Shown here one piece after another: positions 1 through 64,000 of a stretch of 64,000 nucleotides of DNA. The notes beneath the pieces are model-generated. The model was not told the DNA's origin and did no database searches. It saw nothing but the letters and a program-made list of their open reading frames with translations. The stretch lies in contig NZ_AP025477.1 in the NCBI RefSeq assembly GCF_024347415.1, forward strand, positions 434,001 through 498,000, given 5' to 3'. Positions within the stretch are counted from its first letter, which is position 1. Every line of letters begins with the position of its first letter. The DNA comes from Vibrio crassostreae (GTDB lineage: Bacteria > Pseudomonadota > Gammaproteobacteria > Enterobacterales > Vibrionaceae). The position numbers and the translations under genes were made by a program.

Positions 1-955
1 CTGTGTAACTAGAGATCTCCATCAAGCTTGATGAGTTCTGACAATCGAATTCGTTCGACATCAAAATGTAGTCCAGTACAGATCCAGAAGCGCCGTAGTA
101 GTGGGTTGGTTTGCGTTGTTCGAGCAAGTCTTCTTCATGTAACTGATGGTAAAGATCCCAGCTGTCTTTTAATCGAAAGTGGGATAGCCAATGCTTGCTG
201 TTTTCGTCTCGGTTGATTGAGTAACTCAACAGCCCTTTAAACTCATCATTAAACAGAGGCTTATTAAAATCACCCATCAACACAACAGGCTGGTCGGTCT
301 GGTAACGTTGATTGGTGATGTATTGATGCAGCATCTGAGCTTCTAGACCGCGTTGGACACTCGATAACCAAGAGCCAAGTTGTTCTTGATGGAAGCGAGT
401 GAGCGTGTCACTTTGTGGTTTTTCACCTTGCAGAGCGTTGTCCGCATCGACAGATTCTGCTTTTGGTTCTGTCGGACGCTGTGATTTGAAGTGCACCACA
501 TAACAGTCGGTTGAACCTAAATGGGGTAACGTAATTGTGGCGTGAATAGGCGTTCGGTTGAATGAGAATTTGCCGCCAAGGTTGAATACTGTCAGTAACT
601 TCGAATCTGGTGTAACAGGCTGTACGTTTTCAATCGGGTAACGCGATGCAATACCAACGACAGGTGAGGTGTATAGGTAATCATCTTCAACATGTGCGCT
701 ATCGACAACTGCAAAGTAAGGGTAACCCAGTACTTTCATTAATTGCTCTAAAGATTCAGGGCTAAATATCTCTTGGAAGCCGATCACATCACAATCTAAT
801 GAACGAATCGCTTCAGTCATCCAATGTTGCTTCTTTTGCCATTCTTCGAAGCTGTAGATGTTCTCAAAATCATAATAAGCATTCGGTGGTTCGAGGTAGT
901 TCAAAAGGTTGAACGTTGAGAATGTTATTTGGTTTGGTTTGTTCAAAGTGTCATT
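1..955 (-). CDS. Endonuclease/exonuclease/phosphatase family protein (3' part beyond window)
   Basis: The frame is open on the minus strand from an ATG at 953-955 to the window edge with no stop, so the C-terminal part is missing. The N-terminus reads MTLNKPNQITFSTFNLLNYL, followed by a segment ending CDVIGFQEIF. This is the F-N-L-x-N and D-V-I-x-x-Q-E pattern of the DNase I-like EEP fold, in which the Asn and Glu bind the catalytic metal. A further segment, SPVVGIASRYPI, fits the same family. The substrate (nucleic acid, phospholipid or other phosphoester) cannot be told from this part. No signal peptide is evident. The gene is divergent from yejA and separated from it by about 390 bases. 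Family assignment is fairly sure; the function within the family is open. Confidence 0.8.
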
Positions 956-1349
956 CCATTTAGACCTAGGCTGCAAGGATACTCCAGTAAAGTATAGTTT
1001 GTTGATTATTTAGAACCTAAATTTCGCTTTAGAAGCGAATCAAAGGAAATCTAAGTCGTGGAGGCTTGTGTCATTCACGCTAGCGCAATCTTAGTGCTTC
1101 TGCCTTCCCCCGTACTTTTTTACGCCACCAAACTAATCAAAGCAATCAACTCAATCAAAGCTTACTGCATTCAATAACTTCGAGCTGTAACGAGTTAATT
1201 GTAAATAAACCGTCAGAGATGAAGTGCTGATGGTTTTATTAGTTATTACATGATGTTAGATTTGAACCTATACTTGTTTTAGCGGTGTGTATTCAAAGCC
1301 GATTAATCAAGTTGAATATCGAATTCATAACATTTGAAGGGAGAGTCAA
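956..1349. other. Divergent intergenic region upstream of yejA
   Basis: No credible coding frame was found here. A short perfect dyad (TTCGCTT/AAGCGAA, 3-base loop) lies at 1023-1039. Promoters for the minus-strand hydrolase and for the yej operon should both lie in this gap, but I cannot place them with confidence. A purine-rich ribosome binding site (GGGAGAG) ends a few bases before the yejA ATG. Confidence 0.5.
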
Positions 1350-3242
1350 ATGGGAACAGTTTTCCGAAGCAAAGCCTCGCAGCGCACTCAGTTTTTCAGG
1401 TTAAATTTAACTTCATGTGCAGTCATGCTGCCGCTTATTGCTCTATATCCCTCCGTTACACACGCTTCTGATACCGAAACACCTGCCGTCACCGTAATTG
1501 AAACCACTCAACTGGTTGGTTTTGGTGAAGCGAAATATCCAGCCGATTTCACTCACTTTGATTACGTTAATCCTGATGCGCCAAAACTAGGTAAAGTGAC
1601 CTACGGCAGCATTGGCACCTACGATAGCTTTAATCGATTCGGTTCTCGCGGCGTTGCTGCAAGTTACACGGGTGAGATTTACGATACCTTGATGTTTTCT
1701 CCGAGCGACGAGATTGATGCGTATTATCCATTAATCGCCTCAAAGGTTCGCTACGCCAGTGATTTCACTTGGATGGAAATTGATATCAATCCAAAAGCCA
1801 GATTCAATGATGGTGAGCCTATTACGGCTCATGATGTGGCATTCACCTTTAATAAGTTTTCAACCGAGGGTGTGCCTCAATACCGTGTCTATTACAAAGA
1901 AATTAAGTCAGTCACCGCGGTTTCTGATTTAGTGGTTCGTATTGAGATGGAGAAGCCAAACCGCGAGAAGTTGTTTAGCTTTGCCCAAAGTACTCGCGTA
2001 TTGCCAGAGCATTATTGGAAAGATAAGAAGCTGTCTGAACCTTTGAGTGAGCCGCCGGTAGGAAGTGGCCCTTATAAGATCATCAGCTATAAATCGGGTC
2101 AAAGCGTGACTTACGGTTTAGATGAAAATTACTGGGCAGCCGACCTGCCTGTTAACGTCGGTCGTAATAACTTCAAAGAAGTACAATACGATTACTACCG
2201 TGACGACACAGTAATGCTAGAAGCCTTCAAAGCAGGGGAGTTCGATCTTCGAACCGAAAACTCAGCTAAGTTTTGGGCCAATTCATACACGGGCGCGAAC
2301 TTCGATAAAGGCTACATCATCAAAGAAGAGATCAACCATGAGAAGCCAGAAACGACTCAAGGTTTTGTCTTCAACATTCAATCTCCTGTGTTCTCAGATC
2401 CAAAGGTTCGTGAAGCGTTAACCTACGCGATGGACTTTGAGTGGATGAACAAGAACATGTTCTACGGTCAGTACAAGCGCACTCGTAGTTATTTCCAAAA
2501 CACCGACTATGAAGCGAAAGGCTTGCCAAGCGAAGCTGAAGTAGCGTTGCTGTCTCAGTACAAAGATCAGATTCCTCCGCGAGTGTTTACCGAAGAATTC
2601 CAGCCTCCAGTCACCGATGGTAGTGGCCGTATTCGTAGCCAGATGCGTACTGCTTTCAAGCTCATGAAAGAAGCGGGTTGGGTGCTGAAAGACAAAGTGA
2701 TGACCAACGAAAAGACTGGCAAGCCGATGTCATTTGAGTTGTTGATTTACAGCCCAACCACGGAGCGTATTGCAACGCCGGTTCAGAAGAACTTGAAGCG
2801 TATGGGTATCGAGATGAAGATCCGTACCATCGATACGACTCAGTATATCAAGCGTCTTCGTGATCGTGATTTCGACATGGTGTCTTCGTCATTTTCTGCC
2901 AACCCTTATCCTAGCCCGAACTTAATGATTGTTTGGAACTCTAACTACATTGATTCTACTTACAATACTGCAGGTGTAATGGATCCAGTGGTTGACGCGT
3001 TAACAGAACAAATCGCGAGCAACCAACAGCATCCTGAAAAGCTTCTTACACTAGGTCGTTCGCTAGACCGTGTATTGCAGTGGAATTTCTACAACATCCC
3101 TCAATGGCACGTCGGTGAATATCGCGTAGCAATGTGGGACAAGTTTGAGCGTCCAGATGTATTACCTAAATACGATTTAGGCATTGATACATGGTGGATT
3201 TCAGAAGAGAAGGCGGCTTTGCTTCCTGAAAAACGTCGCTAG
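1350..3242 (+). CDS. yejA: Peptide ABC transporter periplasmic binding protein YejA
   Basis: This is the solute-binding component of the YejABEF importer, which in E. coli takes up microcin C and other short peptides. The 630-residue length fits YejA (about 600). The first 40 residues form a signal peptide with a hydrophobic stretch ending near THASD. The mature protein has family 5 solute-binding features, including a start that resembles YejA (FGEAKYPADFTHFDYVNP) and an ARFNDGEPITAHDVAFTF segment typical of oligopeptide-binding proteins. It is the first gene of the operon, with yejB beginning 12 bases after its stop. The identification rests on the protein family plus the full yejABEF order downstream. 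The natural ligand in Vibrio is unknown. Confidence 0.92.
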   Translation: MGTVFRSKASQRTQFFRLNLTSCAVMLPLIALYPSVTHASDTETPAVTVIETTQLVGFGEAKYPADFTHFDYVNPDAPKLGKVTYGSIGTYDSFNRFGSRGVAASYTGEIYDTLMFSPSDEIDAYYPLIASKVRYASDFTWMEIDINPKARFNDGEPITAHDVAFTFNKFSTEGVPQYRVYYKEIKSVTAVSDLVVRIEMEKPNREKLFSFAQSTRVLPEHYWKDKKLSEPLSEPPVGSGPYKIISYKSGQSVTYGLDENYWAADLPVNVGRNNFKEVQYDYYRDDTVMLEAFKAGEFDLRTENSAKFWANSYTGANFDKGYIIKEEINHEKPETTQGFVFNIQSPVFSDPKVREALTYAMDFEWMNKNMFYGQYKRTRSYFQNTDYEAKGLPSEAEVALLSQYKDQIPPRVFTEEFQPPVTDGSGRIRSQMRTAFKLMKEAGWVLKDKVMTNEKTGKPMSFELLIYSPTTERIATPVQKNLKRMGIEMKIRTIDTTQYIKRLRDRDFDMVSSSFSANPYPSPNLMIVWNSNYIDSTYNTAGVMDPVVDALTEQIASNQQHPEKLLTLGRSLDRVLQWNFYNIPQWHVGEYRVAMWDKFERPDVLPKYDLGIDTWWISEEKAALLPEKRR

Positions 3243-3254
3243 GAGTTAGTTAGC

Positions 3255-4343
3255 ATGGCCGCGTATATATTTCGGCGTTTACTATTGGTGATCCCCACGT
3301 TGTGGGCGATTATCACGATCAACTTTTTCATTATTCAGATTGCACCTGGTGGGCCGGTAGAACAAGCTGTTGCCCAATTAGAAGGGCACAACTCTGGGAT
3401 CATGGAGCGCTTTTCTGGTGGTGGACAAGAAGTTGATTTAAGCGAAAGTGACCAAGCTTCTGCCAGTGGTTATAAAGGCTCACGCGGGCTTGATCCGGAA
3501 GTGGTTGAAGAGATCAAAAAGCAGTTTGGTTTTGATAAGCCGATTCATGTTCGCTACTTCGACATGTTGAAAAATTACGCGACCTTTAACTTTGGTGAAA
3601 GCCTGTTTAAGGGCGGTAACGTGATTGATTTGATCATTGAGCGTTTACCTGTCTCCATTTCCTTGGGGTTGTGGAGTACGTTAATCATCTATGTGATTTC
3701 GATACCTTTAGGCATCATGAAGGCGATACATCACGGTTCTCGCTTCGATATTTGGTCGAGCGCGGTCGTGATTGTCGGCTATGCCGTTCCGGGCTTCTTG
3801 TTTGCGATTATCCTGATTATTTTGTTCGCGAGTGGTAACTACTTCAGTTGGTTCCCATTGCGTGGCTTGGTATCAAGTAACTTTGAGCAGCTTAATTGGT
3901 ATCAGCAAATTGGCGACTATTTCTGGCACTTAGCATTGCCTATTTTTGCGATGGTTATCGGTGGCTTTGCCACACTCAGCATGCTGACCAAAAACTCCTT
4001 CCTTGATGAAATCAATAAGCAATATGTGGTGACTGCGAGAGCGAAAGGCTTGGACGAGAGCAGTATTCTCTATAAGCACGTTTTCCGTAACGCCATGCTG
4101 ATCATTATTGCGGGTTTCCCAAGCGCATTTATTAGTATTTTCTTCACGGGTTCTATGTTGATTGAAGTGATGTTTTCACTCGAAGGAATTGGTCTGCTTG
4201 GCTTTGAATCAACCATTCAACGTGACTATCCCGTGGTGTTCAGCTCTCTCTATATCATGACCTTGCTTGGCTTGGTGCTGAGCATTATCTCCGACCTGAC
4301 GTATACCTGGGTTGATCCTCGAATTGATTTTGAAGCGCGTTAA
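3255..4343 (+). CDS. yejB: Peptide ABC transporter permease YejB
   Basis: Inner-membrane permease of the Yej importer. The N-terminus ([18 protein letters not shown]) is the first transmembrane helix typical of DppB/OppB-type permeases. The C-terminal half carries several more helices and the cytoplasmic EAA-type loop ([20 protein letters not shown]) that contacts the ATPase. At 362 residues it matches YejB. It follows yejA by 12 bases and precedes yejE by about 30, so it is co-transcribed. The charged insert at about residues 45-85, rich in Glu, Ser and Gly, is expected between the first two helices of this subfamily. Confidence 0.93.
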
Positions 4344-4374
4344 TGGCGAACGAATAACAAGGTATTGATAATAA

Positions 4375-5397
4375 ATGTTTAACAACCCTTTAGCTGAAGC
4401 TCGTTGGTTACGTTTTAAAGCAAACAAGCGTGGTTTTATCTCCCTTTGGATATTTACCATCTTGTTTGGACTGAGCCTGTTCGCTGAGATCATCGCTAAC
4501 GATAAGCCTTTATTGGTTTCTTATGATAATCAGTGGTTTGTGCCTGTTATCAATGAATACGCCGAGACGGAATTTGGTGGTGAGTTTGAAACTGAAGCCG
4601 ACTATAAAGATCCGTATGTTATTGAGCTCATCGAAGACAGCGGTTACATCGTGTGGCCAATCATTCCGTTTAGCTACGACACGATAAACTTCGATATTTC
4701 AGGTGCGGTGCCATCTGAACCTGATTCTGTGAATTGGCTAGGAACCGATGATAAGGGGCGAGATGTATTAGCTCGTATCATTTATGGCTTCCGTATTTCT
4801 GTTCTATTTGGTTTTATTCTGACCATTGTATCGAGCGTGATCGGTGTCGTCGTCGGGGCAACACAAGGGTACTACGGTGGTTGGGTTGATCTATTCGGGC
4901 AGCGCTTCATTGAAGTCTGGTCTGGTATGCCGACCCTGTTCTTGCTGATCATTCTATCGAGTTTTATTGAGCCTAATTTCTGGTGGTTGCTGGGGATTAT
5001 GGTGCTGTTCAGTTGGATGAGTTTAGTTGGCATCGTGCGAGCGGAATTCTTACGCTGCCGAAACTTTGACTATGTGCGTGCTGCTCAGGCCATGGGCGTT
5101 GATGATAAACGCATTATGCTTCGTCACATGCTGCCCAACGCGATGGTTGCTTCGTTAACCATGATGCCGTTTATTCTTTCTGGCTCGGTGACCACATTAA
5201 CCTCATTAGATTTCTTGGGCTTTGGTCTTTCTGCGGGTTCGCCTTCATTAGGTGAGCTTTTGGCGCAAGGTAAAGCGAACTTACAAGCGCCTTGGCTTGG
5301 TATCTCTGCTTTCGTTGTGCTTTCACTGATGCTTACGTTACTTGTCTTCGTTGGTGAAGCGGTACGTGATGCCTTCGACCCGCATCAACAGAAGTAA
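4375..5397 (+). CDS. yejE: Peptide ABC transporter permease YejE
   Basis: Second permease of the Yej importer, of the DppC/OppC type. It has an N-terminal transmembrane helix after a basic stretch (RFKANKRGFISLWIF), a periplasmic segment of about 100 residues, the GTDDKGRDVLARIIYGFRIS motif that opens the permease domain, and an EAA loop (RAAQAMGVDDKRIMLRHMLP). The length of 340 residues agrees with E. coli YejE (about 341). It lies between yejB and yejF with short gaps (31 and 9 bases), as expected for an operon. Confidence 0.93.
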   Translation: MFNNPLAEARWLRFKANKRGFISLWIFTILFGLSLFAEIIANDKPLLVSYDNQWFVPVINEYAETEFGGEFETEADYKDPYVIELIEDSGYIVWPIIPFSYDTINFDISGAVPSEPDSVNWLGTDDKGRDVLARIIYGFRISVLFGFILTIVSSVIGVVVGATQGYYGGWVDLFGQRFIEVWSGMPTLFLLIILSSFIEPNFWWLLGIMVLFSWMSLVGIVRAEFLRCRNFDYVRAAQAMGVDDKRIMLRHMLPNAMVASLTMMPFILSGSVTTLTSLDFLGFGLSAGSPSLGELLAQGKANLQAPWLGISAFVVLSLMLTLLVFVGEAVRDAFDPHQQK

Positions 5398-5406
5398 GGA
5401 TAGGTT

Positions 5407-7029
5407 ATGACTTTAAATACAGTTCCTGCTTCTCCAGTTTTAACGATAGACAAACTGTCTGTCGGTTTCGGGCGAAAAGATTCGATAGAACAAGTGACAC
5501 AAGATGTCTCTTTAGAAATATACAAAGGTGAAACGCTCGCGCTGGTAGGCGAGAGTGGTTCTGGTAAATCGGTCACGGCTAATTCGATTTTAAAGCTGTT
5601 ACCTAAAGGTTCGTCCCACTACCTAAACGGTAAGATCAATTTCTCTGGCACCGATATTCTGAGTTGTTCAGAAAGGCAATTGCGCGGGATTCGTGGTGGT
5701 CGCATTGGGATGATCTTCCAAGAACCTATGGTTTCGCTTAATCCACTTCATCGAATCGGAAAACAATTGGTTGAAACCTTAGCCATTCACCGAGGTATGC
5801 GAACCAACAAAGCGCAAGCCTTGGCGATAGAGTGGCTCTCAAAGGTGGGTATTCGTTACCCAGAGCAAAAAATTTCAGCCTATCCACATGAATTATCTGG
5901 TGGCGAACGTCAGCGTGTAATGATTGCGATGGCTCTCATCAATGAACCTGAGTTGCTTATTGCCGATGAGCCGACAACAGCACTAGACGTGTCGGTACAA
6001 GCGCAGATACTCGACCTGTTAAAAGATCTACAGCAAGAGCTGGGCATGGCGATGCTGTTTATCACCCATGACTTGAGTATCGTTCGTAAAATTGCCGACA
6101 GAGTCGCGGTAATGAAAGACGGTCGTCTTGTTGAAAGCAACGACTGCAAAACGCTGTTTAGCGCGCCTGCTCACCCTTACACTCAGAAACTCATCAACTC
6201 TGATCCAAAAGGTTTACCTGTTCCTGTATCACCAGAAAGCAAACCTCTGCTTGATGTGAACCAACTGCGCGTTTGGTTCCCGATTACTGGCGGTTTGTTC
6301 AAGCGTACTATTTCGCATGTTAAAGCCGTCACGGATATGGAGTTCACCTTGAAGAAAGGCCACTCCATCGGCCTAGTCGGTGAGAGTGGCTCGGGTAAAT
6401 CAACAACTGGTATGGCGATTTTGAAGCTGGTGGAGAGTGAAGGTTCGATTACTTATTCGAACGAACAGCTTCAAGGCTTAAACCGCCAACAGATGTTGCC
6501 ATTTCGAAGCCGTATGCAAGTTGTCTTTCAAGACCCGTTCTCGGCATTGAACCCAAGGATGTCGGTCGCGCAAGTGATCGGTGAAGGTTTACTGGTTCAT
6601 CAACAATTGGATGAGCTTGAACTAGACCAACGCATCTGTGACGTTATGAAAGAGGTCGACCTTGATCCTGAAACTCGTCATCGTTATCCGAATGAATTTT
6701 CTGGCGGGCAAAGGCAGCGTATCGCGATTGCTCGTGCTTTGATTCTGAAGCCAGAGTTTATCTTACTCGATGAACCGACGTCGTCACTCGACAGAACTGT
6801 TCAAGCGCAAGTGCTAGATCTACTGAAGTCACTTCAAGAAAAGTATGACCTGACGTACCTATTCATTAGTCATGATTTGAATGTCGTGAAGTCCCTATGT
6901 CATTACACCATCGTGATGAAAGCGGGAGAGGTGATAGAGAAGGGTGATACTGAGACTTTGTTTGGTAATCCGCAGCATGAATACACCAAGCAGTTGGTTA
7001 GCCTCTCGAATGTCGGTGGGGCTTTATAA
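5407..7029 (+). CDS. yejF: Peptide ABC transporter ATP-binding protein YejF (double ABC)
   Basis: ATPase of the Yej importer, with two complete ABC cassettes fused in one 540-residue chain. Each half has a Walker A (GESGSGKS), a signature ([15 protein letters not shown] in the first, [15 protein letters not shown] in the second) and a Walker B ([12 protein letters not shown] and [12 protein letters not shown]). Both nucleotide sites therefore look competent. Each half also ends with the HPYT or HEYT segment typical of Opp/Dpp-type ATPases. It starts 9 bases after yejE and is the last gene of the operon. I saw no strong terminator directly after it. Confidence 0.94.
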
Positions 7030-7145
7030 CGCAGAGAGTTTATTAAAACAAACAGGCTCTGGTTGAATTCAACATGGTCATTTACTTGTTTTACGATTAC
7101 ACTGCGCCCAATATTTCAGAAGTACATATTTAGGTAGAGGTCACC

Positions 7146-7700
7146 ATGGACCAAGAACATTACGAAGACGCTGATTACGAAGGCCAAGAGCTGGGCGAAG
7201 AAGGCGAAGAGATTGAAATCGAAGCAATTGGTATTGATGTTTCATCACAGCCAATCGAACTCTACAAGGTGTTTAAAATTGCTAACCTAGTGAGTGGTGG
7301 CGGTGAAGCTAAACACATCATCTCTGAAGGCTACGTAGCGGTAAATGGTGAGCTAGAAACGCGTAAGCGTCGCAAAATGTACGATGGTGACTTCTTTGAA
7401 TTCAACCAAGAGTACTATGTAGTGGTGTGTGATCAGCCAGTACAAGAAGAATCAGAAAAGCCGAAAAAGAAAGAAGCGCCTAAAAAAGATAACAAGGCGA
7501 AGAAAGGTCAGTCTAAAAAGGATTCTAAGAAGAAAGAGTCTAAGAAAAGCAAAGCTGAAATGCTAAGCGCAAAGGCTGAACCAAAGAAAGAGAAAAAAGA
7601 GAAAAAAGAGAAAAAAGAGAAGAAACCGAAAAAGAAAGCGGATACGCCTAAGCCAACACGTGACGATAAAAGCGGCCGTAATTCGATTGAATTCTTCTAA
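7146..7700 (+). CDS. S4-domain RNA-binding protein with lysine-rich repeat tail
   Basis: A 184-residue protein in three parts. The first 28 or so residues are very acidic. Residues about 30-98 form an S4-like RNA-binding domain (IELYKVFKIANLVSGGGEAK, then EGYVAVNGELETRKRRKMYD), similar to YbcJ/RluB-type S4 modules. The tail from about residue 100 to 175 is composed almost entirely of Lys, Glu, Ala and Pro. Three exact 9-base repeats at 7590-7616 encode part of the tail. A likely role is binding structured RNA or ribosomes, with the tail disordered. The ATG follows a good AGAGGT site. The neighbouring yej operon is probably unrelated. Confidence 0.8.
   Translation: MDQEHYEDADYEGQELGEEGEEIEIEAIGIDVSSQPIELYKVFKIANLVSGGGEAKHIISEGYVAVNGELETRKRRKMYDGDFFEFNQEYYVVVCDQPVQEESEKPKKKEAPKKDNKAKKGQSKKDSKKKESKKSKAEMLSAKAEPKKEKKEKKEKKEKKPKKKADTPKPTRDDKSGRNSIEFF
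7590..7625 (+). repeat. 9-base tandem repeat in the S4 protein tail
   Basis: The unit GAGAAAAAA occurs three times exactly (7590-7598, 7599-7607, 7608-7616) and a fourth time with one change (7617-7625). It encodes repeated Glu-Lys-Lys. A run of this kind can change copy number by slippage in whole-codon steps, altering tail length without breaking the frame. Confidence 0.9.
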
Positions 7701-7811
7701 ACTACAGTTCTAATCGACGGCTCTAAACTGCTTTTCTAAAACGAATCTTTTAAAACTATTCGTTTGAACATCAAGCAACGTTAGACCTCGGTTTTACGTT
7801 AAGCAGATATC

Positions 7812-7840
7812 AAAAGGCTCACTAGTTAGTGAGCTTTTTT
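7812..7840 (+). terminator. Rho-independent terminator after the S4 protein gene
   Basis: The stem GCTCACT (7817-7823) pairs with AGTGAGC (7828-7834) around an AGTT loop, followed by six T. A short A run on the other side means it may also stop the minus-strand LysR transcript arriving from the right. Confidence 0.88.
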
Positions 7841-7863
7841 GTTGGTGTAATTTAGCTTCCGGC

Positions 7864-8745
7864 CTAATTTTCTTTTTGATTAGCCACAAACTCCACAAAC
7901 CTATCCCTGAGTGGATTTTCACTCTTCCCATTCCATATCAACCCCACTGGCCAAGTGGCGTATTCACCTTCTAACGCAATGAATGCCACATCGGTGTTAC
8001 TAATGAACTGAGCACTGTTAGGAACAATGGTGAAGCCGATATTGGCAGAAACCAAGGCAAGCAGGGTGAGAATATCATCGGCTTCTTGCGTTTTTGATAA
8101 GTCGATTTTATTCGCAAGACAATATTGTTGAATCTGTCTGTCTAATCCGGGGCCACGATGTTGGGTCAGCTTTAGATAAGGCCATTTCGATAACTCAGAG
8201 ACAACGAGATTTTTGCTTGGCGCTTGCTTGAGAAGATCTTTGTGTATCGCGACCACAAGTGAATCATTGAACAACGTTAGGCTTTCTAAATCCGATGATT
8301 CTGGTATCCGATTGAAGCTGATATCGAGATCATGGCTCAATAACTCATCTGTTTGTTGCTTGGAAGGTGTGTCATTTAAGGTGACATGAACGTCTGAGTA
8401 CCGTTGTTTATAAGCTGCAATAAGCTTGGGTGCTCCATGATAAGTAGACACGCCAAAGCCAATGTTCAAATGTCCCTGAGTCCCTTTTACCACCGAGCCA
8501 GATAGCTGCTCAAACGCTTGCATTGAATGAACTAAACGTTGGGCTTCTGCCAGTAACGTTTTTCCTGCGTGCGTGAGCTCTGCGCCATTCCTACCACGAG
8601 AAAACAGAGACGCCCCAATGTTGGATTCAAGTCGTTGAATCTTTTTAGTGAGTGCAGATTGAGTAATGTAGAGCTGTTCTGACGCCAAGCGGTAATTACC
8701 CGATTTAGCCAACTGGCAGAATGCCTTCAGTAAATCAAATTCCAT
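7864..8745 (-). CDS. LysR-family transcriptional regulator next to nitrilase
   Basis: A 293-residue LysR-type regulator. The N-terminal winged helix-turn-helix reads MEFDLLKAFCQLAKSGNYRL, then ASEQLYITQSALTKKIQRLE, which is the standard pattern. The rest is a periplasmic-binding-protein-like effector domain. It is transcribed divergently from the nitrilase-family gene with about 105 bases between start codons, the classic arrangement for LysR control of a neighbour. The AT-rich gap contains imperfect dyads around 8767-8800, but no clean operator. The inducer is unknown. Confidence 0.9.
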   Translation of the reverse strand: MEFDLLKAFCQLAKSGNYRLASEQLYITQSALTKKIQRLESNIGASLFSRGRNGAELTHAGKTLLAEAQRLVHSMQAFEQLSGSVVKGTQGHLNIGFGVSTYHGAPKLIAAYKQRYSDVHVTLNDTPSKQQTDELLSHDLDISFNRIPESSDLESLTLFNDSLVVAIHKDLLKQAPSKNLVVSELSKWPYLKLTQHRGPGLDRQIQQYCLANKIDLSKTQEADDILTLLALVSANIGFTIVPNSAQFISNTDVAFIALEGEYATWPVGLIWNGKSENPLRDRFVEFVANQKEN

Positions 8746-8850
8746 TCCAAATGCTCATTGAATTGAGAATATGTTTCATTATATGGAATTGAATTGATTT
8801 TTTATACTAGGTTCATACCAATCAGATAAAGCAAAGCTTGAGGACGAATC

Positions 8851-9813
8851 ATGAAGAAAGACATCAAAGTAGCGTCGGTTCAATTTAACCACCACGCAGG
8901 TGATAAGGCGTATAACTTATCGGTTATAGAGCAATACGTTCAACAAGCTGCGGACAGTGGCGTGGAGATCATCAGTTTTCCTGAGATGTGCATCACTGGC
9001 TACTGGCATGTGTCTGCTTTGTCTCGCGATGAAATTGAAGTGTTAGCGGAACCTGTACCGAGCGGTGAATCAACTCAAAAACTCATTTCGCTGGCAACAC
9101 AATTTGGCATGAGTGTTGGTGCGGGCTTGATAGAGCAGGGTACTGATGGCGAGTTATACAACACCTACGTATTTGCCATGCCAAATGGAGAAGTTCAGAA
9201 ACACCGTAAACTGCACACCTTTGTTAGCTCTCACATGAGCAGTGGCGACCAATACACGGTGTTCGATACGCCGCATGGCTGCAAAGTCGGTATCTTGATT
9301 TGTTGGGATAACAACTTGGTCGAAAATGTCAGGATCACTGCGTTGAAAGGTGCAGATATATTGATTGCACCACACCAAACGGGCGGTTGTCATTCACGAA
9401 GCCCGAATGCGATGAAGCGTATTGACCCAGAGTTATGGTTTAACCGAGATGAAAACCTAGATGCGATTCGTGCTGAAATGCAGGGCAAGAATGGCCGCGA
9501 GTGGTTAATGCGTTGGTTGCCTGCAAGAGCGCACGACAACGGTATGTTTGTTGTGTTTAGTAATGGTGTCGGCGTTGATATGGATGAAGTAAGAACAGGC
9601 AATGCGATGGTCCTCAGCCCTTATGGTGAAATCATTGCTGAGACCGATAGTGTTGATAACGATATGGTGATTGCTGAGCTAAAAGCAGAAGAGTTAGACA
9701 TGTGTACTGGTAGACGCTGGATTCGTGGCCGTAAGCCAGAGTTATATCATTCACTCACACAACCTCTTGGTCATGAACTTGATCCACACCAAGCACGTTT
9801 TGCAGAGAAGTAA
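8851..9813 (+). CDS. Nitrilase-superfamily carbon-nitrogen hydrolase
   Basis: A 320-residue amidase or nitrilase-type enzyme that would cleave a non-peptide C-N bond. The catalytic triad is visible: Glu45 (SFPEMCITGYW), Lys120 (KHRKLHTF) and Cys151 (GILICWDNN). No signal peptide is present, so it is cytosolic. The sequence does not show whether it acts on an amide, a nitrile or an N-carbamoyl compound. The divergent LysR gene probably regulates it. It stands alone with no co-directional partner, and a hairpin separates it from the convergent atp operon. Confidence 0.88.
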   Translation: MKKDIKVASVQFNHHAGDKAYNLSVIEQYVQQAADSGVEIISFPEMCITGYWHVSALSRDEIEVLAEPVPSGESTQKLISLATQFGMSVGAGLIEQGTDGELYNTYVFAMPNGEVQKHRKLHTFVSSHMSSGDQYTVFDTPHGCKVGILICWDNNLVENVRITALKGADILIAPHQTGGCHSRSPNAMKRIDPELWFNRDENLDAIRAEMQGKNGREWLMRWLPARAHDNGMFVVFSNGVGVDMDEVRTGNAMVLSPYGEIIAETDSVDNDMVIAELKAEELDMCTGRRWIRGRKPELYHSLTQPLGHELDPHQARFAEK

Positions 9814-9897
9814 TTTTGTAAGTGCTGGTGGAAAAGGATGCACTAGGGGCGGTTGAAAGGGAGGGGAGAGTTGAAAGATAGGAGAGAAAGCCTGATG

Positions 9898-9936
9898 TAG
9901 TCCACCCACTTAAATCATGTTTAAGTGGGTAGACTA
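9898..9936. terminator. Hairpin between the nitrilase gene and atpC
   Basis: Eleven perfect pairs (ACCCACTTAAA at 9904-9914 with TTTAAGTGGGT at 9920-9930, 5-base loop) plus flanking pairs after one mismatch. It lies between convergent genes. There is no long T run on either side, so it is a probable but not textbook bidirectional terminator. Confidence 0.65.
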
Positions 9937-9972
9937 TTTACACATCAAGCATCAAACGTCTGAGTTCTATTC

Positions 9973-10416
9973 TCAGTGTCTTGTGCGAGAAGACGTCAGT
10001 TCTGATGCACGTAACTGAGCAACGGCTTTCGCCAATTCAAGCTGAGCTTGTGCGAAGTTAATGTCTATGTTGCCCTTGTTGATGTTCTCTAGAGCCGCAT
10101 ATTTCGCCTCTTCTGCACGAGCGCGGTCAATGTCTTTACCATGCAAGGCAGTGTCGGCTAACACCGTAACGACATCCGGTTGAACTTCTAGCATCCCTCC
10201 AGAGACATACAGCACTTGGCCTTCTGATTTAGGGTCCGTGACAAACACGGTTACGCCCGGTTTGATCTTACTGAGAAGCGGAGAGTGACCGGGGCGAATC
10301 CCCAGTTCACCGTCAGCGCCAGAAACAGCTAGGGCATACGCTGGACCTGAAAACAGCGTACCTTCCGCACTTACAATATTAAGTTGAAATGTATTATCTG
10401 TGATTCCGATAGCCAT
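9973..10416 (-). CDS. atpC: F1Fo ATP synthase epsilon subunit
   Basis: Last gene of the atp operon. The 147-residue protein has the N-terminal beta-sandwich of the epsilon chain (FQLNIVSAEGTLFSG, then GADGELGIRPGHSPLLSKIK) and a C-terminal helical hairpin rich in Ala and Glu. Epsilon forms part of the central rotor stalk and inhibits ATP hydrolysis. It is slightly longer than the E. coli protein (139). It starts 14 bases after atpD ends. Confidence 0.95.
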   Translation of the reverse strand: MAIGITDNTFQLNIVSAEGTLFSGPAYALAVSGADGELGIRPGHSPLLSKIKPGVTVFVTDPKSEGQVLYVSGGMLEVQPDVVTVLADTALHGKDIDRARAEEAKYAALENINKGNIDINFAQAQLELAKAVAQLRASELTSSRTRH

Positions 10417-10430
10417 TGTGCACCTACCTG

Positions 10431-12730
<2,300 letters not shown>

Positions 12731-12776
12731 AATCTGCTCCTATTTGTTTTGATTTCCAGCTAACAAACCGGAGCAC

Positions 12777-14318
12777 TTACCAAGCTTTCATCCCAACAAA
12801 ACCTTCTAGGATCTCTTTAAGAGCGCCGTCGATTTCGTCGTTGTAATCGCCTGTCGCGTTAATTTTTTCGAATAGCGCAGGGTTTTGACCTTTGGCGTAA
12901 GCAATCAGTTCTTCTTCAAAACGGGCAATGTTGCTTAGTTCAACACCGACCAAGTAGCCTTTCTCTGCAGCGTAAATAACCGTTGCTTGCTCAGCGACTG
13001 ACATTGGGGAGTATTGTTTTTGCTTCATTAACTCGGTAACACGTTCACCATGGTCTAGCTGTTTACGCGTCATCTCATCTAGGTCAGAAGAGAACTGAGC
13101 AAATGCTGCTAGCTCGCGGTATTGAGCTAATGAAGTACGGATACCACCAGACAGTTTCTTGATGATCTTGCATTGTGCCGCACCACCCACACGAGATACC
13201 GAGATACCTGGGTCTACTGCAGGACGTAGGCCTGAGTTAAACAGTTGGGTTTGAAGGAAAACCTGACCATCGGTGATGGAGATTACGTTGGTTGGTACAA
13301 ATGCTGATACGTCACCCGCCTGAGTTTCAATGATAGGAAGCGCTGTTAATGAACCAGTTTGACCTTTCACTTCACCGTTAGTGAACTTCTCTACATACTC
13401 TGCATTCACTCGTGCTGCACGTTCTAGTAGGCGTGAGTGAAGGTAGAATACGTCGCCAGGGAAGGCTTCACGACCTGGTGGGCGTTTCAATAGCAATGAG
13501 ATTTGACGGTAAGCAACGGCTTGTTTTGATAGGTCATCATAGATGATCAGCGCATCTTCACCGCGGTCACGGAAGTATTCACCCATGGTGCAACCCGCAT
13601 AAGGGGCTAGGTATTGAAGCGCTGCAGACTCTGATGCTGACGCCACAACGACGATGGTGTTTTTTAGCGCATCGTGGTCTTCGAGTTTACGAACCACGTT
13701 AGCGATAGTGGAGGCTTTTTGGCCAATAGCCACATACACACATTTGATGCCAGAATCTTTCTGATTGATGATCGCATCGATAGCTAACGCTGTTTTACCC
13801 GTCTGACGGTCACCGATGATAAGTTCACGTTGACCTCGGCCGATTGGCACCATGGTATCAACCGCTTTGTAGCCAGTTTGAATCGGTTGATCGACTGACT
13901 TACGTTCGATTACACCGGGTGCAATCACTTCTACAGGGTCGAGTCGGTCACAACTCACTGGGCCTTTGCCATCGATTGGCTCGCCTAATGTGTTTACTAC
14001 ACGGCCAAGAAGTCCATTGCCGACGGGTACTTCCAAGATACGACCTGTACCTTTCACTTTCATACCTTCAGAGAGGTCAGTGTAGGGGCCCATAACCACG
14101 GCACCTACTGAGTGGGTATCGAGGTTAAGTGCGAGTGCGTATTTACCACCTGGTAGCTCAATCATCTCACCTTGCATAACATCAGCAAGGCCATTGATTG
14201 TGATGATGCCATCACGAACCGATACGATAGTGCCTTCGTTGCGAGCCTCGGTGCTCACATTAAATTTCGAGATGCGTTCTTTGATTAGATCGCTGATTTC
14301 ATTTGAATTTAATTGCAT
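12777..14318 (-). CDS. atpA: F1Fo ATP synthase alpha subunit
   Basis: Non-catalytic nucleotide-binding subunit of F1. It is 513 residues, the same length as E. coli AtpA. The P-loop GDRQTGKT is at 169-176, as in E. coli, and the C-terminal region has the VSRVGGAAQ segment with its conserved arginine. It is 9 bases from atpH. Confidence 0.97.
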
Positions 14319-14327
14319 AATTGTTAC

Positions 14328-14879
14328 CTATCTCGCGTGAAGTTGATGAGCCAATCGGTCAATTGATGTGTTTAAAGAACCATCGATAACGGTTTCACCC
14401 GCCTTGATGACCATTCCACCCACTAACGTGTCATCAATAACCTGCTTCATTTCAACCTGACGCTCTAATTTCTTCTCAAGTGCAGCTGTTAATGACGTAA
14501 CTTGATCTTGTGTCAGCATTTCAGAACTGGTGACAGTGACAGGCACTACACGCTCATGTTCGTCCTTTAGCTCGCAGAACAATTCAAACAGGTCTCTTAC
14601 AACAGAAAGACGGCCGTTCTCGGCCAAGACTCTAATAAGATTAATGACGTGGTCATCAACGAGTCCTTGGCAAATATGAATGATGAGGTTTGCCAGCTCT
14701 TCTGTTTGGTGTGTAGAAGCCCCTTCAGCTGAAGAAATCTGACTAGCGATCGTTTCTTCTTCCGCGACAGCTACAAGAATGGACAGCATTGAGTGCCACT
14801 CTTGTAACTGGTTTTCACCTAAAGCAAATTCAAACGATGCTTTGGCGTAGGGATGAGCAATATTGGTGTAATCTGACAT
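14328..14879 (-). CDS. atpH: F1Fo ATP synthase delta subunit
   Basis: Peripheral stalk subunit joining F1 to the b subunits. It has 183 residues, with the typical start ([14 protein letters not shown], the A-x-P-Y-A-x-A-x-F motif) and end ([17 protein letters not shown], then [12 protein letters not shown]). It is placed between atpF and atpA as in other gammaproteobacteria, 11 bases after atpF. Confidence 0.95.
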
Positions 14880-14890
14880 ATTGCCTCTCC

Positions 14891-15361
14891 TTAGAGTTCG
14901 CTAATCATTTGGTCAACTAGCGCTCGGTTCGTTGCGGAATCTAGGTTTTTGCTAATCAGTTTCTGTGCACTTTGAATCACTGCGTCTGCCATATCCGCCT
15001 GAAGTTCACGGCGTATCTTTTGGCGTTCGCCTTCTAGCTCAGCTCTACCTTGTTCTAAGATGCGTGCCTTTTCTTGCTCGGCTTCTTGTTGCGCTAAGCT
15101 GATGATTTCATTGCGGCGTTTTCGGCCTTGTTCAACCAGTTCAGTCACATCTTTTCTTGCATCTTCGATGAGTTGCGCGCCATTTGATTTTGCTAGTTCT
15201 AGCTCTTTCGCAGCGTTCTCTGAGTGGCGTAAACCATCAGCGATTTCTTTTTGGCGCTCGTCTAACATCGCGGTGAGAGGGGGCCATACATATTTCATGC
15301 AGAGCCAAACAAAAATCACGAATGAGATTGCTTGTCCAAACATGCTTGCATTTAAGTTCAT
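14891..15361 (-). CDS. atpF: F1Fo ATP synthase b subunit
   Basis: Peripheral stalk subunit of 156 residues, the same length as E. coli b. It has one N-terminal membrane helix ([20 protein letters not shown]) followed by a long charged helix rich in Glu, Lys, Arg and Ala that forms the dimeric stalk. It lies between atpE and atpH. Confidence 0.96.
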
Positions 15362-15415
15362 ACCTTCCTCACTAAATCTTGATTATGTATAAATCGATCT
15401 TTCAAAGCGGTTTGA

Positions 15416-15652
15416 TTAAGCCACGGCGAAGATGATGTATAGACCGATACCAACACCAATCATCGGTACTGCATCCACAAGACCCATCATGATGAAGAAT
15501 TGAGTACGAAGCATTGGAGTAAGGTCTGGTTGACGCGCAACACCTTCAAGGTATTTACCTGCTAAGTTACCAATACCAGATGCTGCACCTGCTGCACCTA
15601 AACCGATCAGTAATGCACCTGCTACATATAAAACTGCGCTTACGATATCCAT
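15416..15652 (-). CDS. atpE: F1Fo ATP synthase c subunit (proton type)
   Basis: Ring-forming proteolipid of 78 residues with two membrane helices. The ion-carrying acid is Asp60 in the segment [14 protein letters not shown], which closely matches E. coli Asp61. The Na+ signature (Gln in helix 1 with Glu-Ser/Thr in helix 2) is absent. The enzyme is therefore predicted to be proton-coupled. The polar loop ARQPDL that contacts gamma and epsilon is conserved. Confidence 0.96.
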
Positions 15653-15697
15653 TTGTATCTCCGAAAATAATTTGTTAGTTAATTTTTTAGTTATTAA

Positions 15698-16871
<1,174 letters not shown>

Positions 16872-17013
16872 AATAAAACCTTATGTTAAACAGTGTAAGT
16901 TAATATAAAACACAGTTTAAATTTAACTTGTTACTACATTTCACTTGTTAATAACACTTGATTTGCTTTAAAGAAAAACCCTTGCTGGTTTTATATCTCC
17001 TGACGAAATTAAA

Positions 17014-17030
17014 CGAATTAAGCTAATTCG
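17014..17030. promoter_or_regulatory. Dyad upstream of atpI, possible operator
   Basis: CGAATTA and TAATTCG are perfect 7-base arms around AGC. The dyad lies about 145 bases before the atpI start. I do not recognise the cognate regulator. Confidence 0.35.
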
Positions 17031-17542
17031 CTATCGTTTCGACAAAATATAAATTACGCCTAAAATTATGTGATCAAAACGACAAATATCGACATCAATA
17101 ATTCCATTTTTGAAAGATATATTTTTCATTTATGAAAGTAATAGTTTTATTACTTTATTCATGAATATTTAAGATGCTTTATCCTCATGAAAAAGAGGGG
17201 CTTTTTAGGAGGGTTCAGCGAGCGAAATTATCAATTTATGATCTTATCAATTAAGAGTATTCAAACACTTAGGTTCATTTTCAAGTTGAACTGCGAAGTG
17301 TGGTTTTGGCCACGGTTACGCTTGTTTGAGCCAATGATGGAAGAGCTCTTTGTTCTGGGAAATTAAACGTACGTCGCTCCTTATCAATAAGCGAATAATT
17401 TTTATATTGTTGTCAGCTTGTCACTATTTGCGTGCGAGAGAGTGAAAATTCAGCGCCTAAATGTTGATGATATAGGAGTGAAGTGGGGGGATTGGGTTTA
17501 TGAGAAGCATGGTGCGGAGAAGAAACACCGAGTTTTGAGGAA

Positions 17543-17573
17543 GTAAATGGCAGCAAAACGCTGCCTAATTTAC
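17543..17573 (-). terminator. Hairpin after the LysR gene
   Basis: GTAAATGGCAGC (17543-17554) pairs with GCTGCC and ATTTAC (17560-17565 and 17568-17573) around a 5-base loop, with a 2-base bulge. It lies just after the LysR stop on the minus strand. There is no T run, so termination may be inefficient or factor-dependent. Confidence 0.5.
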
Positions 17574-17591
17574 TCAATCTAGGCTCAGTTA

Positions 17592-18473
17592 TTACTCTTC
17601 ATAACTGAGGTATTGAATACATAAGTCATGAAAAGCCTGTGCTTGTGGTGAGATCGTACGATCAGACAATCTGAAAATACCAATTTGTCGTTGCAAGGGC
17701 GGGTCAATTAACGGAATCCACACCAAGCGGGTTTCATTCGTTGGGAAAGCCAGCTTAGGTAGCGTGGTCACGCCTATCCCGAGCTCTAACACCGAAAACA
17801 GCGAGGTAATGTTCTCGACTGAGTATAGGGCTTGTTCGCTGAGCATGCGCGCAGGCGTTGGGTCTAGTAGGGTGCAAGTCCCGTTCCGAATGAAGGGCTG
17901 TTTTAACAAAGTTTGCCATTCGATTCCTCCCCGTTGAGAGGCAATAGGGTTGTCTTTGAGGCACACCACACCGATAGGATCAGAAAGTAAAGGCGTGAAG
18001 TCGATGCTCTCTTCTTCTAAATGGGAGCTATTGCCGAGGGCAACATCCACCTCGCCAGAGAGTAACCTTGCTTCTACACCTGCCGCATTATCATCAATCA
18101 AACTCACTTCTACATTAGGGTACTGCTCACAAAAAGCCCCTAAAACACTGGGGATTAGTTTTGCGGCTACCGAAGGCACGCTCGCTATTCGAACTCTTCC
18201 TTGTTGTCCTGCTGCCGCTGCGCGTAGGTCATTGTCTAATGCTTTGTAAACATTCAGGAATTGAATGATTTTTGGCAGGCATATTTCCCCGAAAGGTGTC
18301 AGGGTTGATTTGTTGCCTGTTTCAAACAGTGGCTGACCAAGTATTTTTTCTAGCTCTTTTATCGACGTAGAAAGTGCCGCTTGCGAGCGATTTGCGCGGT
18401 GAGATGCTGCTCGAAATCCGCCTTCTTCGACCACTAAAACAAAATGTTTTAACTGTTGTAGCTTAATACTCAT
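17592..18473 (-). CDS. LysR-family regulator of the RidA/ALDH/BCCT island
   Basis: A 293-residue LysR-type regulator. Its helix-turn-helix lies in MSIKLQQLKHFVLVVEEGGF followed by RAASHRANRSQAALSTSIKE. It is divergent from ridA with about 150 bases between them. A 19-base dyad in that gap (18521-18539) has LysR-box character. It probably senses the substrate or an intermediate of the pathway encoded to its right. The effector is unknown. Confidence 0.88.
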   Translation of the reverse strand: MSIKLQQLKHFVLVVEEGGFRAASHRANRSQAALSTSIKELEKILGQPLFETGNKSTLTPFGEICLPKIIQFLNVYKALDNDLRAAAAGQQGRVRIASVPSVAAKLIPSVLGAFCEQYPNVEVSLIDDNAAGVEARLLSGEVDVALGNSSHLEEESIDFTPLLSDPIGVVCLKDNPIASQRGGIEWQTLLKQPFIRNGTCTLLDPTPARMLSEQALYSVENITSLFSVLELGIGVTTLPKLAFPTNETRLVWIPLIDPPLQRQIGIFRLSDRTISPQAQAFHDLCIQYLSYEE

Positions 18474-18520
18474 GGCACTGATCCTTCTCTAGCCCTTGCT
18501 ATACCTTACTTTTCACAAGG

Positions 18521-18539
18521 TGATAGGTTTTATTTATCA
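18521..18539. promoter_or_regulatory. Candidate LysR box between lysR and ridA
   Basis: TGATA (18521-18525) and TATCA (18535-18539) are perfect inverted arms spaced by 9 bases, which contains a T-N11-A core. The half-site TTTATCA recurs at about 18560. The position in the divergent gap supports an operator. Confidence 0.45.
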
Positions 18540-18630
18540 AATGCACAAAATTTACCGTTAGATTTATCATTCGTCAAGGTGCAGTATTTAACCATCTTGA
18601 AACATAGTTGTTACAAAGTTGGATGAAATC

Positions 18631-19029
18631 GTGAACGCACAAACTAAAAAACACCCAGTAAAAACCGAGCTTTTCGCTTCAAAAGCACCACTAGAGTGGG
18701 CAATCGTTAATAACGGCACTCTATACACAGCGCAGATTCCAATTGATGAAACTGGCGCAGTAGTAGAGGGCGGTATTGAAGCGCAAACGCGTCAGACTTT
18801 TAACAACCTTGTTCATACGTTGGAGTGTGCAGGCGAACCTATGGATTCAGTGCTGCAAGTTCTGATCTACGTGACAGATCGTGAATACCTAAAAACGGTA
18901 AACAGCGTATACGGAGAATACTTCAATGCACCTTATCCAAACCGTGCTGCGGTCGTCGTTGCCGGGTTAGCAAGAGAAGAAATGTTGGTTGAGTTCGTGG
19001 TTTATGCATCAGCATCTCAACCTGAATAA
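18631..19029 (+). CDS. RidA-family imine/enamine deaminase
   Basis: RidA (YjgF/UK114) proteins hydrolyse reactive enamine and imine intermediates of amino-acid metabolism. The conserved arginine is in PYPNRAAVVVAGL and the conserved glutamate in VEFVVYA. I prefer the GTG at 18631, because the GGA at 18621 gives normal spacing. An in-frame TTG at 18619 would add four residues but has no good ribosome site. The mature protein has about 132 residues, normal for the family. It is the first gene after the divergent LysR and probably protects the cell from an imine formed in this pathway. Confidence 0.85.
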   Translation: MNAQTKKHPVKTELFASKAPLEWAIVNNGTLYTAQIPIDETGAVVEGGIEAQTRQTFNNLVHTLECAGEPMDSVLQVLIYVTDREYLKTVNSVYGEYFNAPYPNRAAVVVAGLAREEMLVEFVVYASASQPE

Positions 19030-19225
19030 TTCGACTGTGAACTAAGGCTATTTGCGGATCAAAACTCTTTTGAATTAAAGCGGTTTATTGATACAAGCGA
19101 TCGGGTTCACTTCAGATACAAAATGTACGACTTATTTTAGCAATTAATTACCTGAATATTAACAGTTTATTAATTAACCAAATGGTTGCCAGACTCAACC
19201 GCAACCTAACCGTTACAAGGACAGA

Positions 19226-20689
19226 ATGATGACTCAATTACAGAATGTTCAAGCAGAAAGCGCACTTTACATTGGCGGCGAATGGCAAGCTGGTGTAAGC
19301 ACCGTTACGAACATTAACCCATCAGATATTTCTGAAAACATCGGTAACTTTGCACAAGCAAGCGCAGAGCAAGTTCAACAAGCGATTTCAGCGGCAAAAC
19401 ACGCTCAACCAGAGTGGGAAAAAACGCCGATTGAACGCAAGCAAGCGGTACTTCAAGCGATTGGTGATGAGCTGATTGCACGTTGTGATGAACTAGGCAC
19501 ACTACTTTCGCGTGAAGAAGGTAAGCCTTTTGCTGAAGGTCGTGGTGAGATTTACCGTGCAGGACAGTTCTTCCAATACTTTGCGGCTGAAGTGCTTCGT
19601 CAAATTGGTGACAACGCGGATTCAGTGCGCCCAGGCGTTTCTGTTGAAGTGACTCGTGAAGCGGTAGGCGTTATCGGCATCATCTCTCCTTGGAACTTCC
19701 CGACAGCAACGGCTGCTTGGAAAATTGCTCCAGCACTGGCTTTCGGTAACAGCGTTATCTGGAAACCAGCAAACCTAACACCAGCAAGTGCGGTTGCGCT
19801 TACTGAGATAATCCACCGTCAAGGTATCCCTGCAGGTACGTTCAACCTTGTTTTGGGTAGCGGTTCAACAGTGGGTGATGCACTGATCAACTCTAAAGAA
19901 GTGAACGGTGTGAGCTTTACTGGTTCGGTTGATACGGGTCGTAAAGTAGCAGCCGCTACCGCACCAAACTTCGTTCGTTGCCAACTAGAAATGGGCAGTA
20001 AGAACGCACTTGTGGTTGCTGACGATGCTGATATCCAAACAGCAGTTGATGCAACTATCGCAGGTTCATTCTCTGGCGCAGGTCAAAAATGTACAGCATC
20101 TTCTCGTCTAGTGGTTATGGACGGCATTCACGACCAATACGTTGAAGCACTGATTAAGCGTATGAGCGAGCTGAAAGTGGGTCACGCACTAGAAGAAGGC
20201 GTGTTCATGGGGCCGGTAGTTGACGGTAACCAACTTGAAGCAAACCTAGGCTGGGTTGAGAAAGCGCGTCAAAGCGGCGGTGAGCTGGCATTTGGTGGTG
20301 AACGCTTGAGCATGCAACACGAAGGTTTTTACATGTCTCCAACGCTGTTCTTAAACACTAAGAACGATTGGGAAGTGAACCAAGAGGAAGTGTTCGCACC
20401 AATGGCAAGCGTGATTCGTGTGGCTGACCTAGAAGAAGCTATCGCGACGACCAACGATACTCGCTTTGGTCTAACAGGCGGCATAATTACTCAGAGCCTA
20501 CGTACTAGCGCAATGTTCAAGCAACAAGCGCAAACAGGTTGTGTGATGGTGAACCTACCAACAGCAGGCACGGATTACCACGTACCGTTTGGCGGCCGTA
20601 AAGAGTCTAGCTTCGGTCCTCGTGAGCAAGGTCAATACGCGAAAGAGTTCTACACAGTGGTTAAGACGGCTTACCAGCGTCCTTACTAG
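19226..20689 (+). CDS. NAD(P)-dependent aldehyde dehydrogenase
   Basis: An aldehyde dehydrogenase of 487 residues with all catalytic residues present: Asn157 (SPWNFPTA), Glu255 (QLEMGSKN) and Cys289 (GAGQKCTASSR). The sequence around the cysteine and the LEMGSKNALVV segment resemble alpha-ketoglutarate-semialdehyde dehydrogenases of the YcbD type more than betaine aldehyde dehydrogenases. That sub-family call is tentative. A neighbouring M19 protein, RidA and BCCT importer suggest it oxidises an aldehyde derived from an imported nitrogenous compound. ATG codons at 19226 and 19229 are equally possible starts. Confidence 0.9.
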   Translation: MMTQLQNVQAESALYIGGEWQAGVSTVTNINPSDISENIGNFAQASAEQVQQAISAAKHAQPEWEKTPIERKQAVLQAIGDELIARCDELGTLLSREEGKPFAEGRGEIYRAGQFFQYFAAEVLRQIGDNADSVRPGVSVEVTREAVGVIGIISPWNFPTATAAWKIAPALAFGNSVIWKPANLTPASAVALTEIIHRQGIPAGTFNLVLGSGSTVGDALINSKEVNGVSFTGSVDTGRKVAAATAPNFVRCQLEMGSKNALVVADDADIQTAVDATIAGSFSGAGQKCTASSRLVVMDGIHDQYVEALIKRMSELKVGHALEEGVFMGPVVDGNQLEANLGWVEKARQSGGELAFGGERLSMQHEGFYMSPTLFLNTKNDWEVNQEEVFAPMASVIRVADLEEAIATTNDTRFGLTGGIITQSLRTSAMFKQQAQTGCVMVNLPTAGTDYHVPFGGRKESSFGPREQGQYAKEFYTVVKTAYQRPY

Positions 20690-20726
20690 ATAGATCTCTA
20701 TTAATTGACGTTCTATTAATGAAAAG

Positions 20727-20751
20727 TGGCCTGATTCACAGAGTCAGGCCA
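20727..20751 (+). terminator. Hairpin after the aldehyde dehydrogenase gene
   Basis: TGGCCTGA (20727-20734) pairs perfectly with TCAGGCCA (20744-20751). The stem is GC-rich but has no following T run. It may be a weak terminator, or a stabilising structure between the dehydrogenase and dipeptidase genes. Confidence 0.5.
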
Positions 20752-20800
20752 ACATTCAAACCAAAGCAGCAAACGAACTTAGACAAGTGATTTAACCCAT

Positions 20801-20835
20801 TTTTGAAAACATGTTACTTGAGCGTGTTTTCAAAA
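20801..20835. promoter_or_regulatory. 11-base inverted repeat before the M19 gene
   Basis: TTTTGAAAACA (20801-20811) and TGTTTTCAAAA (20825-20835) are perfect inverted copies with a 13-base spacer, ending 36 bases before the M19 start. The AT-rich arms resemble an operator more than a terminator. The regulator is unknown. Confidence 0.45.
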
Positions 20836-20871
20836 CCGAGCTAGAACACTGAGCTTTCAATAGGAGTGGTT

Positions 20872-21867
20872 ATGTACCAGCAACGGATTGTTATAGATGG
20901 ATTGCAATACTGCAATTGGAATAGAGAATACTTCCAAACACTAAAGGCGAGCGGCATTACAGCAGTTCACGCTACCGCGGTTTACCATGAGACAGCTCGT
21001 GAAACCTTATCTCGCTTTGCAGAGTGGAACTTAAGATTCGAGCAGAACGCAGACCTTATTATGCCGATTCACTCAATGGCTGATGTTGAGACTGCAAAAG
21101 CGACCGGTAAAGTCGGTATTTTCCTTGGTGCTCAAAACTGTTCTCCAATCGACGATGAGATCGGTCTTATCGAAGTGATGCGTAAGCAAGGTCTTTTGAT
21201 CATGCAACTGACGTACAACAACCAGAGCTTACTGGCGACAGGTTGCTACGAGAAGAACGACACTGGTATTACTCGCTTTGGTAAACAAGCCATCGAAGAG
21301 ATGAACCGAGTGGGCATGATCATCGATATGTCTCACAGTGCCGAGCGCTCAACACTTGAAGCGATTGACTTGTCTTCTCGTCCTATTTGTATCAGTCACG
21401 CGAACCCGACGTTCGCTCATGATGCATTACGAAACAAATCAAACGATGTGATTAAAGCCCTAACCGCACGCGGTGGCTTAATCGGATTCAGCTTATACCC
21501 ATTCCACCTACCAAATGGCAGCCAATGTACATTGGAAGACTTTTGCCAGATGGTTGCGACTACCGCTGACATGGTCGGCGTAGAGCACCTTGGTATTGGC
21601 AGTGACCTATGCTTAAACCAACCTCAAGCCGTTCTTGAGTGGATGAGAAATGGTCGTTGGTCTAAAGCTATGGACTACGGTGAAGGCTCTGCGAACAACT
21701 CAGGTTGGCCAGATGCGTTGCCTTGGTTCTGTGGTAGTGCGGGTATGGAAAATATTTATAACGGATTGATGCGTCATGGTTTCAGCGAGTCTGAAGCTGG
21801 GCAAGTCTTGGGAGAAAACTGGTTTAACTTCTTGAAAGATGGCCTAGAGCCTCAAACCAAGGGTTAA
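20872..21867 (+). CDS. M19 (membrane dipeptidase) family protein with altered metal site
   Basis: A 331-residue protein of the renal-dipeptidase (M19) fold, but of a divergent branch. Canonical members begin with D-G-H-N-D, whose His and Asp bind zinc; here the segment is DGLQYCNW. The bridging Glu is replaced by Gln88 (LGAQN). The later metal histidines remain (SHSAE, His155; ISHAN, His176). From memory, a branch like this lies beside dimethylglycine dehydrogenase genes in Pseudomonas, so a role in betaine-type metabolism rather than dipeptide cleavage is plausible. The ATG at 20872 follows TAGGAG by 5 bases; an upstream in-frame GTG overlaps that site and is unlikely. Confidence 0.85.
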   Translation: MYQQRIVIDGLQYCNWNREYFQTLKASGITAVHATAVYHETARETLSRFAEWNLRFEQNADLIMPIHSMADVETAKATGKVGIFLGAQNCSPIDDEIGLIEVMRKQGLLIMQLTYNNQSLLATGCYEKNDTGITRFGKQAIEEMNRVGMIIDMSHSAERSTLEAIDLSSRPICISHANPTFAHDALRNKSNDVIKALTARGGLIGFSLYPFHLPNGSQCTLEDFCQMVATTADMVGVEHLGIGSDLCLNQPQAVLEWMRNGRWSKAMDYGEGSANNSGWPDALPWFCGSAGMENIYNGLMRHGFSESEAGQVLGENWFNFLKDGLEPQTKG

Positions 21868-22097
21868 CGATTTCTCGCAAGCCATCATCGAATTAGCAGC
21901 CTTCTAACAAACGTTCAATTAGCAAGTGCTGCTTAAACCAATTTCACTATTCAAAAGGAACAACGGTCTATTTCGCAACGCGGTAACCCAAACATGGATT
22001 AGCCTGCCCAACACAAAAAACAATAGGGCAGGTGTTAAATACACCCTTGTAGTCATCATTCAAATGACAGCTGCAAAGAAACCTCTGGAGTCAGAGT

Positions 22098-23693
22098 ATG
22101 TCTGATTTAACCAATAGCGTGAAATCTTCAAGCTTAAATGCGGGTCAAGCACACACAACAAGCAACACAAACGGGTCTGAGTCTACATCAGATAAATTAG
22201 GTCTATCCAACCCAGCACTTTGGTACAGCGGCGGCTTTATCGCTCTGTTCGTGGCACTTGCTCTATTTGATGGCGAGCTGTTATCAAGCCTAGTAAACGC
22301 TGGCTTTGCATGGTCTGTAAAAGTGTTCGGTCCTTACTGGCAAATGCTTCTTCTTCTGACTTTTCTTATTGGTCTTGGCCTTGCGGCAGGGCGAACAGGC
22401 AAGGTTATCCTAGGCGGCATCGCTAAACCTGAAATGGATGGTTTCCGTTGGATGGCGATCATCTTCTGTACGCTACTGGCAGGCGGCGGCGTATTTTGGG
22501 CAGCAGCAGAGCCTATTGCTCACTACGTTAGCCCACCACCATTGTACGGCGCACAAGAAAACGCACAGCAAGGCGCGGTGAATGCGTTATCGCAATCCTT
22601 CATGCACTGGGGTTTCTTAGCATGGGCTATCGTCGGCAGCTTAACGTCTATCGTGGTTATGCACCTTCACTACGACAAAGGCTTGCCGCTTAAACCTCGT
22701 ATTTTGCTTTACCCAGTATTGGGTGAGCGTGCACTGAAAGGCCACACAGGCGCATTGATTGATGCATGTTGTATTGTCGCAGTAGCGGCGGGCACCATCG
22801 GTCCTATCGGCTTCTTAGGCTTGCAAGTCAGCTACGCACTGAACGCACTGTTTGATATTCCAGATGGTTTCACAACACAGCTAATCATCATTCTGTTCGC
22901 AATCGTTTTATACACATTATCGGCATTAAGTGGTCTTAACCGCGGGATGCAAATGCTAAGCCGTTACAACGTAATTTTGGCAATGGCATTGATGGTCTAC
23001 ATCCTGATCTTTGGTCCAACGAACTTTATCTTCAATGGCTACATTCAAGGTGTAGGCAGCATGATTGATAACTTCATCCCAATGGCGACTTACCGTGGTG
23101 ACGAAGGTTGGTTGAGCTGGTGGACAGTGTTCTTCTGGGGTTGGTTCTTAGGTTACGGCCCAATGATGGCAATCTTCATCGCTCGTATTTCACGCGGTCG
23201 TAGTATACGCCAATTGGTATCAACCATTAGCCTTATCGCACCGTTTGTTACTTGCTTCTGGTTCACGATTGTTGGTGGCTCTGGTCTTGCGTTCGAAATC
23301 GCAGATCCGGGTAGCGTAAGTAAGGCATTTGAAGGCTTTAACTTACCAGGCGCACTACTAGCTGTGACTCAGCAATTACCAATGCCAATGCTGATATCTA
23401 TTTTGTTCTTGATCTTAACAACGATCTTCATCGTAACGACTGGTGACTCAATGACTTACACCATCAGTGTAGTTATCAGTGGTGAGACAGAACCCAATGC
23501 AATTATTCGTACCTTCTGGGGTGTGATGATGGGGGTAACAGCGTTAATTCTGATTTCCCTAGGTTCTGGCGGTATTTCAGCGCTGCAATCCTTCATTGTT
23601 ATCACCGCGGTACCGGTTTCCTTAATCTTGCTGCCATCACTTTGGAACGCGCCTCAAATCGCAATCAAGATGGCAAAAGAGCAGGGGCTGTAA
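22098..23693 (+). CDS. BCCT-family transporter with altered substrate box
   Basis: A 531-residue membrane protein of the betaine/choline/carnitine transporter family with about 12 helices. The family signature at residues 341-368 (WWTVFFWGWFLGYGPMMA) is recognisable, and FIARISRGRS follows. In BetP three tryptophans of this segment build the cage for the quaternary ammonium group. Here the second and third are Phe350 and Tyr353. The glycine-rich helix 3 motif is also changed (LAGGGVFWAAAEPI). The ligand may therefore differ from glycine betaine. Its place in a gene set with dehydrogenase and hydrolase genes argues for uptake of a carbon or nitrogen source rather than osmoprotection. Confidence 0.88.
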   Translation: MSDLTNSVKSSSLNAGQAHTTSNTNGSESTSDKLGLSNPALWYSGGFIALFVALALFDGELLSSLVNAGFAWSVKVFGPYWQMLLLLTFLIGLGLAAGRTGKVILGGIAKPEMDGFRWMAIIFCTLLAGGGVFWAAAEPIAHYVSPPPLYGAQENAQQGAVNALSQSFMHWGFLAWAIVGSLTSIVVMHLHYDKGLPLKPRILLYPVLGERALKGHTGALIDACCIVAVAAGTIGPIGFLGLQVSYALNALFDIPDGFTTQLIIILFAIVLYTLSALSGLNRGMQMLSRYNVILAMALMVYILIFGPTNFIFNGYIQGVGSMIDNFIPMATYRGDEGWLSWWTVFFWGWFLGYGPMMAIFIARISRGRSIRQLVSTISLIAPFVTCFWFTIVGGSGLAFEIADPGSVSKAFEGFNLPGALLAVTQQLPMPMLISILFLILTTIFIVTTGDSMTYTISVVISGETEPNAIIRTFWGVMMGVTALILISLGSGGISALQSFIVITAVPVSLILLPSLWNAPQIAIKMAKEQGL

Positions 23694-23731
23694 TAATAAG
23701 GCTCTGTAAGAAACTGATTAAATAAGAACAA

Positions 23732-23755
23732 ATCAGCCTTTGAAAGAAGGCTGAT
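23732..23755 (+). terminator. Hairpin after the BCCT gene
   Basis: ATCAGCCTT (23732-23740) pairs perfectly with AAGGCTGAT (23747-23755) around a 6-base loop. No T run follows. It may attenuate transcription from the transporter gene into the next gene, which starts about 225 bases further on. Confidence 0.5.
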
Positions 23756-23978
23756 GCAAAATTCCGAAAGGAACAAAAAACCGTACTGGTGAAGATACAT
23801 CGGGCGGCACGTATTTAGGTCAATTGATCTAGTCAGGACAAAATAATAAGGGGTGAGCTCGCTTGCCCCAAATAACGTGAAAGCTAACCAACACACTGTA
23901 AAAACGAATGCTTCAAATGATGGCAACGATCGGTTCTGAATGGCTAGCAAAATCCTATAACTATAAGGTGGTGAGCAA

Positions 23979-25718
23979 ATGGATGCACATCGTTCTACCT
24001 ACACTGAATCAGCACTACGTGACGCGACTGTCGTCATGGCACCGGAAAGGCTAGGTGCAATGCACCAAACACGTATCAGCTTCGTTAGAACTCTGATTCG
24101 TAAAATGGCTCAGCAAGAATGGAAAGTGACGAAACATGAGTGGCAATTAGACGCTCAAGGTTTTGGTCATGTTATCTATAAGCTTGCGACGCCAAACCAT
24201 GTTTATCATTTGGTTGTTTTCTGCGATGAGATTGCAGATGACGAACGAAATGACCGTGTAATTGCTGAAAAGTGGGACGTAACGTTTGCGCTTGTTCTTG
24301 GTGATGTTGATGTCGCCCTACTTGAAAGACTTCGTGCGAACGTACCGCTTCAAGAAGCAGGCCGTAATCCAAATAACGTGCTTGTGTTGGCGCGTGCAAA
24401 CAAAAGTGTACGTGTGTTTGAACACATCGTGAGTCACTTGGCTAAAGGTGTTCAACCAACGCCAAAAGAGCTGGCTGAAGTGGGTTACATCCTGCGAACG
24501 ACAGCGGTATACGGTAATGGCAAATTTGGCATTGCTGACTTTAAAATCTTAGAGAAAAATGAAGATTTTAATCAGTCGTTTAGTGCGCAAATGTGTGCGG
24601 TTTATATGCTGCGTGAGTTCAGCCTAGATTGGGTTCATTACCTAGCCGAGCAACAGGGCGGTGAACAAGCGATTACCTTGCATAGAGGATTACAGCGTTA
24701 CCTTGGTGTTGGTAATGCGACTGGTTTAGGCATGGCGCCATACCTGATTAACCACCCGAGTATTGTCGATCAGTGGATGACAACACGTGAGCATGCATTA
24801 GCTGACGTGTTAGTTAGTCACACGGATACGGCGTTGATTGAGCCACTACGTACATTAGTTAAAAAAGCGGTTTGTCATTTAGAACAAGTCGTTACCATCA
24901 ATGAAAACCAGCAAGAGTTGAACAAAGTAGCGGTTGATGAATTAAAACACGCAGAGCAATCGCTAGAAGTGTCTGTCAGCCAATGTGATACGTGGGCGCA
25001 GTTAGTTGAACAATCTAAGCACATGAGTATGGAAGCCCAAGAAATCCTTATCTCATGCTTGATGGAATTGTACCCAGAATTAGTGGACGCCCATCAAGAG
25101 CAAATGAATTGCAGCGAAACACTGTCGCTTCCAAGTGGTAAAAAGATTCAAGACCTTTTGGTTGTGTTAGAAGAAAAGTACCGTTGGGCTATCACGACCG
25201 ACTTTACTAAAGCCGAAAACAACTACTGGTTCTGGTACCGCTCTCAAGATAAAGAAGAACCAAGACTCGGTGTTCGAGGTGAAGAGCTAGGCGAAGAGCG
25301 TGAACTGCCGCTGGATATAGGCCGTCAAGCTTACCGTTTGTACCATGCTTTATTGCAGTTTGCGCCAGAGCTTTCATTGGCTGAGTTCCTTGTTAAGCAG
25401 CCACAGCATCGTGCTATTGCACGTCGTGTATGGACGCTAGGCAACAAAGCGATGGGCGACATTCAAATGAATGTTCTGCACCAAGATTCGCCACCAATGC
25501 ACTTACTGCGTTGCAAGCTTGCGATGTTTGGTGCGACTAAGTTTGATCCTCGCTCAGACCGTTGGGTACGAGTGACGTTTTTCCAAGGTGCGCCATTGCT
25601 TGATGAAATTCATCAGGACGAATGGGTGTTCCCAGTATTACCAAGTGAAGCGGAGCTCGCTGATTCACAAAAAGCTACTACACATATTAATGCTCAACAT
25701 GGAGGTAAATCGTTATGA
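23979..25718 (+). CDS. Large protein of unknown function in the BCCT island
   Basis: I do not recognise this 579-residue protein. It has no signal peptide or membrane helix, so it should be cytosolic. The N-terminal part (residues about 1-130) looks like a compact alpha/beta domain ending in a hydrophobic strand (WDVTFALVLGDVDVALLERL). The middle and C-terminal parts are mostly helical, with many Glu, Gln and Leu. No nucleotide-binding motif or metal cluster is seen. Its stop overlaps the start of the DUF3726 gene by 4 bases (ATGA), so the two are translationally coupled and probably work together. A GGTGG site precedes the ATG. Its long leader of about 285 bases contains a stable hairpin. 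Confidence 0.8.
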   Translation: MDAHRSTYTESALRDATVVMAPERLGAMHQTRISFVRTLIRKMAQQEWKVTKHEWQLDAQGFGHVIYKLATPNHVYHLVVFCDEIADDERNDRVIAEKWDVTFALVLGDVDVALLERLRANVPLQEAGRNPNNVLVLARANKSVRVFEHIVSHLAKGVQPTPKELAEVGYILRTTAVYGNGKFGIADFKILEKNEDFNQSFSAQMCAVYMLREFSLDWVHYLAEQQGGEQAITLHRGLQRYLGVGNATGLGMAPYLINHPSIVDQWMTTREHALADVLVSHTDTALIEPLRTLVKKAVCHLEQVVTINENQQELNKVAVDELKHAEQSLEVSVSQCDTWAQLVEQSKHMSMEAQEILISCLMELYPELVDAHQEQMNCSETLSLPSGKKIQDLLVVLEEKYRWAITTDFTKAENNYWFWYRSQDKEEPRLGVRGEELGEERELPLDIGRQAYRLYHALLQFAPELSLAEFLVKQPQHRAIARRVWTLGNKAMGDIQMNVLHQDSPPMHLLRCKLAMFGATKFDPRSDRWVRVTFFQGAPLLDEIHQDEWVFPVLPSEAELADSQKATTHINAQHGGKSL

Positions 25719-26452
25719 TCGTTTCTCACAATGAACTGGTAGCGGCCGTCAATAAAGCCTTTCTGGGTATGCGCCGTACATGTGGTGAAGCCGATGTGAT
25801 AGCGAACATGGTGGCAGATTTACAAATGGTGGGGTTGGATGGTGTTCGTCATTTTAACAATGCGAGCAACTTCATTGGGTTAGAAGACGATTGCCCAGTG
25901 GACATTCAAGTGCTTAGCGATAACACGGTTGAAGTTGACCTGCACAAGGCAAGTTTAGCGTGCCACCTACCTGTGGTGATGGATTACGCGATTGAAAAAA
26001 TGGTCGGCAAGAAGACGCTGAAAATTGAGTTAAACAACTGTCATAACCGCTGGCTAGCGTACAGCGAGCTTGTGAAACTGGCGGCGAAGGGCATCGCGTG
26101 TACTGCACGTTGGGATAATGGCTCCAACCCTAAGAGCACTTTGTATGTGCTTAACCGTGGTTGCGTTGCACCAGAATTGTTTTTATCAGATTTGCCTCTG
26201 GCATCGGACGATCATATCCACAATATGACCATCGAGCTTTCCGTCCAGGATTTCGATATCGAACGTTTGTCAGATGGCTACCAAACACACATTGAATCGG
26301 AAGCGCTTTTTAAAACTCAAGAGAAGGCGTGGAACGAGGGCATTGAAGTTGACGATGGAGAGTGGGGCGCGTTGAAAGAAACGGCCACGGCTATCCTTGT
26401 TGAAAACAGCCAACGTTCAATTCAAGGTGCAGGTGAGCTAGAAGCTTCTTAG
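25715..26452 (+). CDS. DUF3726-like protein
   Basis: A 245-residue protein that I place in DUF3726 from memory of its sequence. Its start (MIVSHNELVAAVNKAFLGMR, then DGVRHF) resembles the N-terminus of the malate/L-lactate dehydrogenase (Ldh_2) family, whose members include reductases of cyclic imino acids. The later part does not show that family's NAD-binding region clearly, so it may be a shortened or non-catalytic relative. It is translationally coupled to the unknown gene before it. The function is unknown. Confidence 0.75.
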   Translation: MIVSHNELVAAVNKAFLGMRRTCGEADVIANMVADLQMVGLDGVRHFNNASNFIGLEDDCPVDIQVLSDNTVEVDLHKASLACHLPVVMDYAIEKMVGKKTLKIELNNCHNRWLAYSELVKLAAKGIACTARWDNGSNPKSTLYVLNRGCVAPELFLSDLPLASDDHIHNMTIELSVQDFDIERLSDGYQTHIESEALFKTQEKAWNEGIEVDDGEWGALKETATAILVENSQRSIQGAGELEAS

Positions 26453-26525
26453 CTTTATTTTATAGAGCTTTATTTTATAGAGCTTTAGTTTATAGATATT
26501 TAGCTTATAGAAACTGAGCCTATAA
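26451..26525 (+). repeat. 15-base tandem repeat just after the DUF3726 gene
   Basis: The unit AGCTTTATTTTATAG occurs exactly twice (26451-26465, 26466-26480), then with one change (26481-26495). Two more degraded copies follow (26496-26510, 26511-26525). The array begins in the stop codon. Confidence 0.85.
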
Positions 26526-26575
26526 ATCCTGAGCTTATTGAATTTATAAACCTCATTTACAACAGATAAAACCAA

Positions 26576-26614
26576 AGAGCTTAACGTATCCTCACCTCGT
26601 TAAGCTCTTTTTAT
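26576..26614 (+). terminator. Rho-independent terminator after the DUF3726 gene
   Basis: AGAGCTTAACG (26576-26586) pairs perfectly with CGTTAAGCTCT (26598-26608), followed by a T run. It separates the island from the S33 peptidase gene. The rest of the 26453-26849 gap shows only the tandem repeat and no gene. Confidence 0.9.
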
Positions 26615-26849
26615 TTGTGTTCTACTTTTGTTCTTCCTCTCAATAGGTCACACCTTAAACTCTCTGTTTTGACACAAGTTGTCACGCGTTGAAGGTTAAT
26701 TGAACGATTAGATGAAGTACCTTCACAATCATGTTAAACAAACGGTTTCTTTTACAAGCCACTATGCGTATCTTGCTAACTAAAGGTGCCAACGGGCGCC
26801 GTTTTTATTCGTACCGATGACATTAGAATCAGATAAAAAGGAATGAAGC

Positions 26850-28142
26850 GTGCAAGCTAACTTTATTGATGGAACCACCCTGTATCGTCAGCACTCTTTT
26901 GAGTTGCCACTCGATTACCAAGCAAAAGATGGACAACAGATCCAAGTCTTCGCACGTGAGCTGGTTGATCTCGCTAAGGATTCGCAAGAACTGCCGTGGT
27001 TGATCTACTTTCAAGGTGGACCGGGCTTCCCGTCGCCACGAGTAAGCGGTCAATCGGGTTGGCTAAAGCGTGCATTGCAAAACTACCGTGTGCTGCTTCT
27101 TGATCAACGTGGTACAGGCAACAGCACGGTGATCAGCCACGAAACATTGGCGCACATGTCTCCAGAGCAGCAAGCTGAATACCTATCGCATTTCAGAGCA
27201 GACAACATCGTGCGCGACGCGGAAGCGATTCGTGAGCAGTTCGGTGTTAAACAATGGTCGACGATTGGCCAGAGCTTTGGTGGTTTCTGTACACTTAGCT
27301 ACTTGTCGTTGTTCCCACAAAGCTTACAGCGTTGTTATGTCACGGGCGGTATTCCGTCTATCGAGCGCGAAGCTGATGATGTGTATCGAGCAACCTACAA
27401 GCGTGTAGAAGACAAAAACAGAGCCTTCTTTGCTCAGTTCCCACAAGCGCAAGCTATGTGTTGTGAGATCTCTGATTACCTGCTTAACAACGACGTGAGA
27501 CTGCCAAACGGTCAGGTGTTTACGGTTGAACAGTTCCAATTGATTGGTATTAACCTTGGTGGCGGTGAAGCAAACCTCCCTATGTACTTCACACTAGAGA
27601 GTGCGTTTGTTGAAGTGAACGGTAACAAGCAGCTGAGCTACAGCTTCCTAAATCAAATGCAGCAAGAGCAGGGCTACCTAACAAACCCTATTTACGCGAT
27701 TCTGCATGAATCGATTTACTGCCAAGGCACAGCGTCTAACTGGTCGGCACATCGCGTGCGTGAGCAGTATTCGCATTTCAACTATCAATCGGGCAGTGAG
27801 TTCTGGTTTACTGGCGAAATGGTTTATCCATGGATGTTCGACCAACTAGAAACACTGAAGCCACTGCGTGAAGCGGCGAACATGCTGGCTGAAAAATCGG
27901 ACTGGGGCACTTTGTACAACGCAGCGCAGCTGAGCAAGAATACGGTTCCGATGGCGTGTGCGGTTTACGCAGATGACATGTACGTAGAGCTGGATTACAG
28001 CCGCGAAACACTGGCGAATATTCCAAATTCGAAAGCGTGGATTACTAATGAATATGAACACAATGGTTTGCGAGTAGACGGCGAAAGAATTGTCGATAAG
28101 TTAATGACAATGGTTGATTCGTTAGAGAACCTGCCAAAGTAA
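26850..28142 (+). CDS. Alpha/beta hydrolase, proline iminopeptidase-like (S33)
   Basis: A 430-residue peptidase of family S33, which removes N-terminal residues, often proline. The oxyanion motif GGPG is at residues 56-59, the conserved DQRGTG at 85-90 and the nucleophile Ser142 in GQSFGG. A C-terminal aspartate (YADDMYVE) and histidine (EYEHNGLR) complete the triad. There is no signal peptide. The start is GTG, 7 bases after AAGGA; a nearby ATG at 26843 is out of frame and closes after five codons. It has its own promoter region after a terminator, so membership in the BCCT island is uncertain. Confidence 0.88.
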   Translation: MQANFIDGTTLYRQHSFELPLDYQAKDGQQIQVFARELVDLAKDSQELPWLIYFQGGPGFPSPRVSGQSGWLKRALQNYRVLLLDQRGTGNSTVISHETLAHMSPEQQAEYLSHFRADNIVRDAEAIREQFGVKQWSTIGQSFGGFCTLSYLSLFPQSLQRCYVTGGIPSIEREADDVYRATYKRVEDKNRAFFAQFPQAQAMCCEISDYLLNNDVRLPNGQVFTVEQFQLIGINLGGGEANLPMYFTLESAFVEVNGNKQLSYSFLNQMQQEQGYLTNPIYAILHESIYCQGTASNWSAHRVREQYSHFNYQSGSEFWFTGEMVYPWMFDQLETLKPLREAANMLAEKSDWGTLYNAAQLSKNTVPMACAVYADDMYVELDYSRETLANIPNSKAWITNEYEHNGLRVDGERIVDKLMTMVDSLENLPK

Positions 28143-28183
28143 TCAAGTTACTTACTCGAAAAGCTATCTCCGATAGAAACAAG

Positions 28184-28213
28184 AAAACGCTGCATCCGTG
28201 CAGCGTTTTTTTT
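28184..28213. terminator. Bidirectional terminator after the S33 peptidase gene
   Basis: AAAACGCTGCA (28184-28194) pairs with TGCAGCGTTTT (28199-28209) around TCCG, followed by T on the plus side and preceded by an A run. It can serve both the peptidase gene and the convergent small gene at 28267. Confidence 0.92.
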
Positions 28214-28266
28214 ATGTCATCGAACTATTCGATTTAAGGAACTAGGAGGGGTAGCCCTTGAAGCCA

Positions 28267-28449
28267 TTAAGGTTGGATGACGATATCTTGATTTTCAGTA
28301 GTCGATAAGCTGGCGCGGTTCTGTTCGATGAGCTGCGCCGCATAAGAGGGAGTCACAGCTTGAATTTCGCCTTTTGAACGAATCGTTAGTGCTTCCCACG
28401 CATGATCACGATATTTGCCTGTCTGTGTATATTCAATAAGTACTCTCAT
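28267..28449 (-). CDS. Small hypothetical protein (60 residues)
   Basis: A short gene of unknown function. The protein is soluble with a plausible beta-strand start (MRVLIEYTQTGKYRDHAWEA). It sits between convergent terminators and has its own upstream gap. Size, start and composition look like a real gene rather than a chance frame, but I do not recognise a family. Confidence 0.55.
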   Translation of the reverse strand: MRVLIEYTQTGKYRDHAWEALTIRSKGEIQAVTPSYAAQLIEQNRASLSTTENQDIVIQP

Positions 28450-28642
28450 GATTCTTCCATCCGATGTGTGGTTAACGTGCTACTAACATTAGCGCCATTA
28501 TTGAGGTTACACACCTGTTAAAAATGGAACATAAGATTAACCAAATGAGAATGCGAGCAACTTGAAAATTGCAGCGACTTGGACTTATTGTAAAGAGCCA
28601 TACTTATCGTAAACAGCTCCATTTATCGTTAATAGCGTGTAT

Positions 28643-28670
28643 AAAAAAACGCTGCACAACGGCAGCGTTA
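28643..28670 (-). terminator. Rho-independent terminator after the 75-residue protein gene
   Basis: AACGCTGC (28648-28655) pairs with GCAGCGTT (28662-28669), 6-base loop. On the minus strand the stem is followed by seven T. Confidence 0.88.
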
Positions 28671-28694
28671 AAATGGAGATAGGTTGAAGCTAGG

Positions 28695-28922
28695 TTAGCT
28701 GTTTTCTAAACCAACAATCTTGCGTGCAGACATGACTGCACTATCCAAATCGGTCAATCTACCAGCACTTGCTGGACCTAGAACTGATGAATACAAAGCC
28801 AACTGCTTCTCAAATGATAAATCTAATTGGTTATATAGATTTTGGCGGATTTGAGCGTGTTGCTGTGGCTTTGCGCTCGACAGGCCTTCCAACGTATCGT
28901 AGATGAGTGTAGTTGTATCCAT
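28695..28922 (-). CDS. Small hypothetical protein (75 residues)
   Basis: A 75-residue soluble, mostly helical protein with no recognised domain (MDTTTLIYDTLEGLSSAKPQ). It ends just before a strong terminator and starts in a gap of about 220 bases from the cbb3 operon end. The dedicated terminator supports a real gene. No function can be assigned. Confidence 0.6.
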   Translation of the reverse strand: MDTTTLIYDTLEGLSSAKPQQHAQIRQNLYNQLDLSFEKQLALYSSVLGPASAGRLTDLDSAVMSARKIVGLENS

Positions 28923-29083
28923 ATCTGTCCTTCGTACATCTTTGAAAAATTTTGCACATTATGCACTTGGTGTCATCTTTGTTCTGCGAGATTGATCGCA
29001 TTATGTGCAGATCTGCTTAATTGTGTAATCAGTTAGTTATAATTGTGTTGTCTGACGCCACTGCGTACAAGAGGACCGAAAAT

Positions 29084-29110
29084 GAAAAGGAGGCACATTG
29101 GCCTCCTTTG
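29084..29110 (-). terminator. Terminator of the cbb3 operon
   Basis: AAAGGAGGC (29086-29094) pairs perfectly with GCCTCCTTT (29101-29109) around a 6-base loop. T-rich sequence follows on the minus strand. It lies about 35 bases after the ccoP stop. Confidence 0.82.
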
Positions 29111-29145
29111 GTTTATTGCAATTCACTGTCTAAATGATATGTCCG

Positions 29146-31302
29146 CTATCGGATGTTGATGGTGTTATCTCTGCGGTCATACATGTCCGGTGTGGTATGT
29201 AAGCCACCTGCGTAACCTGCAGCTTCAAGTGTTTCTCTTACCTCACGAACATGCTCTGCGGTGACTGGTTCTTGCCTGTCTCCAAGATGCAATCGCACGA
29301 AGGTAATCAACTCAGCCAGTCTCTGATCCGACAATACATCTTCAAAACTTGCCATCGGCATGAAGTTTCTATCCTTGTCGAGATAGGTGGGTTGTAGGCC
29401 ACGTACGGTTACCGCAATGGTGTTGAATGGGTCGCTGTGCATGATAATACCGTTATTCAATAGAGTAGGGGCGATAGGGTCGCGACCCTTACCATCATCA
29501 CCATGACACGCCCCACAGGTTTGACGATACGTGGTGTAGATTTCAGCTGCGTAAGACTCTTCATCAAAGCCTTGAGGCTGTAACGGCACGGCATCGCTGC
29601 TAATGGTGTTGTTGATATCACCGCTCAGCAAGTAGTAGGACATAGACTCAATATCTTCACGCGTCATCAAGCTTAGGCTGTTTTTCACTACATCAGCCAT
29701 ACCCGCAAAAGCCGTACCTTTGTCTGAGTGACCTGTGTGTAAGAAATCGGTGAGTATTTTCTCATCCCAGCCGTCGATATAGAGCTCATTTGCGGTGATG
29801 TCAGGTGCGTTCCAACCGTCGATTAAGTTACCTTGGAAAATACGTTCTGGTATCAGTGCTTGGGCAATGTTTCGTGGCGTATGGCACTCCGAACAGTGAC
29901 CAAGTCCTGCGACCCAATATTTGCCTTGTTGCCACTTATCGACATTCTCAATTTCTCCTTTGAGCTCCTCTGGTACTTCATAATCAATAGGGTCGGTATC
30001 CATGAATACGATGTTCCAGCCAAGCAAACCTAAGCGAATATTGGATGGAAACATCATGCTGTTGTCATCATTGCGTCGTGGCACGGCGGTGATTGACTGC
30101 ATGTATTCCCATAAATCGACCATGTCTTGGTCGGTGAGGTATTGATAAGAGGTGTAAGGCATCGCTGGGTACAGGTAACCATTCTTACCTTTACCTGCGA
30201 CTAACGCAGCTCGGAAATCATCGAAGTTATAAGTCCCGATCCCTTCGGTGGTGTGTGGGGTTATGTTGGTTGAATACACGGTACCGAAAGGGGTCACAAA
30301 CGGTAGGCCGCCAGCAAAGGGTTCGCCACCTTCTGCACTATGACAAGCTACACAGTCACCGGCATAAGCGAGATATTCTCCGCGCTCAACAGATGATGCT
30401 TTCAAACTCGCGAGCCTTTGTTGCTCTACTTCACCAGCGTGTCGGATATAAGCCCCAAGCGCGAGTATTTCGTTCTCGCTGAGCTGCTCATCAAACGCAG
30501 GCATTAGATTGTTCAAACCGTAATTGATGGTGTGCTGAATCTCTTCAATACTGCCCCCGTGTAGCCAAGTATCATCGGAAAGGTCAGGTACTCCAATCGC
30601 TGGGTTGGCGACCGTACCATCGGCATGGCAAGACGAACAATATTTGGCGAATAAGGTCTTACCGAGTTTGACCTTAACCTCAGGCACATCGGTATGACGC
30701 TGGTTAAGAGACGCTAGATAGTAAGATACCTTTGCCACTTCATCCGGGCGCATGATTTCGCTCCAACCTGGCATCGCACCATTTCGCCCTTTGGCAATGG
30801 AATGGATCACAGCCTCATCACTACCGCCATATAACCAATCTTGGTCGATAAGGTTAGGGAAGTGTTTCTGGCCTTGTGCATTGTCTCGGTGACACGCCGC
30901 ACAGTGAGTTTGGAATAGTATCTGACCGCTGTTCACGATCTCAGGAACTGCAGCTAATCCCTCTAACGTGGTTTCACTGGTTTGTGCAAATTGCTCATTG
31001 AGAGTGGTGGATGGTGAACTGAGCTTGTCATCGCTCTGCTCCCAATCGACTAAGCCTTTCCACTCACCAAGCCCAGGGTAGAGCACCAAGTAGCCTGCAG
31101 AGAGTAAGAAGGCTACCGCATAACTGACAAACAGCAGTTTAGGTGGCGGCGCGTCTTTCTCTTCAATGCCATCAAAGGTGCCAATGGTGTGGTCGTGATC
31201 GGCCTTGTGATTGCTACGCCAGTATTTAACGACAACAGACACCATCAGAACAAAGAAAATTAAGGTTAATAATACCGCCCATAGATTCCAAAATGTGCTC
31301 AT
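29146..31302 (-). CDS. ccoP: Cytochrome cbb3 oxidase subunit CcoP, pentahaem fusion form
   Basis: Membrane-anchored cytochrome c subunit of a cbb3 terminal oxidase. Two N-terminal membrane helices (about residues 6-27 and 56-76) are followed by five CXXCH haem motifs at 134-138, 222-226, 317-321, 470-474 and 596-600. Usual CcoP has two haems and about 300 residues. Here the first 300 residues match that plan. The remaining 400 or so resemble the trihaem cytochrome subunit of alcohol or gluconate dehydrogenases (YLAYAGDCVACH, TNITPH, GHCSECHTPRN). It overlaps ccoO by 4 bases. The fusion implies a built-in electron donor module. Confidence 0.9.
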   Translation of the reverse strand: MSTFWNLWAVLLTLIFFVLMVSVVVKYWRSNHKADHDHTIGTFDGIEEKDAPPPKLLFVSYAVAFLLSAGYLVLYPGLGEWKGLVDWEQSDDKLSSPSTTLNEQFAQTSETTLEGLAAVPEIVNSGQILFQTHCAACHRDNAQGQKHFPNLIDQDWLYGGSDEAVIHSIAKGRNGAMPGWSEIMRPDEVAKVSYYLASLNQRHTDVPEVKVKLGKTLFAKYCSSCHADGTVANPAIGVPDLSDDTWLHGGSIEEIQHTINYGLNNLMPAFDEQLSENEILALGAYIRHAGEVEQQRLASLKASSVERGEYLAYAGDCVACHSAEGGEPFAGGLPFVTPFGTVYSTNITPHTTEGIGTYNFDDFRAALVAGKGKNGYLYPAMPYTSYQYLTDQDMVDLWEYMQSITAVPRRNDDNSMMFPSNIRLGLLGWNIVFMDTDPIDYEVPEELKGEIENVDKWQQGKYWVAGLGHCSECHTPRNIAQALIPERIFQGNLIDGWNAPDITANELYIDGWDEKILTDFLHTGHSDKGTAFAGMADVVKNSLSLMTREDIESMSYYLLSGDINNTISSDAVPLQPQGFDEESYAAEIYTTYRQTCGACHGDDGKGRDPIAPTLLNNGIIMHSDPFNTIAVTVRGLQPTYLDKDRNFMPMASFEDVLSDQRLAELITFVRLHLGDRQEPVTAEHVREVRETLEAAGYAGGLHTTPDMYDRRDNTINIR

Positions 31303-31913
31303 TGTGATACCTCCTGCGACGTATCTTTACCAAGGCTTTGAAGGTAACGAATTAGCGCTTCACCTTTGGTTTTGCCTCTTACTTGCAATCTCGCATCGCC
31401 AATCTCTTTGTCGGTATAAGGCACACCCAGCGTGCGCAAGGCTTCCATTTTGGCGCTGATATCATCTCCAGTCAGAGTTTGCTCAAACAGCCACGGGTAA
31501 GAGGGCATGATAGAGGTAGGGACAACTCTGCGAGGGTTTACGAGGTGAATGACATGCCATTGGTCAGAATACTTTCTACCTAAATTGGTTAAGTCTGGGC
31601 CTGTACGTTTTGAACCCCATAAGTTTGGAAACTCATAGATATCATCCGCTTCTTTATTCGGGCGACCATTACGTTTAACTTCTGGTTCTAGAGGGCGAAC
31701 CATCTGAGTGTGACAAACATGGCAGCCTTCGCTGATGTAGATATCTCGACCTGCTAACTCAATAGGTGTCAGAGGCATCGCTAAGCTGCCTTTGGCAATA
31801 TCATCTCCACGGACAATGCTTGGTACTACCCAAACTAATAAAGAGAAGGAGGCGACAACAACGGTGGTCAAAATTAAAATGACGATTGAATGTGTAAAGT
31901 CTTTACTCATCAC
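31299..31913 (-). CDS. ccoO: Cytochrome cbb3 oxidase subunit CcoO
   Basis: Monohaem cytochrome c subunit of the oxidase. The 204-residue protein has one N-terminal membrane helix and a single haem motif CHVCH at residues 64-68, followed by TQMVRPLEPE, the CcoO signature. It begins directly after ccoN (adjacent bases) and overlaps ccoP by 4, so all three are translationally linked. The length is typical. Confidence 0.94.
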   Translation of the reverse strand: MMSKDFTHSIVILILTTVVVASFSLLVWVVPSIVRGDDIAKGSLAMPLTPIELAGRDIYISEGCHVCHTQMVRPLEPEVKRNGRPNKEADDIYEFPNLWGSKRTGPDLTNLGRKYSDQWHVIHLVNPRRVVPTSIMPSYPWLFEQTLTGDDISAKMEALRTLGVPYTDKEIGDARLQVRGKTKGEALIRYLQSLGKDTSQEVSQ

Positions 31914-33338
31914 TTAAGCCCCCTCATTAATGGTGTGTTTAGCGTCATGTACGGTTGGCATACGAACCGTTTTGTACAAGTTGAATGCCATTAAGAACAA
32001 TCCAAGGACGAACAGCGCGCCACCAAAGAATCGTAAGAACAACCAAGGTGCTTTGAAGTCCATTGCCTCTACAAAACTGTAAATCAGTTCGCCATTTTCA
32101 TTTTGAGCGAGCCACATATAACCTTCACCGATGCCTGCTACCCAAAGTGCTATTGCATAAAGAGCGACGCCGGCATGAGCGAGCCAGAAGTGCCACTTAA
32201 TCAGTCGTGGCGACCAAAGATCGGTTTGGCCCCATAAGCGTGGAATGAAGTAGTAAAAGACGGCTATCCCTGACATCCCAACCCATCCAAGTGCGGCGGA
32301 ATGTACGTGACCGATAATCCATTCGGTGTTGTGTGCCACCATGTTGAACCAACGAATGGCAAGTAGTGGACCTTCGAATGTCGCTAAGCAGTAATACAGA
32401 ATCGCTGAGAAGAAGAATAAAAGAATGTAGTCGGATTTCAGCTTTTCTTTGTTTTGTAGCAGGGTCATTGCGCTATTGAACGCACCAGCCCACGAAGGGA
32501 GCCATAGGATCAACGACATCACGATTCCGATGTTCTGAATCCAGATCGGAACGGAAGAGTAAACGAGATGGTGTGTCCCGGCCCATGTGTAGAAGCCGAC
32601 CAAGCCCCAGAAGTGGATCACAGACAAGCGGTACGAATAGATAGGTCGATCCGCCGCTTTGGGTATGAAATAGTAATTCATACCAATGATACCCGCGGTC
32701 AGTAGGAAACCGACGGCATTGTGTCCCCACCACCACTGAACAATCGCATCTTGAGCGCCTGCAAATACAGAGTAGGACTTCATCGCTAGCACTGGTATCG
32801 CGAGGTTGTTGACGATGAAAATCATGGCAACGACGATGATGAAAGCCGCAAAGAACCAGTTTGCCACGAAGATATGGCTGACCTTCCGCTTAGCAAGCGT
32901 GCCAAAGAACAACACTGCATAAAGCACCCAAACCAGTACAATCATTAAGTCGATTGGCCATTCAAGCTCCGCATACTCTTTTGAAGTAGTGTGGCCTGCG
33001 GGTAAGGAAATGACTGCAAGCAACAGGATGAATTGCCAGCCCCAAAATACCATCCATGAAAGGCTTTTATTGAACAAGTCACAGTGGCCCGTTCGTTGGG
33101 CTATATACAAAGAAGTACCCATTAAAATATTCACGACGAAGCCGTATATCACACCAGAGGTATGTAGCGGGCGCAGTCGACCAAATTGGAAATATTGGGA
33201 ATCAAAGTTTAAGACTGGCCAATATAATTGCGCGGCGAGAATCACGCCGATGATCATACCTACAATCGCCCACACTAAGGATGCGACGATGAAGTACTTC
33301 ACGACCTTAATGCTGTATTGCGTTGTCACTTGTTCCAT
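31914..33338 (-). CDS. ccoN: Cytochrome cbb3 oxidase catalytic subunit CcoN
   Basis: Catalytic haem-copper subunit with 12 membrane helices and 474 residues. Visible ligands include the histidine in LRPLHTSGVIYGF, the WWWGHNAVGF histidine near CuB, the His-His pair in AGTHHLVYSS and the GHVHSAALGW histidines that hold the haems. No ccoQ follows. The enzyme would reduce oxygen with high affinity while pumping protons. The operon is headed by a small cytochrome c. Confidence 0.95.
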   Translation of the reverse strand: MEQVTTQYSIKVVKYFIVASLVWAIVGMIIGVILAAQLYWPVLNFDSQYFQFGRLRPLHTSGVIYGFVVNILMGTSLYIAQRTGHCDLFNKSLSWMVFWGWQFILLLAVISLPAGHTTSKEYAELEWPIDLMIVLVWVLYAVLFFGTLAKRKVSHIFVANWFFAAFIIVVAMIFIVNNLAIPVLAMKSYSVFAGAQDAIVQWWWGHNAVGFLLTAGIIGMNYYFIPKAADRPIYSYRLSVIHFWGLVGFYTWAGTHHLVYSSVPIWIQNIGIVMSLILWLPSWAGAFNSAMTLLQNKEKLKSDYILLFFFSAILYYCLATFEGPLLAIRWFNMVAHNTEWIIGHVHSAALGWVGMSGIAVFYYFIPRLWGQTDLWSPRLIKWHFWLAHAGVALYAIALWVAGIGEGYMWLAQNENGELIYSFVEAMDFKAPWLFLRFFGGALFVLGLFLMAFNLYKTVRMPTVHDAKHTINEGA

Positions 33339-33381
33339 AACAAGGCTCCTTGCCTAGAGGTTTTGAACCGCTGACTGAATT

Positions 33382-33768
33382 TTATTCGCTGACTTCGTTT
33401 GAATCGCCGAGCGAGCTTGAATCATTGCCCAGCATTGAATAGAAATAGGAAATATCACGGATATCTTGGTCTGAAAGCGTGTCTGCCTGCTGCTGCATGA
33501 GAACCGCCAAGCCACTGGTCCTTTCACGTGTCTGGTAATCTTTCAGTGAAGAGATTAGGTAACCCACTTTTTGGCCGCGAAGGTTGGGGTAAGGGTCTTG
33601 TGTAGAAATACCATCAACGCCATGACAGGTCATACACACTTTGGCTTTTTGCTTACCCAATTCGAATTGCTCTTGATCAACTTCAGCAGAAACAGGAAAC
33701 ATGACCAGCGTCATTACTAAGGTAGAAAGTGTCGTCATGGGGTTAAATTTTCGCTTGTATAAACTCAT
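33382..33768 (-). CDS. Periplasmic monohaem cytochrome c, first gene of the cbb3 operon
   Basis: A small class I cytochrome c of 128 residues with a signal peptide ending near VSAEVD and one haem motif CMTCH at residues 45-49. The downstream segment (DPYPNLRGQKVGYLISSLKD) fits the cytochrome c4/c5-like group. It lies 43 bases before ccoN and in the same direction. It probably passes electrons to the oxidase. An ATG at codon 11 would give a shorter signal peptide. Confidence 0.85.
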   Translation of the reverse strand: MSLYKRKFNPMTTLSTLVMTLVMFPVSAEVDQEQFELGKQKAKVCMTCHGVDGISTQDPYPNLRGQKVGYLISSLKDYQTRERTSGLAVLMQQQADTLSDQDIRDISYFYSMLGNDSSSLGDSNEVSE

Positions 33769-34203
33769 TATCGATTCCCTTGATTATGAAGTGAGTAAGC
33801 TTTCTAAGAGCGACGCTCGATATCGGCTGGCGTAATATGAAGCGACAGATACCAGATAAACAGGCTCTTAAAACTGCTTACGTTCGATTAAAGGTTATGC
33901 AGCGACAGGCATTCTCGCTACTTGCTGACTCATTTTTATTGTCAATTTTATTGGGCACTACGTATTCAGTGGCTGGATTGGATTACTCAAGGTGTTTAAA
34001 AAGCAGAGATTTCTACTAAATAAACGTGAGCCAATGATTATCTGGGAAGGAGCAAAGGTTGTGTTCGCGCTGGATTATAAGGTTGAAATGTTATTTAGTC
34101 AGGGTTGAGTTGTACGAATGAAAAATAAGGCAATGTCTAAGCAAGTCAAATGCCTAATATGGACTAAACTCAGATGAGTGACCTTTTTAAAACGGAGTTT
34201 AAA
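33769..34203. other. Divergent intergenic region between the cbb3 operon and the SUOX-like gene
   Basis: About 435 bases without a convincing gene. I found no FNR box (TTGAT-N4-ATCAA). A perfect 11-base palindrome GAGCGACGCTC is at 33808-33818, about 40 bases upstream of the cytochrome gene, but it may be chance. Confidence 0.5.
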
Positions 34204-34659
34204 ATGAGAATTGCACTGTTGTTCATGCTTTCATTGTGTTCATTTTCTATTTTCGCCACATCGCAACTCACCGTATTTGACCATCTAGGTCAAAAGCACC
34301 AGTTAAGCCGAGAGCAACTGTTACAACTTCCCCAACAAGAGATTATTACATCATTACCTTGGGTGGATGGAGAGCTAGTCTATAGCGGAGTGACCTTGCA
34401 AACAGTACTTGAAACCATGGACTTACCTATTGCATCTCAGGTAACTTTCGTAGCATTGAATGACTATAAAATTGCGGTGCCCAAGGAAGATTTTTACGAT
34501 TACCAACCGATCATTGCGATAAAACAAAATGGTCAATTTATGTCGGTTAGAGATAAAGGGCCCTATTGGTTGATATATCCATTGTCTTCGACGCCTGATA
34601 TTGATAATACAGACTTCCATGCCAAGATGATCTGGCAGATACGCGATATCCACCTATAG
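34204..34659 (+). CDS. Periplasmic SUOX-fold-like protein
   Basis: A 151-residue exported protein. The signal peptide is MRIALLFMLSLCSFSIFA. The mature part (LTVFDHLGQKHQLSREQLLQ, then LVYSGVTLQTVLETM and DKGPYWLIYPLS) resembles small molybdopterin-oxidoreductase-fold proteins that lack the cofactor cysteine. I chose the ATG at 34204 because GGAG lies 6 bases before it and it starts the signal peptide. An upstream ATG at 34174 would bury it. It is 9 bases from a membrane GGDEF protein, so a sensory-partner role is likely but unproven. Confidence 0.75.
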   Translation: MRIALLFMLSLCSFSIFATSQLTVFDHLGQKHQLSREQLLQLPQQEIITSLPWVDGELVYSGVTLQTVLETMDLPIASQVTFVALNDYKIAVPKEDFYDYQPIIAIKQNGQFMSVRDKGPYWLIYPLSSTPDIDNTDFHAKMIWQIRDIHL

Positions 34660-34668
34660 AGGTTCTCT

Positions 34669-35694
34669 ATGAAAAAGCTGTTGTCGTTGACTGCCATTAA
34701 GGTCGTCGTGTTATCTTTGGCTGCGGTGGTGCTCACCGTTAATATTTACAGTGTCACTCGCATTAACGACATCAACAAAAGCTTTTCGACTCGACAAAAT
34801 GAAGCCACCTGGTTTGTTTTCCAGTTAGTAAAGGAATATGCCAATTTTCTGATGGTAAGTCGTTCCGAAACTATCGATTACGATGAGTTATGGCTAGCGT
34901 ACGATATTACGTGGAGTCGTTTTGATATATTGATTAACAGCACTGAATCTTCCAATTTCATTAAGTCAGCAAATTTTAAGCCTTATTTCACTTCGGAGTT
35001 TGATAAATTTAAGAGCTTGGAATCATCGATAAAATTGGTCAGTGAAGGATTATTACCCAAGGAGTCATTACAGAAAAAGGTCGATATTTGCTACCACACA
35101 CTTGTAGATTTTATTAACGACAAGTTTCGCTTACAAAGCCCTGTGATTGAAGAAAATACTTCAATGGTTGATAACTTAGTTACCGTCCATCGAATCAGTA
35201 GCGTGTTTCTAGTTACTATCTTGCTGATTACCGGGGTTATTTTCTATGTGGATTTCTCTATCAAAAGAAAACTCTACTCTACGGATTTTATTACAGGGTT
35301 TCGTAATCGAATCTCATTGATGAAATTTGTGAAGAATAGCTACTCGAAAGACAACAACTTTGATCTCTATTTTGTCCGAATCAGAAACCTTACTGAAATT
35401 AATCAAAAATATGGTCTTGAATATGGCGATCTTGTAGTGAGTTCGGCAGCTAAGTCTCTGACTGCTAAGATACCAGAAAGCACCATTTCGTTTCGCAGTA
35501 GCGGAAGCCAGTTTTTATTTTTTATTCCTGACCATTTGTACGCGAGTGATGAAATTCAGGAGAAATTTAACGACGTGCTCAGTGATTACATCTCGGCAGG
35601 TAACCTAGAGTTGATGATTGACGCCGTAGTCAGGCATAAGAAAAACATAAGCTCCAAAGATATGATGGAGTTACTGACCTCGATGCAAGGCTAA
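34669..35694 (+). CDS. Membrane protein with degenerate GGDEF domain
   Basis: A 341-residue protein with a membrane helix at about 7-28, a periplasmic domain of about 145 residues, a second helix near 175-198 and a C-terminal GGDEF-like domain. The active-site motif, normally R-x-G-G-D-E-F, is RSSGSQF. The metal-binding acids are therefore gone and cyclase activity is not expected. It may bind c-di-GMP or GTP, or signal by contact. It is in an operon with the SUOX-like periplasmic protein, which could be its input partner. Confidence 0.82.
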   Translation: MKKLLSLTAIKVVVLSLAAVVLTVNIYSVTRINDINKSFSTRQNEATWFVFQLVKEYANFLMVSRSETIDYDELWLAYDITWSRFDILINSTESSNFIKSANFKPYFTSEFDKFKSLESSIKLVSEGLLPKESLQKKVDICYHTLVDFINDKFRLQSPVIEENTSMVDNLVTVHRISSVFLVTILLITGVIFYVDFSIKRKLYSTDFITGFRNRISLMKFVKNSYSKDNNFDLYFVRIRNLTEINQKYGLEYGDLVVSSAAKSLTAKIPESTISFRSSGSQFLFFIPDHLYASDEIQEKFNDVLSDYISAGNLELMIDAVVRHKKNISSKDMMELLTSMQG

Positions 35695-36023
35695 GCTTCT
35701 TATATGGCTTAGTCTCGTTTTTATCCCTCCCTACTGATACCTCTCATCTTATTGGCACTTGTATGTCTACGTTAAGAGCCTTAATGAAGCTAACCAAGCT
35801 AAATTTATTAGCTTGGTTAGCTTACGTACTAACTTGTTACCCTCATTAATATGTTGGCTTATGAGCAAGAAGGGGGCTTCATTTGTTTATTCGGGCTTGT
35901 CGATAGGAACTGTTAGTTCAAGCGTTTCGGTGAGTCTGTGCTTATTGCAGGAGGGTTATTCAGATGATAATGAAGCAGAGGTTTGGCCATGGTTGTTAAG
36001 TCATCGAGCTTACCGAAACACGA
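35695..36023. other. Intergenic region with a 16-base perfect hairpin
   Basis: A stretch of about 330 bases between the convergent GGDEF gene and the GGDEF-EAL gene. It contains the hairpin at 35787-35823. A 93-codon frame at 35759 runs through the hairpin and is not convincing. Confidence 0.5.
35787..35823. terminator. Perfect 16-base inverted repeat between convergent genes
   Basis: AAGCTAACCAAGCTAA (35787-35802) is exactly inverted at 35808-35823 with a 5-base spacer. It lies between genes pointing toward each other, so bidirectional termination is the simplest reading. A strong T run is absent. Confidence 0.6.
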
Positions 36024-38456
36024 CTATTGTTTCTGATTAAGTGAGACAATCCTATCGTTAGTGTTTGGTTCTAAAAGCGATTGTTGGTCTAGAATGGCTT
36101 GTGGATTATGGTCACGGACAAATTCAATAAACTCAATGTAAGTTAACGGTTGGCTGAAGAAATAGCCTTGAATGAGGTCACAGTTGGCTTTTCGAAGAAG
36201 ATGATACTGTTCAAGAGATTCGACTCCTTCACCTACAACGAAGGTGTTACAAGAGTGTCCTAAGTTAACCATGGATTCGACCATCTTGCGGTCAGCCTTA
36301 TCGTCGACGATATTATCGATAAAGCTCTTATCAATTTTAAGTTCGTCAACAGGGTAATGGAGAAGTTGGTTAAATGCTGTGTAACCCGTACCGAAGTCGT
36401 CAAGGGAAACTTTTAAACCTAAGCTTCTGATACTCTCAATGGTCTGCACCGTAAGTTTGCTGCTTTTAACGTAACTGGTTTCGGTAATCTCTATAATGAT
36501 ATTGCAAGGCGGAACTTTATAACGCTCGAGTACCTTCCGAACATTGTCGGCAAAGTTACGGTTGTAGAGTTCCATCGCCGAGATGTTAATGGACAAGGTG
36601 CCACTGTATTGGTGAATATCTGAAAGCTCTTTATAGCTCTTGATTGCGGAACTAATGACCCACATGTCGAGTTTGGATATCAAATTACTTTTCTCTGCGA
36701 CTGGAATGAACTCATCTGGTCCTGCCTTTATATCAAATAGAGCTGGGCAGCGAATCAGACATTCTGCTCCGTCAATCTGAAGTGTTTTAGCATTGAAAAT
36801 AGGCATAAAGCGAAGTTCAAAGTTGTCGCTCTCGCAGCACTCCAATAGTCTTTTTTCGATAACATCATGCCTTTCAAGTGAGTGGAGTAACTCTTCGCCA
36901 TAAACAATCCTGCTCTCCCCATCGCTGTGATTCTTAGCGTTAATCAACATCGCATCAATACATCGGTGCCATACCTCTTTAAATTTGGGGGTGTCGACAG
37001 GCAGAACGCCCGTTGCAATCGAGAGCCTAAACCCATAGTAATCGAGGAAAGTCGTTCCCGTAAGAGTGTGGTTAATGTTCTCAATTTCTTGGTTTATTGA
37101 CTGATGATCACTTATTTCTAATATGGCAATGAACTGGTTTCCTCCCAACCTTGCTACTGAATAGTCGCTGCAACTAAAGCCAAAAGAGGATTGTTGGTTC
37201 TGTAAGGTTTCTCTTAGTACTTTGGCTAGACTAACGAGCACATTGTCACCCACTTTAGCGCCATATAAATCATTGATTTTACGGAAATCGATAATATCCC
37301 AACAAACCAAGTAGCAGTTTGGGCGCATTGAACTTTTTATACGTACATCTAGGTGTCGAATGAACGAGCGTCGGTTGGCCAACTTTGTTAATTGATCGAA
37401 TTCAGCTTCAAATTTCAATTCCGTTAGTGAATCAATGTAAGCGTTCTTAAGACCATCGATCTCACTTTGACCAGATGAGCGTTTGAAATATCTAAGTTTG
37501 AGCCCGCCAATGGAGATCTCGTGTAACAAGTCTTTGAGTGGGCGAACTAATTGATAGCGGACGACCATGTGTACGATGAGCATGATTATGATTAATGTTG
37601 TCAAGCAACCAAGTAAGGTCTGCTGAGCGATAATGGACTTTTCTTGATTGAATTTTTTTTCTCGGATATTAACTTGGGCAAGGAAGTGACGGCTGTTCAT
37701 CTCAACTTTGATACGGTCTTTGGTTTGTTCAAACGACTTGATGACGAACTGCGTATTTTCGATATGTTCTGTGTTTGATGACGGTTCAATTAGTAGTTGC
37801 ATGTTGTCATCATCGTTGTATTTGTTGAGCAAATTAGACAACTGTTTTAATGGTCCGTCTGCAATTAATATATATCGATTCAGACTGTTGTTCGCGCGCT
37901 TGTCTTGCGGGACTAAATAAGGATCGATCGCGGTAACGTAAGCATATCTAAGCTCACCACTCACAGAGATATAGGAGAAACCTTCATAAGACAGTTCGTT
38001 TCTATTGATTAACGAGGTATAGATATCGAAGACTTTTTCATAGATGTTATCCGGGATTTTTAATCCCTCGAAAGGGTCTGATCGTAAAGTAGAAAGCGTT
38101 AACTTGAATTTAGGATCTACGACATAGATATTACGTTGACCAAATTGATTAACATGACTTTGGTTTAAGACTCGAAGCACTCTTTTCTCTAATAGAGATA
38201 GGGTGGTGTAGTCACCAGGGTTTTGAATATATCTCAAGAACTGTAGGGACGAACCAATATCTTTTACTAGTAAAGATAGGCCAAGTTGTTCGTACTCAGC
38301 GGCCACTAGAGCGGTGTTCACGTCGGACTGAACTTCGTCTAAGTACATATGTTTTACGTGGTTGGAGGCTAAGTTATAAGTAACCATCCCGCCCATTGCA
38401 AACACGAACAATAACGTGGGAATGAGTACAAAATAGAGCTTCTTTAATACTGACAT
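36024..38456 (-). CDS. MbaA-like membrane GGDEF-EAL protein
   Basis: An 810-residue c-di-GMP protein. It has an N-terminal membrane helix, a periplasmic domain of about 240 residues, a second helix near 275-300, then GGDEF and EAL domains. The GGDEF motif is degenerate (RLGGNQF). The EAL domain keeps most catalytic residues: ECLIRC at the EAL position, the Asn of NISAMEL, the Glu of IEITETS, the DDFGTGYTAF acids, the Lys of ELKIDKSFI and GEGVES. It is probably a phosphodiesterase. The gene begins 3 bases after a PotD-like periplasmic gene, the arrangement of the V. cholerae nspS-mbaA polyamine pathway. Whether it is the true orthologue or a paralogue is open. Confidence 0.85.
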   Translation of the reverse strand: MSVLKKLYFVLIPTLLFVFAMGGMVTYNLASNHVKHMYLDEVQSDVNTALVAAEYEQLGLSLLVKDIGSSLQFLRYIQNPGDYTTLSLLEKRVLRVLNQSHVNQFGQRNIYVVDPKFKLTLSTLRSDPFEGLKIPDNIYEKVFDIYTSLINRNELSYEGFSYISVSGELRYAYVTAIDPYLVPQDKRANNSLNRYILIADGPLKQLSNLLNKYNDDDNMQLLIEPSSNTEHIENTQFVIKSFEQTKDRIKVEMNSRHFLAQVNIREKKFNQEKSIIAQQTLLGCLTTLIIIMLIVHMVVRYQLVRPLKDLLHEISIGGLKLRYFKRSSGQSEIDGLKNAYIDSLTELKFEAEFDQLTKLANRRSFIRHLDVRIKSSMRPNCYLVCWDIIDFRKINDLYGAKVGDNVLVSLAKVLRETLQNQQSSFGFSCSDYSVARLGGNQFIAILEISDHQSINQEIENINHTLTGTTFLDYYGFRLSIATGVLPVDTPKFKEVWHRCIDAMLINAKNHSDGESRIVYGEELLHSLERHDVIEKRLLECCESDNFELRFMPIFNAKTLQIDGAECLIRCPALFDIKAGPDEFIPVAEKSNLISKLDMWVISSAIKSYKELSDIHQYSGTLSINISAMELYNRNFADNVRKVLERYKVPPCNIIIEITETSYVKSSKLTVQTIESIRSLGLKVSLDDFGTGYTAFNQLLHYPVDELKIDKSFIDNIVDDKADRKMVESMVNLGHSCNTFVVGEGVESLEQYHLLRKANCDLIQGYFFSQPLTYIEFIEFVRDHNPQAILDQQSLLEPNTNDRIVSLNQKQ

Positions 38457-38459
38457 TAA

Positions 38460-39491
38460 TTATCTTAGACTGTCGACAATGCGGTTACGAATTTGAATAC
38501 TATTGGGTTCGAGTTGTTCATATAGATGGCTACGCTCTAATACCTCTTTGCTAGGGAAAAGCTCAGGATCATTCTGATATTCTTGAGTGGTCAGGGCTTT
38601 TGCTTTTGAACTTGGAGTCGCAAACCATGACCCCATCGCGTTTTGAGCGGCGATCTCGGGTTGAGTTAAGAATGATAGAATTGTTATCGCTTGTGGAGAT
38701 AGCTCACCGTTGTTAATTGCTGCAATACACTCCAACCATAACGTGGTGCCCTCCTGAGGGACAATATAGGTCCATGAGGCATTAGGGTCGGCATCATTCA
38801 GTACATAGCTGTCACCGGAGTAGCCGTAGGCGAGATCTATATCTGCGAGACGTTCAGGTTGGTGGGTATAGTCAATGACGTATTCGCTACTTTCTATATG
38901 AGGCTTTTGTGCTTGCAGAGTCTTGTAAGCTATGCGTAGTTCTTGCTCGTTATTAGTGAATGGATCAAACCCATTTGCTAGCAACGCGGTACCCACTAGA
39001 TCGGTTGGTTCGTAATACATACTTATGCGACCACTGCTGTTCGTGTCTGGTTCAAGAAGAGCTTTCCAAGAGGTAGGAGGGTTTAATTTGTCACTTCGAT
39101 ATAAGATTCCCGTCGTTCCCCAAGCATAGGGGATGCCATACTCGCCACATCCTTCGACCCACCTTGAATCGATGTTATCCGTAATGGATTGTTGTAACTC
39201 ACTGAGGTTGTGAAACAGGTTCTGCTTGGCTAACGCATTGAGCTTTACACTTTCTATAATCACTAGCTCAAATGCGCCCCGACGTTCGCTTAATAGCACT
39301 TCATCTCTGATCGACTCGTCAGAAAAAAACTGCTGTTTCAAATAAATGCCGTACGTGTCGCTTAGTTCGGTCACGACGCTATCGGATAGAAATTCATCCC
39401 AATTGTAGAGATAAATCTCATCCTGTTGGCTAAAGGCAGTGCCAGTTAAAAAAGATGATGACGCAAGAACTGAAACATAAAATGCTTTCAC
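38460..39491 (-). CDS. NspS-like periplasmic polyamine-binding-type sensor protein
   Basis: A 343-residue protein of the PotD/PotF spermidine/putrescine-binding family, with a signal peptide (MKAFYVSVLASSSFLTGTAF) and the family start EIYLYNWDEFL. No transporter genes are nearby. Instead it lies immediately before a GGDEF-EAL gene. In V. cholerae NspS binds norspermidine and acts on MbaA to control biofilm formation. This pair probably works in the same way. The ligand is not provable from sequence. Confidence 0.82.
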   Translation of the reverse strand: MKAFYVSVLASSSFLTGTAFSQQDEIYLYNWDEFLSDSVVTELSDTYGIYLKQQFFSDESIRDEVLLSERRGAFELVIIESVKLNALAKQNLFHNLSELQQSITDNIDSRWVEGCGEYGIPYAWGTTGILYRSDKLNPPTSWKALLEPDTNSSGRISMYYEPTDLVGTALLANGFDPFTNNEQELRIAYKTLQAQKPHIESSEYVIDYTHQPERLADIDLAYGYSGDSYVLNDADPNASWTYIVPQEGTTLWLECIAAINNGELSPQAITILSFLTQPEIAAQNAMGSWFATPSSKAKALTTQEYQNDPELFPSKEVLERSHLYEQLEPNSIQIRNRIVDSLR

Positions 39492-39809
39492 TGACGGATT
39501 CCTTTCCTACTTTGCTTAACTAAATCGTAGCCCAAATTTTGCGACATAGCTCAAATTTAGGTCTCTAATTTCACTTCAACATCACGCAATGCATCCAGGT
39601 GGAAAAATCCTATAACCTAATTGGAGCCAAAAGTAAGCTTTAGCACAACATCACTACGTTAAATCAAGGGGATATCAACCCTTGACCGATGAAAACACGG
39701 GATTTGTTTGGTTATTAGGTTACTAGTAAATATATATTCAACTACTTGAGCATTTTTTCGTTATTTATGCAATAGTAGGGCATTAATTGAACGATAAGGA
39801 GGTTGGTTT
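39492..39809. other. Divergent intergenic region before the LysE gene
   Basis: About 320 bases with no gene. It holds a perfect dyad TCAAGGG/CCCTTGA at 39664-39685 (8-base spacer), plausible as an operator for either neighbour, and a GGAGG ribosome site for lysE. Confidence 0.5.
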
Positions 39810-40460
39810 ATGGATGCAGGTTTAGTTGGAATTTTTGTTACCGTGGCGATTGCTCACTTTTTGGCGCTATTAAGCCCAGGACCAGATTTTGTGATTGTGG
39901 TGAAGAGTGCTGTTCGAAATAAGGGAAAAAAAGCCCTAGGCGTTGCATTCGGTATTGCCAGTGCGAATGCGGTTTACATTGCTTTGTGCCTAGTTGGCGT
40001 AGGCTCGATTTTGGCAGCATCCGTTTCTATTATGATTGCACTGAAGATAATTGGTGGAGTGTTTCTTGTTTATCTTGCAGTGCAAGCCATAAGAGCGAAG
40101 AAATGTAATTACAATAATATGGATGTTACCGAAGGAGATAGCTTCAACCAAACGACTTTTTTTAAAGAATTCCTCACCGGTTTTCTATCTGGAATCCTTA
40201 ATCCTAAAAACCTATTGTTCTATTTGAGTTTATTCTCTGTGGTATTGAACAAAGATATTGGCTTCATGTTTAAGTTGGGGCTAGGTATTTGGATGACGGT
40301 GGTTGTCTTTATATGGGATGCGGCGATCATCTTCCTGTTATCTGCGCCCAAAGTACGTCAAGAGTTTACGCGTGTTGCTTACTATATTGATAAAGTGACA
40401 GGAGTAATGCTAGGCCTACTTGGTTTGACCATTGTGAAATCTGCGCTAGTACGTCAATAG
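39810..40460 (+). CDS. LysE-family amino-acid exporter
   Basis: A 216-residue inner-membrane protein with about six helices. The N-terminal motif LLSPGPDFVIVVK, the following GKKALGVAFGIASAN and the later GFLSGILNPKNLLFYLSLF are the RhtB/LysE signature. It probably exports an amino acid or related metabolite. The ATG follows AAGGAGG, an unusually good ribosome site. It stands alone. Confidence 0.88.
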   Translation: MDAGLVGIFVTVAIAHFLALLSPGPDFVIVVKSAVRNKGKKALGVAFGIASANAVYIALCLVGVGSILAASVSIMIALKIIGGVFLVYLAVQAIRAKKCNYNNMDVTEGDSFNQTTFFKEFLTGFLSGILNPKNLLFYLSLFSVVLNKDIGFMFKLGLGIWMTVVVFIWDAAIIFLLSAPKVRQEFTRVAYYIDKVTGVMLGLLGLTIVKSALVRQ

Positions 40461-40748
40461 GTTCAATTTGAGTCATCATTGCTGAGTAACTTCACGTTTG
40501 TGGCACGATACAATGCTTATGTGCCGCGAATGTGCGTATGTTTCCTACCTTGTCTGATACGTTTTATCTAGTGCTTGCCCGATATTAAACCTTCTGCTTC
40601 ATCCACCAATTCTTTTCATAACTCTTTGTTTATCTTTCCTTACTCTTCAAATAACTATTAATAAAATTTCTGTTGAAGACTTGTAGCACAGTGTATTTGT
40701 GCTTATTGTAGGCACAATATTTATCCGATCTCAAAGCTAGGAAACATT

Positions 40749-41549
40749 GTGAATTTAGAGATATATCAAGTGGATTCGTTCACAACTCAAGCTTTTAAAG
40801 GAAACCCCGCAGGGGTCTGTATTTCCAAAGAGCCATTGGGTGAGTCGTTAATGTTTTCAATTGCTGAAGAGATGGCTGTATCCGAAACGGCTTTTTTGTC
40901 ACTTAACACTATGACACTTAAATGGTTCACTCCAGAAGTAGAAGTGAAGCTGTGTGGGCACGGTACACTGGCAACCGTTCATGTGATGAAAGAGCAAGGT
41001 CTGCTCAACACAGGGGGTAGGGTCATATTTAATACCTTATCTGGGGAGTTGTCTGCCGCAGTTTGTGAATCGTCTATTGAGCTTGATTTCCCTAGTACAC
41101 AGTTATCATTGTTTACTGAGCCTAACCTCCTGTTGCTCGAACATCTTGGTTTAGAGTCGAACCAAGTCGTTTCATTCCGAGAGTTTGATTCTAAGCAGTT
41201 AATCGAAGTGACTGACGAACACGTGTTGTTGGCGCTTGCACCCAACTTTGATGCTTTGAAAGGCATGAAGGGGCGAGGTGTTGTAGTGACGGCACTGTCG
41301 TCGAACCCTGAGCTCGACTTTGTTTCTCGTTACTTTGCACCTTGGGTGGGCGTTAATGAGGACCCTGTTACTGGCTCAGCGCATTGCGCACTCACGCAGC
41401 ATTGGGCTGAGAAGTTAAACAAACGCAGTTTCAGTGCCTATCAGGCATCACGCCGTGGTGGCCACATGTCGACTGAACTATTAGATAACGGACGCATAAA
41501 GTTAATTGGCTCTGCTACGACTGTGATCAGTGGTGTGTTAAAAGTTTAA
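40749..41549 (+). CDS. PhzF-family isomerase-like protein
   Basis: A 266-residue protein of the PhzF/DAP-epimerase fold. The family landmarks are FKGNPAGVC near the start, MAVSETAFL with its catalytic Glu, LCGHGTLA and NEDPVTGSAHCAL. Many PhzF paralogues outside phenazine clusters have unknown substrates, and no phenazine genes are near. The start is GTG after a purine-rich stretch. Confidence 0.88.
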   Translation: MNLEIYQVDSFTTQAFKGNPAGVCISKEPLGESLMFSIAEEMAVSETAFLSLNTMTLKWFTPEVEVKLCGHGTLATVHVMKEQGLLNTGGRVIFNTLSGELSAAVCESSIELDFPSTQLSLFTEPNLLLLEHLGLESNQVVSFREFDSKQLIEVTDEHVLLALAPNFDALKGMKGRGVVVTALSSNPELDFVSRYFAPWVGVNEDPVTGSAHCALTQHWAEKLNKRSFSAYQASRRGGHMSTELLDNGRIKLIGSATTVISGVLKV

Positions 41550-41652
41550 GGCGTTATTGGCTGTATCTGTTTCAGCTCATCAAGTGCGTTCGTTCGATTA
41601 TTGATGATTGAATTAAACGGCTAGGGCGTAAGTTATTATTGAAGGAATCACT

Positions 41653-42156
41653 GTGTCAGCGTTTTATCTATCTCAAGTCTTAGTCGCCATTGCGATTTGC
41701 TTTGATCTTCTGTCATTCCAGTTCAAGGAAAGGAAGAAAATCGTCACGTGTTTGTTCTTTGCGGGCGTGCTAATTTCAAGTCACTTTATTTTATTAGAGC
41801 AGTGGACGGCGGCAAGCTTAATGACGATTGCTACGATTCGTTATTTGACGAGTGTGTTCTCTACCTCGTCTAAGTTTAAGTATTTGTTCTGTTCGATGTC
41901 TGTGGTGGCGACTGCGGTAACGTACTCTGGGCTGACCAGCATATTGAGTTGCTTTGCCTCTGTGTTTCAAACCTTTGCTGCGTTTAATAAGGATGACCGT
42001 CGATTAAGAGAGCTAATGATCATCGGAACCAGCTTTTGGTTGATCCATAACTATCTGGTTGGTTCTCCAACGGCGGTGCTGATGGAAGCGTTGTTTATTT
42101 GCAGTAACCTGGTTGGCTATTACCGTTTTTACTTCAAAAAGAATGCGATAGCTTAG
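41653..42156 (+). CDS. YgjV-like inner-membrane protein
   Basis: A 167-residue protein with five or six predicted membrane helices (for example VLVAIAICFDLLSF and TSFWLIHNYLVGSPTAVLME) that resembles the YgjV family. The start is GTG at 41653, with GAAGGA upstream. The function of the family is not known. Orientation and spacing allow joint transcription with the cupin gene. Confidence 0.75.
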   Translation: MSAFYLSQVLVAIAICFDLLSFQFKERKKIVTCLFFAGVLISSHFILLEQWTAASLMTIATIRYLTSVFSTSSKFKYLFCSMSVVATAVTYSGLTSILSCFASVFQTFAAFNKDDRRLRELMIIGTSFWLIHNYLVGSPTAVLMEALFICSNLVGYYRFYFKKNAIA

Positions 42157-42223
42157 AGTTTTAGCCTGCTGTAACGCAATAAAGTCTACCGCATGACTAT
42201 GATTCAAGAATTAGGAGAGCTCG

Positions 42224-42538
42224 ATGCCAAATATCTACGCTGATATCCCATCATCGTTACCCAATGAGGTGTTCACAGATATCATTAGTAATGACAATGT
42301 TCGAATTGAGCGAATCCTGTCACATGGACACAGCTCCCCAGAGGAAGGTTGGTACGACCAAGACGAACACGAGTGGGTGATGGTGATCGAAGGGCAAGGC
42401 GTCATCGAGTTTGATGATGGACGTGTTGTTACCTTGTCTAAAGGGGATTACATCAACATTGCTGCGAGAGAAAAGCATAAGGTGATTGGTACGGTGGAAA
42501 ACGTTGTGACGATCTGGTTGGCTGTATTTTATCGTTGA
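42224..42538 (+). CDS. Cupin-domain protein
   Basis: A 104-residue single cupin barrel. The first cupin motif (DEHEWVMVIEGQGVIEFDDG) and second motif (KGDYINIAAREKHKV) are visible, with His and Glu residues that may bind a metal. Proteins of this size are often small isomerases or sensors. There is a good GGAGAG site before the ATG. The function is unassigned. Confidence 0.82.
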   Translation: MPNIYADIPSSLPNEVFTDIISNDNVRIERILSHGHSSPEEGWYDQDEHEWVMVIEGQGVIEFDDGRVVTLSKGDYINIAAREKHKVIGTVENVVTIWLAVFYR

Positions 42539-42629
42539 ATCTCTTTGTTCTAGAATCGACTCATTTAGAGAGCGCTTAGGGGCAATACGGTACTTGTCCA
42601 ATACACTAAATACATGAAAGGATTATGTC

Positions 42630-43094
42630 GTGGTTAGAATTAGAAATTACCAACCTAGTGATAACAAAGCGTTATGGGAGATTTATTTTCATACCGTCCG
42701 TAACATCAACGTTCGCGATTACTCTCAAGAACAAGTCGAGGCTTGGGCACCAAGTGATTTTGATTCGGAACTGTGGGACAAATGTCTTCGCCGTATACAG
42801 CCCTTTGTGGCCGAGTTAGACGGGCGCGTTGTTGGCTATACTGACTTGCAACCCAATGGCTTGATTGACCATTTTTTCTGTCACCATGAATATCAAGGAA
42901 AGGGGGTAGGAAGAGCTTTGATGGAGCATGTATTTTCAGTCGGCAGAGTTCGCGGTGTTTCTCGATACTTCTCAGAGGTGAGTATTACCGCCAGACCTTT
43001 CTATGAACATCTTGGATTCAAGGTTGTGAATGAGCAAGAAGTTGACATGCGAGGCGTAAAACTGACGAATTACGTGATGGAGAAAGTAATCTAA
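42630..43094 (+). CDS. GNAT-family N-acetyltransferase
   Basis: A 154-residue acetyltransferase. The acetyl-CoA loop is HEYQGKGVGRALMEHV and a C-terminal beta-bulge follows (TARPFYEHLGFKVV). The start is GTG, 7 bases after AAAGGA; an ATG 5 bases upstream is out of frame and too near the site. The substrate is unknown. Confidence 0.88.
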   Translation: MVRIRNYQPSDNKALWEIYFHTVRNINVRDYSQEQVEAWAPSDFDSELWDKCLRRIQPFVAELDGRVVGYTDLQPNGLIDHFFCHHEYQGKGVGRALMEHVFSVGRVRGVSRYFSEVSITARPFYEHLGFKVVNEQEVDMRGVKLTNYVMEKVI

Positions 43095-43191
43095 TAGCCT
43101 GAGCTAACCATCAATAGTGTTGGCGGCTTCGAGTTATGTGCATCTTTATTGGTCTAATCTAAACTAATAAAGACTACATGGAGTGTGGCTC

Positions 43192-43392
43192 ATGAATATT
43201 GTACTTAGTAATAAGATCCTCGTCTTAATTTCCTCTCTCTCATTGGCAGCAGGGATATTGGCTTTGAAGTTCGGCTTCGAAGGGCTATTCCCGATCTTTG
43301 TCGTCGTTATTTCTTTCTTTTCTGTCGTTATCAATCTGTATTTGTTGTGTATCAGTCGAGAAGAGAAAGATGTCTCCGATTCCTATCAGTAA
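43192..43392 (+). CDS. Small two-helix membrane protein
   Basis: A 66-residue protein with two hydrophobic helices and a charged tail (SREEKDVSDSYQ). I chose the ATG at 43192 because GGAG lies 8 bases before it; an in-frame GTG at 43183 overlaps that site. No family is recognised. Confidence 0.6.
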   Translation: MNIVLSNKILVLISSLSLAAGILALKFGFEGLFPIFVVVISFFSVVINLYLLCISREEKDVSDSYQ

Positions 43393-43589
43393 GCGAATAC
43401 AGCTCGTCCCGAAGCATTAACCAAAGGGTTTGAAAAACATAAGAAATAACCGACATGAATGACCGGATTTTATTTCTCATAATTCTCAAATTTGCGACAT
43501 TTGTTGGTGGGTTTTTTACCATGTTCTTAAGAACTTTTTCCGGGTTGCATATAGTATGCAGGCTGATTTAGTTTAATTAAGGAATCCAA

Positions 43590-43886
43590 GTGGGAATAGA
43601 AGCTTTGGCGTTTGTAATGGACGCTTTAATCACGGCATGTTGCATGTACATTGCGTCGAAAATGTCATTCGTTGTTGCCGACTTTAAATCCCTCCTTACC
43701 ATCGCTGTTATCGTTGCTCTAGTGTCGTTGATTCCAACTGTAGGGTGGGCTCTCGGGTTGATCCTTTTTGTATTCCTTCTCGGGAAGGCAACACACGCGA
43801 GTATTGGTGACTGTATTTGGGTAGTGGTGTTTACCAAGGTCGTGTCGATGGCGGCTTTTTTGATATTCGGACGTTTGTTTGTCTAG
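43590..43886 (+). CDS. Small hydrophobic membrane protein
   Basis: A 98-residue protein with three predicted membrane helices and no recognised domain. The start is GTG with AAGGA about 6 bases upstream. The composition is clearly that of an integral membrane protein, which supports a real gene. The function is unknown. Confidence 0.6.
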   Translation: MGIEALAFVMDALITACCMYIASKMSFVVADFKSLLTIAVIVALVSLIPTVGWALGLILFVFLLGKATHASIGDCIWVVVFTKVVSMAAFLIFGRLFV

Positions 43887-43947
43887 CTGTACACGCAAAA
43901 GAAAGTTCGCCTTCTTTGATGACGAAACTCAGTTATCTCTAAACACG

Positions 43948-43976
43948 AAAAGGGTGCGAACGAGTCACACCCTTTA
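43948..43976 (-). terminator. Terminator of the fasciclin gene
   Basis: AAAGGGTG (43949-43956) pairs perfectly with CACCCTTT (43968-43975) around an 11-base loop. T residues follow on the minus strand. It lies about 40 bases after the fasciclin stop. Confidence 0.75.
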
Positions 43977-44015
43977 AAGAATTTTTGAAGGCTTAACACT
44001 GGCTTTACCCATTGA

Positions 44016-44513
44016 TTATTTTGGTAGCAGTACCGCATCAATAACATGGATGACACCATTGCTTGCTTCAACGTCTGGCATCACGACTTTAGCTTTGTTG
44101 ATCATCACACTGCCATGATCAATCCCTACCATTACAGCTTCACCTTGGACTGTGACTGCGCTGTTCAGTTTCATTACTTCAGCCGCCATAATTTTCCCAG
44201 GTACGACATGATAAGTCAGTACTGCGACTAACTTGTCTTTATTCTCTGGTTTCAACAGCATATCGACCGTTCCCTCTGGCAATGCTGCAAAAGCCTCATC
44301 GGTTGGAGCAAAAACGGTAAATGGTCCGTCGCCTTTCAATGTATCTACTAAGCCTGCTGCTTTTACCGCCGCAACTAGGGTGGTGAACGAGCCGTTTTCT
44401 GCTGCCACATCAACGATGTCTTTCTTCATACCGTGATGATTCGCGTGAGCGAAAGCTGTGAAAAGAAGTGTTGCGAACAGTACTGACAGGGTTTTGCTTA
44501 AGTGATTAAACAT
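44016..44513 (-). CDS. Secreted fasciclin (FAS1) domain protein
   Basis: A 165-residue exported protein with a signal peptide ending near TAFAHA and a single FAS1 domain. The H1 motif ([15 protein letters not shown]), the YH motif (TYHVVPG) and the H2 motif ([13 protein letters not shown]) are all present. FAS1 proteins usually mediate adhesion or bind small ligands. It is transcribed alone from its own promoter and divergent from the DUF2860 gene. Confidence 0.9.
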
Positions 44514-44704
44514 ATTGTAGTCCTTTGAGTTTGTCTGTTATTTCCGAGAGGTATTACGAAAGCCTAAAAGCGATAGATCAACTTATTGCACCCTCGTGAC
44601 ACTTACTTCAACTGCCAAAGTCATCAGATGGATAAAAAATCCATGTTAAATACTTGTTGTAGTTGCATTTTGATACTTATAGTTAGTGGGTGATTATTCA
44701 AATA

Positions 44705-45700
44705 ATGGATGTGAATATGAGGTTTGCTTTACCAGTTGTATTTTCTGCATTGGCTTCAATGCCTGCTTACAGTGGCCTTGCTCCAAGTGAAGGTTTCAGC
44801 GGTAACTTCAGTGTTTTGGCCGGTTTCTACTCTGACAGTAGTAATTTGAGTACTGAACAAGATTCGAATCAAGCAACCAACACTGAGGAAGGGAATAGCG
44901 AAAAGCAAGGGTTACTCGGCTTTTTGGGTACCGTTCAATATACTTTTGGTGAATCGCTGACTCACCAAGTGTATGCAGGTACGACACGAGAGGATATTGC
45001 AACAGGTACCATCGCGTTTGAGATTGGTTACAGACATCAACTTTTAGGTGGCACCATATTGGATTTTTCTGTTCTTCCTACGCTTATCTCAGGTAAGGCT
45101 TGGTCTGATCCTTACGCGGTTGGCGTTAATCGAAATGAAACTGATGTCAAAGGTAATGTAGGGCGATTGCAACTAACTAATATCGGTGGAACTGCCTTCC
45201 AAACGGATTTTGCTATCGGGGAATCCGATGTTGATGATGAATTGTCAGGTACACAAAGCTTGTCAGCACAGGACGCAGCGCTACTCGATAGGGAAAGAAC
45301 CTATGTGTATGCCAAAGCAGGATATCGATTCATACTGCCAAATCAAACCGGCCTGTTAGTGCCTTCTATGGTGTATTTTCATGCAGATGCGGAAGGAGAT
45401 GCGCTAAGTTTTGACAGCTACGGTATTGAACTGAATTACGCGAAGAGAATTGGTCGCCATGGTTTTGTGGTCACATTAGATGCCAGTGATCGTCAGTATG
45501 ATGAAGCAAACCCGATTTATGGAAAAACTCGTGAAGAGAACGAATATGGCGCCTTCTTAGCGTATGAATTTGGCGGATTGATGGGTTATGAAGATTGGTC
45601 GTTTATTACTTTACTTGGTTTAAGAAGCATAGATTCAAACATCGACTTCTATAACTCTGAACAGGTACTCGCGAGCGTCGGTGTCGACTATAAGTTCTAA
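44705..45700 (+). CDS. DUF2860-type outer-membrane beta-barrel-like protein
   Basis: An exported protein of about 330 residues with a signal peptide (MRFALPVVFSALASMPAYSG). It contains alternating aromatic-rich beta strands and ends in Phe (VGVDYKF), the mark of an outer-membrane barrel. I recall the family as DUF2860. Three starts are possible: GTG 44690, ATG 44705 and ATG 44717. The last gives the cleanest signal peptide. The function is unknown. Confidence 0.78.
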   Translation: MDVNMRFALPVVFSALASMPAYSGLAPSEGFSGNFSVLAGFYSDSSNLSTEQDSNQATNTEEGNSEKQGLLGFLGTVQYTFGESLTHQVYAGTTREDIATGTIAFEIGYRHQLLGGTILDFSVLPTLISGKAWSDPYAVGVNRNETDVKGNVGRLQLTNIGGTAFQTDFAIGESDVDDELSGTQSLSAQDAALLDRERTYVYAKAGYRFILPNQTGLLVPSMVYFHADAEGDALSFDSYGIELNYAKRIGRHGFVVTLDASDRQYDEANPIYGKTREENEYGAFLAYEFGGLMGYEDWSFITLLGLRSIDSNIDFYNSEQVLASVGVDYKF

Positions 45701-45861
45701 AGATTAGATATTCCGAAGCTTTGTATAACGCTAAGATTTCGTTGGGTTTATTATCTGTTTAATTATTTCGAGCACTTATAATCTTAAAGGTTGTAGGTGC
45801 TCGTTGCTATCCGTAATATGAAAGTCGTTCAGTTAAAAAGATCAGATAGTAAGGAAGCGCT

Positions 45862-46356
45862 TTGGAAATACAAATTAGACACCTAGAACTCACCGACAAC
45901 CAAGATATTTTTGATATTTATCGTCATCCATCAGTATCAGAAAACACCTCACAAAAGCCTTTTCTTAGCTCTGATCAAGTGGAACGATTGTTTGGTCACT
46001 CAGACCATTTCACTTTAGTCGCAGAAGTGTCAGGTAAAGTAGTGGGCCATATTACTTTATTCATGACCACCAAGGTAAGAGACAGGCACTGCGCTGGTCT
46101 TGGTATTGCTATTCACCCGGATATGCATGGTAAAGGGGTCGGTAAGGCGTTAATGCAAGAAGCGATCAATCAGGCGGATAACTGGCTTAACCTCGTGCGT
46201 CTTGAGTTAGAGGTTCATGCTGACAACCACGCCGCTATTGCTTTGTATGAACGTGTAGGTTTTCAGTTAGAAGGCACAAAAAGGCTCAGTACGTTCAAAG
46301 GCGGTAAGTACATCGATATGTTACTAATGTCGAGAATACGACCAGATTACCTTTGA
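45862..46356 (+). CDS. GNAT-family N-acetyltransferase
   Basis: A 164-residue acetyltransferase with the CoA-binding motif HPDMHGKGVGKALMQEA and the C-terminal motif ALYERVGFQLEGTKRL typical of the family. The likely start is TTG at 45862, 6 bases after AAGGA; no other in-frame start lies near. The substrate is unknown. Confidence 0.87.
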   Translation: MEIQIRHLELTDNQDIFDIYRHPSVSENTSQKPFLSSDQVERLFGHSDHFTLVAEVSGKVVGHITLFMTTKVRDRHCAGLGIAIHPDMHGKGVGKALMQEAINQADNWLNLVRLELEVHADNHAAIALYERVGFQLEGTKRLSTFKGGKYIDMLLMSRIRPDYL

Positions 46357-46441
46357 TATCGAGCTAAATCGGTTTTTACTATGTTACTGATTAATTGATT
46401 AGTGAAATTTACGCAGAGCTGTGTATAGTAGCAACCGTTTG

Positions 46442-46508
46442 CTTCGTATAACCCCAATGATATGGTTTGGGGGTCTCTACCAGCTCCCTCAAAGTGCTGA
46501 TTACGAAG
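46442..46508 (+). promoter_or_regulatory. Adenine-sensing purine riboswitch aptamer
   Basis: The sequence matches the purine riboswitch fold. P1 is CTTCGTA (46442-46448) with TACGAAG (46502-46508). P2 is CCCCAA with TTGGGG, and its loop contains TGATATGG. J2/3 is TCTCTACC, and the P3 loop CCTCAAA keeps the CC that kisses the P2 loop. The base that pairs with the ligand, position 74 in standard numbering, is U (GCTGAT before TACGAAG), which marks adenine rather than guanine binding. P3 has one mismatch. The element lies about 105 bases upstream of an adenine deaminase-like gene, as in the known V. vulnificus add riboswitch. Confidence 0.93.
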
Positions 46509-46587
46509 GGTTTAGATCACAATTGTGTTCTTACTCTTTGTAATAGCGTTCAAGAAAACCTCCTGTCTATTATTTAGAGTAAGTGCG

Positions 46588-46609
46588 CACCTAAAATCCA
46601 TAGTAGGTG
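46588..46609 (+). promoter_or_regulatory. Hairpin hiding the ribosome site of the deaminase gene
   Basis: CACCTA (46588-46593) pairs with TAGGTG (46604-46609), which contains the ribosome binding site (AGGTG) 5 bases before the ATG. This is the expected translational switch of the adenine riboswitch upstream: ligand binding should free the site. Confidence 0.7.
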
Positions 46610-46613
46610 AAAT

Positions 46614-47627
46614 ATGAACGCATTTATTCAAGGGCTTCCAAAAGTAGAGTTGCATTTACACATTGAAGGCTCACTCGAACCTGAGTTGCTTTTTCAACTC
46701 GCTCAACGCAACGGCATTGAGCTACCTTACTCATCCCCAGAGCAGTTAAGGCGCGCATACCAATTTGATGACTTGCAGTCGTTTCTGGATATCTATTATC
46801 AAGGTGCAGATGCGCTTCGCACTGAACAAGATTTCTATGACCTAACATGGGCGTACTTAGAGCGCTGTAAGGCTGATAATGTTATTCACACCGAAATCTT
46901 CTTTGATCCTCAGACACATACTGATCGTGGTATTGCATTCGAACCAGTAATTAACGGCATTTATCGTGCACTAGAACAGGGGCAAAAAGAGCTGGGTATT
47001 ACCTCTCAAATTATCGCCTGTTTCTTGCGTCACCTATCTGAAGAGCGCGCCATTCAAACGTTCGCCGATGTGTTAAAACATCAAGATAAGATCGTCGGGG
47101 TTGGGTTGGATTCTTCTGAATTAGGACACCCACCAGAGAAGTTCAAACATGTATTCCAACAAGCGAAACAAGCGGGTTTCTTAACGGTGGCACATGCAGG
47201 GGAAGAAGGTCCTGCTCAAAACATTGTGGATACGATTGAAATGCTTAGCGTGAGTCGAGTGGATCATGGTGTGCAGTGCATGACAGATGACGCTTTAATC
47301 GTCGAATTGATTGAGACCAAAATGCCGCTGACCGTGTGTCCATTGTCTAACATCAAATTACGAGTGTTTGATGTAATGGAAGAGCACAACATTGTCGAAC
47401 TGTTGAGGAAGGGTGTCGCTGTAACCATAAACTCTGATGACCCAGCGTATTTTGGTGGCTACATGTCGGATAACTTCAACGCAGTGAGCCAAGCTCATGA
47501 GATGACGAAGAAAGAACTGGCACAGTTTACTTTGAATGCGATTGACGCGAGCTTTATCGAAGAGTCATTGAAGCAGCTATATCGTGAGCGTGTTCAAGAC
47601 TACCTTTCTAAAGCCGATTCTGAATAG
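46614..47627 (+). CDS. add: Adenine deaminase (adenosine-deaminase fold)
   Basis: A 337-residue metal-dependent deaminase. The zinc motif is VELHLHIEGS (His14, His16). True adenosine deaminases carry Asp at the next position (H-x-H-x-D-G), which contacts ribose. The Glu18 here, the HPPEKF segment and VTINSDDPAYFGGY resemble the adenine deaminase branch (yeast Aah1 and Pseudomonas type). I therefore predict adenine to hypoxanthine. The gene is often annotated add in Vibrio. The adenine riboswitch directly upstream supports adenine as the substrate. A terminator follows at 47677. Confidence 0.88.
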   Translation: MNAFIQGLPKVELHLHIEGSLEPELLFQLAQRNGIELPYSSPEQLRRAYQFDDLQSFLDIYYQGADALRTEQDFYDLTWAYLERCKADNVIHTEIFFDPQTHTDRGIAFEPVINGIYRALEQGQKELGITSQIIACFLRHLSEERAIQTFADVLKHQDKIVGVGLDSSELGHPPEKFKHVFQQAKQAGFLTVAHAGEEGPAQNIVDTIEMLSVSRVDHGVQCMTDDALIVELIETKMPLTVCPLSNIKLRVFDVMEEHNIVELLRKGVAVTINSDDPAYFGGYMSDNFNAVSQAHEMTKKELAQFTLNAIDASFIEESLKQLYRERVQDYLSKADSE

Positions 47628-47676
47628 TCTCTAGTTTAGACTTCGGCAATAAAAACTCTGTAGCTTAGAGTCTTAT

Positions 47677-47705
47677 AACGACCGACATATGTTGGTCGTT
47701 TTTAT
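47677..47705 (+). terminator. Rho-independent terminator after the deaminase gene
   Basis: AACGACCGAC (47677-47686) pairs with GTTGGTCGTT (47691-47700) with one G-U pair and an ATAT loop, followed by a T run. Confidence 0.88.
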
Positions 47706-47880
47706 ATTGCTTCTACGCAATTCTTAGGTAAGAAGTAACCTAACTGACTAAGAAGTATGATTTTATTTTCCGAAAAACATCTCGTCTTAGCGGTAATGAA
47801 CTACCTTTAGAAGGAGTGAAAAATGCAGCACTAACGCTGTATAACGTGAACATAGCGATTGTCGGAGGAGGAATACACCG

Positions 47881-48597
47881 TTGTTAGACCCAACAATCAG
47901 TGAACAAATTGAGTGGCCATGTGAATTGCCGCAAGAATTGATCGATAGCTTAATCGAGATTGCTGTTTTCAAAACGAGTGTTCATAGCCTGGAAATTACC
48001 AAGAAATTCCAAAATATGCCTGGCGTTTTCTATATTCTGAGTGGTTCTGCAGGAATCTGTTTTTCTACTGAGAATATGAAAAGCATATCCGGTGGTGTGA
48101 TTGGAAGAGGAGATTGGCTAGGTGCTTTGTCTATTCATGCTGACTACAACCTCTTTGCTGTGGCAGAGGAGGTCGAGCCTATTACCATGGTACTGTTTCC
48201 TGCCAAGAAGGTGTTAGCGCTTGCCGAAGAGCAGTGCATGGTATTCAAATGGTTGTTGCATAGTGGGACCAAAGCACAATCTATTTGGATGCAAGCTTAC
48301 TTATCCTCGATTCATGAAAAAGAACAGAAAACCATTTACGTCTTGTTGGAGCTTGCTGCACGCCAAACCAATATAGCAGGTGCGACCGTGAGTATAAATA
48401 TCTCACAAACTCAATTGAGTACTATTACAGGGATCTCGAGACCCAGGTTGAATGAGGTGCTTAAAGGTATAGAGCAACAGGGCTTAGTGAAGATAGAGAG
48501 AGGGAAGGTGTTCATCACTGATGCTGAGGGTTTGTATGAGCGTATTTCACCAATGAATTTGATGATGCGCGATCCTGTCGCTGAGATTAAAGCGTGA
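47881..48597 (+). CDS. Crp/Fnr-family transcriptional regulator
   Basis: A 238-residue regulator with an N-terminal cyclic-nucleotide-like beta-roll and a C-terminal helix-turn-helix (ISQTQLSTITGISRPRLNEV, then LKGIEQQGLVKIERG). The N-terminal cysteine cluster of FNR is absent and the cAMP-binding signature is not clear, so the signal is unknown. The likely start is TTG at 47881, directed by a strong GGAGGAGG 9 bases earlier; no other start codon lies near. Confidence 0.85.
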   Translation: MLDPTISEQIEWPCELPQELIDSLIEIAVFKTSVHSLEITKKFQNMPGVFYILSGSAGICFSTENMKSISGGVIGRGDWLGALSIHADYNLFAVAEEVEPITMVLFPAKKVLALAEEQCMVFKWLLHSGTKAQSIWMQAYLSSIHEKEQKTIYVLLELAARQTNIAGATVSINISQTQLSTITGISRPRLNEVLKGIEQQGLVKIERGKVFITDAEGLYERISPMNLMMRDPVAEIKA

Positions 48598-48763
48598 ACC
48601 TCTAAAAGCACAGCTAACCTTTGGATGATTAGATTTTGAGTGATTAATCAATATCACACGAAAACATTATGCACAGTGTTCTTTTAGGAACATACACCAC
48701 AAGAGAATATCTATAACGTTCACTCTAGATTTATAAATTGAATTAGAGCGGAATAGAATTGTT

Positions 48764-48922
48764 ATGAAAATGGCTGTACTGGAATATAAAGTATTGGGAC
48801 TTGGTGACTGGATTAAAACAAGAATTTCTAGCCGTTGTGCATACTTACTGGCTGAAGAATATAAAGCGTTGGGATGGCCAACCAGAGTGGATGGCAAAGT
48901 GGTATCCACTGAGTCTGCTTAA
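48764..48922 (+). CDS. Small hypothetical protein (52 residues)
   Basis: A short frame reading MKMAVLEYKVLGLGDWIKTR and ending VDGKVVSTESA. The composition is protein-like, balanced and with conserved-looking aromatic and Gly positions. It ends just before a strong bidirectional terminator and stands between two genes with room for its own promoter. The ribosome site is weak. I do not recognise a family, so this is a probable small gene only. Confidence 0.6.
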   Translation: MKMAVLEYKVLGLGDWIKTRISSRCAYLLAEEYKALGWPTRVDGKVVSTESA

Positions 48923-48954
48923 TCTATACGAGCCTAAAGTACCTAGATGAAGAC

Positions 48955-48986
48955 AAAAAAGAAGCTGGCAGTGTGCCAGCTTCTTT
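48955..48986. terminator. Strong bidirectional terminator
   Basis: Thirteen perfect pairs (AAAGAAGCTGGCA at 48958-48970 with TGCCAGCTTCTTT at 48974-48986) with a 3-base loop. It has T runs in both directions and serves the 52-residue gene and the convergent DUF2057 gene. Confidence 0.92.
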
Positions 48987-49010
48987 CATTTTTAAATTAA
49001 GACAGTTGAG

Positions 49011-49676
49011 TTACTTGTTCACGTAGTCTTTGAATTTCTGCTTTGTTTCAGCATCTGCTTTTTCGTACCAGAAATACAACATCTCTTCAGCTGTATTTGC
49101 TGCATTTCCGTCAATCTTTGCTGGAAGCGTTACTGGCTGTACGACAGCTGCTGCTGCGCCCGCACTAGCACCTACTGTAAGTGCAGCGATGCCACCTTTC
49201 TGGTTGTATTCTTTCGCTTCTTGCGGGTACTTACGACCAATCTGCATGCCATCTTTGATAAGTTTGTCTTGCTTAACACTGATTGCATTTTGGTTTTCAT
49301 CAACCAGTTTCCAATCTAAGTTTTGAAGGCCTTTTTTCGCTTCGTTCGTGTTACGGAACTTAGGCATATCGAACGTCAATGCTGTGTCTGTCGCATCAAA
49401 AGTAGCAATAATCGTATCGCTATCGACAAACTCGCGGTCGTTACCTTGGCTGAAAGCAAGTTGATATTTGAAAACGATTTGGTTTACGCCGTCTGGCACG
49501 GTGATCGTTTTGCTTGAAGAGAAAAAGCCACCCTCAAGAGCAGGCTTAGCTTCGTTAACCGCTAAGACTTCGACTAAAGCATCTGCGCTAGAAGGAACTT
49601 CAATTGTTACGTCAGCGAACGCGTGTGGTGCTGCGATAATTGTGGAAAGCAGCGCGATGGATTTTAATGTTTTCAT
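49011..49676 (-). CDS. DUF2057 (YccT-like) exported protein
   Basis: A periplasmic protein of 221 residues with the signal peptide MKTLKSIALLSTIIAAPHAF. The following part (ADVTIEVPSSADALVEVLAV and GVNQIVFKYQLAF) is that of the UPF0319/DUF2057 family, whose function is unknown. I use the ATG at 49676 because it starts the signal peptide; an upstream in-frame ATG adds 20 residues without a leader. Confidence 0.85.
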   Translation of the reverse strand: MKTLKSIALLSTIIAAPHAFADVTIEVPSSADALVEVLAVNEAKPALEGGFFSSSKTITVPDGVNQIVFKYQLAFSQGNDREFVDSDTIIATFDATDTALTFDMPKFRNTNEAKKGLQNLDWKLVDENQNAISVKQDKLIKDGMQIGRKYPQEAKEYNQKGGIAALTVGASAGAAAAVVQPVTLPAKIDGNAANTAEEMLYFWYEKADAETKQKFKDYVNK

Positions 49677-49905
49677 AATCATACAGTTGTTTATGGGCAG
49701 TTGAATTACAATCGCATGGTAAGAACTCCAATTCAAGTCATGTCATAAGGATTTGAAAAAATTTGCGAAATCTTAACGCAACGGTCATATATTAAGGTTC
49801 ACATTGACTAGTGTGAGTTTTTATTTTTTGAAAAATGAGAGGGTAGGTTGGGTGTGAATTATACTAGTTGGCGGTTCGCGTCTTATGTTATTTGTATTGG
49901 ATACT

Positions 49906-49943
49906 AAAAAGCCGCGGTCACTGCATTCAGTCACCACGGCTTC
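49906..49943 (-). terminator. Terminator of the first Cys-type sulfatase gene
   Basis: An interrupted stem lies at 49909-49943. On the minus strand it pairs AAGCCG/CGGCTT, GGT/ACC and ACTG/CAGT around a 4-base loop, and is followed by five T. It lies about 30 bases after the sulfatase stop. Confidence 0.8.
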
Positions 49944-49970
49944 GGTATTACATGTTTAGTCTAGAGTGGC

Positions 49971-51533
49971 TTATTTAGCTTGCGCTGCTGCCGCTTCTAG
50001 TTGCTTAAGTTTACCTTGAAGCATGTAAGCATTCTGGTTGAAGTTACCAGGGTTCAACACTTGGCTTTGCTGCATAGGGTAGTCAGGTAGCGTGTTCATG
50101 AACTCTTGTACTTTGCCGCCTACAGGTACGAATAGCCACATGTTGTCTGCCATCCAACGTAGGTACATACCAGATTCGTGTGGTGCTTTTTCGAATGGGT
50201 CCGCACGTAGGTGAACGACTTGAGGCCAGTTTGGTTGGAAGCGCACGGCATCAACGATGTTACCATCCATAACAGCGAATGAAATCTTGAAGTCATTCCA
50301 ACGTACTGCGTTTAGCTCAGCGTTAGCAGAGAAGTAAAGCATGCTGTCACGAGGACCTTTCTCTTCTTTACCTTCGAAGAAAGGTAGGAAGTTGTAACCA
50401 TCTAGGTGTACACGCCAGTTTTTACCGTTGTAAGTAGCACCTTTATCAGAAGCAAGCTTCTCAACCACTTTATCATCACCAGCTGCTGCTAGTAGAGTCG
50501 GAATCCAGTCTTGGTGACTCATGATGTCGTTGATCTTAGTTCCCGGCTTGATTGTACCAGGCCAGCGAACTAGCTGAGGAACACGCATACCACCTTCGTA
50601 AGTTGTACCTTTCTCACCGTGGAAGTAAGTTGCACCACCATCAGGCCAAGATACTGTCTCTGCACCGTTATCGGTAGAGTAGATTACGATCGTGTTGTCT
50701 GCGATTTTAAGCTCATCAAGCTTGTCTAGAAGGATACCGACTTGGTCATCGTGCTCTAACATACCGTCAGCGTAGATGCTGATACCTGATGCGCCTTGGT
50801 ATTTCTCTTGTAGACGAGTCCAAACGTGCATACGTGTAGTGTTGTGCCAGATGAAGAATGGTTTGTCAGCTTTCACTGCTTTTTCCATGAACGCTAGAGA
50901 TTCTTCTAGGAACTCCTCATCCGCGTGCTCCATACGCTTACGCGTCATAGGGCCTGTATCTTCAATCTTACCGTCAGCAGTAGACTTGATTACACCTCGA
51001 GGGCCGAAGTTCTTACGGAACTCAGGGTCTTTAGGGTAGTAGTATGTCTCTGGCTCTTCTTCTGCATTCAGGTGGTATAGGTTACCGAAGAACTGGTCAA
51101 AACCGTGGTTCGTTGGAAGGTGTTTATCTTGGTCACCCATGTGGTTCTTACCGAACTGAGCAGTCATGTAGCCCTGTTCTTTAAGAAGGTCAGCGATAGT
51201 TGGAGCCCAATCTGGGATACCGTGATCAGAGCCTGGCATACCGATAGTTAATAGACCTGTACGGAAAGGTTCTTGACCCGTAAGGAATGCAGCACGACCA
51301 GCAGTACACGATTGCTGACCGTAGTGGTCGGTAAATAGTGCGCCTTCGTTAGCAATACGGTCGATGTTAGGTGTTTCATAACCCATCATACCGTTGTTGT
51401 ATGCACTGATGTTGAATACACCAATGTCATCACCCCAGATAGCAAGAATGTTTGGTTTTTCTGCTGCTGTTGCCGCTGAAGAAGCTGCTAATAAGCCAAC
51501 ACCTAATGCTAGTTTATTAATTTTAGTACCCAT
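49971..51533 (-). CDS. Exported sulfatase, Cys-type
   Basis: A 520-residue type I sulfatase with a signal peptide (to ATAAEKPN). The formylglycine site is C-T-A-G-R at residues 76-80 (Cys76), preceded by the metal-binding IWGDDIG. The FFGNLYHLNAEEEPE segment is shared with the other two sulfatases here. It hydrolyses sulfate esters once Cys76 is converted to formylglycine. The natural substrate (algal polysaccharide or a small aryl sulfate) cannot be read from sequence. It is divergent from the second Cys-type sulfatase gene. Confidence 0.9.
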   Translation of the reverse strand: MGTKINKLALGVGLLAASSAATAAEKPNILAIWGDDIGVFNISAYNNGMMGYETPNIDRIANEGALFTDHYGQQSCTAGRAAFLTGQEPFRTGLLTIGMPGSDHGIPDWAPTIADLLKEQGYMTAQFGKNHMGDQDKHLPTNHGFDQFFGNLYHLNAEEEPETYYYPKDPEFRKNFGPRGVIKSTADGKIEDTGPMTRKRMEHADEEFLEESLAFMEKAVKADKPFFIWHNTTRMHVWTRLQEKYQGASGISIYADGMLEHDDQVGILLDKLDELKIADNTIVIYSTDNGAETVSWPDGGATYFHGEKGTTYEGGMRVPQLVRWPGTIKPGTKINDIMSHQDWIPTLLAAAGDDKVVEKLASDKGATYNGKNWRVHLDGYNFLPFFEGKEEKGPRDSMLYFSANAELNAVRWNDFKISFAVMDGNIVDAVRFQPNWPQVVHLRADPFEKAPHESGMYLRWMADNMWLFVPVGGKVQEFMNTLPDYPMQQSQVLNPGNFNQNAYMLQGKLKQLEAAAAQAK

Positions 51534-51879
51534 AAGGACTCCGATTCACTTTAAAGATTAATGCGTTAGAGCAACACATCGTTGGGCAAACATTAATCTC
51601 TAAAATCGGTCGTGTCTTTTTATAGTGGTTATAACTAATTGTTATGGGGTTATTATAACCTTTTGATTTTTAGGGTTTTGGTTTGTTTTGCTCGATTTAC
51701 CCTCTAACGTCATGTGTGATCCTTATCATGTTTATATACGTAATTTCTATCGTGCAGTTGTACGTGTCGCCGTTCAGAAAAATGACAAATAGATTAATAG
51801 TTTAGCGAATCTCGCGATCGTTCAAAAAATGGACTATATGTTGTAGGGCAGGATGCAAATAATTAACGAAGAGGTTTCT
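51534..51879. other. Divergent promoter region of two sulfatase genes
   Basis: About 345 bases with no gene. It holds nested dyads at 51627-51660 and AT-rich stretches suitable for two promoters. I saw no obvious terminator. Confidence 0.5.
51627..51660. promoter_or_regulatory. Nested dyads between divergent sulfatase genes
   Basis: GGTTATAA (51627-51634) is inverted as TTATAACC (51653-51660). Within it, ATAAC (51631-51635) is inverted as GTTAT (51641-51645). The arrangement suits an operator shared by both sulfatase genes. No regulator is identified. Confidence 0.45.
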
Positions 51880-53427
51880 ATGACAGCGAAATATGGCGTC
51901 AAACGTCGATTAGCGATTTTGGGTACTGCGATGATGGCGGCTTCCACCACCACATTCGCGGCAGAAAAACCGAATATTCTCGTCATTTGGGGTGACGACA
52001 TTGGTCAATCTAATGTCAGTGCGTACACCTTTGGCTTAATGGGGTATCAAACTCCGAACATTGATAGCATCGCCAAAGAAGGCATGATGTTTACCGATTA
52101 CTACGCAGAGCAATCTTGTACCGCAGGTCGCTCTACGTTCATTACAGGTCAAAGTGTACTGAGAACAGGCTTAAGTAAAGTAGGCTTGCCAGGTGCAGAT
52201 ATTGGCCTTCAAGCAGAAGATGCAACCATTGCTGAACTGCTTAAACCTATGGGTTACATGACAGGTCAATTTGGTAAAAACCACCTTGGCGATAAAGATG
52301 AATTCCTTCCAACAGCGCACGGGTTTGACGAATTTTTTGGCAACCTTTATCACCTAAATGCTGAAGAAGAACCAGAAAATGAAGATTACCCAACCGACCC
52401 AGAGTTCCGTAAGAAGTTTGGTCCACGTGGTGTTATCAAATCATTTGCTGACGGCAAGATTGAAGATACGGGTCCATTAACACGTAAGCGTATGGAAACG
52501 GTTGATGAAGAAACGCTCGATGCCGCACTTGATTTCATGGATCGCGCAGTGAAAGCCGACAAGCCATTCTTTGTTTGGTGGAACGCAACACGTATGCACT
52601 TCAGAACGCACGTGAAAGCGGACAGTAAAGGTGTGACAGGCGTTGGTAACTACGCTGATGGTATGGTTGAACACGATCGCCACGTTGGACAGTTACTAAA
52701 ACAAGTTGACGAGTTGGGTATCAAAGACAACACGATTGTTTTCTACTCAACGGATAATGGTCCACACATGAACTCTTGGCCTGATGCGGGTACAACGCCG
52801 TTCCGTGGTGAAAAAAACACCAACTGGGAAGGCGCATACCGTGTACCAGCAATGGTTCGTTGGCCTGGTAAGATTGAACCGGGCAGCGTTTCAAACGAAA
52901 TTATGCACCACATGGACTGGATGCCAACCTTCGTTGCAGCCGCTGGTGATGATCAAATCAAAGAGAAACTGCTGAAAGGTCATACTGCGGGTGACAAAAC
53001 GTTTAAGGTTCACCTAGATGGTTATAACTTCCTTCCTTACTTAACCGGTGAAGAGGAGAAAGGGCGTCGTCATGAGGTCTTCTACTTTACCGATGATGGT
53101 GATTTAGCAGCGCTTCGTTACAACCAATGGAAAGCGGTGTTCATGGAGCAGCGTGCAACGGGTACCATGCAGATTTGGTCAGAACCGTTCGTGACGTTAC
53201 GTCTTCCTAAGCTGTTTAACCTGCGTATGGACCCATACGAAAACGCAGATATTACATCGAACACATACTACGACTGGTTGTTAGACCATGCTTATATGTT
53301 TGTTCCTGCTCAAGCGTATGTAGGCAAATTCTTAGAAACATTTGCTGAATACCCGCCACGCCAAAAAGCAGCAAGCTTTAGCTTGGATCAGGTTATGGAA
53401 AAACTCCAAGAGAACCATAACAAGTAA
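51880..53427 (+). CDS. Exported sulfatase, Cys-type
   Basis: A type I sulfatase of 515 residues from the ATG at 51880, which follows AGAGG and starts a good signal peptide (to TTFAAEKPN). An upstream in-frame ATG at 51853 adds nine residues and has poor spacing. The formylglycine motif is EQSCTAGRSTF, and IWGDDIG, FGKNHLGD and STDNGPH are conserved metal or active-site segments. It is a paralogue of the other two sulfatases of the locus. Its substrate is unknown. Confidence 0.9.
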   Translation: MTAKYGVKRRLAILGTAMMAASTTTFAAEKPNILVIWGDDIGQSNVSAYTFGLMGYQTPNIDSIAKEGMMFTDYYAEQSCTAGRSTFITGQSVLRTGLSKVGLPGADIGLQAEDATIAELLKPMGYMTGQFGKNHLGDKDEFLPTAHGFDEFFGNLYHLNAEEEPENEDYPTDPEFRKKFGPRGVIKSFADGKIEDTGPLTRKRMETVDEETLDAALDFMDRAVKADKPFFVWWNATRMHFRTHVKADSKGVTGVGNYADGMVEHDRHVGQLLKQVDELGIKDNTIVFYSTDNGPHMNSWPDAGTTPFRGEKNTNWEGAYRVPAMVRWPGKIEPGSVSNEIMHHMDWMPTFVAAAGDDQIKEKLLKGHTAGDKTFKVHLDGYNFLPYLTGEEEKGRRHEVFYFTDDGDLAALRYNQWKAVFMEQRATGTMQIWSEPFVTLRLPKLFNLRMDPYENADITSNTYYDWLLDHAYMFVPAQAYVGKFLETFAEYPPRQKAASFSLDQVMEKLQENHNK

Positions 53428-53455
53428 GCTTTGGTTTATTGAAACTGCTAACACG

Positions 53456-53483
53456 AAAGAGCTCTTACGAGCTCTTTTTTTTA
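53456..53483 (+). terminator. Rho-independent terminator after the second sulfatase gene
   Basis: AAAGAGCTC (53456-53464) pairs perfectly with GAGCTCTTT (53469-53477) around TTAC and is followed by more T. Confidence 0.93.
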
Positions 53484-53619
53484 TGCGCATATCGATGAGT
53501 AAATACCAGTCGTGAATATGAGTCACAACAATCAAGCTCACTGCCACTAAATAATTGTAATTTCATTGTTTTTACGTCTACCTTATTAAGCATAAGGATG
53601 TATAAAAACAAGGAATGTT

Positions 53620-56007
53620 ATGTCTGCATGGTTGTGCTCACTAGTGAACGGATTGAAACACCAGCGAGTTGCAGTATTATCCGCAATGTTGTCTTTACTT
53701 ATGTTGTTGATGTTCAGTGTCAATGCGCATGCCAATGAACAAGTGTCGTCAGTTGGCTCAGACACTATAATCGCAGGATCAAAAGCTCCACATGCTAGCT
53801 CTCAAGCTAAATATGTCGGCTCTGAAGCTTGTGTTGATTGTCACAGCGCAGAAGTGGAAGCGTGGCAAGGCTCTCATCATGATATGGCGATGAAGCACGC
53901 CGACGATGAATCTGTGTTGGGTAACTTCGACGATCAAACCGTGACTCATAAAGGAAAGCCCAACCGTTTTTTTCGCAAGGGTGATGAGTTTTGGGTCAAC
54001 ATCGAAGGGCCAGACGGCCAATTCAAAGATTACAAAATCAGCTATACCTTTGCCTTTGAACCTCTACAACAATACATGGTTGAGTTTGAAGACGGTCGCG
54101 TACAGTTGATTCCTTTCGCTTGGGATTCTCGCACTGAGGACGAAGGCGGCCAACGCTGGTTTCATCTCTATCCAGATACCACCAATACCGATGAGTTCTA
54201 CTGGACTAACAGTGGTCAGAACTGGAACTTCATGTGTGCAGACTGCCACTCAACAAACCTAGAAAAGAACTACGACAGCGCAAGTAATACCTACAACACC
54301 ACTTGGTCTGAAATTAATGTCGGTTGTGAAGCCTGTCATGGCCCTGCGAGCGCACACGTTGAACAAGCCAAGCTAGCTAGAGCTAACGGTGGAAAGGAGG
54401 ATTCAGTCTCGGCGCATTACGGCTTTGACCGTGATTTGTCGAAGTCTGTGAAAGAGTGGATCTATCAAGAGGGTAATTCAACCCTCCAACCAAAAGACAT
54501 CATTCATACCAATCAAGTTCAAACCTGTGCTCAGTGCCACAGCCGACGCACTCAGTTGAATGAAACGGGTGATCACGTAAACGGTTCATTTTTTGATAAG
54601 TATCGTCTGAGCTTGATTACCCCTGAGCTTTACCACAACGATGGTCAAATCTACGATGAAGATTACGTCTACGGGTCTTTCTTACAATCAGTGATGGCAG
54701 AGAAAGGAGTCACTTGTACTAACTGTCATGACCCTCATACTGCTGAACTGAAAATTGCCGAAGAAGCCGTGTGTAGCCAATGTCACATTGCCTCTGAATA
54801 CACACCTGAAAAGCACACATTCCATGAAGCCAATACCGAAGCGTCACAATGTACCACTTGTCACATGCCAGAAACGACGTACATGGAAGTTGACCCTAGG
54901 CGTGACCATAGCTGGCATATCCCACGTCCGGATATTAGCCAACACATTAAAACACCGAACGTGTGTACCAGCTGTCATGAAGACCAAACTGATCAATGGG
55001 CCGATCAGCAAATTGGCAAGTGGTTCCCAGATTCTAAGTATCGTAACCAACAACACTTTGCCGTTGCCTTTTATGCGGATTCAATAGGGCACAGAGGCGC
55101 AGAAGATGCATTGGCGTATTCAGCTCAGGATTCAAGCTTAAGCAATATCATTCGTGCTTCGAGCTTAGAACGTTTGGGTGGCAACACGGGCAAGAATACG
55201 CTCATCTCATTGGCAAGAGCAGTGAAACACGATGATGAAATGATCCGCCTGGGTGTGGTGCAAGGCTCGTCTGGCTTCCCATTCACTGATCGCTGGCAGA
55301 TCCTAGAACCACTATTGAAGGACCCTGTATTGTCGATTCGTTCCGAAACCGCAAGCGCGCTAGTACGTTACTGGGGAGAAATGAATCCTCTACAGAAAGA
55401 CCAAATCAAGCCTGCATTAGAAGAGTACATAGAGATACAACAATTCAATGCAGACAGAGGGTTTGGCCGCACGAACTTAGGTAACGTTTACCGAGATTTA
55501 GGCCAGCACGACAAAGCGATTGAGTTTTATCAAGGTGCTATCGAAATTGAGCCTTACTTCGAAAACAGCTATGCCAACTTGGCTGATTTGTATCGTGCAC
55601 TGGGCGACGAGCCAAAAGCGTTATCAACATTGAAACAAGGCATTCAAGCGCAACCGAAATCGAGTGTGTTGCCATACAGCGCAGGGTTATCAATGCTGCG
55701 AGTGAAAGACTACAAACAGGCAACCAACTATCTAAAACAAGCGGCAGAAACCGCACAAACCGACCCGCAGTATTGGTATGTGTACGGTTTGGCTTTAGAG
55801 AAGTCGGATGTACTTGCGGCAAGTAAGTCATTGCACAAGGCTTACCAATTCAGCCGCAACCCACAACACCTGTATGCACAGTGTGAAATCTTAGCGCGAA
55901 ATTACCAACAACCCGGTGTACCTAAAGCGTTTGAACAATGTGTTTCTTCATTGAGTAAAGTAGCGCCACCGGAGGCAATAGCGCAATTAAAAGCCTCTAT
56001 AAATTGA
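53620..56007 (+). CDS. Octahaem cytochrome c with C-terminal TPR repeats
   Basis: A 795-residue exported protein. A membrane leader at about residues 17-40 ends near NAHANEQ. Eight CXXCH motifs follow (CVDCH, CADCH, CEACH, CAQCH, CTNCH, CSQCH, CTTCH, CTSCH) in the first 460 or so residues, in a layout like the multihaem cytochrome c554/NrfA-related group. A helical HEAT-like stretch and then TPR repeats (ANLADLYRALGDEPKALSTL) fill the rest. It probably performs or relays redox chemistry in the periplasm while the repeats bind a partner. The electron acceptor is unknown. Its 3' end overlaps the convergent LysR gene by 11 bases. Confidence 0.88.
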   Translation: MSAWLCSLVNGLKHQRVAVLSAMLSLLMLLMFSVNAHANEQVSSVGSDTIIAGSKAPHASSQAKYVGSEACVDCHSAEVEAWQGSHHDMAMKHADDESVLGNFDDQTVTHKGKPNRFFRKGDEFWVNIEGPDGQFKDYKISYTFAFEPLQQYMVEFEDGRVQLIPFAWDSRTEDEGGQRWFHLYPDTTNTDEFYWTNSGQNWNFMCADCHSTNLEKNYDSASNTYNTTWSEINVGCEACHGPASAHVEQAKLARANGGKEDSVSAHYGFDRDLSKSVKEWIYQEGNSTLQPKDIIHTNQVQTCAQCHSRRTQLNETGDHVNGSFFDKYRLSLITPELYHNDGQIYDEDYVYGSFLQSVMAEKGVTCTNCHDPHTAELKIAEEAVCSQCHIASEYTPEKHTFHEANTEASQCTTCHMPETTYMEVDPRRDHSWHIPRPDISQHIKTPNVCTSCHEDQTDQWADQQIGKWFPDSKYRNQQHFAVAFYADSIGHRGAEDALAYSAQDSSLSNIIRASSLERLGGNTGKNTLISLARAVKHDDEMIRLGVVQGSSGFPFTDRWQILEPLLKDPVLSIRSETASALVRYWGEMNPLQKDQIKPALEEYIEIQQFNADRGFGRTNLGNVYRDLGQHDKAIEFYQGAIEIEPYFENSYANLADLYRALGDEPKALSTLKQGIQAQPKSSVLPYSAGLSMLRVKDYKQATNYLKQAAETAQTDPQYWYVYGLALEKSDVLAASKSLHKAYQFSRNPQHLYAQCEILARNYQQPGVPKAFEQCVSSLSKVAPPEAIAQLKASIN

Positions 56008-56854
56008 TAGGCGTAGCGTGAGCAAATTCAAGTTGATTCTTGATTTGCTCTCGTAATTGCTGGTGGGCTGGATTTTTCTCATCTCGCTTATGATAAACAA
56101 ACTTATACGGGATACGATCAACAGCAACAGGGCACTCAAGAACTTGTAACTTGAGTGTCTTACTCCACTTCATCGCAAACGAGCGAGCCACCACCCCTAA
56201 ACAATCCCTTTGCGCTACATACATTGCCATTCCAGCAAGAGAAGAGGTAACGAGCTCTACATGCCGTTCTTGTAATGGTTCTTTTGCCAGTTGCTCGAAA
56301 CCTGTGGTGTTATTCCATTTACCTGAAAAGATACAGTGACTCTCTTTGTAAAACTCATCTTTATTCAACGAACCTTGGATTCGAGGATGGTCTTGGCGAC
56401 AAATGATCATAGCAGGTTCGTCGTATGCATCTTCGATAACAAATGATGAATCTTTAGTAATGATGGTATCAATAATCAGGTCCATTTTTTGTTGGCGAAT
56501 TTGCTCAAAAAGCACATATTTTTCTGGTGGTGATTCATGAAATGTTACGTTGCTTATGGGACTCAAGCTATGAAGCAAAGTCTCTGAACAGCCGACCTGA
56601 AAGGAGGTACGTTCACTGATTGCGTTATCGACAATGCTTACGGCTTGGCGAAATTGAGGTATTAACTGGTACGCCGTTGAAGTTGGCTGAATTCCGCGTC
56701 CTTTTTTGATGAATAGCTGTTTTCCTACCACTTGTTCTAACCGTTTTATCGAGGCGCTGACAGCGGGTTGCGTCAGACCTAAATAATTGGCTGCTTTGGT
56801 GTAAGAGTGGTATTCCGCGACGACTAGAAATGTCTGAATTAGATTTAGATCCAT
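55997..56854 (-). CDS. LysR-family regulator beside the Ser-type sulfatase
   Basis: A 285-residue LysR-type regulator with the helix-turn-helix in MDLNLIQTFLVVAEYHSYTK and AANYLGLTQPAVSASIKRLE. It is divergent from the Ser-type sulfatase gene. A perfect T-N11-A palindrome lies 10 bases before its start. It probably controls the sulfatase and itself. The inducer is unknown. Confidence 0.9.
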   Translation of the reverse strand: MDLNLIQTFLVVAEYHSYTKAANYLGLTQPAVSASIKRLEQVVGKQLFIKKGRGIQPTSTAYQLIPQFRQAVSIVDNAISERTSFQVGCSETLLHSLSPISNVTFHESPPEKYVLFEQIRQQKMDLIIDTIITKDSSFVIEDAYDEPAMIICRQDHPRIQGSLNKDEFYKESHCIFSGKWNNTTGFEQLAKEPLQERHVELVTSSLAGMAMYVAQRDCLGVVARSFAMKWSKTLKLQVLECPVAVDRIPYKFVYHKRDEKNPAHQQLREQIKNQLEFAHATPINL

Positions 56855-56864
56855 TCTTCAACTC

Positions 56865-56879
56865 ATAAATTAAATTTAT
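56865..56879. promoter_or_regulatory. Perfect LysR box (T-N11-A palindrome)
   Basis: ATAAATTAAATTTAT is a perfect 15-base palindrome with the T-N11-A core of LysR operators. It lies between the LysR start (56854) and the sulfatase gene. Confidence 0.65.
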
Positions 56880-56992
56880 ACTTCAATGTATTTTAACTCT
56901 ATTTATCCGTTTTTTAGCAAGGTTTATCGTAATTGAGTCTTGGTATTCTGACCCAAACCGAACTTTAGCCCTACGTTTTTATGGAGCCTATA

Positions 56993-58510
56993 ATGCAAAA
57001 AAACGATAAAAAAACTCGCAAGAAACTTATTCTAAACGCCTGTACGCTCGCACTTGGTGCAGCTTCAGTCACAGCCTATTCTGCAGAACAGCCCAATATC
57101 CTCGTCATATTTGGTGATGATGTAGGTTATTGGAATTTAAGTACATACAACGGTGGAATGTTGGCTTACAGCACTCCGAATATCGATAGCATCGCAAAAG
57201 ACGGAGCTAAATTTACCAATTTCTATGCACAACAAAGCTCTACGGCTGGGCGTTCTGCCTTCATTACTGGCCAAATGCCGAAACGAACAGGCCTTACTAA
57301 AGTTGGGTTACCGGGAGCCAAAGAAGGGATTTCAGAGAAAGATCCTACTATTGCGACATTATTGCGAGACCTAGGTTATGCAACAGGCCAGTTTGGCAAA
57401 AACCACTTAGGCGACCGAGATGCTCATTTGCCAACGAAACATGGTTTTGAAGAGTTCTTTGGTAACCTCTATCACTTGAATGCAGAGGAAGAGCCGGAGA
57501 ATGATGATTATCCTCAAGACCCCGAATTCAAGAAGAAGTTTGGGCCTCGTGGCGTAATTCATTCTTATGCAGACGGTAAGGTAGAAGATACTGGGCCTTT
57601 GACTCGTAAGCGCATGGAAACCATAGACGATGAATTTTTAGAAGCAGCAGAGCAGTTTATCGAGAAGCAAGTTAAAGCTGATAAACCGTTCTTCACTTGG
57701 TTTAATACCACTCGTATGCACAACTTTACTCACGTTCCTGAAGAGTACAAAGGTAAAACTGGTGCGGGCTTTTATGCTGATGGAGTGAAGCAGCACGATG
57801 ACCAAATTGGTCATCTGTTAGATAAAATCAAAGAGCTTGGAGTCGACGACAATACGATTGTTGTTTACACCACCGATAACGGGCCGATGATTAACCTATG
57901 GCCAGACGCTGGTATGACTCCATTCCGAAGTGAGAAAAATACGGGTTGGGAAGGCGGATTCCGTGTTCCTGCATTGATAAAGTGGCCAGAACAGATCCAA
58001 AAAGGCAGTACATTTAACGGCATCGTTTCTCTAGAAGATTTCCTACCAACGTTAGTTGCTGCTGCGGGCAACAGCAATGTGAAAGAAGAGTTGCTTGAAG
58101 GTAAGAAAGTCGGAGATATGACCTACAACGTTCACCTTGATGGGTATAACCAACTCCCTTATCTAACTGGAAAAACAGATGAGTCTGCACGCAACGAATT
58201 TGTCTATTGGAGCGACGACGGTGATTTACTCGCACTTCGTTACGGCAAGTACAAATATCACTTCGCAATTCAAGAAAATGAAACTGGATTAGATATTTGG
58301 AAAAAACCGTTCACTAAGCTTCGTGTTCCTCAATTTTACGACCTGAGCATTGACCCATTTGAACGTGGTGACACGGGAATGGGCTATGACCGCTGGATGT
58401 ACGAACGTAGTTTCTTGGTCATGCCTGCGGTAGAAAAAGTGAAGCAGGTTATGGACACATTTGAAGATTACCCGCCGCGAATGGCTCCAGGTTCGTTCGT
58501 CCCTAAATAA
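56993..58510 (+). CDS. Exported sulfatase, Ser-type
   Basis: A type I sulfatase of 505 residues. The modified residue is serine (QQSSTAGRSAF), Ser87 when numbered from the longer start at 56981, so formylglycine must be made by a radical SAM maturase rather than an oxygen-dependent generating enzyme. Such a maturase lies just downstream. I prefer the ATG at 56993, with GGAG 6 bases before it; it starts a normal signal peptide (LILNACTLALGAASVTAYSA). The metal-site segments FGDDVG, GKNHLGD and TTDNGPM are present. Confidence 0.9.
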   Translation: MQKNDKKTRKKLILNACTLALGAASVTAYSAEQPNILVIFGDDVGYWNLSTYNGGMLAYSTPNIDSIAKDGAKFTNFYAQQSSTAGRSAFITGQMPKRTGLTKVGLPGAKEGISEKDPTIATLLRDLGYATGQFGKNHLGDRDAHLPTKHGFEEFFGNLYHLNAEEEPENDDYPQDPEFKKKFGPRGVIHSYADGKVEDTGPLTRKRMETIDDEFLEAAEQFIEKQVKADKPFFTWFNTTRMHNFTHVPEEYKGKTGAGFYADGVKQHDDQIGHLLDKIKELGVDDNTIVVYTTDNGPMINLWPDAGMTPFRSEKNTGWEGGFRVPALIKWPEQIQKGSTFNGIVSLEDFLPTLVAAAGNSNVKEELLEGKKVGDMTYNVHLDGYNQLPYLTGKTDESARNEFVYWSDDGDLLALRYGKYKYHFAIQENETGLDIWKKPFTKLRVPQFYDLSIDPFERGDTGMGYDRWMYERSFLVMPAVEKVKQVMDTFEDYPPRMAPGSFVPK

Positions 58511-58522
58511 TTCACTTATTAA

Positions 58523-58562
58523 CAGCGCCTTAATTCGTTCAAATAAGATTATTAGGGCGCTG
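58523..58562 (+). terminator. Hairpin between the Ser-type sulfatase and the maturase
   Basis: CAGCGCCTTAAT (58523-58534) pairs with ATTAGGGCGCTG (58551-58562) with one G-U pair. T-rich sequence follows but no uniform T run. It could let some transcripts read into the maturase gene and so set the ratio of enzyme to maturase. Confidence 0.6.
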
Positions 58563-58592
58563 GTTCTTTATCTGTTTTCGAGATAGTTCTCT

Positions 58593-59912
58593 ATGAAAAA
58601 ACAAACCCACATCCACACGACTCAAATGGATCTGACGCCATTAAAAACCGCATTTCCAACAGACGGTGATAATCATGTCGATAGACGCTTTCATGTTATG
58701 GCCAAACCGGGTGGTGCAAAGTGCAATATAGATTGCCAATACTGTTTCTATTTGCATAAGGATGAATTGCTCAACCAGAGTAAACAGCCACAGATGGATG
58801 ATGCGACACTTGAGGCATTTATAAAGAGTTATATCGAAAGCCACGATGGCGAAGAAGTGGTGTTTTCATGGCAAGGCGGAGAACCAACGTTATTGGGCTT
58901 GGGTTATTTTAAAAAGATCGTTGAACTCCAAAGAAAGTACGCGAAAACGGGAATGAGGATCGAGAACGATTTACAAACCAATGGACTATTGTTGAATAAA
59001 GATTGGTGTGAGTTTTTGGTCGAACATAGCTTTCTAGTGGGTCTTTCGATTGATGGCCCCGAATTTATTCATGATAAATACCGCAAGACACGAAGTGGAA
59101 AACCGACATTTAAACGTGTCATACAAGCAGTTAATTTGATGAAAGAATATAAGGTGCCTTTTAACGCACTAGTCACAGTGAACCGTTTTAACTCGCAATA
59201 TCCATTAGAAGTATATCGGTTTCTAACTCAAGAACTTGGCGTAACCTATATACAGTTTTCTCCGTGTGTTGAGCCTCGTTCTTTTGAGAAAATTGCTCCG
59301 CACTTTTGGAAAGAGAACATGCAACCCGAAGTTGGTTCAGAACTCGCTAAACCAGGGCACTTAATGTCGGTCGTTACCGATTGGTCGGTTGATGCATCAG
59401 AGTGGGGGAAATTCCTTGTCGCAGTGTTCAATGAATGGGTAAACAACGATTTTGGCCGAGTATTAGTTAACTTGTTTGAAACCGCAGTGGCGCAAGTCAT
59501 GGGAATGCCTGCGCAGTTGTGTGTGACGGCTGAATTCTGCGGAAAAGGTTTAGCGATTGAACATAATGGCGATGTGTTTAGTTGTGACCATTATGTGTAT
59601 CCCGAATATCGACTAGCCAATATCAATGAGCGCCCGCTAAATGAGATCGCTATTTCGACTCGTCAGTACAGTTTTGGTATGGCTAAAAAGTCGTCTCTCC
59701 CTCAATACTGTCTAAATTGTGAATATTTGAAGTACTGCTGGGGAGAATGTCCAAAAAATCGGCTACTTACAGCACCAAATGGTGAGTCTGGTCTAAACTA
59801 TTTGTGTCCGGGGATAAAAATGTTCTTCGAACATGCATTGCCAATCTTAGTCGGTATATCGACGCTACTAAAGTCTTCTAACTCAAGTGAATATAGCCAA
59901 TATAACCTTTAG
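58593..59912 (+). CDS. Anaerobic sulfatase-maturating enzyme (radical SAM/SPASM)
   Basis: A 439-residue enzyme that oxidises a Cys or Ser in sulfatases to formylglycine without oxygen. The radical SAM cluster cysteines are Cys44, Cys48 and Cys51 (CNIDCQYCFY). The motif WQGGEPTLLG follows. The C-terminal SPASM region carries the cysteines for two more clusters (CVTAEFCGKGLAIEHNGDVF, then YCLNCEYLKYCWGECP). Its place just after a Ser-type sulfatase gene, with two Cys-type genes nearby, gives it clear substrates. It acts in the cytosol before export. Confidence 0.93.
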   Translation: MKKQTHIHTTQMDLTPLKTAFPTDGDNHVDRRFHVMAKPGGAKCNIDCQYCFYLHKDELLNQSKQPQMDDATLEAFIKSYIESHDGEEVVFSWQGGEPTLLGLGYFKKIVELQRKYAKTGMRIENDLQTNGLLLNKDWCEFLVEHSFLVGLSIDGPEFIHDKYRKTRSGKPTFKRVIQAVNLMKEYKVPFNALVTVNRFNSQYPLEVYRFLTQELGVTYIQFSPCVEPRSFEKIAPHFWKENMQPEVGSELAKPGHLMSVVTDWSVDASEWGKFLVAVFNEWVNNDFGRVLVNLFETAVAQVMGMPAQLCVTAEFCGKGLAIEHNGDVFSCDHYVYPEYRLANINERPLNEIAISTRQYSFGMAKKSSLPQYCLNCEYLKYCWGECPKNRLLTAPNGESGLNYLCPGIKMFFEHALPILVGISTLLKSSNSSEYSQYNL

Positions 59913-59977
59913 TTATTACCTTCGACTTTATACTTAAACTTTAATGCTCAGGCTCCTGAAAATTGTATAGGTAGACT

Positions 59978-60961
59978 ATGAACCATGCGCAACAAGCAAT
60001 AAACCAACTGATTGAACAGACAGAGAAAAGTGTTATCGGTCAGAGTCACGTCGTTCGGGCTCTGGTAATCGGATTATTGACCAATGGCCATGTGCTTCTA
60101 GAAGGGCTTCCCGGCACAGCGAAAACACGTTCGGTCAAGTCTTTGGCGAATTTATTGAACACAAGCTTTGGCCGCATTCAGTTCACGCCTGACTTATTGC
60201 CATCAGATGTGACGGGCACCGAGGTGTATCAAGAACTGGATGGCAAGCCGCAACTGCATTTCCAACCGGGTCCTATTTTCAACAGCATTGTTCTAGCCGA
60301 TGAAGTGAACCGTGCGCCTGCAAAGGTACAAGCAGCACTGCTTGAAGCGATGGCGGAAGGTACAATAACTGTAGGTGGTCAAACTCACATCCTTCCTGAC
60401 TTGTTCATGGTCTTGGCGACTCAAAACCCAGTTGAACAAGAAGGTACGTATCCGCTACCTGAGGCGCAGATGGACCGTTTCATCATGAAAGTGACGGTCG
60501 ATTATCCAGAAGACGATGCGGAACGCGACATTATTCGATTGGTGCGTAGCGAAGAGCTAGGCAGCGAAACGAGCTCAGAGCTAGTCACACCGCAACACAT
60601 TGAACCTGAATTGGTACTTGAAGCGCGTCGTCAACTACCTGAAATAGCGGTTTCTGATTTAGTCGAAAACTACATTGTTGCCTTGGTGATGGCGACACGT
60701 AAGCCAGAGCGTTACCCAGAATCGAATCTATCAAAGTGGATTGAAATTGGTTCAAGCCCACGTGCTTCAATCGCATTAGACAAATGTGCTCGCGCATATG
60801 CATGGTTACAAGGGCGTGACCATGTCACGTTAGATGATGTACGTGCGATGCTGCCTACGGTATTAGGTCATAGATTCTCACTCTCTTACGACGCATTGGC
60901 CGATGGTGTTGACCATCAAAGAGTGGTTGAAGAGCTGCTTGATAATGTTGAGATCGGATAA
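59978..60961 (+). CDS. MoxR-family AAA ATPase
   Basis: A 327-residue MoxR-type AAA+ ATPase, a chaperone that works with von Willebrand A (VWA) domain proteins. Walker A is EGLPGTAKTR, Walker B is IVLADEVNR, and sensor 1 follows (VLATQNPVEQEGTYPLPEAQ). It heads the bat-type operon, starting 66 bases after the sulfatase maturase. The ribosome site is weak, which may mean partial coupling to upstream transcription. Confidence 0.92.
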   Translation: MNHAQQAINQLIEQTEKSVIGQSHVVRALVIGLLTNGHVLLEGLPGTAKTRSVKSLANLLNTSFGRIQFTPDLLPSDVTGTEVYQELDGKPQLHFQPGPIFNSIVLADEVNRAPAKVQAALLEAMAEGTITVGGQTHILPDLFMVLATQNPVEQEGTYPLPEAQMDRFIMKVTVDYPEDDAERDIIRLVRSEELGSETSSELVTPQHIEPELVLEARRQLPEIAVSDLVENYIVALVMATRKPERYPESNLSKWIEIGSSPRASIALDKCARAYAWLQGRDHVTLDDVRAMLPTVLGHRFSLSYDALADGVDHQRVVEELLDNVEIG

Positions 60962-60973
60962 TTAGGGGGCGTC

Positions 60974-61936
60974 ATGGCGAAGCCTACACAAGCTCCCAAA
61001 TCGCAAGGCCTTGACCCACGCTTATACTGTGATTATTCAAGGTTAGTGCGAATACAGGCTCAAGCTGAGTCGTTTTCTCTGTTGCCTCATCTAAAGGCTG
61101 GCAGTGTATTGTCGGGTCGACATAATTCTCTATTTCGTGGTCGTGGGTTGAACTTCGAAGAGTTGCGTCATTACCAACTGGGTGACGATATTCGCAATCT
61201 CGATTGGAAGGTCACCATGCGCACGGGTAAGCCTCATGTTCGCAGTTATACCGAAGAGAAAGACCGAAATGTGATGATCTGCGTCGATCAGCGCAGCTCG
61301 ATGTTTTTTGCATCTCAGAACACCATGAAATCCGTTGTCGCTGCCGAAGTTGCAGCATTATGTGGATGGCGAGTACTGAAAGATGGCGACCGTGTTGGCT
61401 TCGTTTTAGCCTCACATCAAAAACTCTTTCATACCAAAGCACAGCGCTCACAGTCTGATTTACTTGCTCAACTTAAGCACCTTACCAAGGCAAATCAAAG
61501 CTTAGGTGTGAGTGTGAGTGACAGCGAGGGTGTCGGGTTCAGTCAATGGATTGAACTGATCAAGCGAATGAGGCTGAAACAGTCGACCTTAATCTTTATT
61601 AGCGATTGGCGTGACTGCCAAGAACAACATCTTGATCGACTCAAGCAGCTACAGCAACACAATGACATCCTTGCCATTATGGTGACCGATCCGTTAGAAC
61701 AATCACTGCCTCATGATCTTGCTAGCGCGAACTGGGTGGTGGGCGATGGTCGTTTTCAGCTCAATCTTGATAGCCAATCTAAGGTTAACCTTGCGAGCGA
61801 GAGCCTTGCTCAAAAAGCGGCACTTCAAAAACAATCTCTTGCTAAATTAATGGCGATGAAAAACCTTCCTTATATCGAATTAGATACGTCGGGTGCTCAT
61901 ATTTCACAGCTTCAAAAGCTAGTAGGAGGGCGCTAA
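60974..61936 (+). CDS. DUF58 (VWA-like) protein
   Basis: A 320-residue protein with the DUF58 core (GLNFEELRHYQLGDDIRNLD, then KPHVRSYTEEKDRNV and the VDQRSSM stretch at the MIDAS position). DUF58 proteins are steady partners of MoxR ATPases. It starts 12 bases after moxR, and the next gene begins on the base after its stop. Confidence 0.9.
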   Translation: MAKPTQAPKSQGLDPRLYCDYSRLVRIQAQAESFSLLPHLKAGSVLSGRHNSLFRGRGLNFEELRHYQLGDDIRNLDWKVTMRTGKPHVRSYTEEKDRNVMICVDQRSSMFFASQNTMKSVVAAEVAALCGWRVLKDGDRVGFVLASHQKLFHTKAQRSQSDLLAQLKHLTKANQSLGVSVSDSEGVGFSQWIELIKRMRLKQSTLIFISDWRDCQEQHLDRLKQLQQHNDILAIMVTDPLEQSLPHDLASANWVVGDGRFQLNLDSQSKVNLASESLAQKAALQKQSLAKLMAMKNLPYIELDTSGAHISQLQKLVGGR

Positions 61937-62497
61937 ATGGCCGTTGAACATACGCCTCCTAGTACTTATATCCTTCGCGAACTGCGCGATGTAACGATTC
62001 CCGACAGCGTGAGCTGGTTTCCTCAAACGATCGGTTGGAAGATCCTTGGCGTTGCCTTGTTATTGGTCGCGTTCTATCTGGCTTATCGCTTGGCGTTAAG
62101 GTGGTGGAATAATCGTTATCGTAAAGAAGCACTTAAAGAGCTGATGGTATTGGATGCTCGAGACAAAAACTCAACCGAGCGAACCTTCAAGATACTCAAA
62201 GTGGTGCTTCGTTATCTAGACAGCGGTAATGCCAAGTTGTTTGGTCAAGCCTATGTAAACCGCTTGAACGCTTATCTTCCTGTTAGCGCTGGCACGAGTA
62301 CAAAGAGTAATGCTTTCTTTACCGATGAAGTGTCGGGGCTGTGGATGCAAAGCTTAATCGACCCGAAGGTACGTTTGACCTTTGAACAGCGTTTAGAGGT
62401 AATTCAAACCGCGATGATGTGGCTAAAGCTTCATAAACCCGATTTACAAACAAAACCAGAAGTACAAGCGAAACCAGAGGGGCAAGATAATGTTTGA
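61937..62497 (+). CDS. DUF4381 single-pass membrane protein
   Basis: A 186-residue protein with a membrane helix at about residues 29-51 (TIGWKILGVALLLVAFYLAY) and a cytosolic helical domain. The P-P-S-T-Y-I-L-R-E-L-R start and P-x-S-V-S-W-F-P are DUF4381 features. The gene overlaps batA by 8 bases. Its C-terminal end carries short repeats (KPEVQAKPEGQ). Confidence 0.85.
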   Translation: MAVEHTPPSTYILRELRDVTIPDSVSWFPQTIGWKILGVALLLVAFYLAYRLALRWWNNRYRKEALKELMVLDARDKNSTERTFKILKVVLRYLDSGNAKLFGQAYVNRLNAYLPVSAGTSTKSNAFFTDEVSGLWMQSLIDPKVRLTFEQRLEVIQTAMMWLKLHKPDLQTKPEVQAKPEGQDNV

Positions 62498-63569
62498 TAG
62501 TTTATCTGCCAGCTTTGAGTTCGCGCATCCATTGTGGTTTCTCACGTTACCGTTGCCTTTGTTAGTCTATTTAGCCGTGCCTGCTTATCGCACTAAACAA
62601 ATGGCCATTAAGGTGCCATTTTTCAGTGAGTTGGTAGAAGCGATTGGCGAGGCACCATCCGAGGGCGCAAGCCAGCTAACGCCAAGCTGGTGGCAGCGCA
62701 CCACGTTGATTATTACTTGGGTATTAGTGGTTTGCGCGTTAGCTAAGCCAACCATCTTAGGTGAGCCACAAGTTCGTGAACAATTAGGCCGCGATGTCAT
62801 GGTGGTCGTCGATTTGTCTGGCTCAATGGCTGAACAAGATTTTACCTCTAAACAAGGCGATAAAATCTCGCGTTTAGACGCAACTAAAGAGGTGTTAGCT
62901 GACTTTGCTAAAACTCGAAAGGGCGACCGATTAGGTTTGATTCTGTTTGGTGACGCAGCATTTGTACAAACGCCATTCACGGCCGACCAAGATGTGTGGC
63001 TTGAACTACTCAACCAAACCGACGTGGCAATGGCAGGGCAAAGCACGCATTTAGGTGATGCCATTGGCCTAGCCATTAAGGTGTTTGAACAGAGTGAGAA
63101 GCAGAGTGCTGCAGTTCAAGATTCAAGCATTGATGTCAACGAAAAAGAGAAAGTAGTGATTGTGCTAACTGATGGTAATGACACTGGCAGCTTTGTTGAA
63201 CCTATCGATGCGGCCAAAGTGGCTAAGGCAAAAGGCGTTCGTATTCACGTCATCGCCATGGGTGATCCGCAAACTGTAGGCGAAGTGGCTTTGGATATGG
63301 AGACTATCAATCGTGTGGCTCAAGAGTCTGGTGGTGAAGCCTTTGAAGCACTTAACCGCGATGAACTGACTAAAGCTTACGCTCAAATTGGTGAGTTAGA
63401 GCCTCAGTTGTATGAGAGTACGACTTATCGTCCTAAACAGGGATTACACCATTACTTGATGGCCATTGTTGTTGTGATGTATTTGACTGCGTTTAGCTTA
63501 GCTACAATCCGCCGACGCTCGCTTTTGGCTTCTTCAATGAAAAATTTGAAAGGAGAGAACGATGCCTGA
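62490..63569 (+). CDS. BatA-like VWA-domain membrane protein
   Basis: A 359-residue protein with an N-terminal membrane region, a VWA domain and a C-terminal helix. The metal (MIDAS) motif is VVDLSGSM, and the later TDGNDTG is also conserved. It belongs to the aerotolerance (Bat) type of operon. It overlaps batB by 8 bases. The role may be assembly or protection of envelope proteins under stress. The substrate is not known. Confidence 0.9.
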   Translation: MFDSLSASFEFAHPLWFLTLPLPLLVYLAVPAYRTKQMAIKVPFFSELVEAIGEAPSEGASQLTPSWWQRTTLIITWVLVVCALAKPTILGEPQVREQLGRDVMVVVDLSGSMAEQDFTSKQGDKISRLDATKEVLADFAKTRKGDRLGLILFGDAAFVQTPFTADQDVWLELLNQTDVAMAGQSTHLGDAIGLAIKVFEQSEKQSAAVQDSSIDVNEKEKVVIVLTDGNDTGSFVEPIDAAKVAKAKGVRIHVIAMGDPQTVGEVALDMETINRVAQESGGEAFEALNRDELTKAYAQIGELEPQLYESTTYRPKQGLHHYLMAIVVVMYLTAFSLATIRRRSLLASSMKNLKGENDA

Positions 63570-64000
63570 TTCTCTCATGTTGCAACAGTTCTTTACCCAG
63601 TTTCACTTTATCCGACCATTGTGGTTGTTGGCTTTTATTCCGATGTTCTTCCTGTTATGGGTTCGCTGGAGAGAAGAGACCAAACCAACGTGGAAAGACA
63701 TTCTGCCTGCGCATATACGTGATGCATTGACCATCGGCGAAACCGGTTGGCGCAAGCAATTACCACTGAAGTTACTGATGGTTATTGTAACCATCGCCAT
63801 CATTATCTGTTCGGGCCCAACTTGGCAGCGTGAAGCTTCGCCTTTTGGTGAAGACAAAGCCTCAATGTTAGTGGTGCTTGATAACAGTGACTCTATGTTG
63901 GCTAAAGACTTACCGCCAAGTCGCTTGGAACGCTCTAAACAGAAAATTAGAGACTTACTCGCAGCGCGCAAGGGCGGCAACACAGGTTTGGTGGTGTATG
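63562..64000 (+). CDS. BatB-like VWA-domain protein (3' part beyond window)
   Basis: The frame is open from the ATG at 63562 to the window edge. Two membrane segments (PLWLLAFIPMFFLLWV and LLMVIVTIAIIICSG) are followed by a VWA domain whose MIDAS motif is VVLDNSDSM. The order moxR, DUF58, DUF4381, batA, batB is the normal one. Further genes such as batD are expected to the right. Confidence 0.88.
   Translation, partial: MPDSLMLQQFFTQFHFIRPLWLLAFIPMFFLLWVRWREETKPTWKDILPAHIRDALTIGETGWRKQLPLKLLMVIVTIAIIICSGPTWQREASPFGEDKASMLVVLDNSDSMLAKDLPPSRLERSKQKIRDLLAARKGGNTGLVVY

Follow-up and report, generated by a model that had tools for sequence, protein, structure and literature searches.

What solute does Vibrio crassostreae take up and degrade with the genes that surround an unusual BCCT-family importer? 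An earlier note on this DNA (a stretch of 64,000 nucleotides, hereafter the window) had marked out a catabolic island of seven genes, encoding a LysR-family regulator, RidA, an aldehyde dehydrogenase (ALDH), an M19-fold protein, the BCCT importer, a 579-residue protein (U579) and a DUF3726 protein, and both coordinates and Pfam matches agree with that gene list (Table 1). The set had been called co-oriented, which is right for the six genes from RidA to DUF3726; the LysR gene lies on the minus strand, divergent from RidA-ALDH-M19-BCCT-U579-DUF3726.

Table 1. Positions in the window of the island's genes and of nearby sequence features.
Feature	Position	Strand	Family or basis
LysR-family regulator	17592..18473	-	PF03466/PF00126
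Inverted repeat, candidate LysR binding site	18521..18539	no strand	TGATAG-N7-TTATCA in the window
Second conserved stretch, downstream of the inverted repeat	18550-18569		LysR-RidA gap alignment
RidA-family imine/enamine hydrolase	18619..19029	+	PF01042; TTG start codon uncertain
Aldehyde dehydrogenase (ALDH)	19226..20689	+	PF00171
M19-fold protein, altered metal site, 2i5g type	20866..21867	+	PF01244
BCCT-family importer, altered aromatic cage	22098..23693	+	PF02028, E 1.5e-148
U579, 579 residues, core protein, no known family	23979..25718	+	proposed ring-opening enzyme
DUF3726 protein, 4-base overlap with U579	25715..26452	+	PF12525, E 1.7e-17; proposed U579 partner
Terminator-like hairpin after the last gene	26785..26800	+	consensus scan only

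The seven-gene set is a genuine unit and not a chance grouping. Among the best 80 of 101 confirmed U579 loci, ALDH, M19 and BCCT genes lie within 7.5 kb of U579 in 79, RidA does so in 78, and a LysR gene is present in 77; one exception (L057) is cut by a contig end, another (L079) is an exception for RidA only, and LysR was not seen in these two or in L071. The reading as a catabolic island survives this comparison, and its genes do co-occur in other genomes as that reading required. Flanking genes vary between genera across the 80 loci, which rules out the set as a portion of a larger fixed block, and an abhydrolase gene (26850-28142) is likewise ruled out as a member, since it sits beside the set only where the genome is closely related to that of the window. 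The scan that placed a hairpin after the last gene gave 14 such sites against 10.4 from shuffles. The regulator scores 139.9 bits against the PsrA-type, proline-binding family NF052633 of NCBIfam, below its cut-off of 540. In front of it, an alignment of 21 LysR-RidA gaps (Vibrio, Photobacterium, Moritella, Enterovibrio, Grimontia and others) shows the inverted repeat in recognisable form in most; some have one half changed, and several relatives carry the form TGATAA-N7-TTATCA. The repeat may possibly be the site that LysR binds.

The importer bears on the identity of the solute. Among solved structures, its best relative is the trimethylamine transporter 8zw8, followed by choline-type BCCTs and DddT. 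We aligned 95 BCCTs (that of the window, 77 of named loci and 17 from other genomes, leaving out 8 more distant sequences below 38% identity), with cage positions that we take to follow BetP numbering. All of them keep both tryptophans of TM4 and the first one of TM8, the TM4 tyrosine position holds V, L or T (58/29/8), and the second and third TM8 positions are F350 and Y353 in 95/95, which bears out the earlier observation that two betaine-cage tryptophans are missing. The glycine betaine cage of V. parahaemolyticus BCCT1, as given in passages of PMC12093977, is W W Y (TM4) and W W W (TM8), against W W V/L/T and W F Y in all 95 island-type proteins. The suggestion of a solute other than plain glycine betaine stands as probable. 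A W-F-Y cage is no prerequisite of the pathway, however, because 9 of 94 loci carry a longer BCCT of a second type, whose cage differs (TM4 Y or W, W, Y; TM8 W W F).

The enzymes of the island are consistent with the imine and the aldehyde intermediate that had been proposed from RidA and the dehydrogenase. ALDH is nearest to alpha-ketoglutaric-semialdehyde dehydrogenases, which act on a five-carbon oxo-acid semialdehyde; its best NCBIfam match is NF042993, at 470.6 bits and below the cut-off of 770, and Cys289 and Glu255 occur in 122/122 aligned sequences (12 below 38% identity excluded). In RidA, Arg109 (83/89) and Glu125 (89/89), which we take as active-site positions, are both present in the window protein. 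Canonical M19 dipeptidases bind a binuclear metal centre through H, D, E, H, H and D, and their start carries a His-x-Asp pair. The island M19, whose closest solved relative is 2i5g (E 1.1e-60), has Leu13, Tyr15, Gln90, His157, His178 and Asp247 in 158/158 aligned sequences (2 below 38% identity excluded), hence L, Y, Q, H, H and D, the first two places being a tentative match; the E-to-Q change is also visible against 3id7. Judged by these alignments, it is without some of the ligands used by canonical M19 hydrolases.

U579 and DUF3726 are the least familiar members. The window's U579 has no match in Pfam, NCBIfam or PADLOC and no credible sequence relative in the PDB (best E 0.25), matches of its profile to the PDB and weak Pfam matches are at chance level, and its sequence displays no recognisable cofactor site. 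It is common nonetheless, with at least 4619 homologues among 8000 candidates scored; in genomes sampled from two families it occurs in 81 of 197 (the family to which the window belongs) and in 91 of 198 (that of a Phaeobacter genome). One relative carries a Zorya name in UniRef; a defence-gene reading was discarded, as PADLOC gives no match for U579 or P0172. A DUF3726 cluster member accompanies U579 in 39 of 94 distant loci, and in 42 of the remaining 55 an unassigned open reading frame of 142-276 residues stands in its place. In the papers covered by word searches there was no mention of DUF3726, nor of PA5396 together with PA5397.

In other genomes, an Ldh_2 reductase frequently takes the place of RidA at the end of the ALDH-M19-U579-DUF3726 core. 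The 94 further U579 loci comprise 16 with RidA, 33 with Ldh_2, 45 with neither and none with both (Fisher P = 9e-4); for the 45 that contain ALDH the counts are 13, 20, 12 and 0 (P = 1.2e-4). No Ldh_2 was found in the window genome. On the U579 tree at least five switches between the two enzymes occur, all forced by the starred branches. Since they are never together in 94 loci and have switched at least five times, RidA and Ldh_2 probably act on one common imine. We lean, by a little, towards RidA converting this imine to 2-oxoglutarate and methylamine in the Vibrio form. RidA is commonly found alongside pathways that leak enamines, and RidA and Ldh_2 labels are strongly clustered on the U579 tree, as would be expected if RidA merely controlled damage here and its exclusion of Ldh_2 were an accident of ancestry; against the forced switches and the lack of any locus with both, we consider that account the less likely one, if by no means negligible.

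The Ldh_2 loci offer the clearest pointer to the chemistry. ALDH, M19, U579, DUF3726, Ldh_2 and LysR form the exact set of several alphaproteobacterial operons, and a divergent LysR gene with ALDH-M19-U579-DUF3726-Ldh and either a BCCT or a betaine-type ABC importer is found on several plasmids (Phaeobacter, Aliiroseovarius, Rhodobacteraceae M382, two of Aminobacter, Roseateles XES5 and Pararhizobium). Genes for N-methylglutamate dehydrogenase (Mgd) lie within 10 kb in 4 of 33 Ldh_2 loci versus 0 of 61 others (P = 0.013), in three arrangements (all loci viewed), one of them followed by purU and folD. By sequence identity the linked enzymes are Mgd and not sarcosine oxidase, because the first Mgd subunit of Roseateles shares 86% identity with a Rhizobium copy that lies opposite gmaS and N-methylglutamate synthase, and that of Phaeobacter 82% with a copy beside N-methylglutamate synthase. 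Clear MgdA (at least 74% identity) is present in 13 of 28 Ldh_2-only genomes versus 2 of 14 RidA-only genomes, a count that excludes G398 and G319 (both types, two loci) and G569 (Ldh_2-type, 82%); the other 15 Ldh_2-only genomes have a 59-70% relative, and 4 of these have the synthase. The notion that all Ldh_2-type genomes have Mgd was dropped, matches of 65-70% forming a separate group whose fetched loci lack mgd-type neighbours. Half of the Ldh_2-type genomes with MgdA at or above 74% (7/14) show no N-methylglutamate synthase, their best relatives reaching at most 35%, and must therefore obtain N-methylglutamate from elsewhere. Searches of the window genome revealed neither a SoxA/MgdC-type domain nor a clear Mgd (best MgdA-like match E 1.6e-6), and its best synthase relative is 35% identical; five further Vibrio genomes with U579, outside the RidA-only count, have no strong MgdA match.

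Taken together, these features make it likely that the island is a LysR-controlled operon that takes up homarine (N-methylpicolinate) and degrades it by a variant of the published hom pathway. The earlier note knew of no pathway with this composition, a statement that is probably outdated because the operon make-up and mgd linkage indicate the homarine pathway published in 2026; the pathway is thus probably already known, and the Vibrio form a variant with its last enzyme swapped. We infer the substrate, each reaction and the order of steps two to four as follows. Homarine would enter through the BCCT; U579 with DUF3726 would cleave the C5-C6 bond of the N-methylpyridinium ring; ALDH would oxidize the product, a five-carbon 2-amino-substituted semialdehyde, to a dicarboxylate; M19 would take the one-carbon (formyl) group off the N-methyl nitrogen, yielding 2-(methylimino)glutarate or its enamine; and RidA would hydrolyse the imine, giving 2-oxoglutarate and methylamine. 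The final step in many alphaproteobacteria would instead be reduction by Ldh_2 to N-methylglutamate, which Mgd would convert to glutamate. More tentatively, and at somewhat under even chances, we suggest that Vibrionaceae and some others possess a second, Mgd-independent ending in which a committed RidA releases 2-oxoglutarate and methylamine from 2-(methylimino)glutarate, and that U579 and DUF3726 constitute a previously unseen type of pyridinium ring opening. Passages of the literature describe homarine as an osmolyte of diatoms and mussels (PMC12817926, PMC8447493), its rapid drawdown from diatoms by Ruegeria pomeroyi (PMC12817926) and activity of Mgd in homarine catabolism (PMC13390433). 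Among the literature matches listed, homABCDER did not occur, homarine with homA matched only on the word homarine itself, and homarine transporter brought nothing new.

Several observations count against homarine: the Ldh_2-only genomes without a clear MgdA, the second BCCT type with its different cage, the U579 loci with other neighbours, the 45 of 94 loci with neither end enzyme, the lack of a recognisable cofactor site in U579 and the lost metal ligands of M19. Other substrates must also be weighed. Conversion of another N-methylated ring or chain betaine (proline betaine, hydroxyproline betaine or N-methylproline) to N-methylglutamate or 2-oxoglutarate, with ALDH a true alpha-ketoglutaric or N-methylglutamic semialdehyde dehydrogenase, would accord with the best match of that enzyme, with the betaine importers linked to the operons and with a Shinella operon (Ldh gene on the opposite strand, no DUF3726 gene listed) that adjoins genes for an NADH:flavin oxidoreductase, an electron-transfer flavoprotein and a pyrroline-5-carboxylate-reductase-like protein. 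We regard it as improbable: the conserved unit has no Rieske demethylase, although one lies about 8 kb away in Phaeobacter and in a Pseudomonas plasmid, and such a route leaves unexplained both an imine open to either RidA or Ldh_2 and the need for U579 and DUF3726. Far less probable again is that the island serves glycine betaine, dimethylglycine or sarcosine catabolism, to which M19 points through 2i5g, which we take to be the M19 of the Pseudomonas dgc locus. In V. natriegens, too, dgcAB is preceded by a predicted dipeptidase, according to passages of PMC12093977. Yet gbcAB, dgcAB and sox genes are absent from the unit, the window genome has no SoxA-type domain, the BCCT cage is altered, and V. 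natriegens BCCT4 and BCCT7, whose likeness to the island BCCT lies in such cage changes, transported none of the osmolytes tested, their expression being unchecked, in the same passages (PMC12093977); breakdown of these compounds in the window genome is unlikely.

It is also conceivable that M19-U579-DUF3726 serves as a general module in the turnover of several N-methyl or N-quaternary compounds, its use set by its neighbours, such that the Vibrio substrate would not be readable from alphaproteobacteria. U579 does occur beside a phosphonate ABC importer (L116), phosphonate-type enzymes (L160), acyl-CoA genes (L115) and an MTTB methyltransferase (L121; PMC12478193 gives context on methyltransferases), and a clade about 30% identical (Sinorhizobium and others) lies with IclR, a polyamine-type ABC importer and RidA; the many loci with neither end enzyme and the two BCCT types with different cages fit as well. 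We give this account a little less weight than the betaine alternative, given that ALDH-M19-importer-U579-DUF3726 with one end enzyme recurs in Vibrio, on a Pseudomonas plasmid and in a sizeable share of the alphaproteobacteria.

If the homarine reading is true, it supplies a candidate substrate for an orphan BCCT type and a role for three poorly known groups (U579, DUF3726 and 2i5g-type M19 proteins), makes RidA a dedicated catabolic enzyme and adds vibrios feeding on algae or shellfish to the biological sources of methylamine, with a split outcome: N-methylglutamate in Ldh_2-type strains, methylamine in RidA-type strains.

Parts of the proposed route have counterparts in known systems. The 2-aminomuconate branch of aminophenol and kynurenine breakdown similarly pairs an ALDH with a RidA-family deaminase (6izh, one such deaminase, is among the structure matches), but the island has no ring-cleaving dioxygenase of known type, and M19 stands in place of the ACMSD amidohydrolase. 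The Tgn pathway of Acinetobacter degrades trigonelline, an isomeric N-methylpyridine carboxylate, by what would be the same logic of ring opening, aldehyde oxidation and N-formyl removal; its enzymes include a flavin monooxygenase pair and a different hydrolase, none of which is in the island. The pepD-dgcAB locus of 2i5g provides the closest solved M19 relative, with the same VIDGL start, whereas the partners of M19 in the island are U579 and DUF3726, not dgcAB. Finally, the homarine operon homABCDER, reportedly described by Ferrer-Gonzalez et al. (Nat Microbiol 2026), is said to consist of five structural genes and a regulator; the alphaproteobacterial operons would resemble it in this number and in the link to Mgd and N-methylglutamate. 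The Vibrio form would differ in having no clear Mgd in the window genome, in the replacement of the Ldh_2 reductase by RidA and in the BCCT gene placed between M19 and U579.

The 579-residue protein (U579) is encoded in the 5.8-Mb V. crassostreae genome (window at contig positions 434001–498000) within a run of six same-direction genes, for RidA, an aldehyde dehydrogenase (ALDH), an M19 protein, a BCCT importer, U579 and a DUF3726 protein, the last two genes overlapping by 4 bases. The co-oriented set of the earlier note stands for these six and not for LysR, which is divergent. A scan of a genome collection confirmed 101 U579 relatives; among the best 80 of the 101, U579 has all of ALDH, M19 and BCCT within 7.5 kb at 79 loci and RidA at 78, and LysR is present at 77 (one locus, L057, ends at a contig border), with flanks that vary among Vibrio clades, Aliivibrio, Photobacterium, Psychromonas, Moritella, Grimontia and Enterovibrio. 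Such neighbourhood conservation is what the earlier note had proposed to check, and the island is a real, conserved catabolic operon. An inverted repeat in the LysR–RidA gap can be made out in most of the 21 loci aligned there. By U579, the closest relatives among the kept loci come from Vibrio lentus, V. splendidus, V. crassostreae and V. tasmaniensis; judged by ORF lengths, ATP synthase genes border the island only among the window genome's closest relatives. Elsewhere in the window, a haem-motif protein adjoins same-strand genes of 204, 474 and 128 residues, in what appears to be a terminal oxidase or cytochrome c cluster of an unusual type.

Coordinates of features in and around the island, with loci of the second importer type
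Feature	Position in window	Strand	Remark
F0F1 ATP synthase genes	9973-16871	-	by eye; atpA-like at 12777-14318
Island	17592-26452	+; LysR -	six genes plus divergent LysR
Inverted repeat	18521-18539		LysR–RidA gap
718-residue protein	29146-31302		five CxxCH haem motifs
Haem-motif protein and adjoining genes	29146-33768		
Second BCCT type near U579			mostly >600 residues, own cage; L120, L122, L140, L143, L150, L151, L152, L154, L156

Matches to U579 occur in 81 of 197 genomes of the window's family (in G942, G1008 and G1011 as separate pieces, perhaps decayed copies or assembly breaks), in 91 of 198 of the family of G115, a genome whose copy matches the one on a Phaeobacter porticola plasmid exactly, in 16 of 369 of the class (searched with a more distant query), in 29 of 398 of the phylum and in 168 of 72,556 plasmid records. 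U579 matched nothing in Pfam, NCBIfam or PADLOC, and no credible relative was found among solved structures, yet long invariant motifs run through 44 aligned sequences: the window protein and 43 others at 38 to 98% identity to it. The UniRef name of one relative (P0172) would make it a Zorya protein; no PADLOC model backs this, and the name is probably a misannotation.

As the earlier note had read from a single sequence, the importer lacks two tryptophans of the betaine cage: in all 95 aligned BCCTs, TM8 has Phe and Tyr in place of its second and third tryptophans, and the TM4 tyrosine position holds Val, Leu or Thr. A longer BCCT with another cage stands at 9 of 94 distant U579 loci and, since two types with different cages occur at such operons, the cage alone does not define the pathway. 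In one study, V. natriegens BCCT4 and BCCT7, which are described with changes at these positions, did not transport any osmolyte tested, their expression being unchecked (PMC12093977). V. natriegens carries a U579 relative (P0076); its island BCCT is not necessarily either of those two. The catalytic Cys and Glu of ALDH are invariant (122 aligned); it is nearest to alpha-ketoglutaric semialdehyde dehydrogenase, at a score well under that model's cut-off. The RidA arginine is kept in 83 of 89 sequences. In M19, whose nearest solved relative is 2i5g, all 158 aligned sequences have L-x-Y and Q at what we take to be the canonical metal-ligand places H-x-D and E; two His and an Asp are retained, with His35 invariant.

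We then compared 94 distant loci, grouping their genes into clusters; most of these loci come from the Phaeobacter family, others from further alphaproteobacteria and 18 from gammaproteobacteria. Within 7.5 kb of U579, 88 loci have M19 and 45 have an ALDH at 50% identity or higher, and a DUF3726 cluster member is in U579's strand-run in 39; 42 of the other 55 have an unassigned ORF of 142–276 residues in its place, and of five such ORFs compared with Pfam, two (L115, L116) are DUF3726 and three (L124, L202, L130) are not. The commonest further gene encodes an Ldh_2-family reductase (33 loci); RidA occurs in 16, the L186 copy at only 36% identity. The two never occur at one locus, and 45 loci have neither (Fisher p = 9e-4), and the ALDH-bearing loci divide likewise (both 0, RidA 13, Ldh_2 20, neither 12; p = 1.2e-4). 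Because kinship among loci inflates such p values, we built a U579 tree (FastTree; 74 rows, 33 RidA and 41 Ldh_2, including 15 of the 80 kept loci), which needs at least five RidA/Ldh_2 changes, all five forced by starred branches. Thirteen plasmid loci agree (8 Ldh_2, 3 RidA and 2, from Sinorhizobium, with neither in range, one of these having RidA further off), two of the thirteen, the unannotated L213 (Caballeronia) and L209, having been read by tblastn only; the RidA form of the window also occurs on a Pseudomonas plasmid. We read RidA and Ldh_2 as two enzymes acting on one imine.

In Phaeobacter inhibens 2.10 the operon LysR|ALDH-M19-BCCT-U579-DUF3726-Ldh adjoins a soxBDAG-like operon with a helix-turn-helix regulator gene; Aliiroseovarius shows the same pairing, at a locus fetched through its soxB-like gene and hence biased, L150 and L158 have the two operons in other relative positions, and on a Roseateles plasmid the soxBDAG-like operon lies near the U579 operon, followed by purU and folD. 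By sequence this operon is mgdABCD, for N-methylglutamate dehydrogenase (Mgd), because its first subunit resembles copies linked to gmaS and N-methylglutamate synthase: it is 72–73% identical to copies beside or across from those genes in Aminobacter and Rhizobium, the Roseateles and Rhizobium subunits share 86% identity, and the Phaeobacter subunit is 82% identical to a synthase-linked copy. Among the 94 distant loci, mgd lies near U579 in 4 of 33 with Ldh_2 versus 0 of 61 without (p = 0.013), and L186 has a synthase subunit gene nearby. Both RidA-only genomes with MgdA of at least 74% identity have the synthase; it was not found in 7 of 14 such Ldh_2-type genomes (G115, G467, G135, G493, G583, G510, G205). 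In those seven, therefore, N-methylglutamate should come from a source other than the methylamine pathway, for which the island is the obvious candidate. Counting against the homarine reading set out below, clear MgdA occurs in only 13 of 28 Ldh_2-only genomes, the rest having 59–70% relatives, with no gmaS, synthase or related regulator near those whose surroundings were fetched. A soxB/soxA-like pair 65–70% identical to MgdA occurs in many Phaeobacter-family genomes (L220, L224, L226, L232–L239), with no gmaS, synthase or AraC matches nearby.

According to a 2026 paper, which also cites a conserved homarine pathway, Mgd takes part in homarine catabolism (PMC13390433). We consider the operon probably one for homarine, whose ring, we infer, would be opened between C5 and C6 to a five-carbon chain carrying both the acid and the N-methyl nitrogen at C2 and an aldehyde at C5, which would suit an ALDH like those for ketoglutaric semialdehyde. 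If the C6 formyl group were then lost, 2-(methylimino)glutarate would remain, a sensible substrate both for RidA and for an Ldh_2-family reductase of N-methyl-imino acids, a kind of enzyme with known examples. Ring opening by U579 with DUF3726 and deformylation by M19 are tentative assignments, each falling short of even chances. In the window genome neither Ldh_2 nor a SoxA/MgdC-type domain was found, the best MgdA-like match has E = 1.6e-6 and the best synthase relative is 35% identical, so an N-methylglutamate ending does not seem available there; five other U579-bearing Vibrio genomes have weak MgdA-like matches at most. RidA would instead finish the route to 2-oxoglutarate and methylamine, an ending that, given homarine, is slightly favoured as a variant of the published route.

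Also against the homarine reading, some U579 loci adjoin phosphonate, MTTB, carbohydrate or acyl-CoA genes. At L160 U579 lies beside class V aminotransferase, type I phosphodiesterase, ALDH and ADH genes of phosphonate type, and at L116 beside a phosphonate ABC importer; at L121, genes for an MTTB-type methyltransferase, PEP mutase and homocysteine methyltransferase belong to the same strand-run as M19-U579-DUF3726, and two of the neighbouring gene clusters recur at L125. Neighbours at L163 (families by Pfam) and at L180, L159 and L176 (by cluster membership) resemble PLP-dependent lyases, M24 peptidases and arylmalonate decarboxylases/racemases, a mix that brings ectoine or hydroxyaspartate chemistry to mind. 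A clade with roughly 30% identity to U579 (L202, L130, L214, L241), frequent on Sinorhizobium megaplasmids, accompanies IclR, M19, a polyamine-type ABC importer and RidA, and may have another role. For homarine, there is a described operon named homABCDER, reportedly leading to N-methylglutamate and glutamate; the Ldh_2-type set, with ALDH, M19, U579, DUF3726 and Ldh under a LysR, likewise comprises five genes and a regulator.
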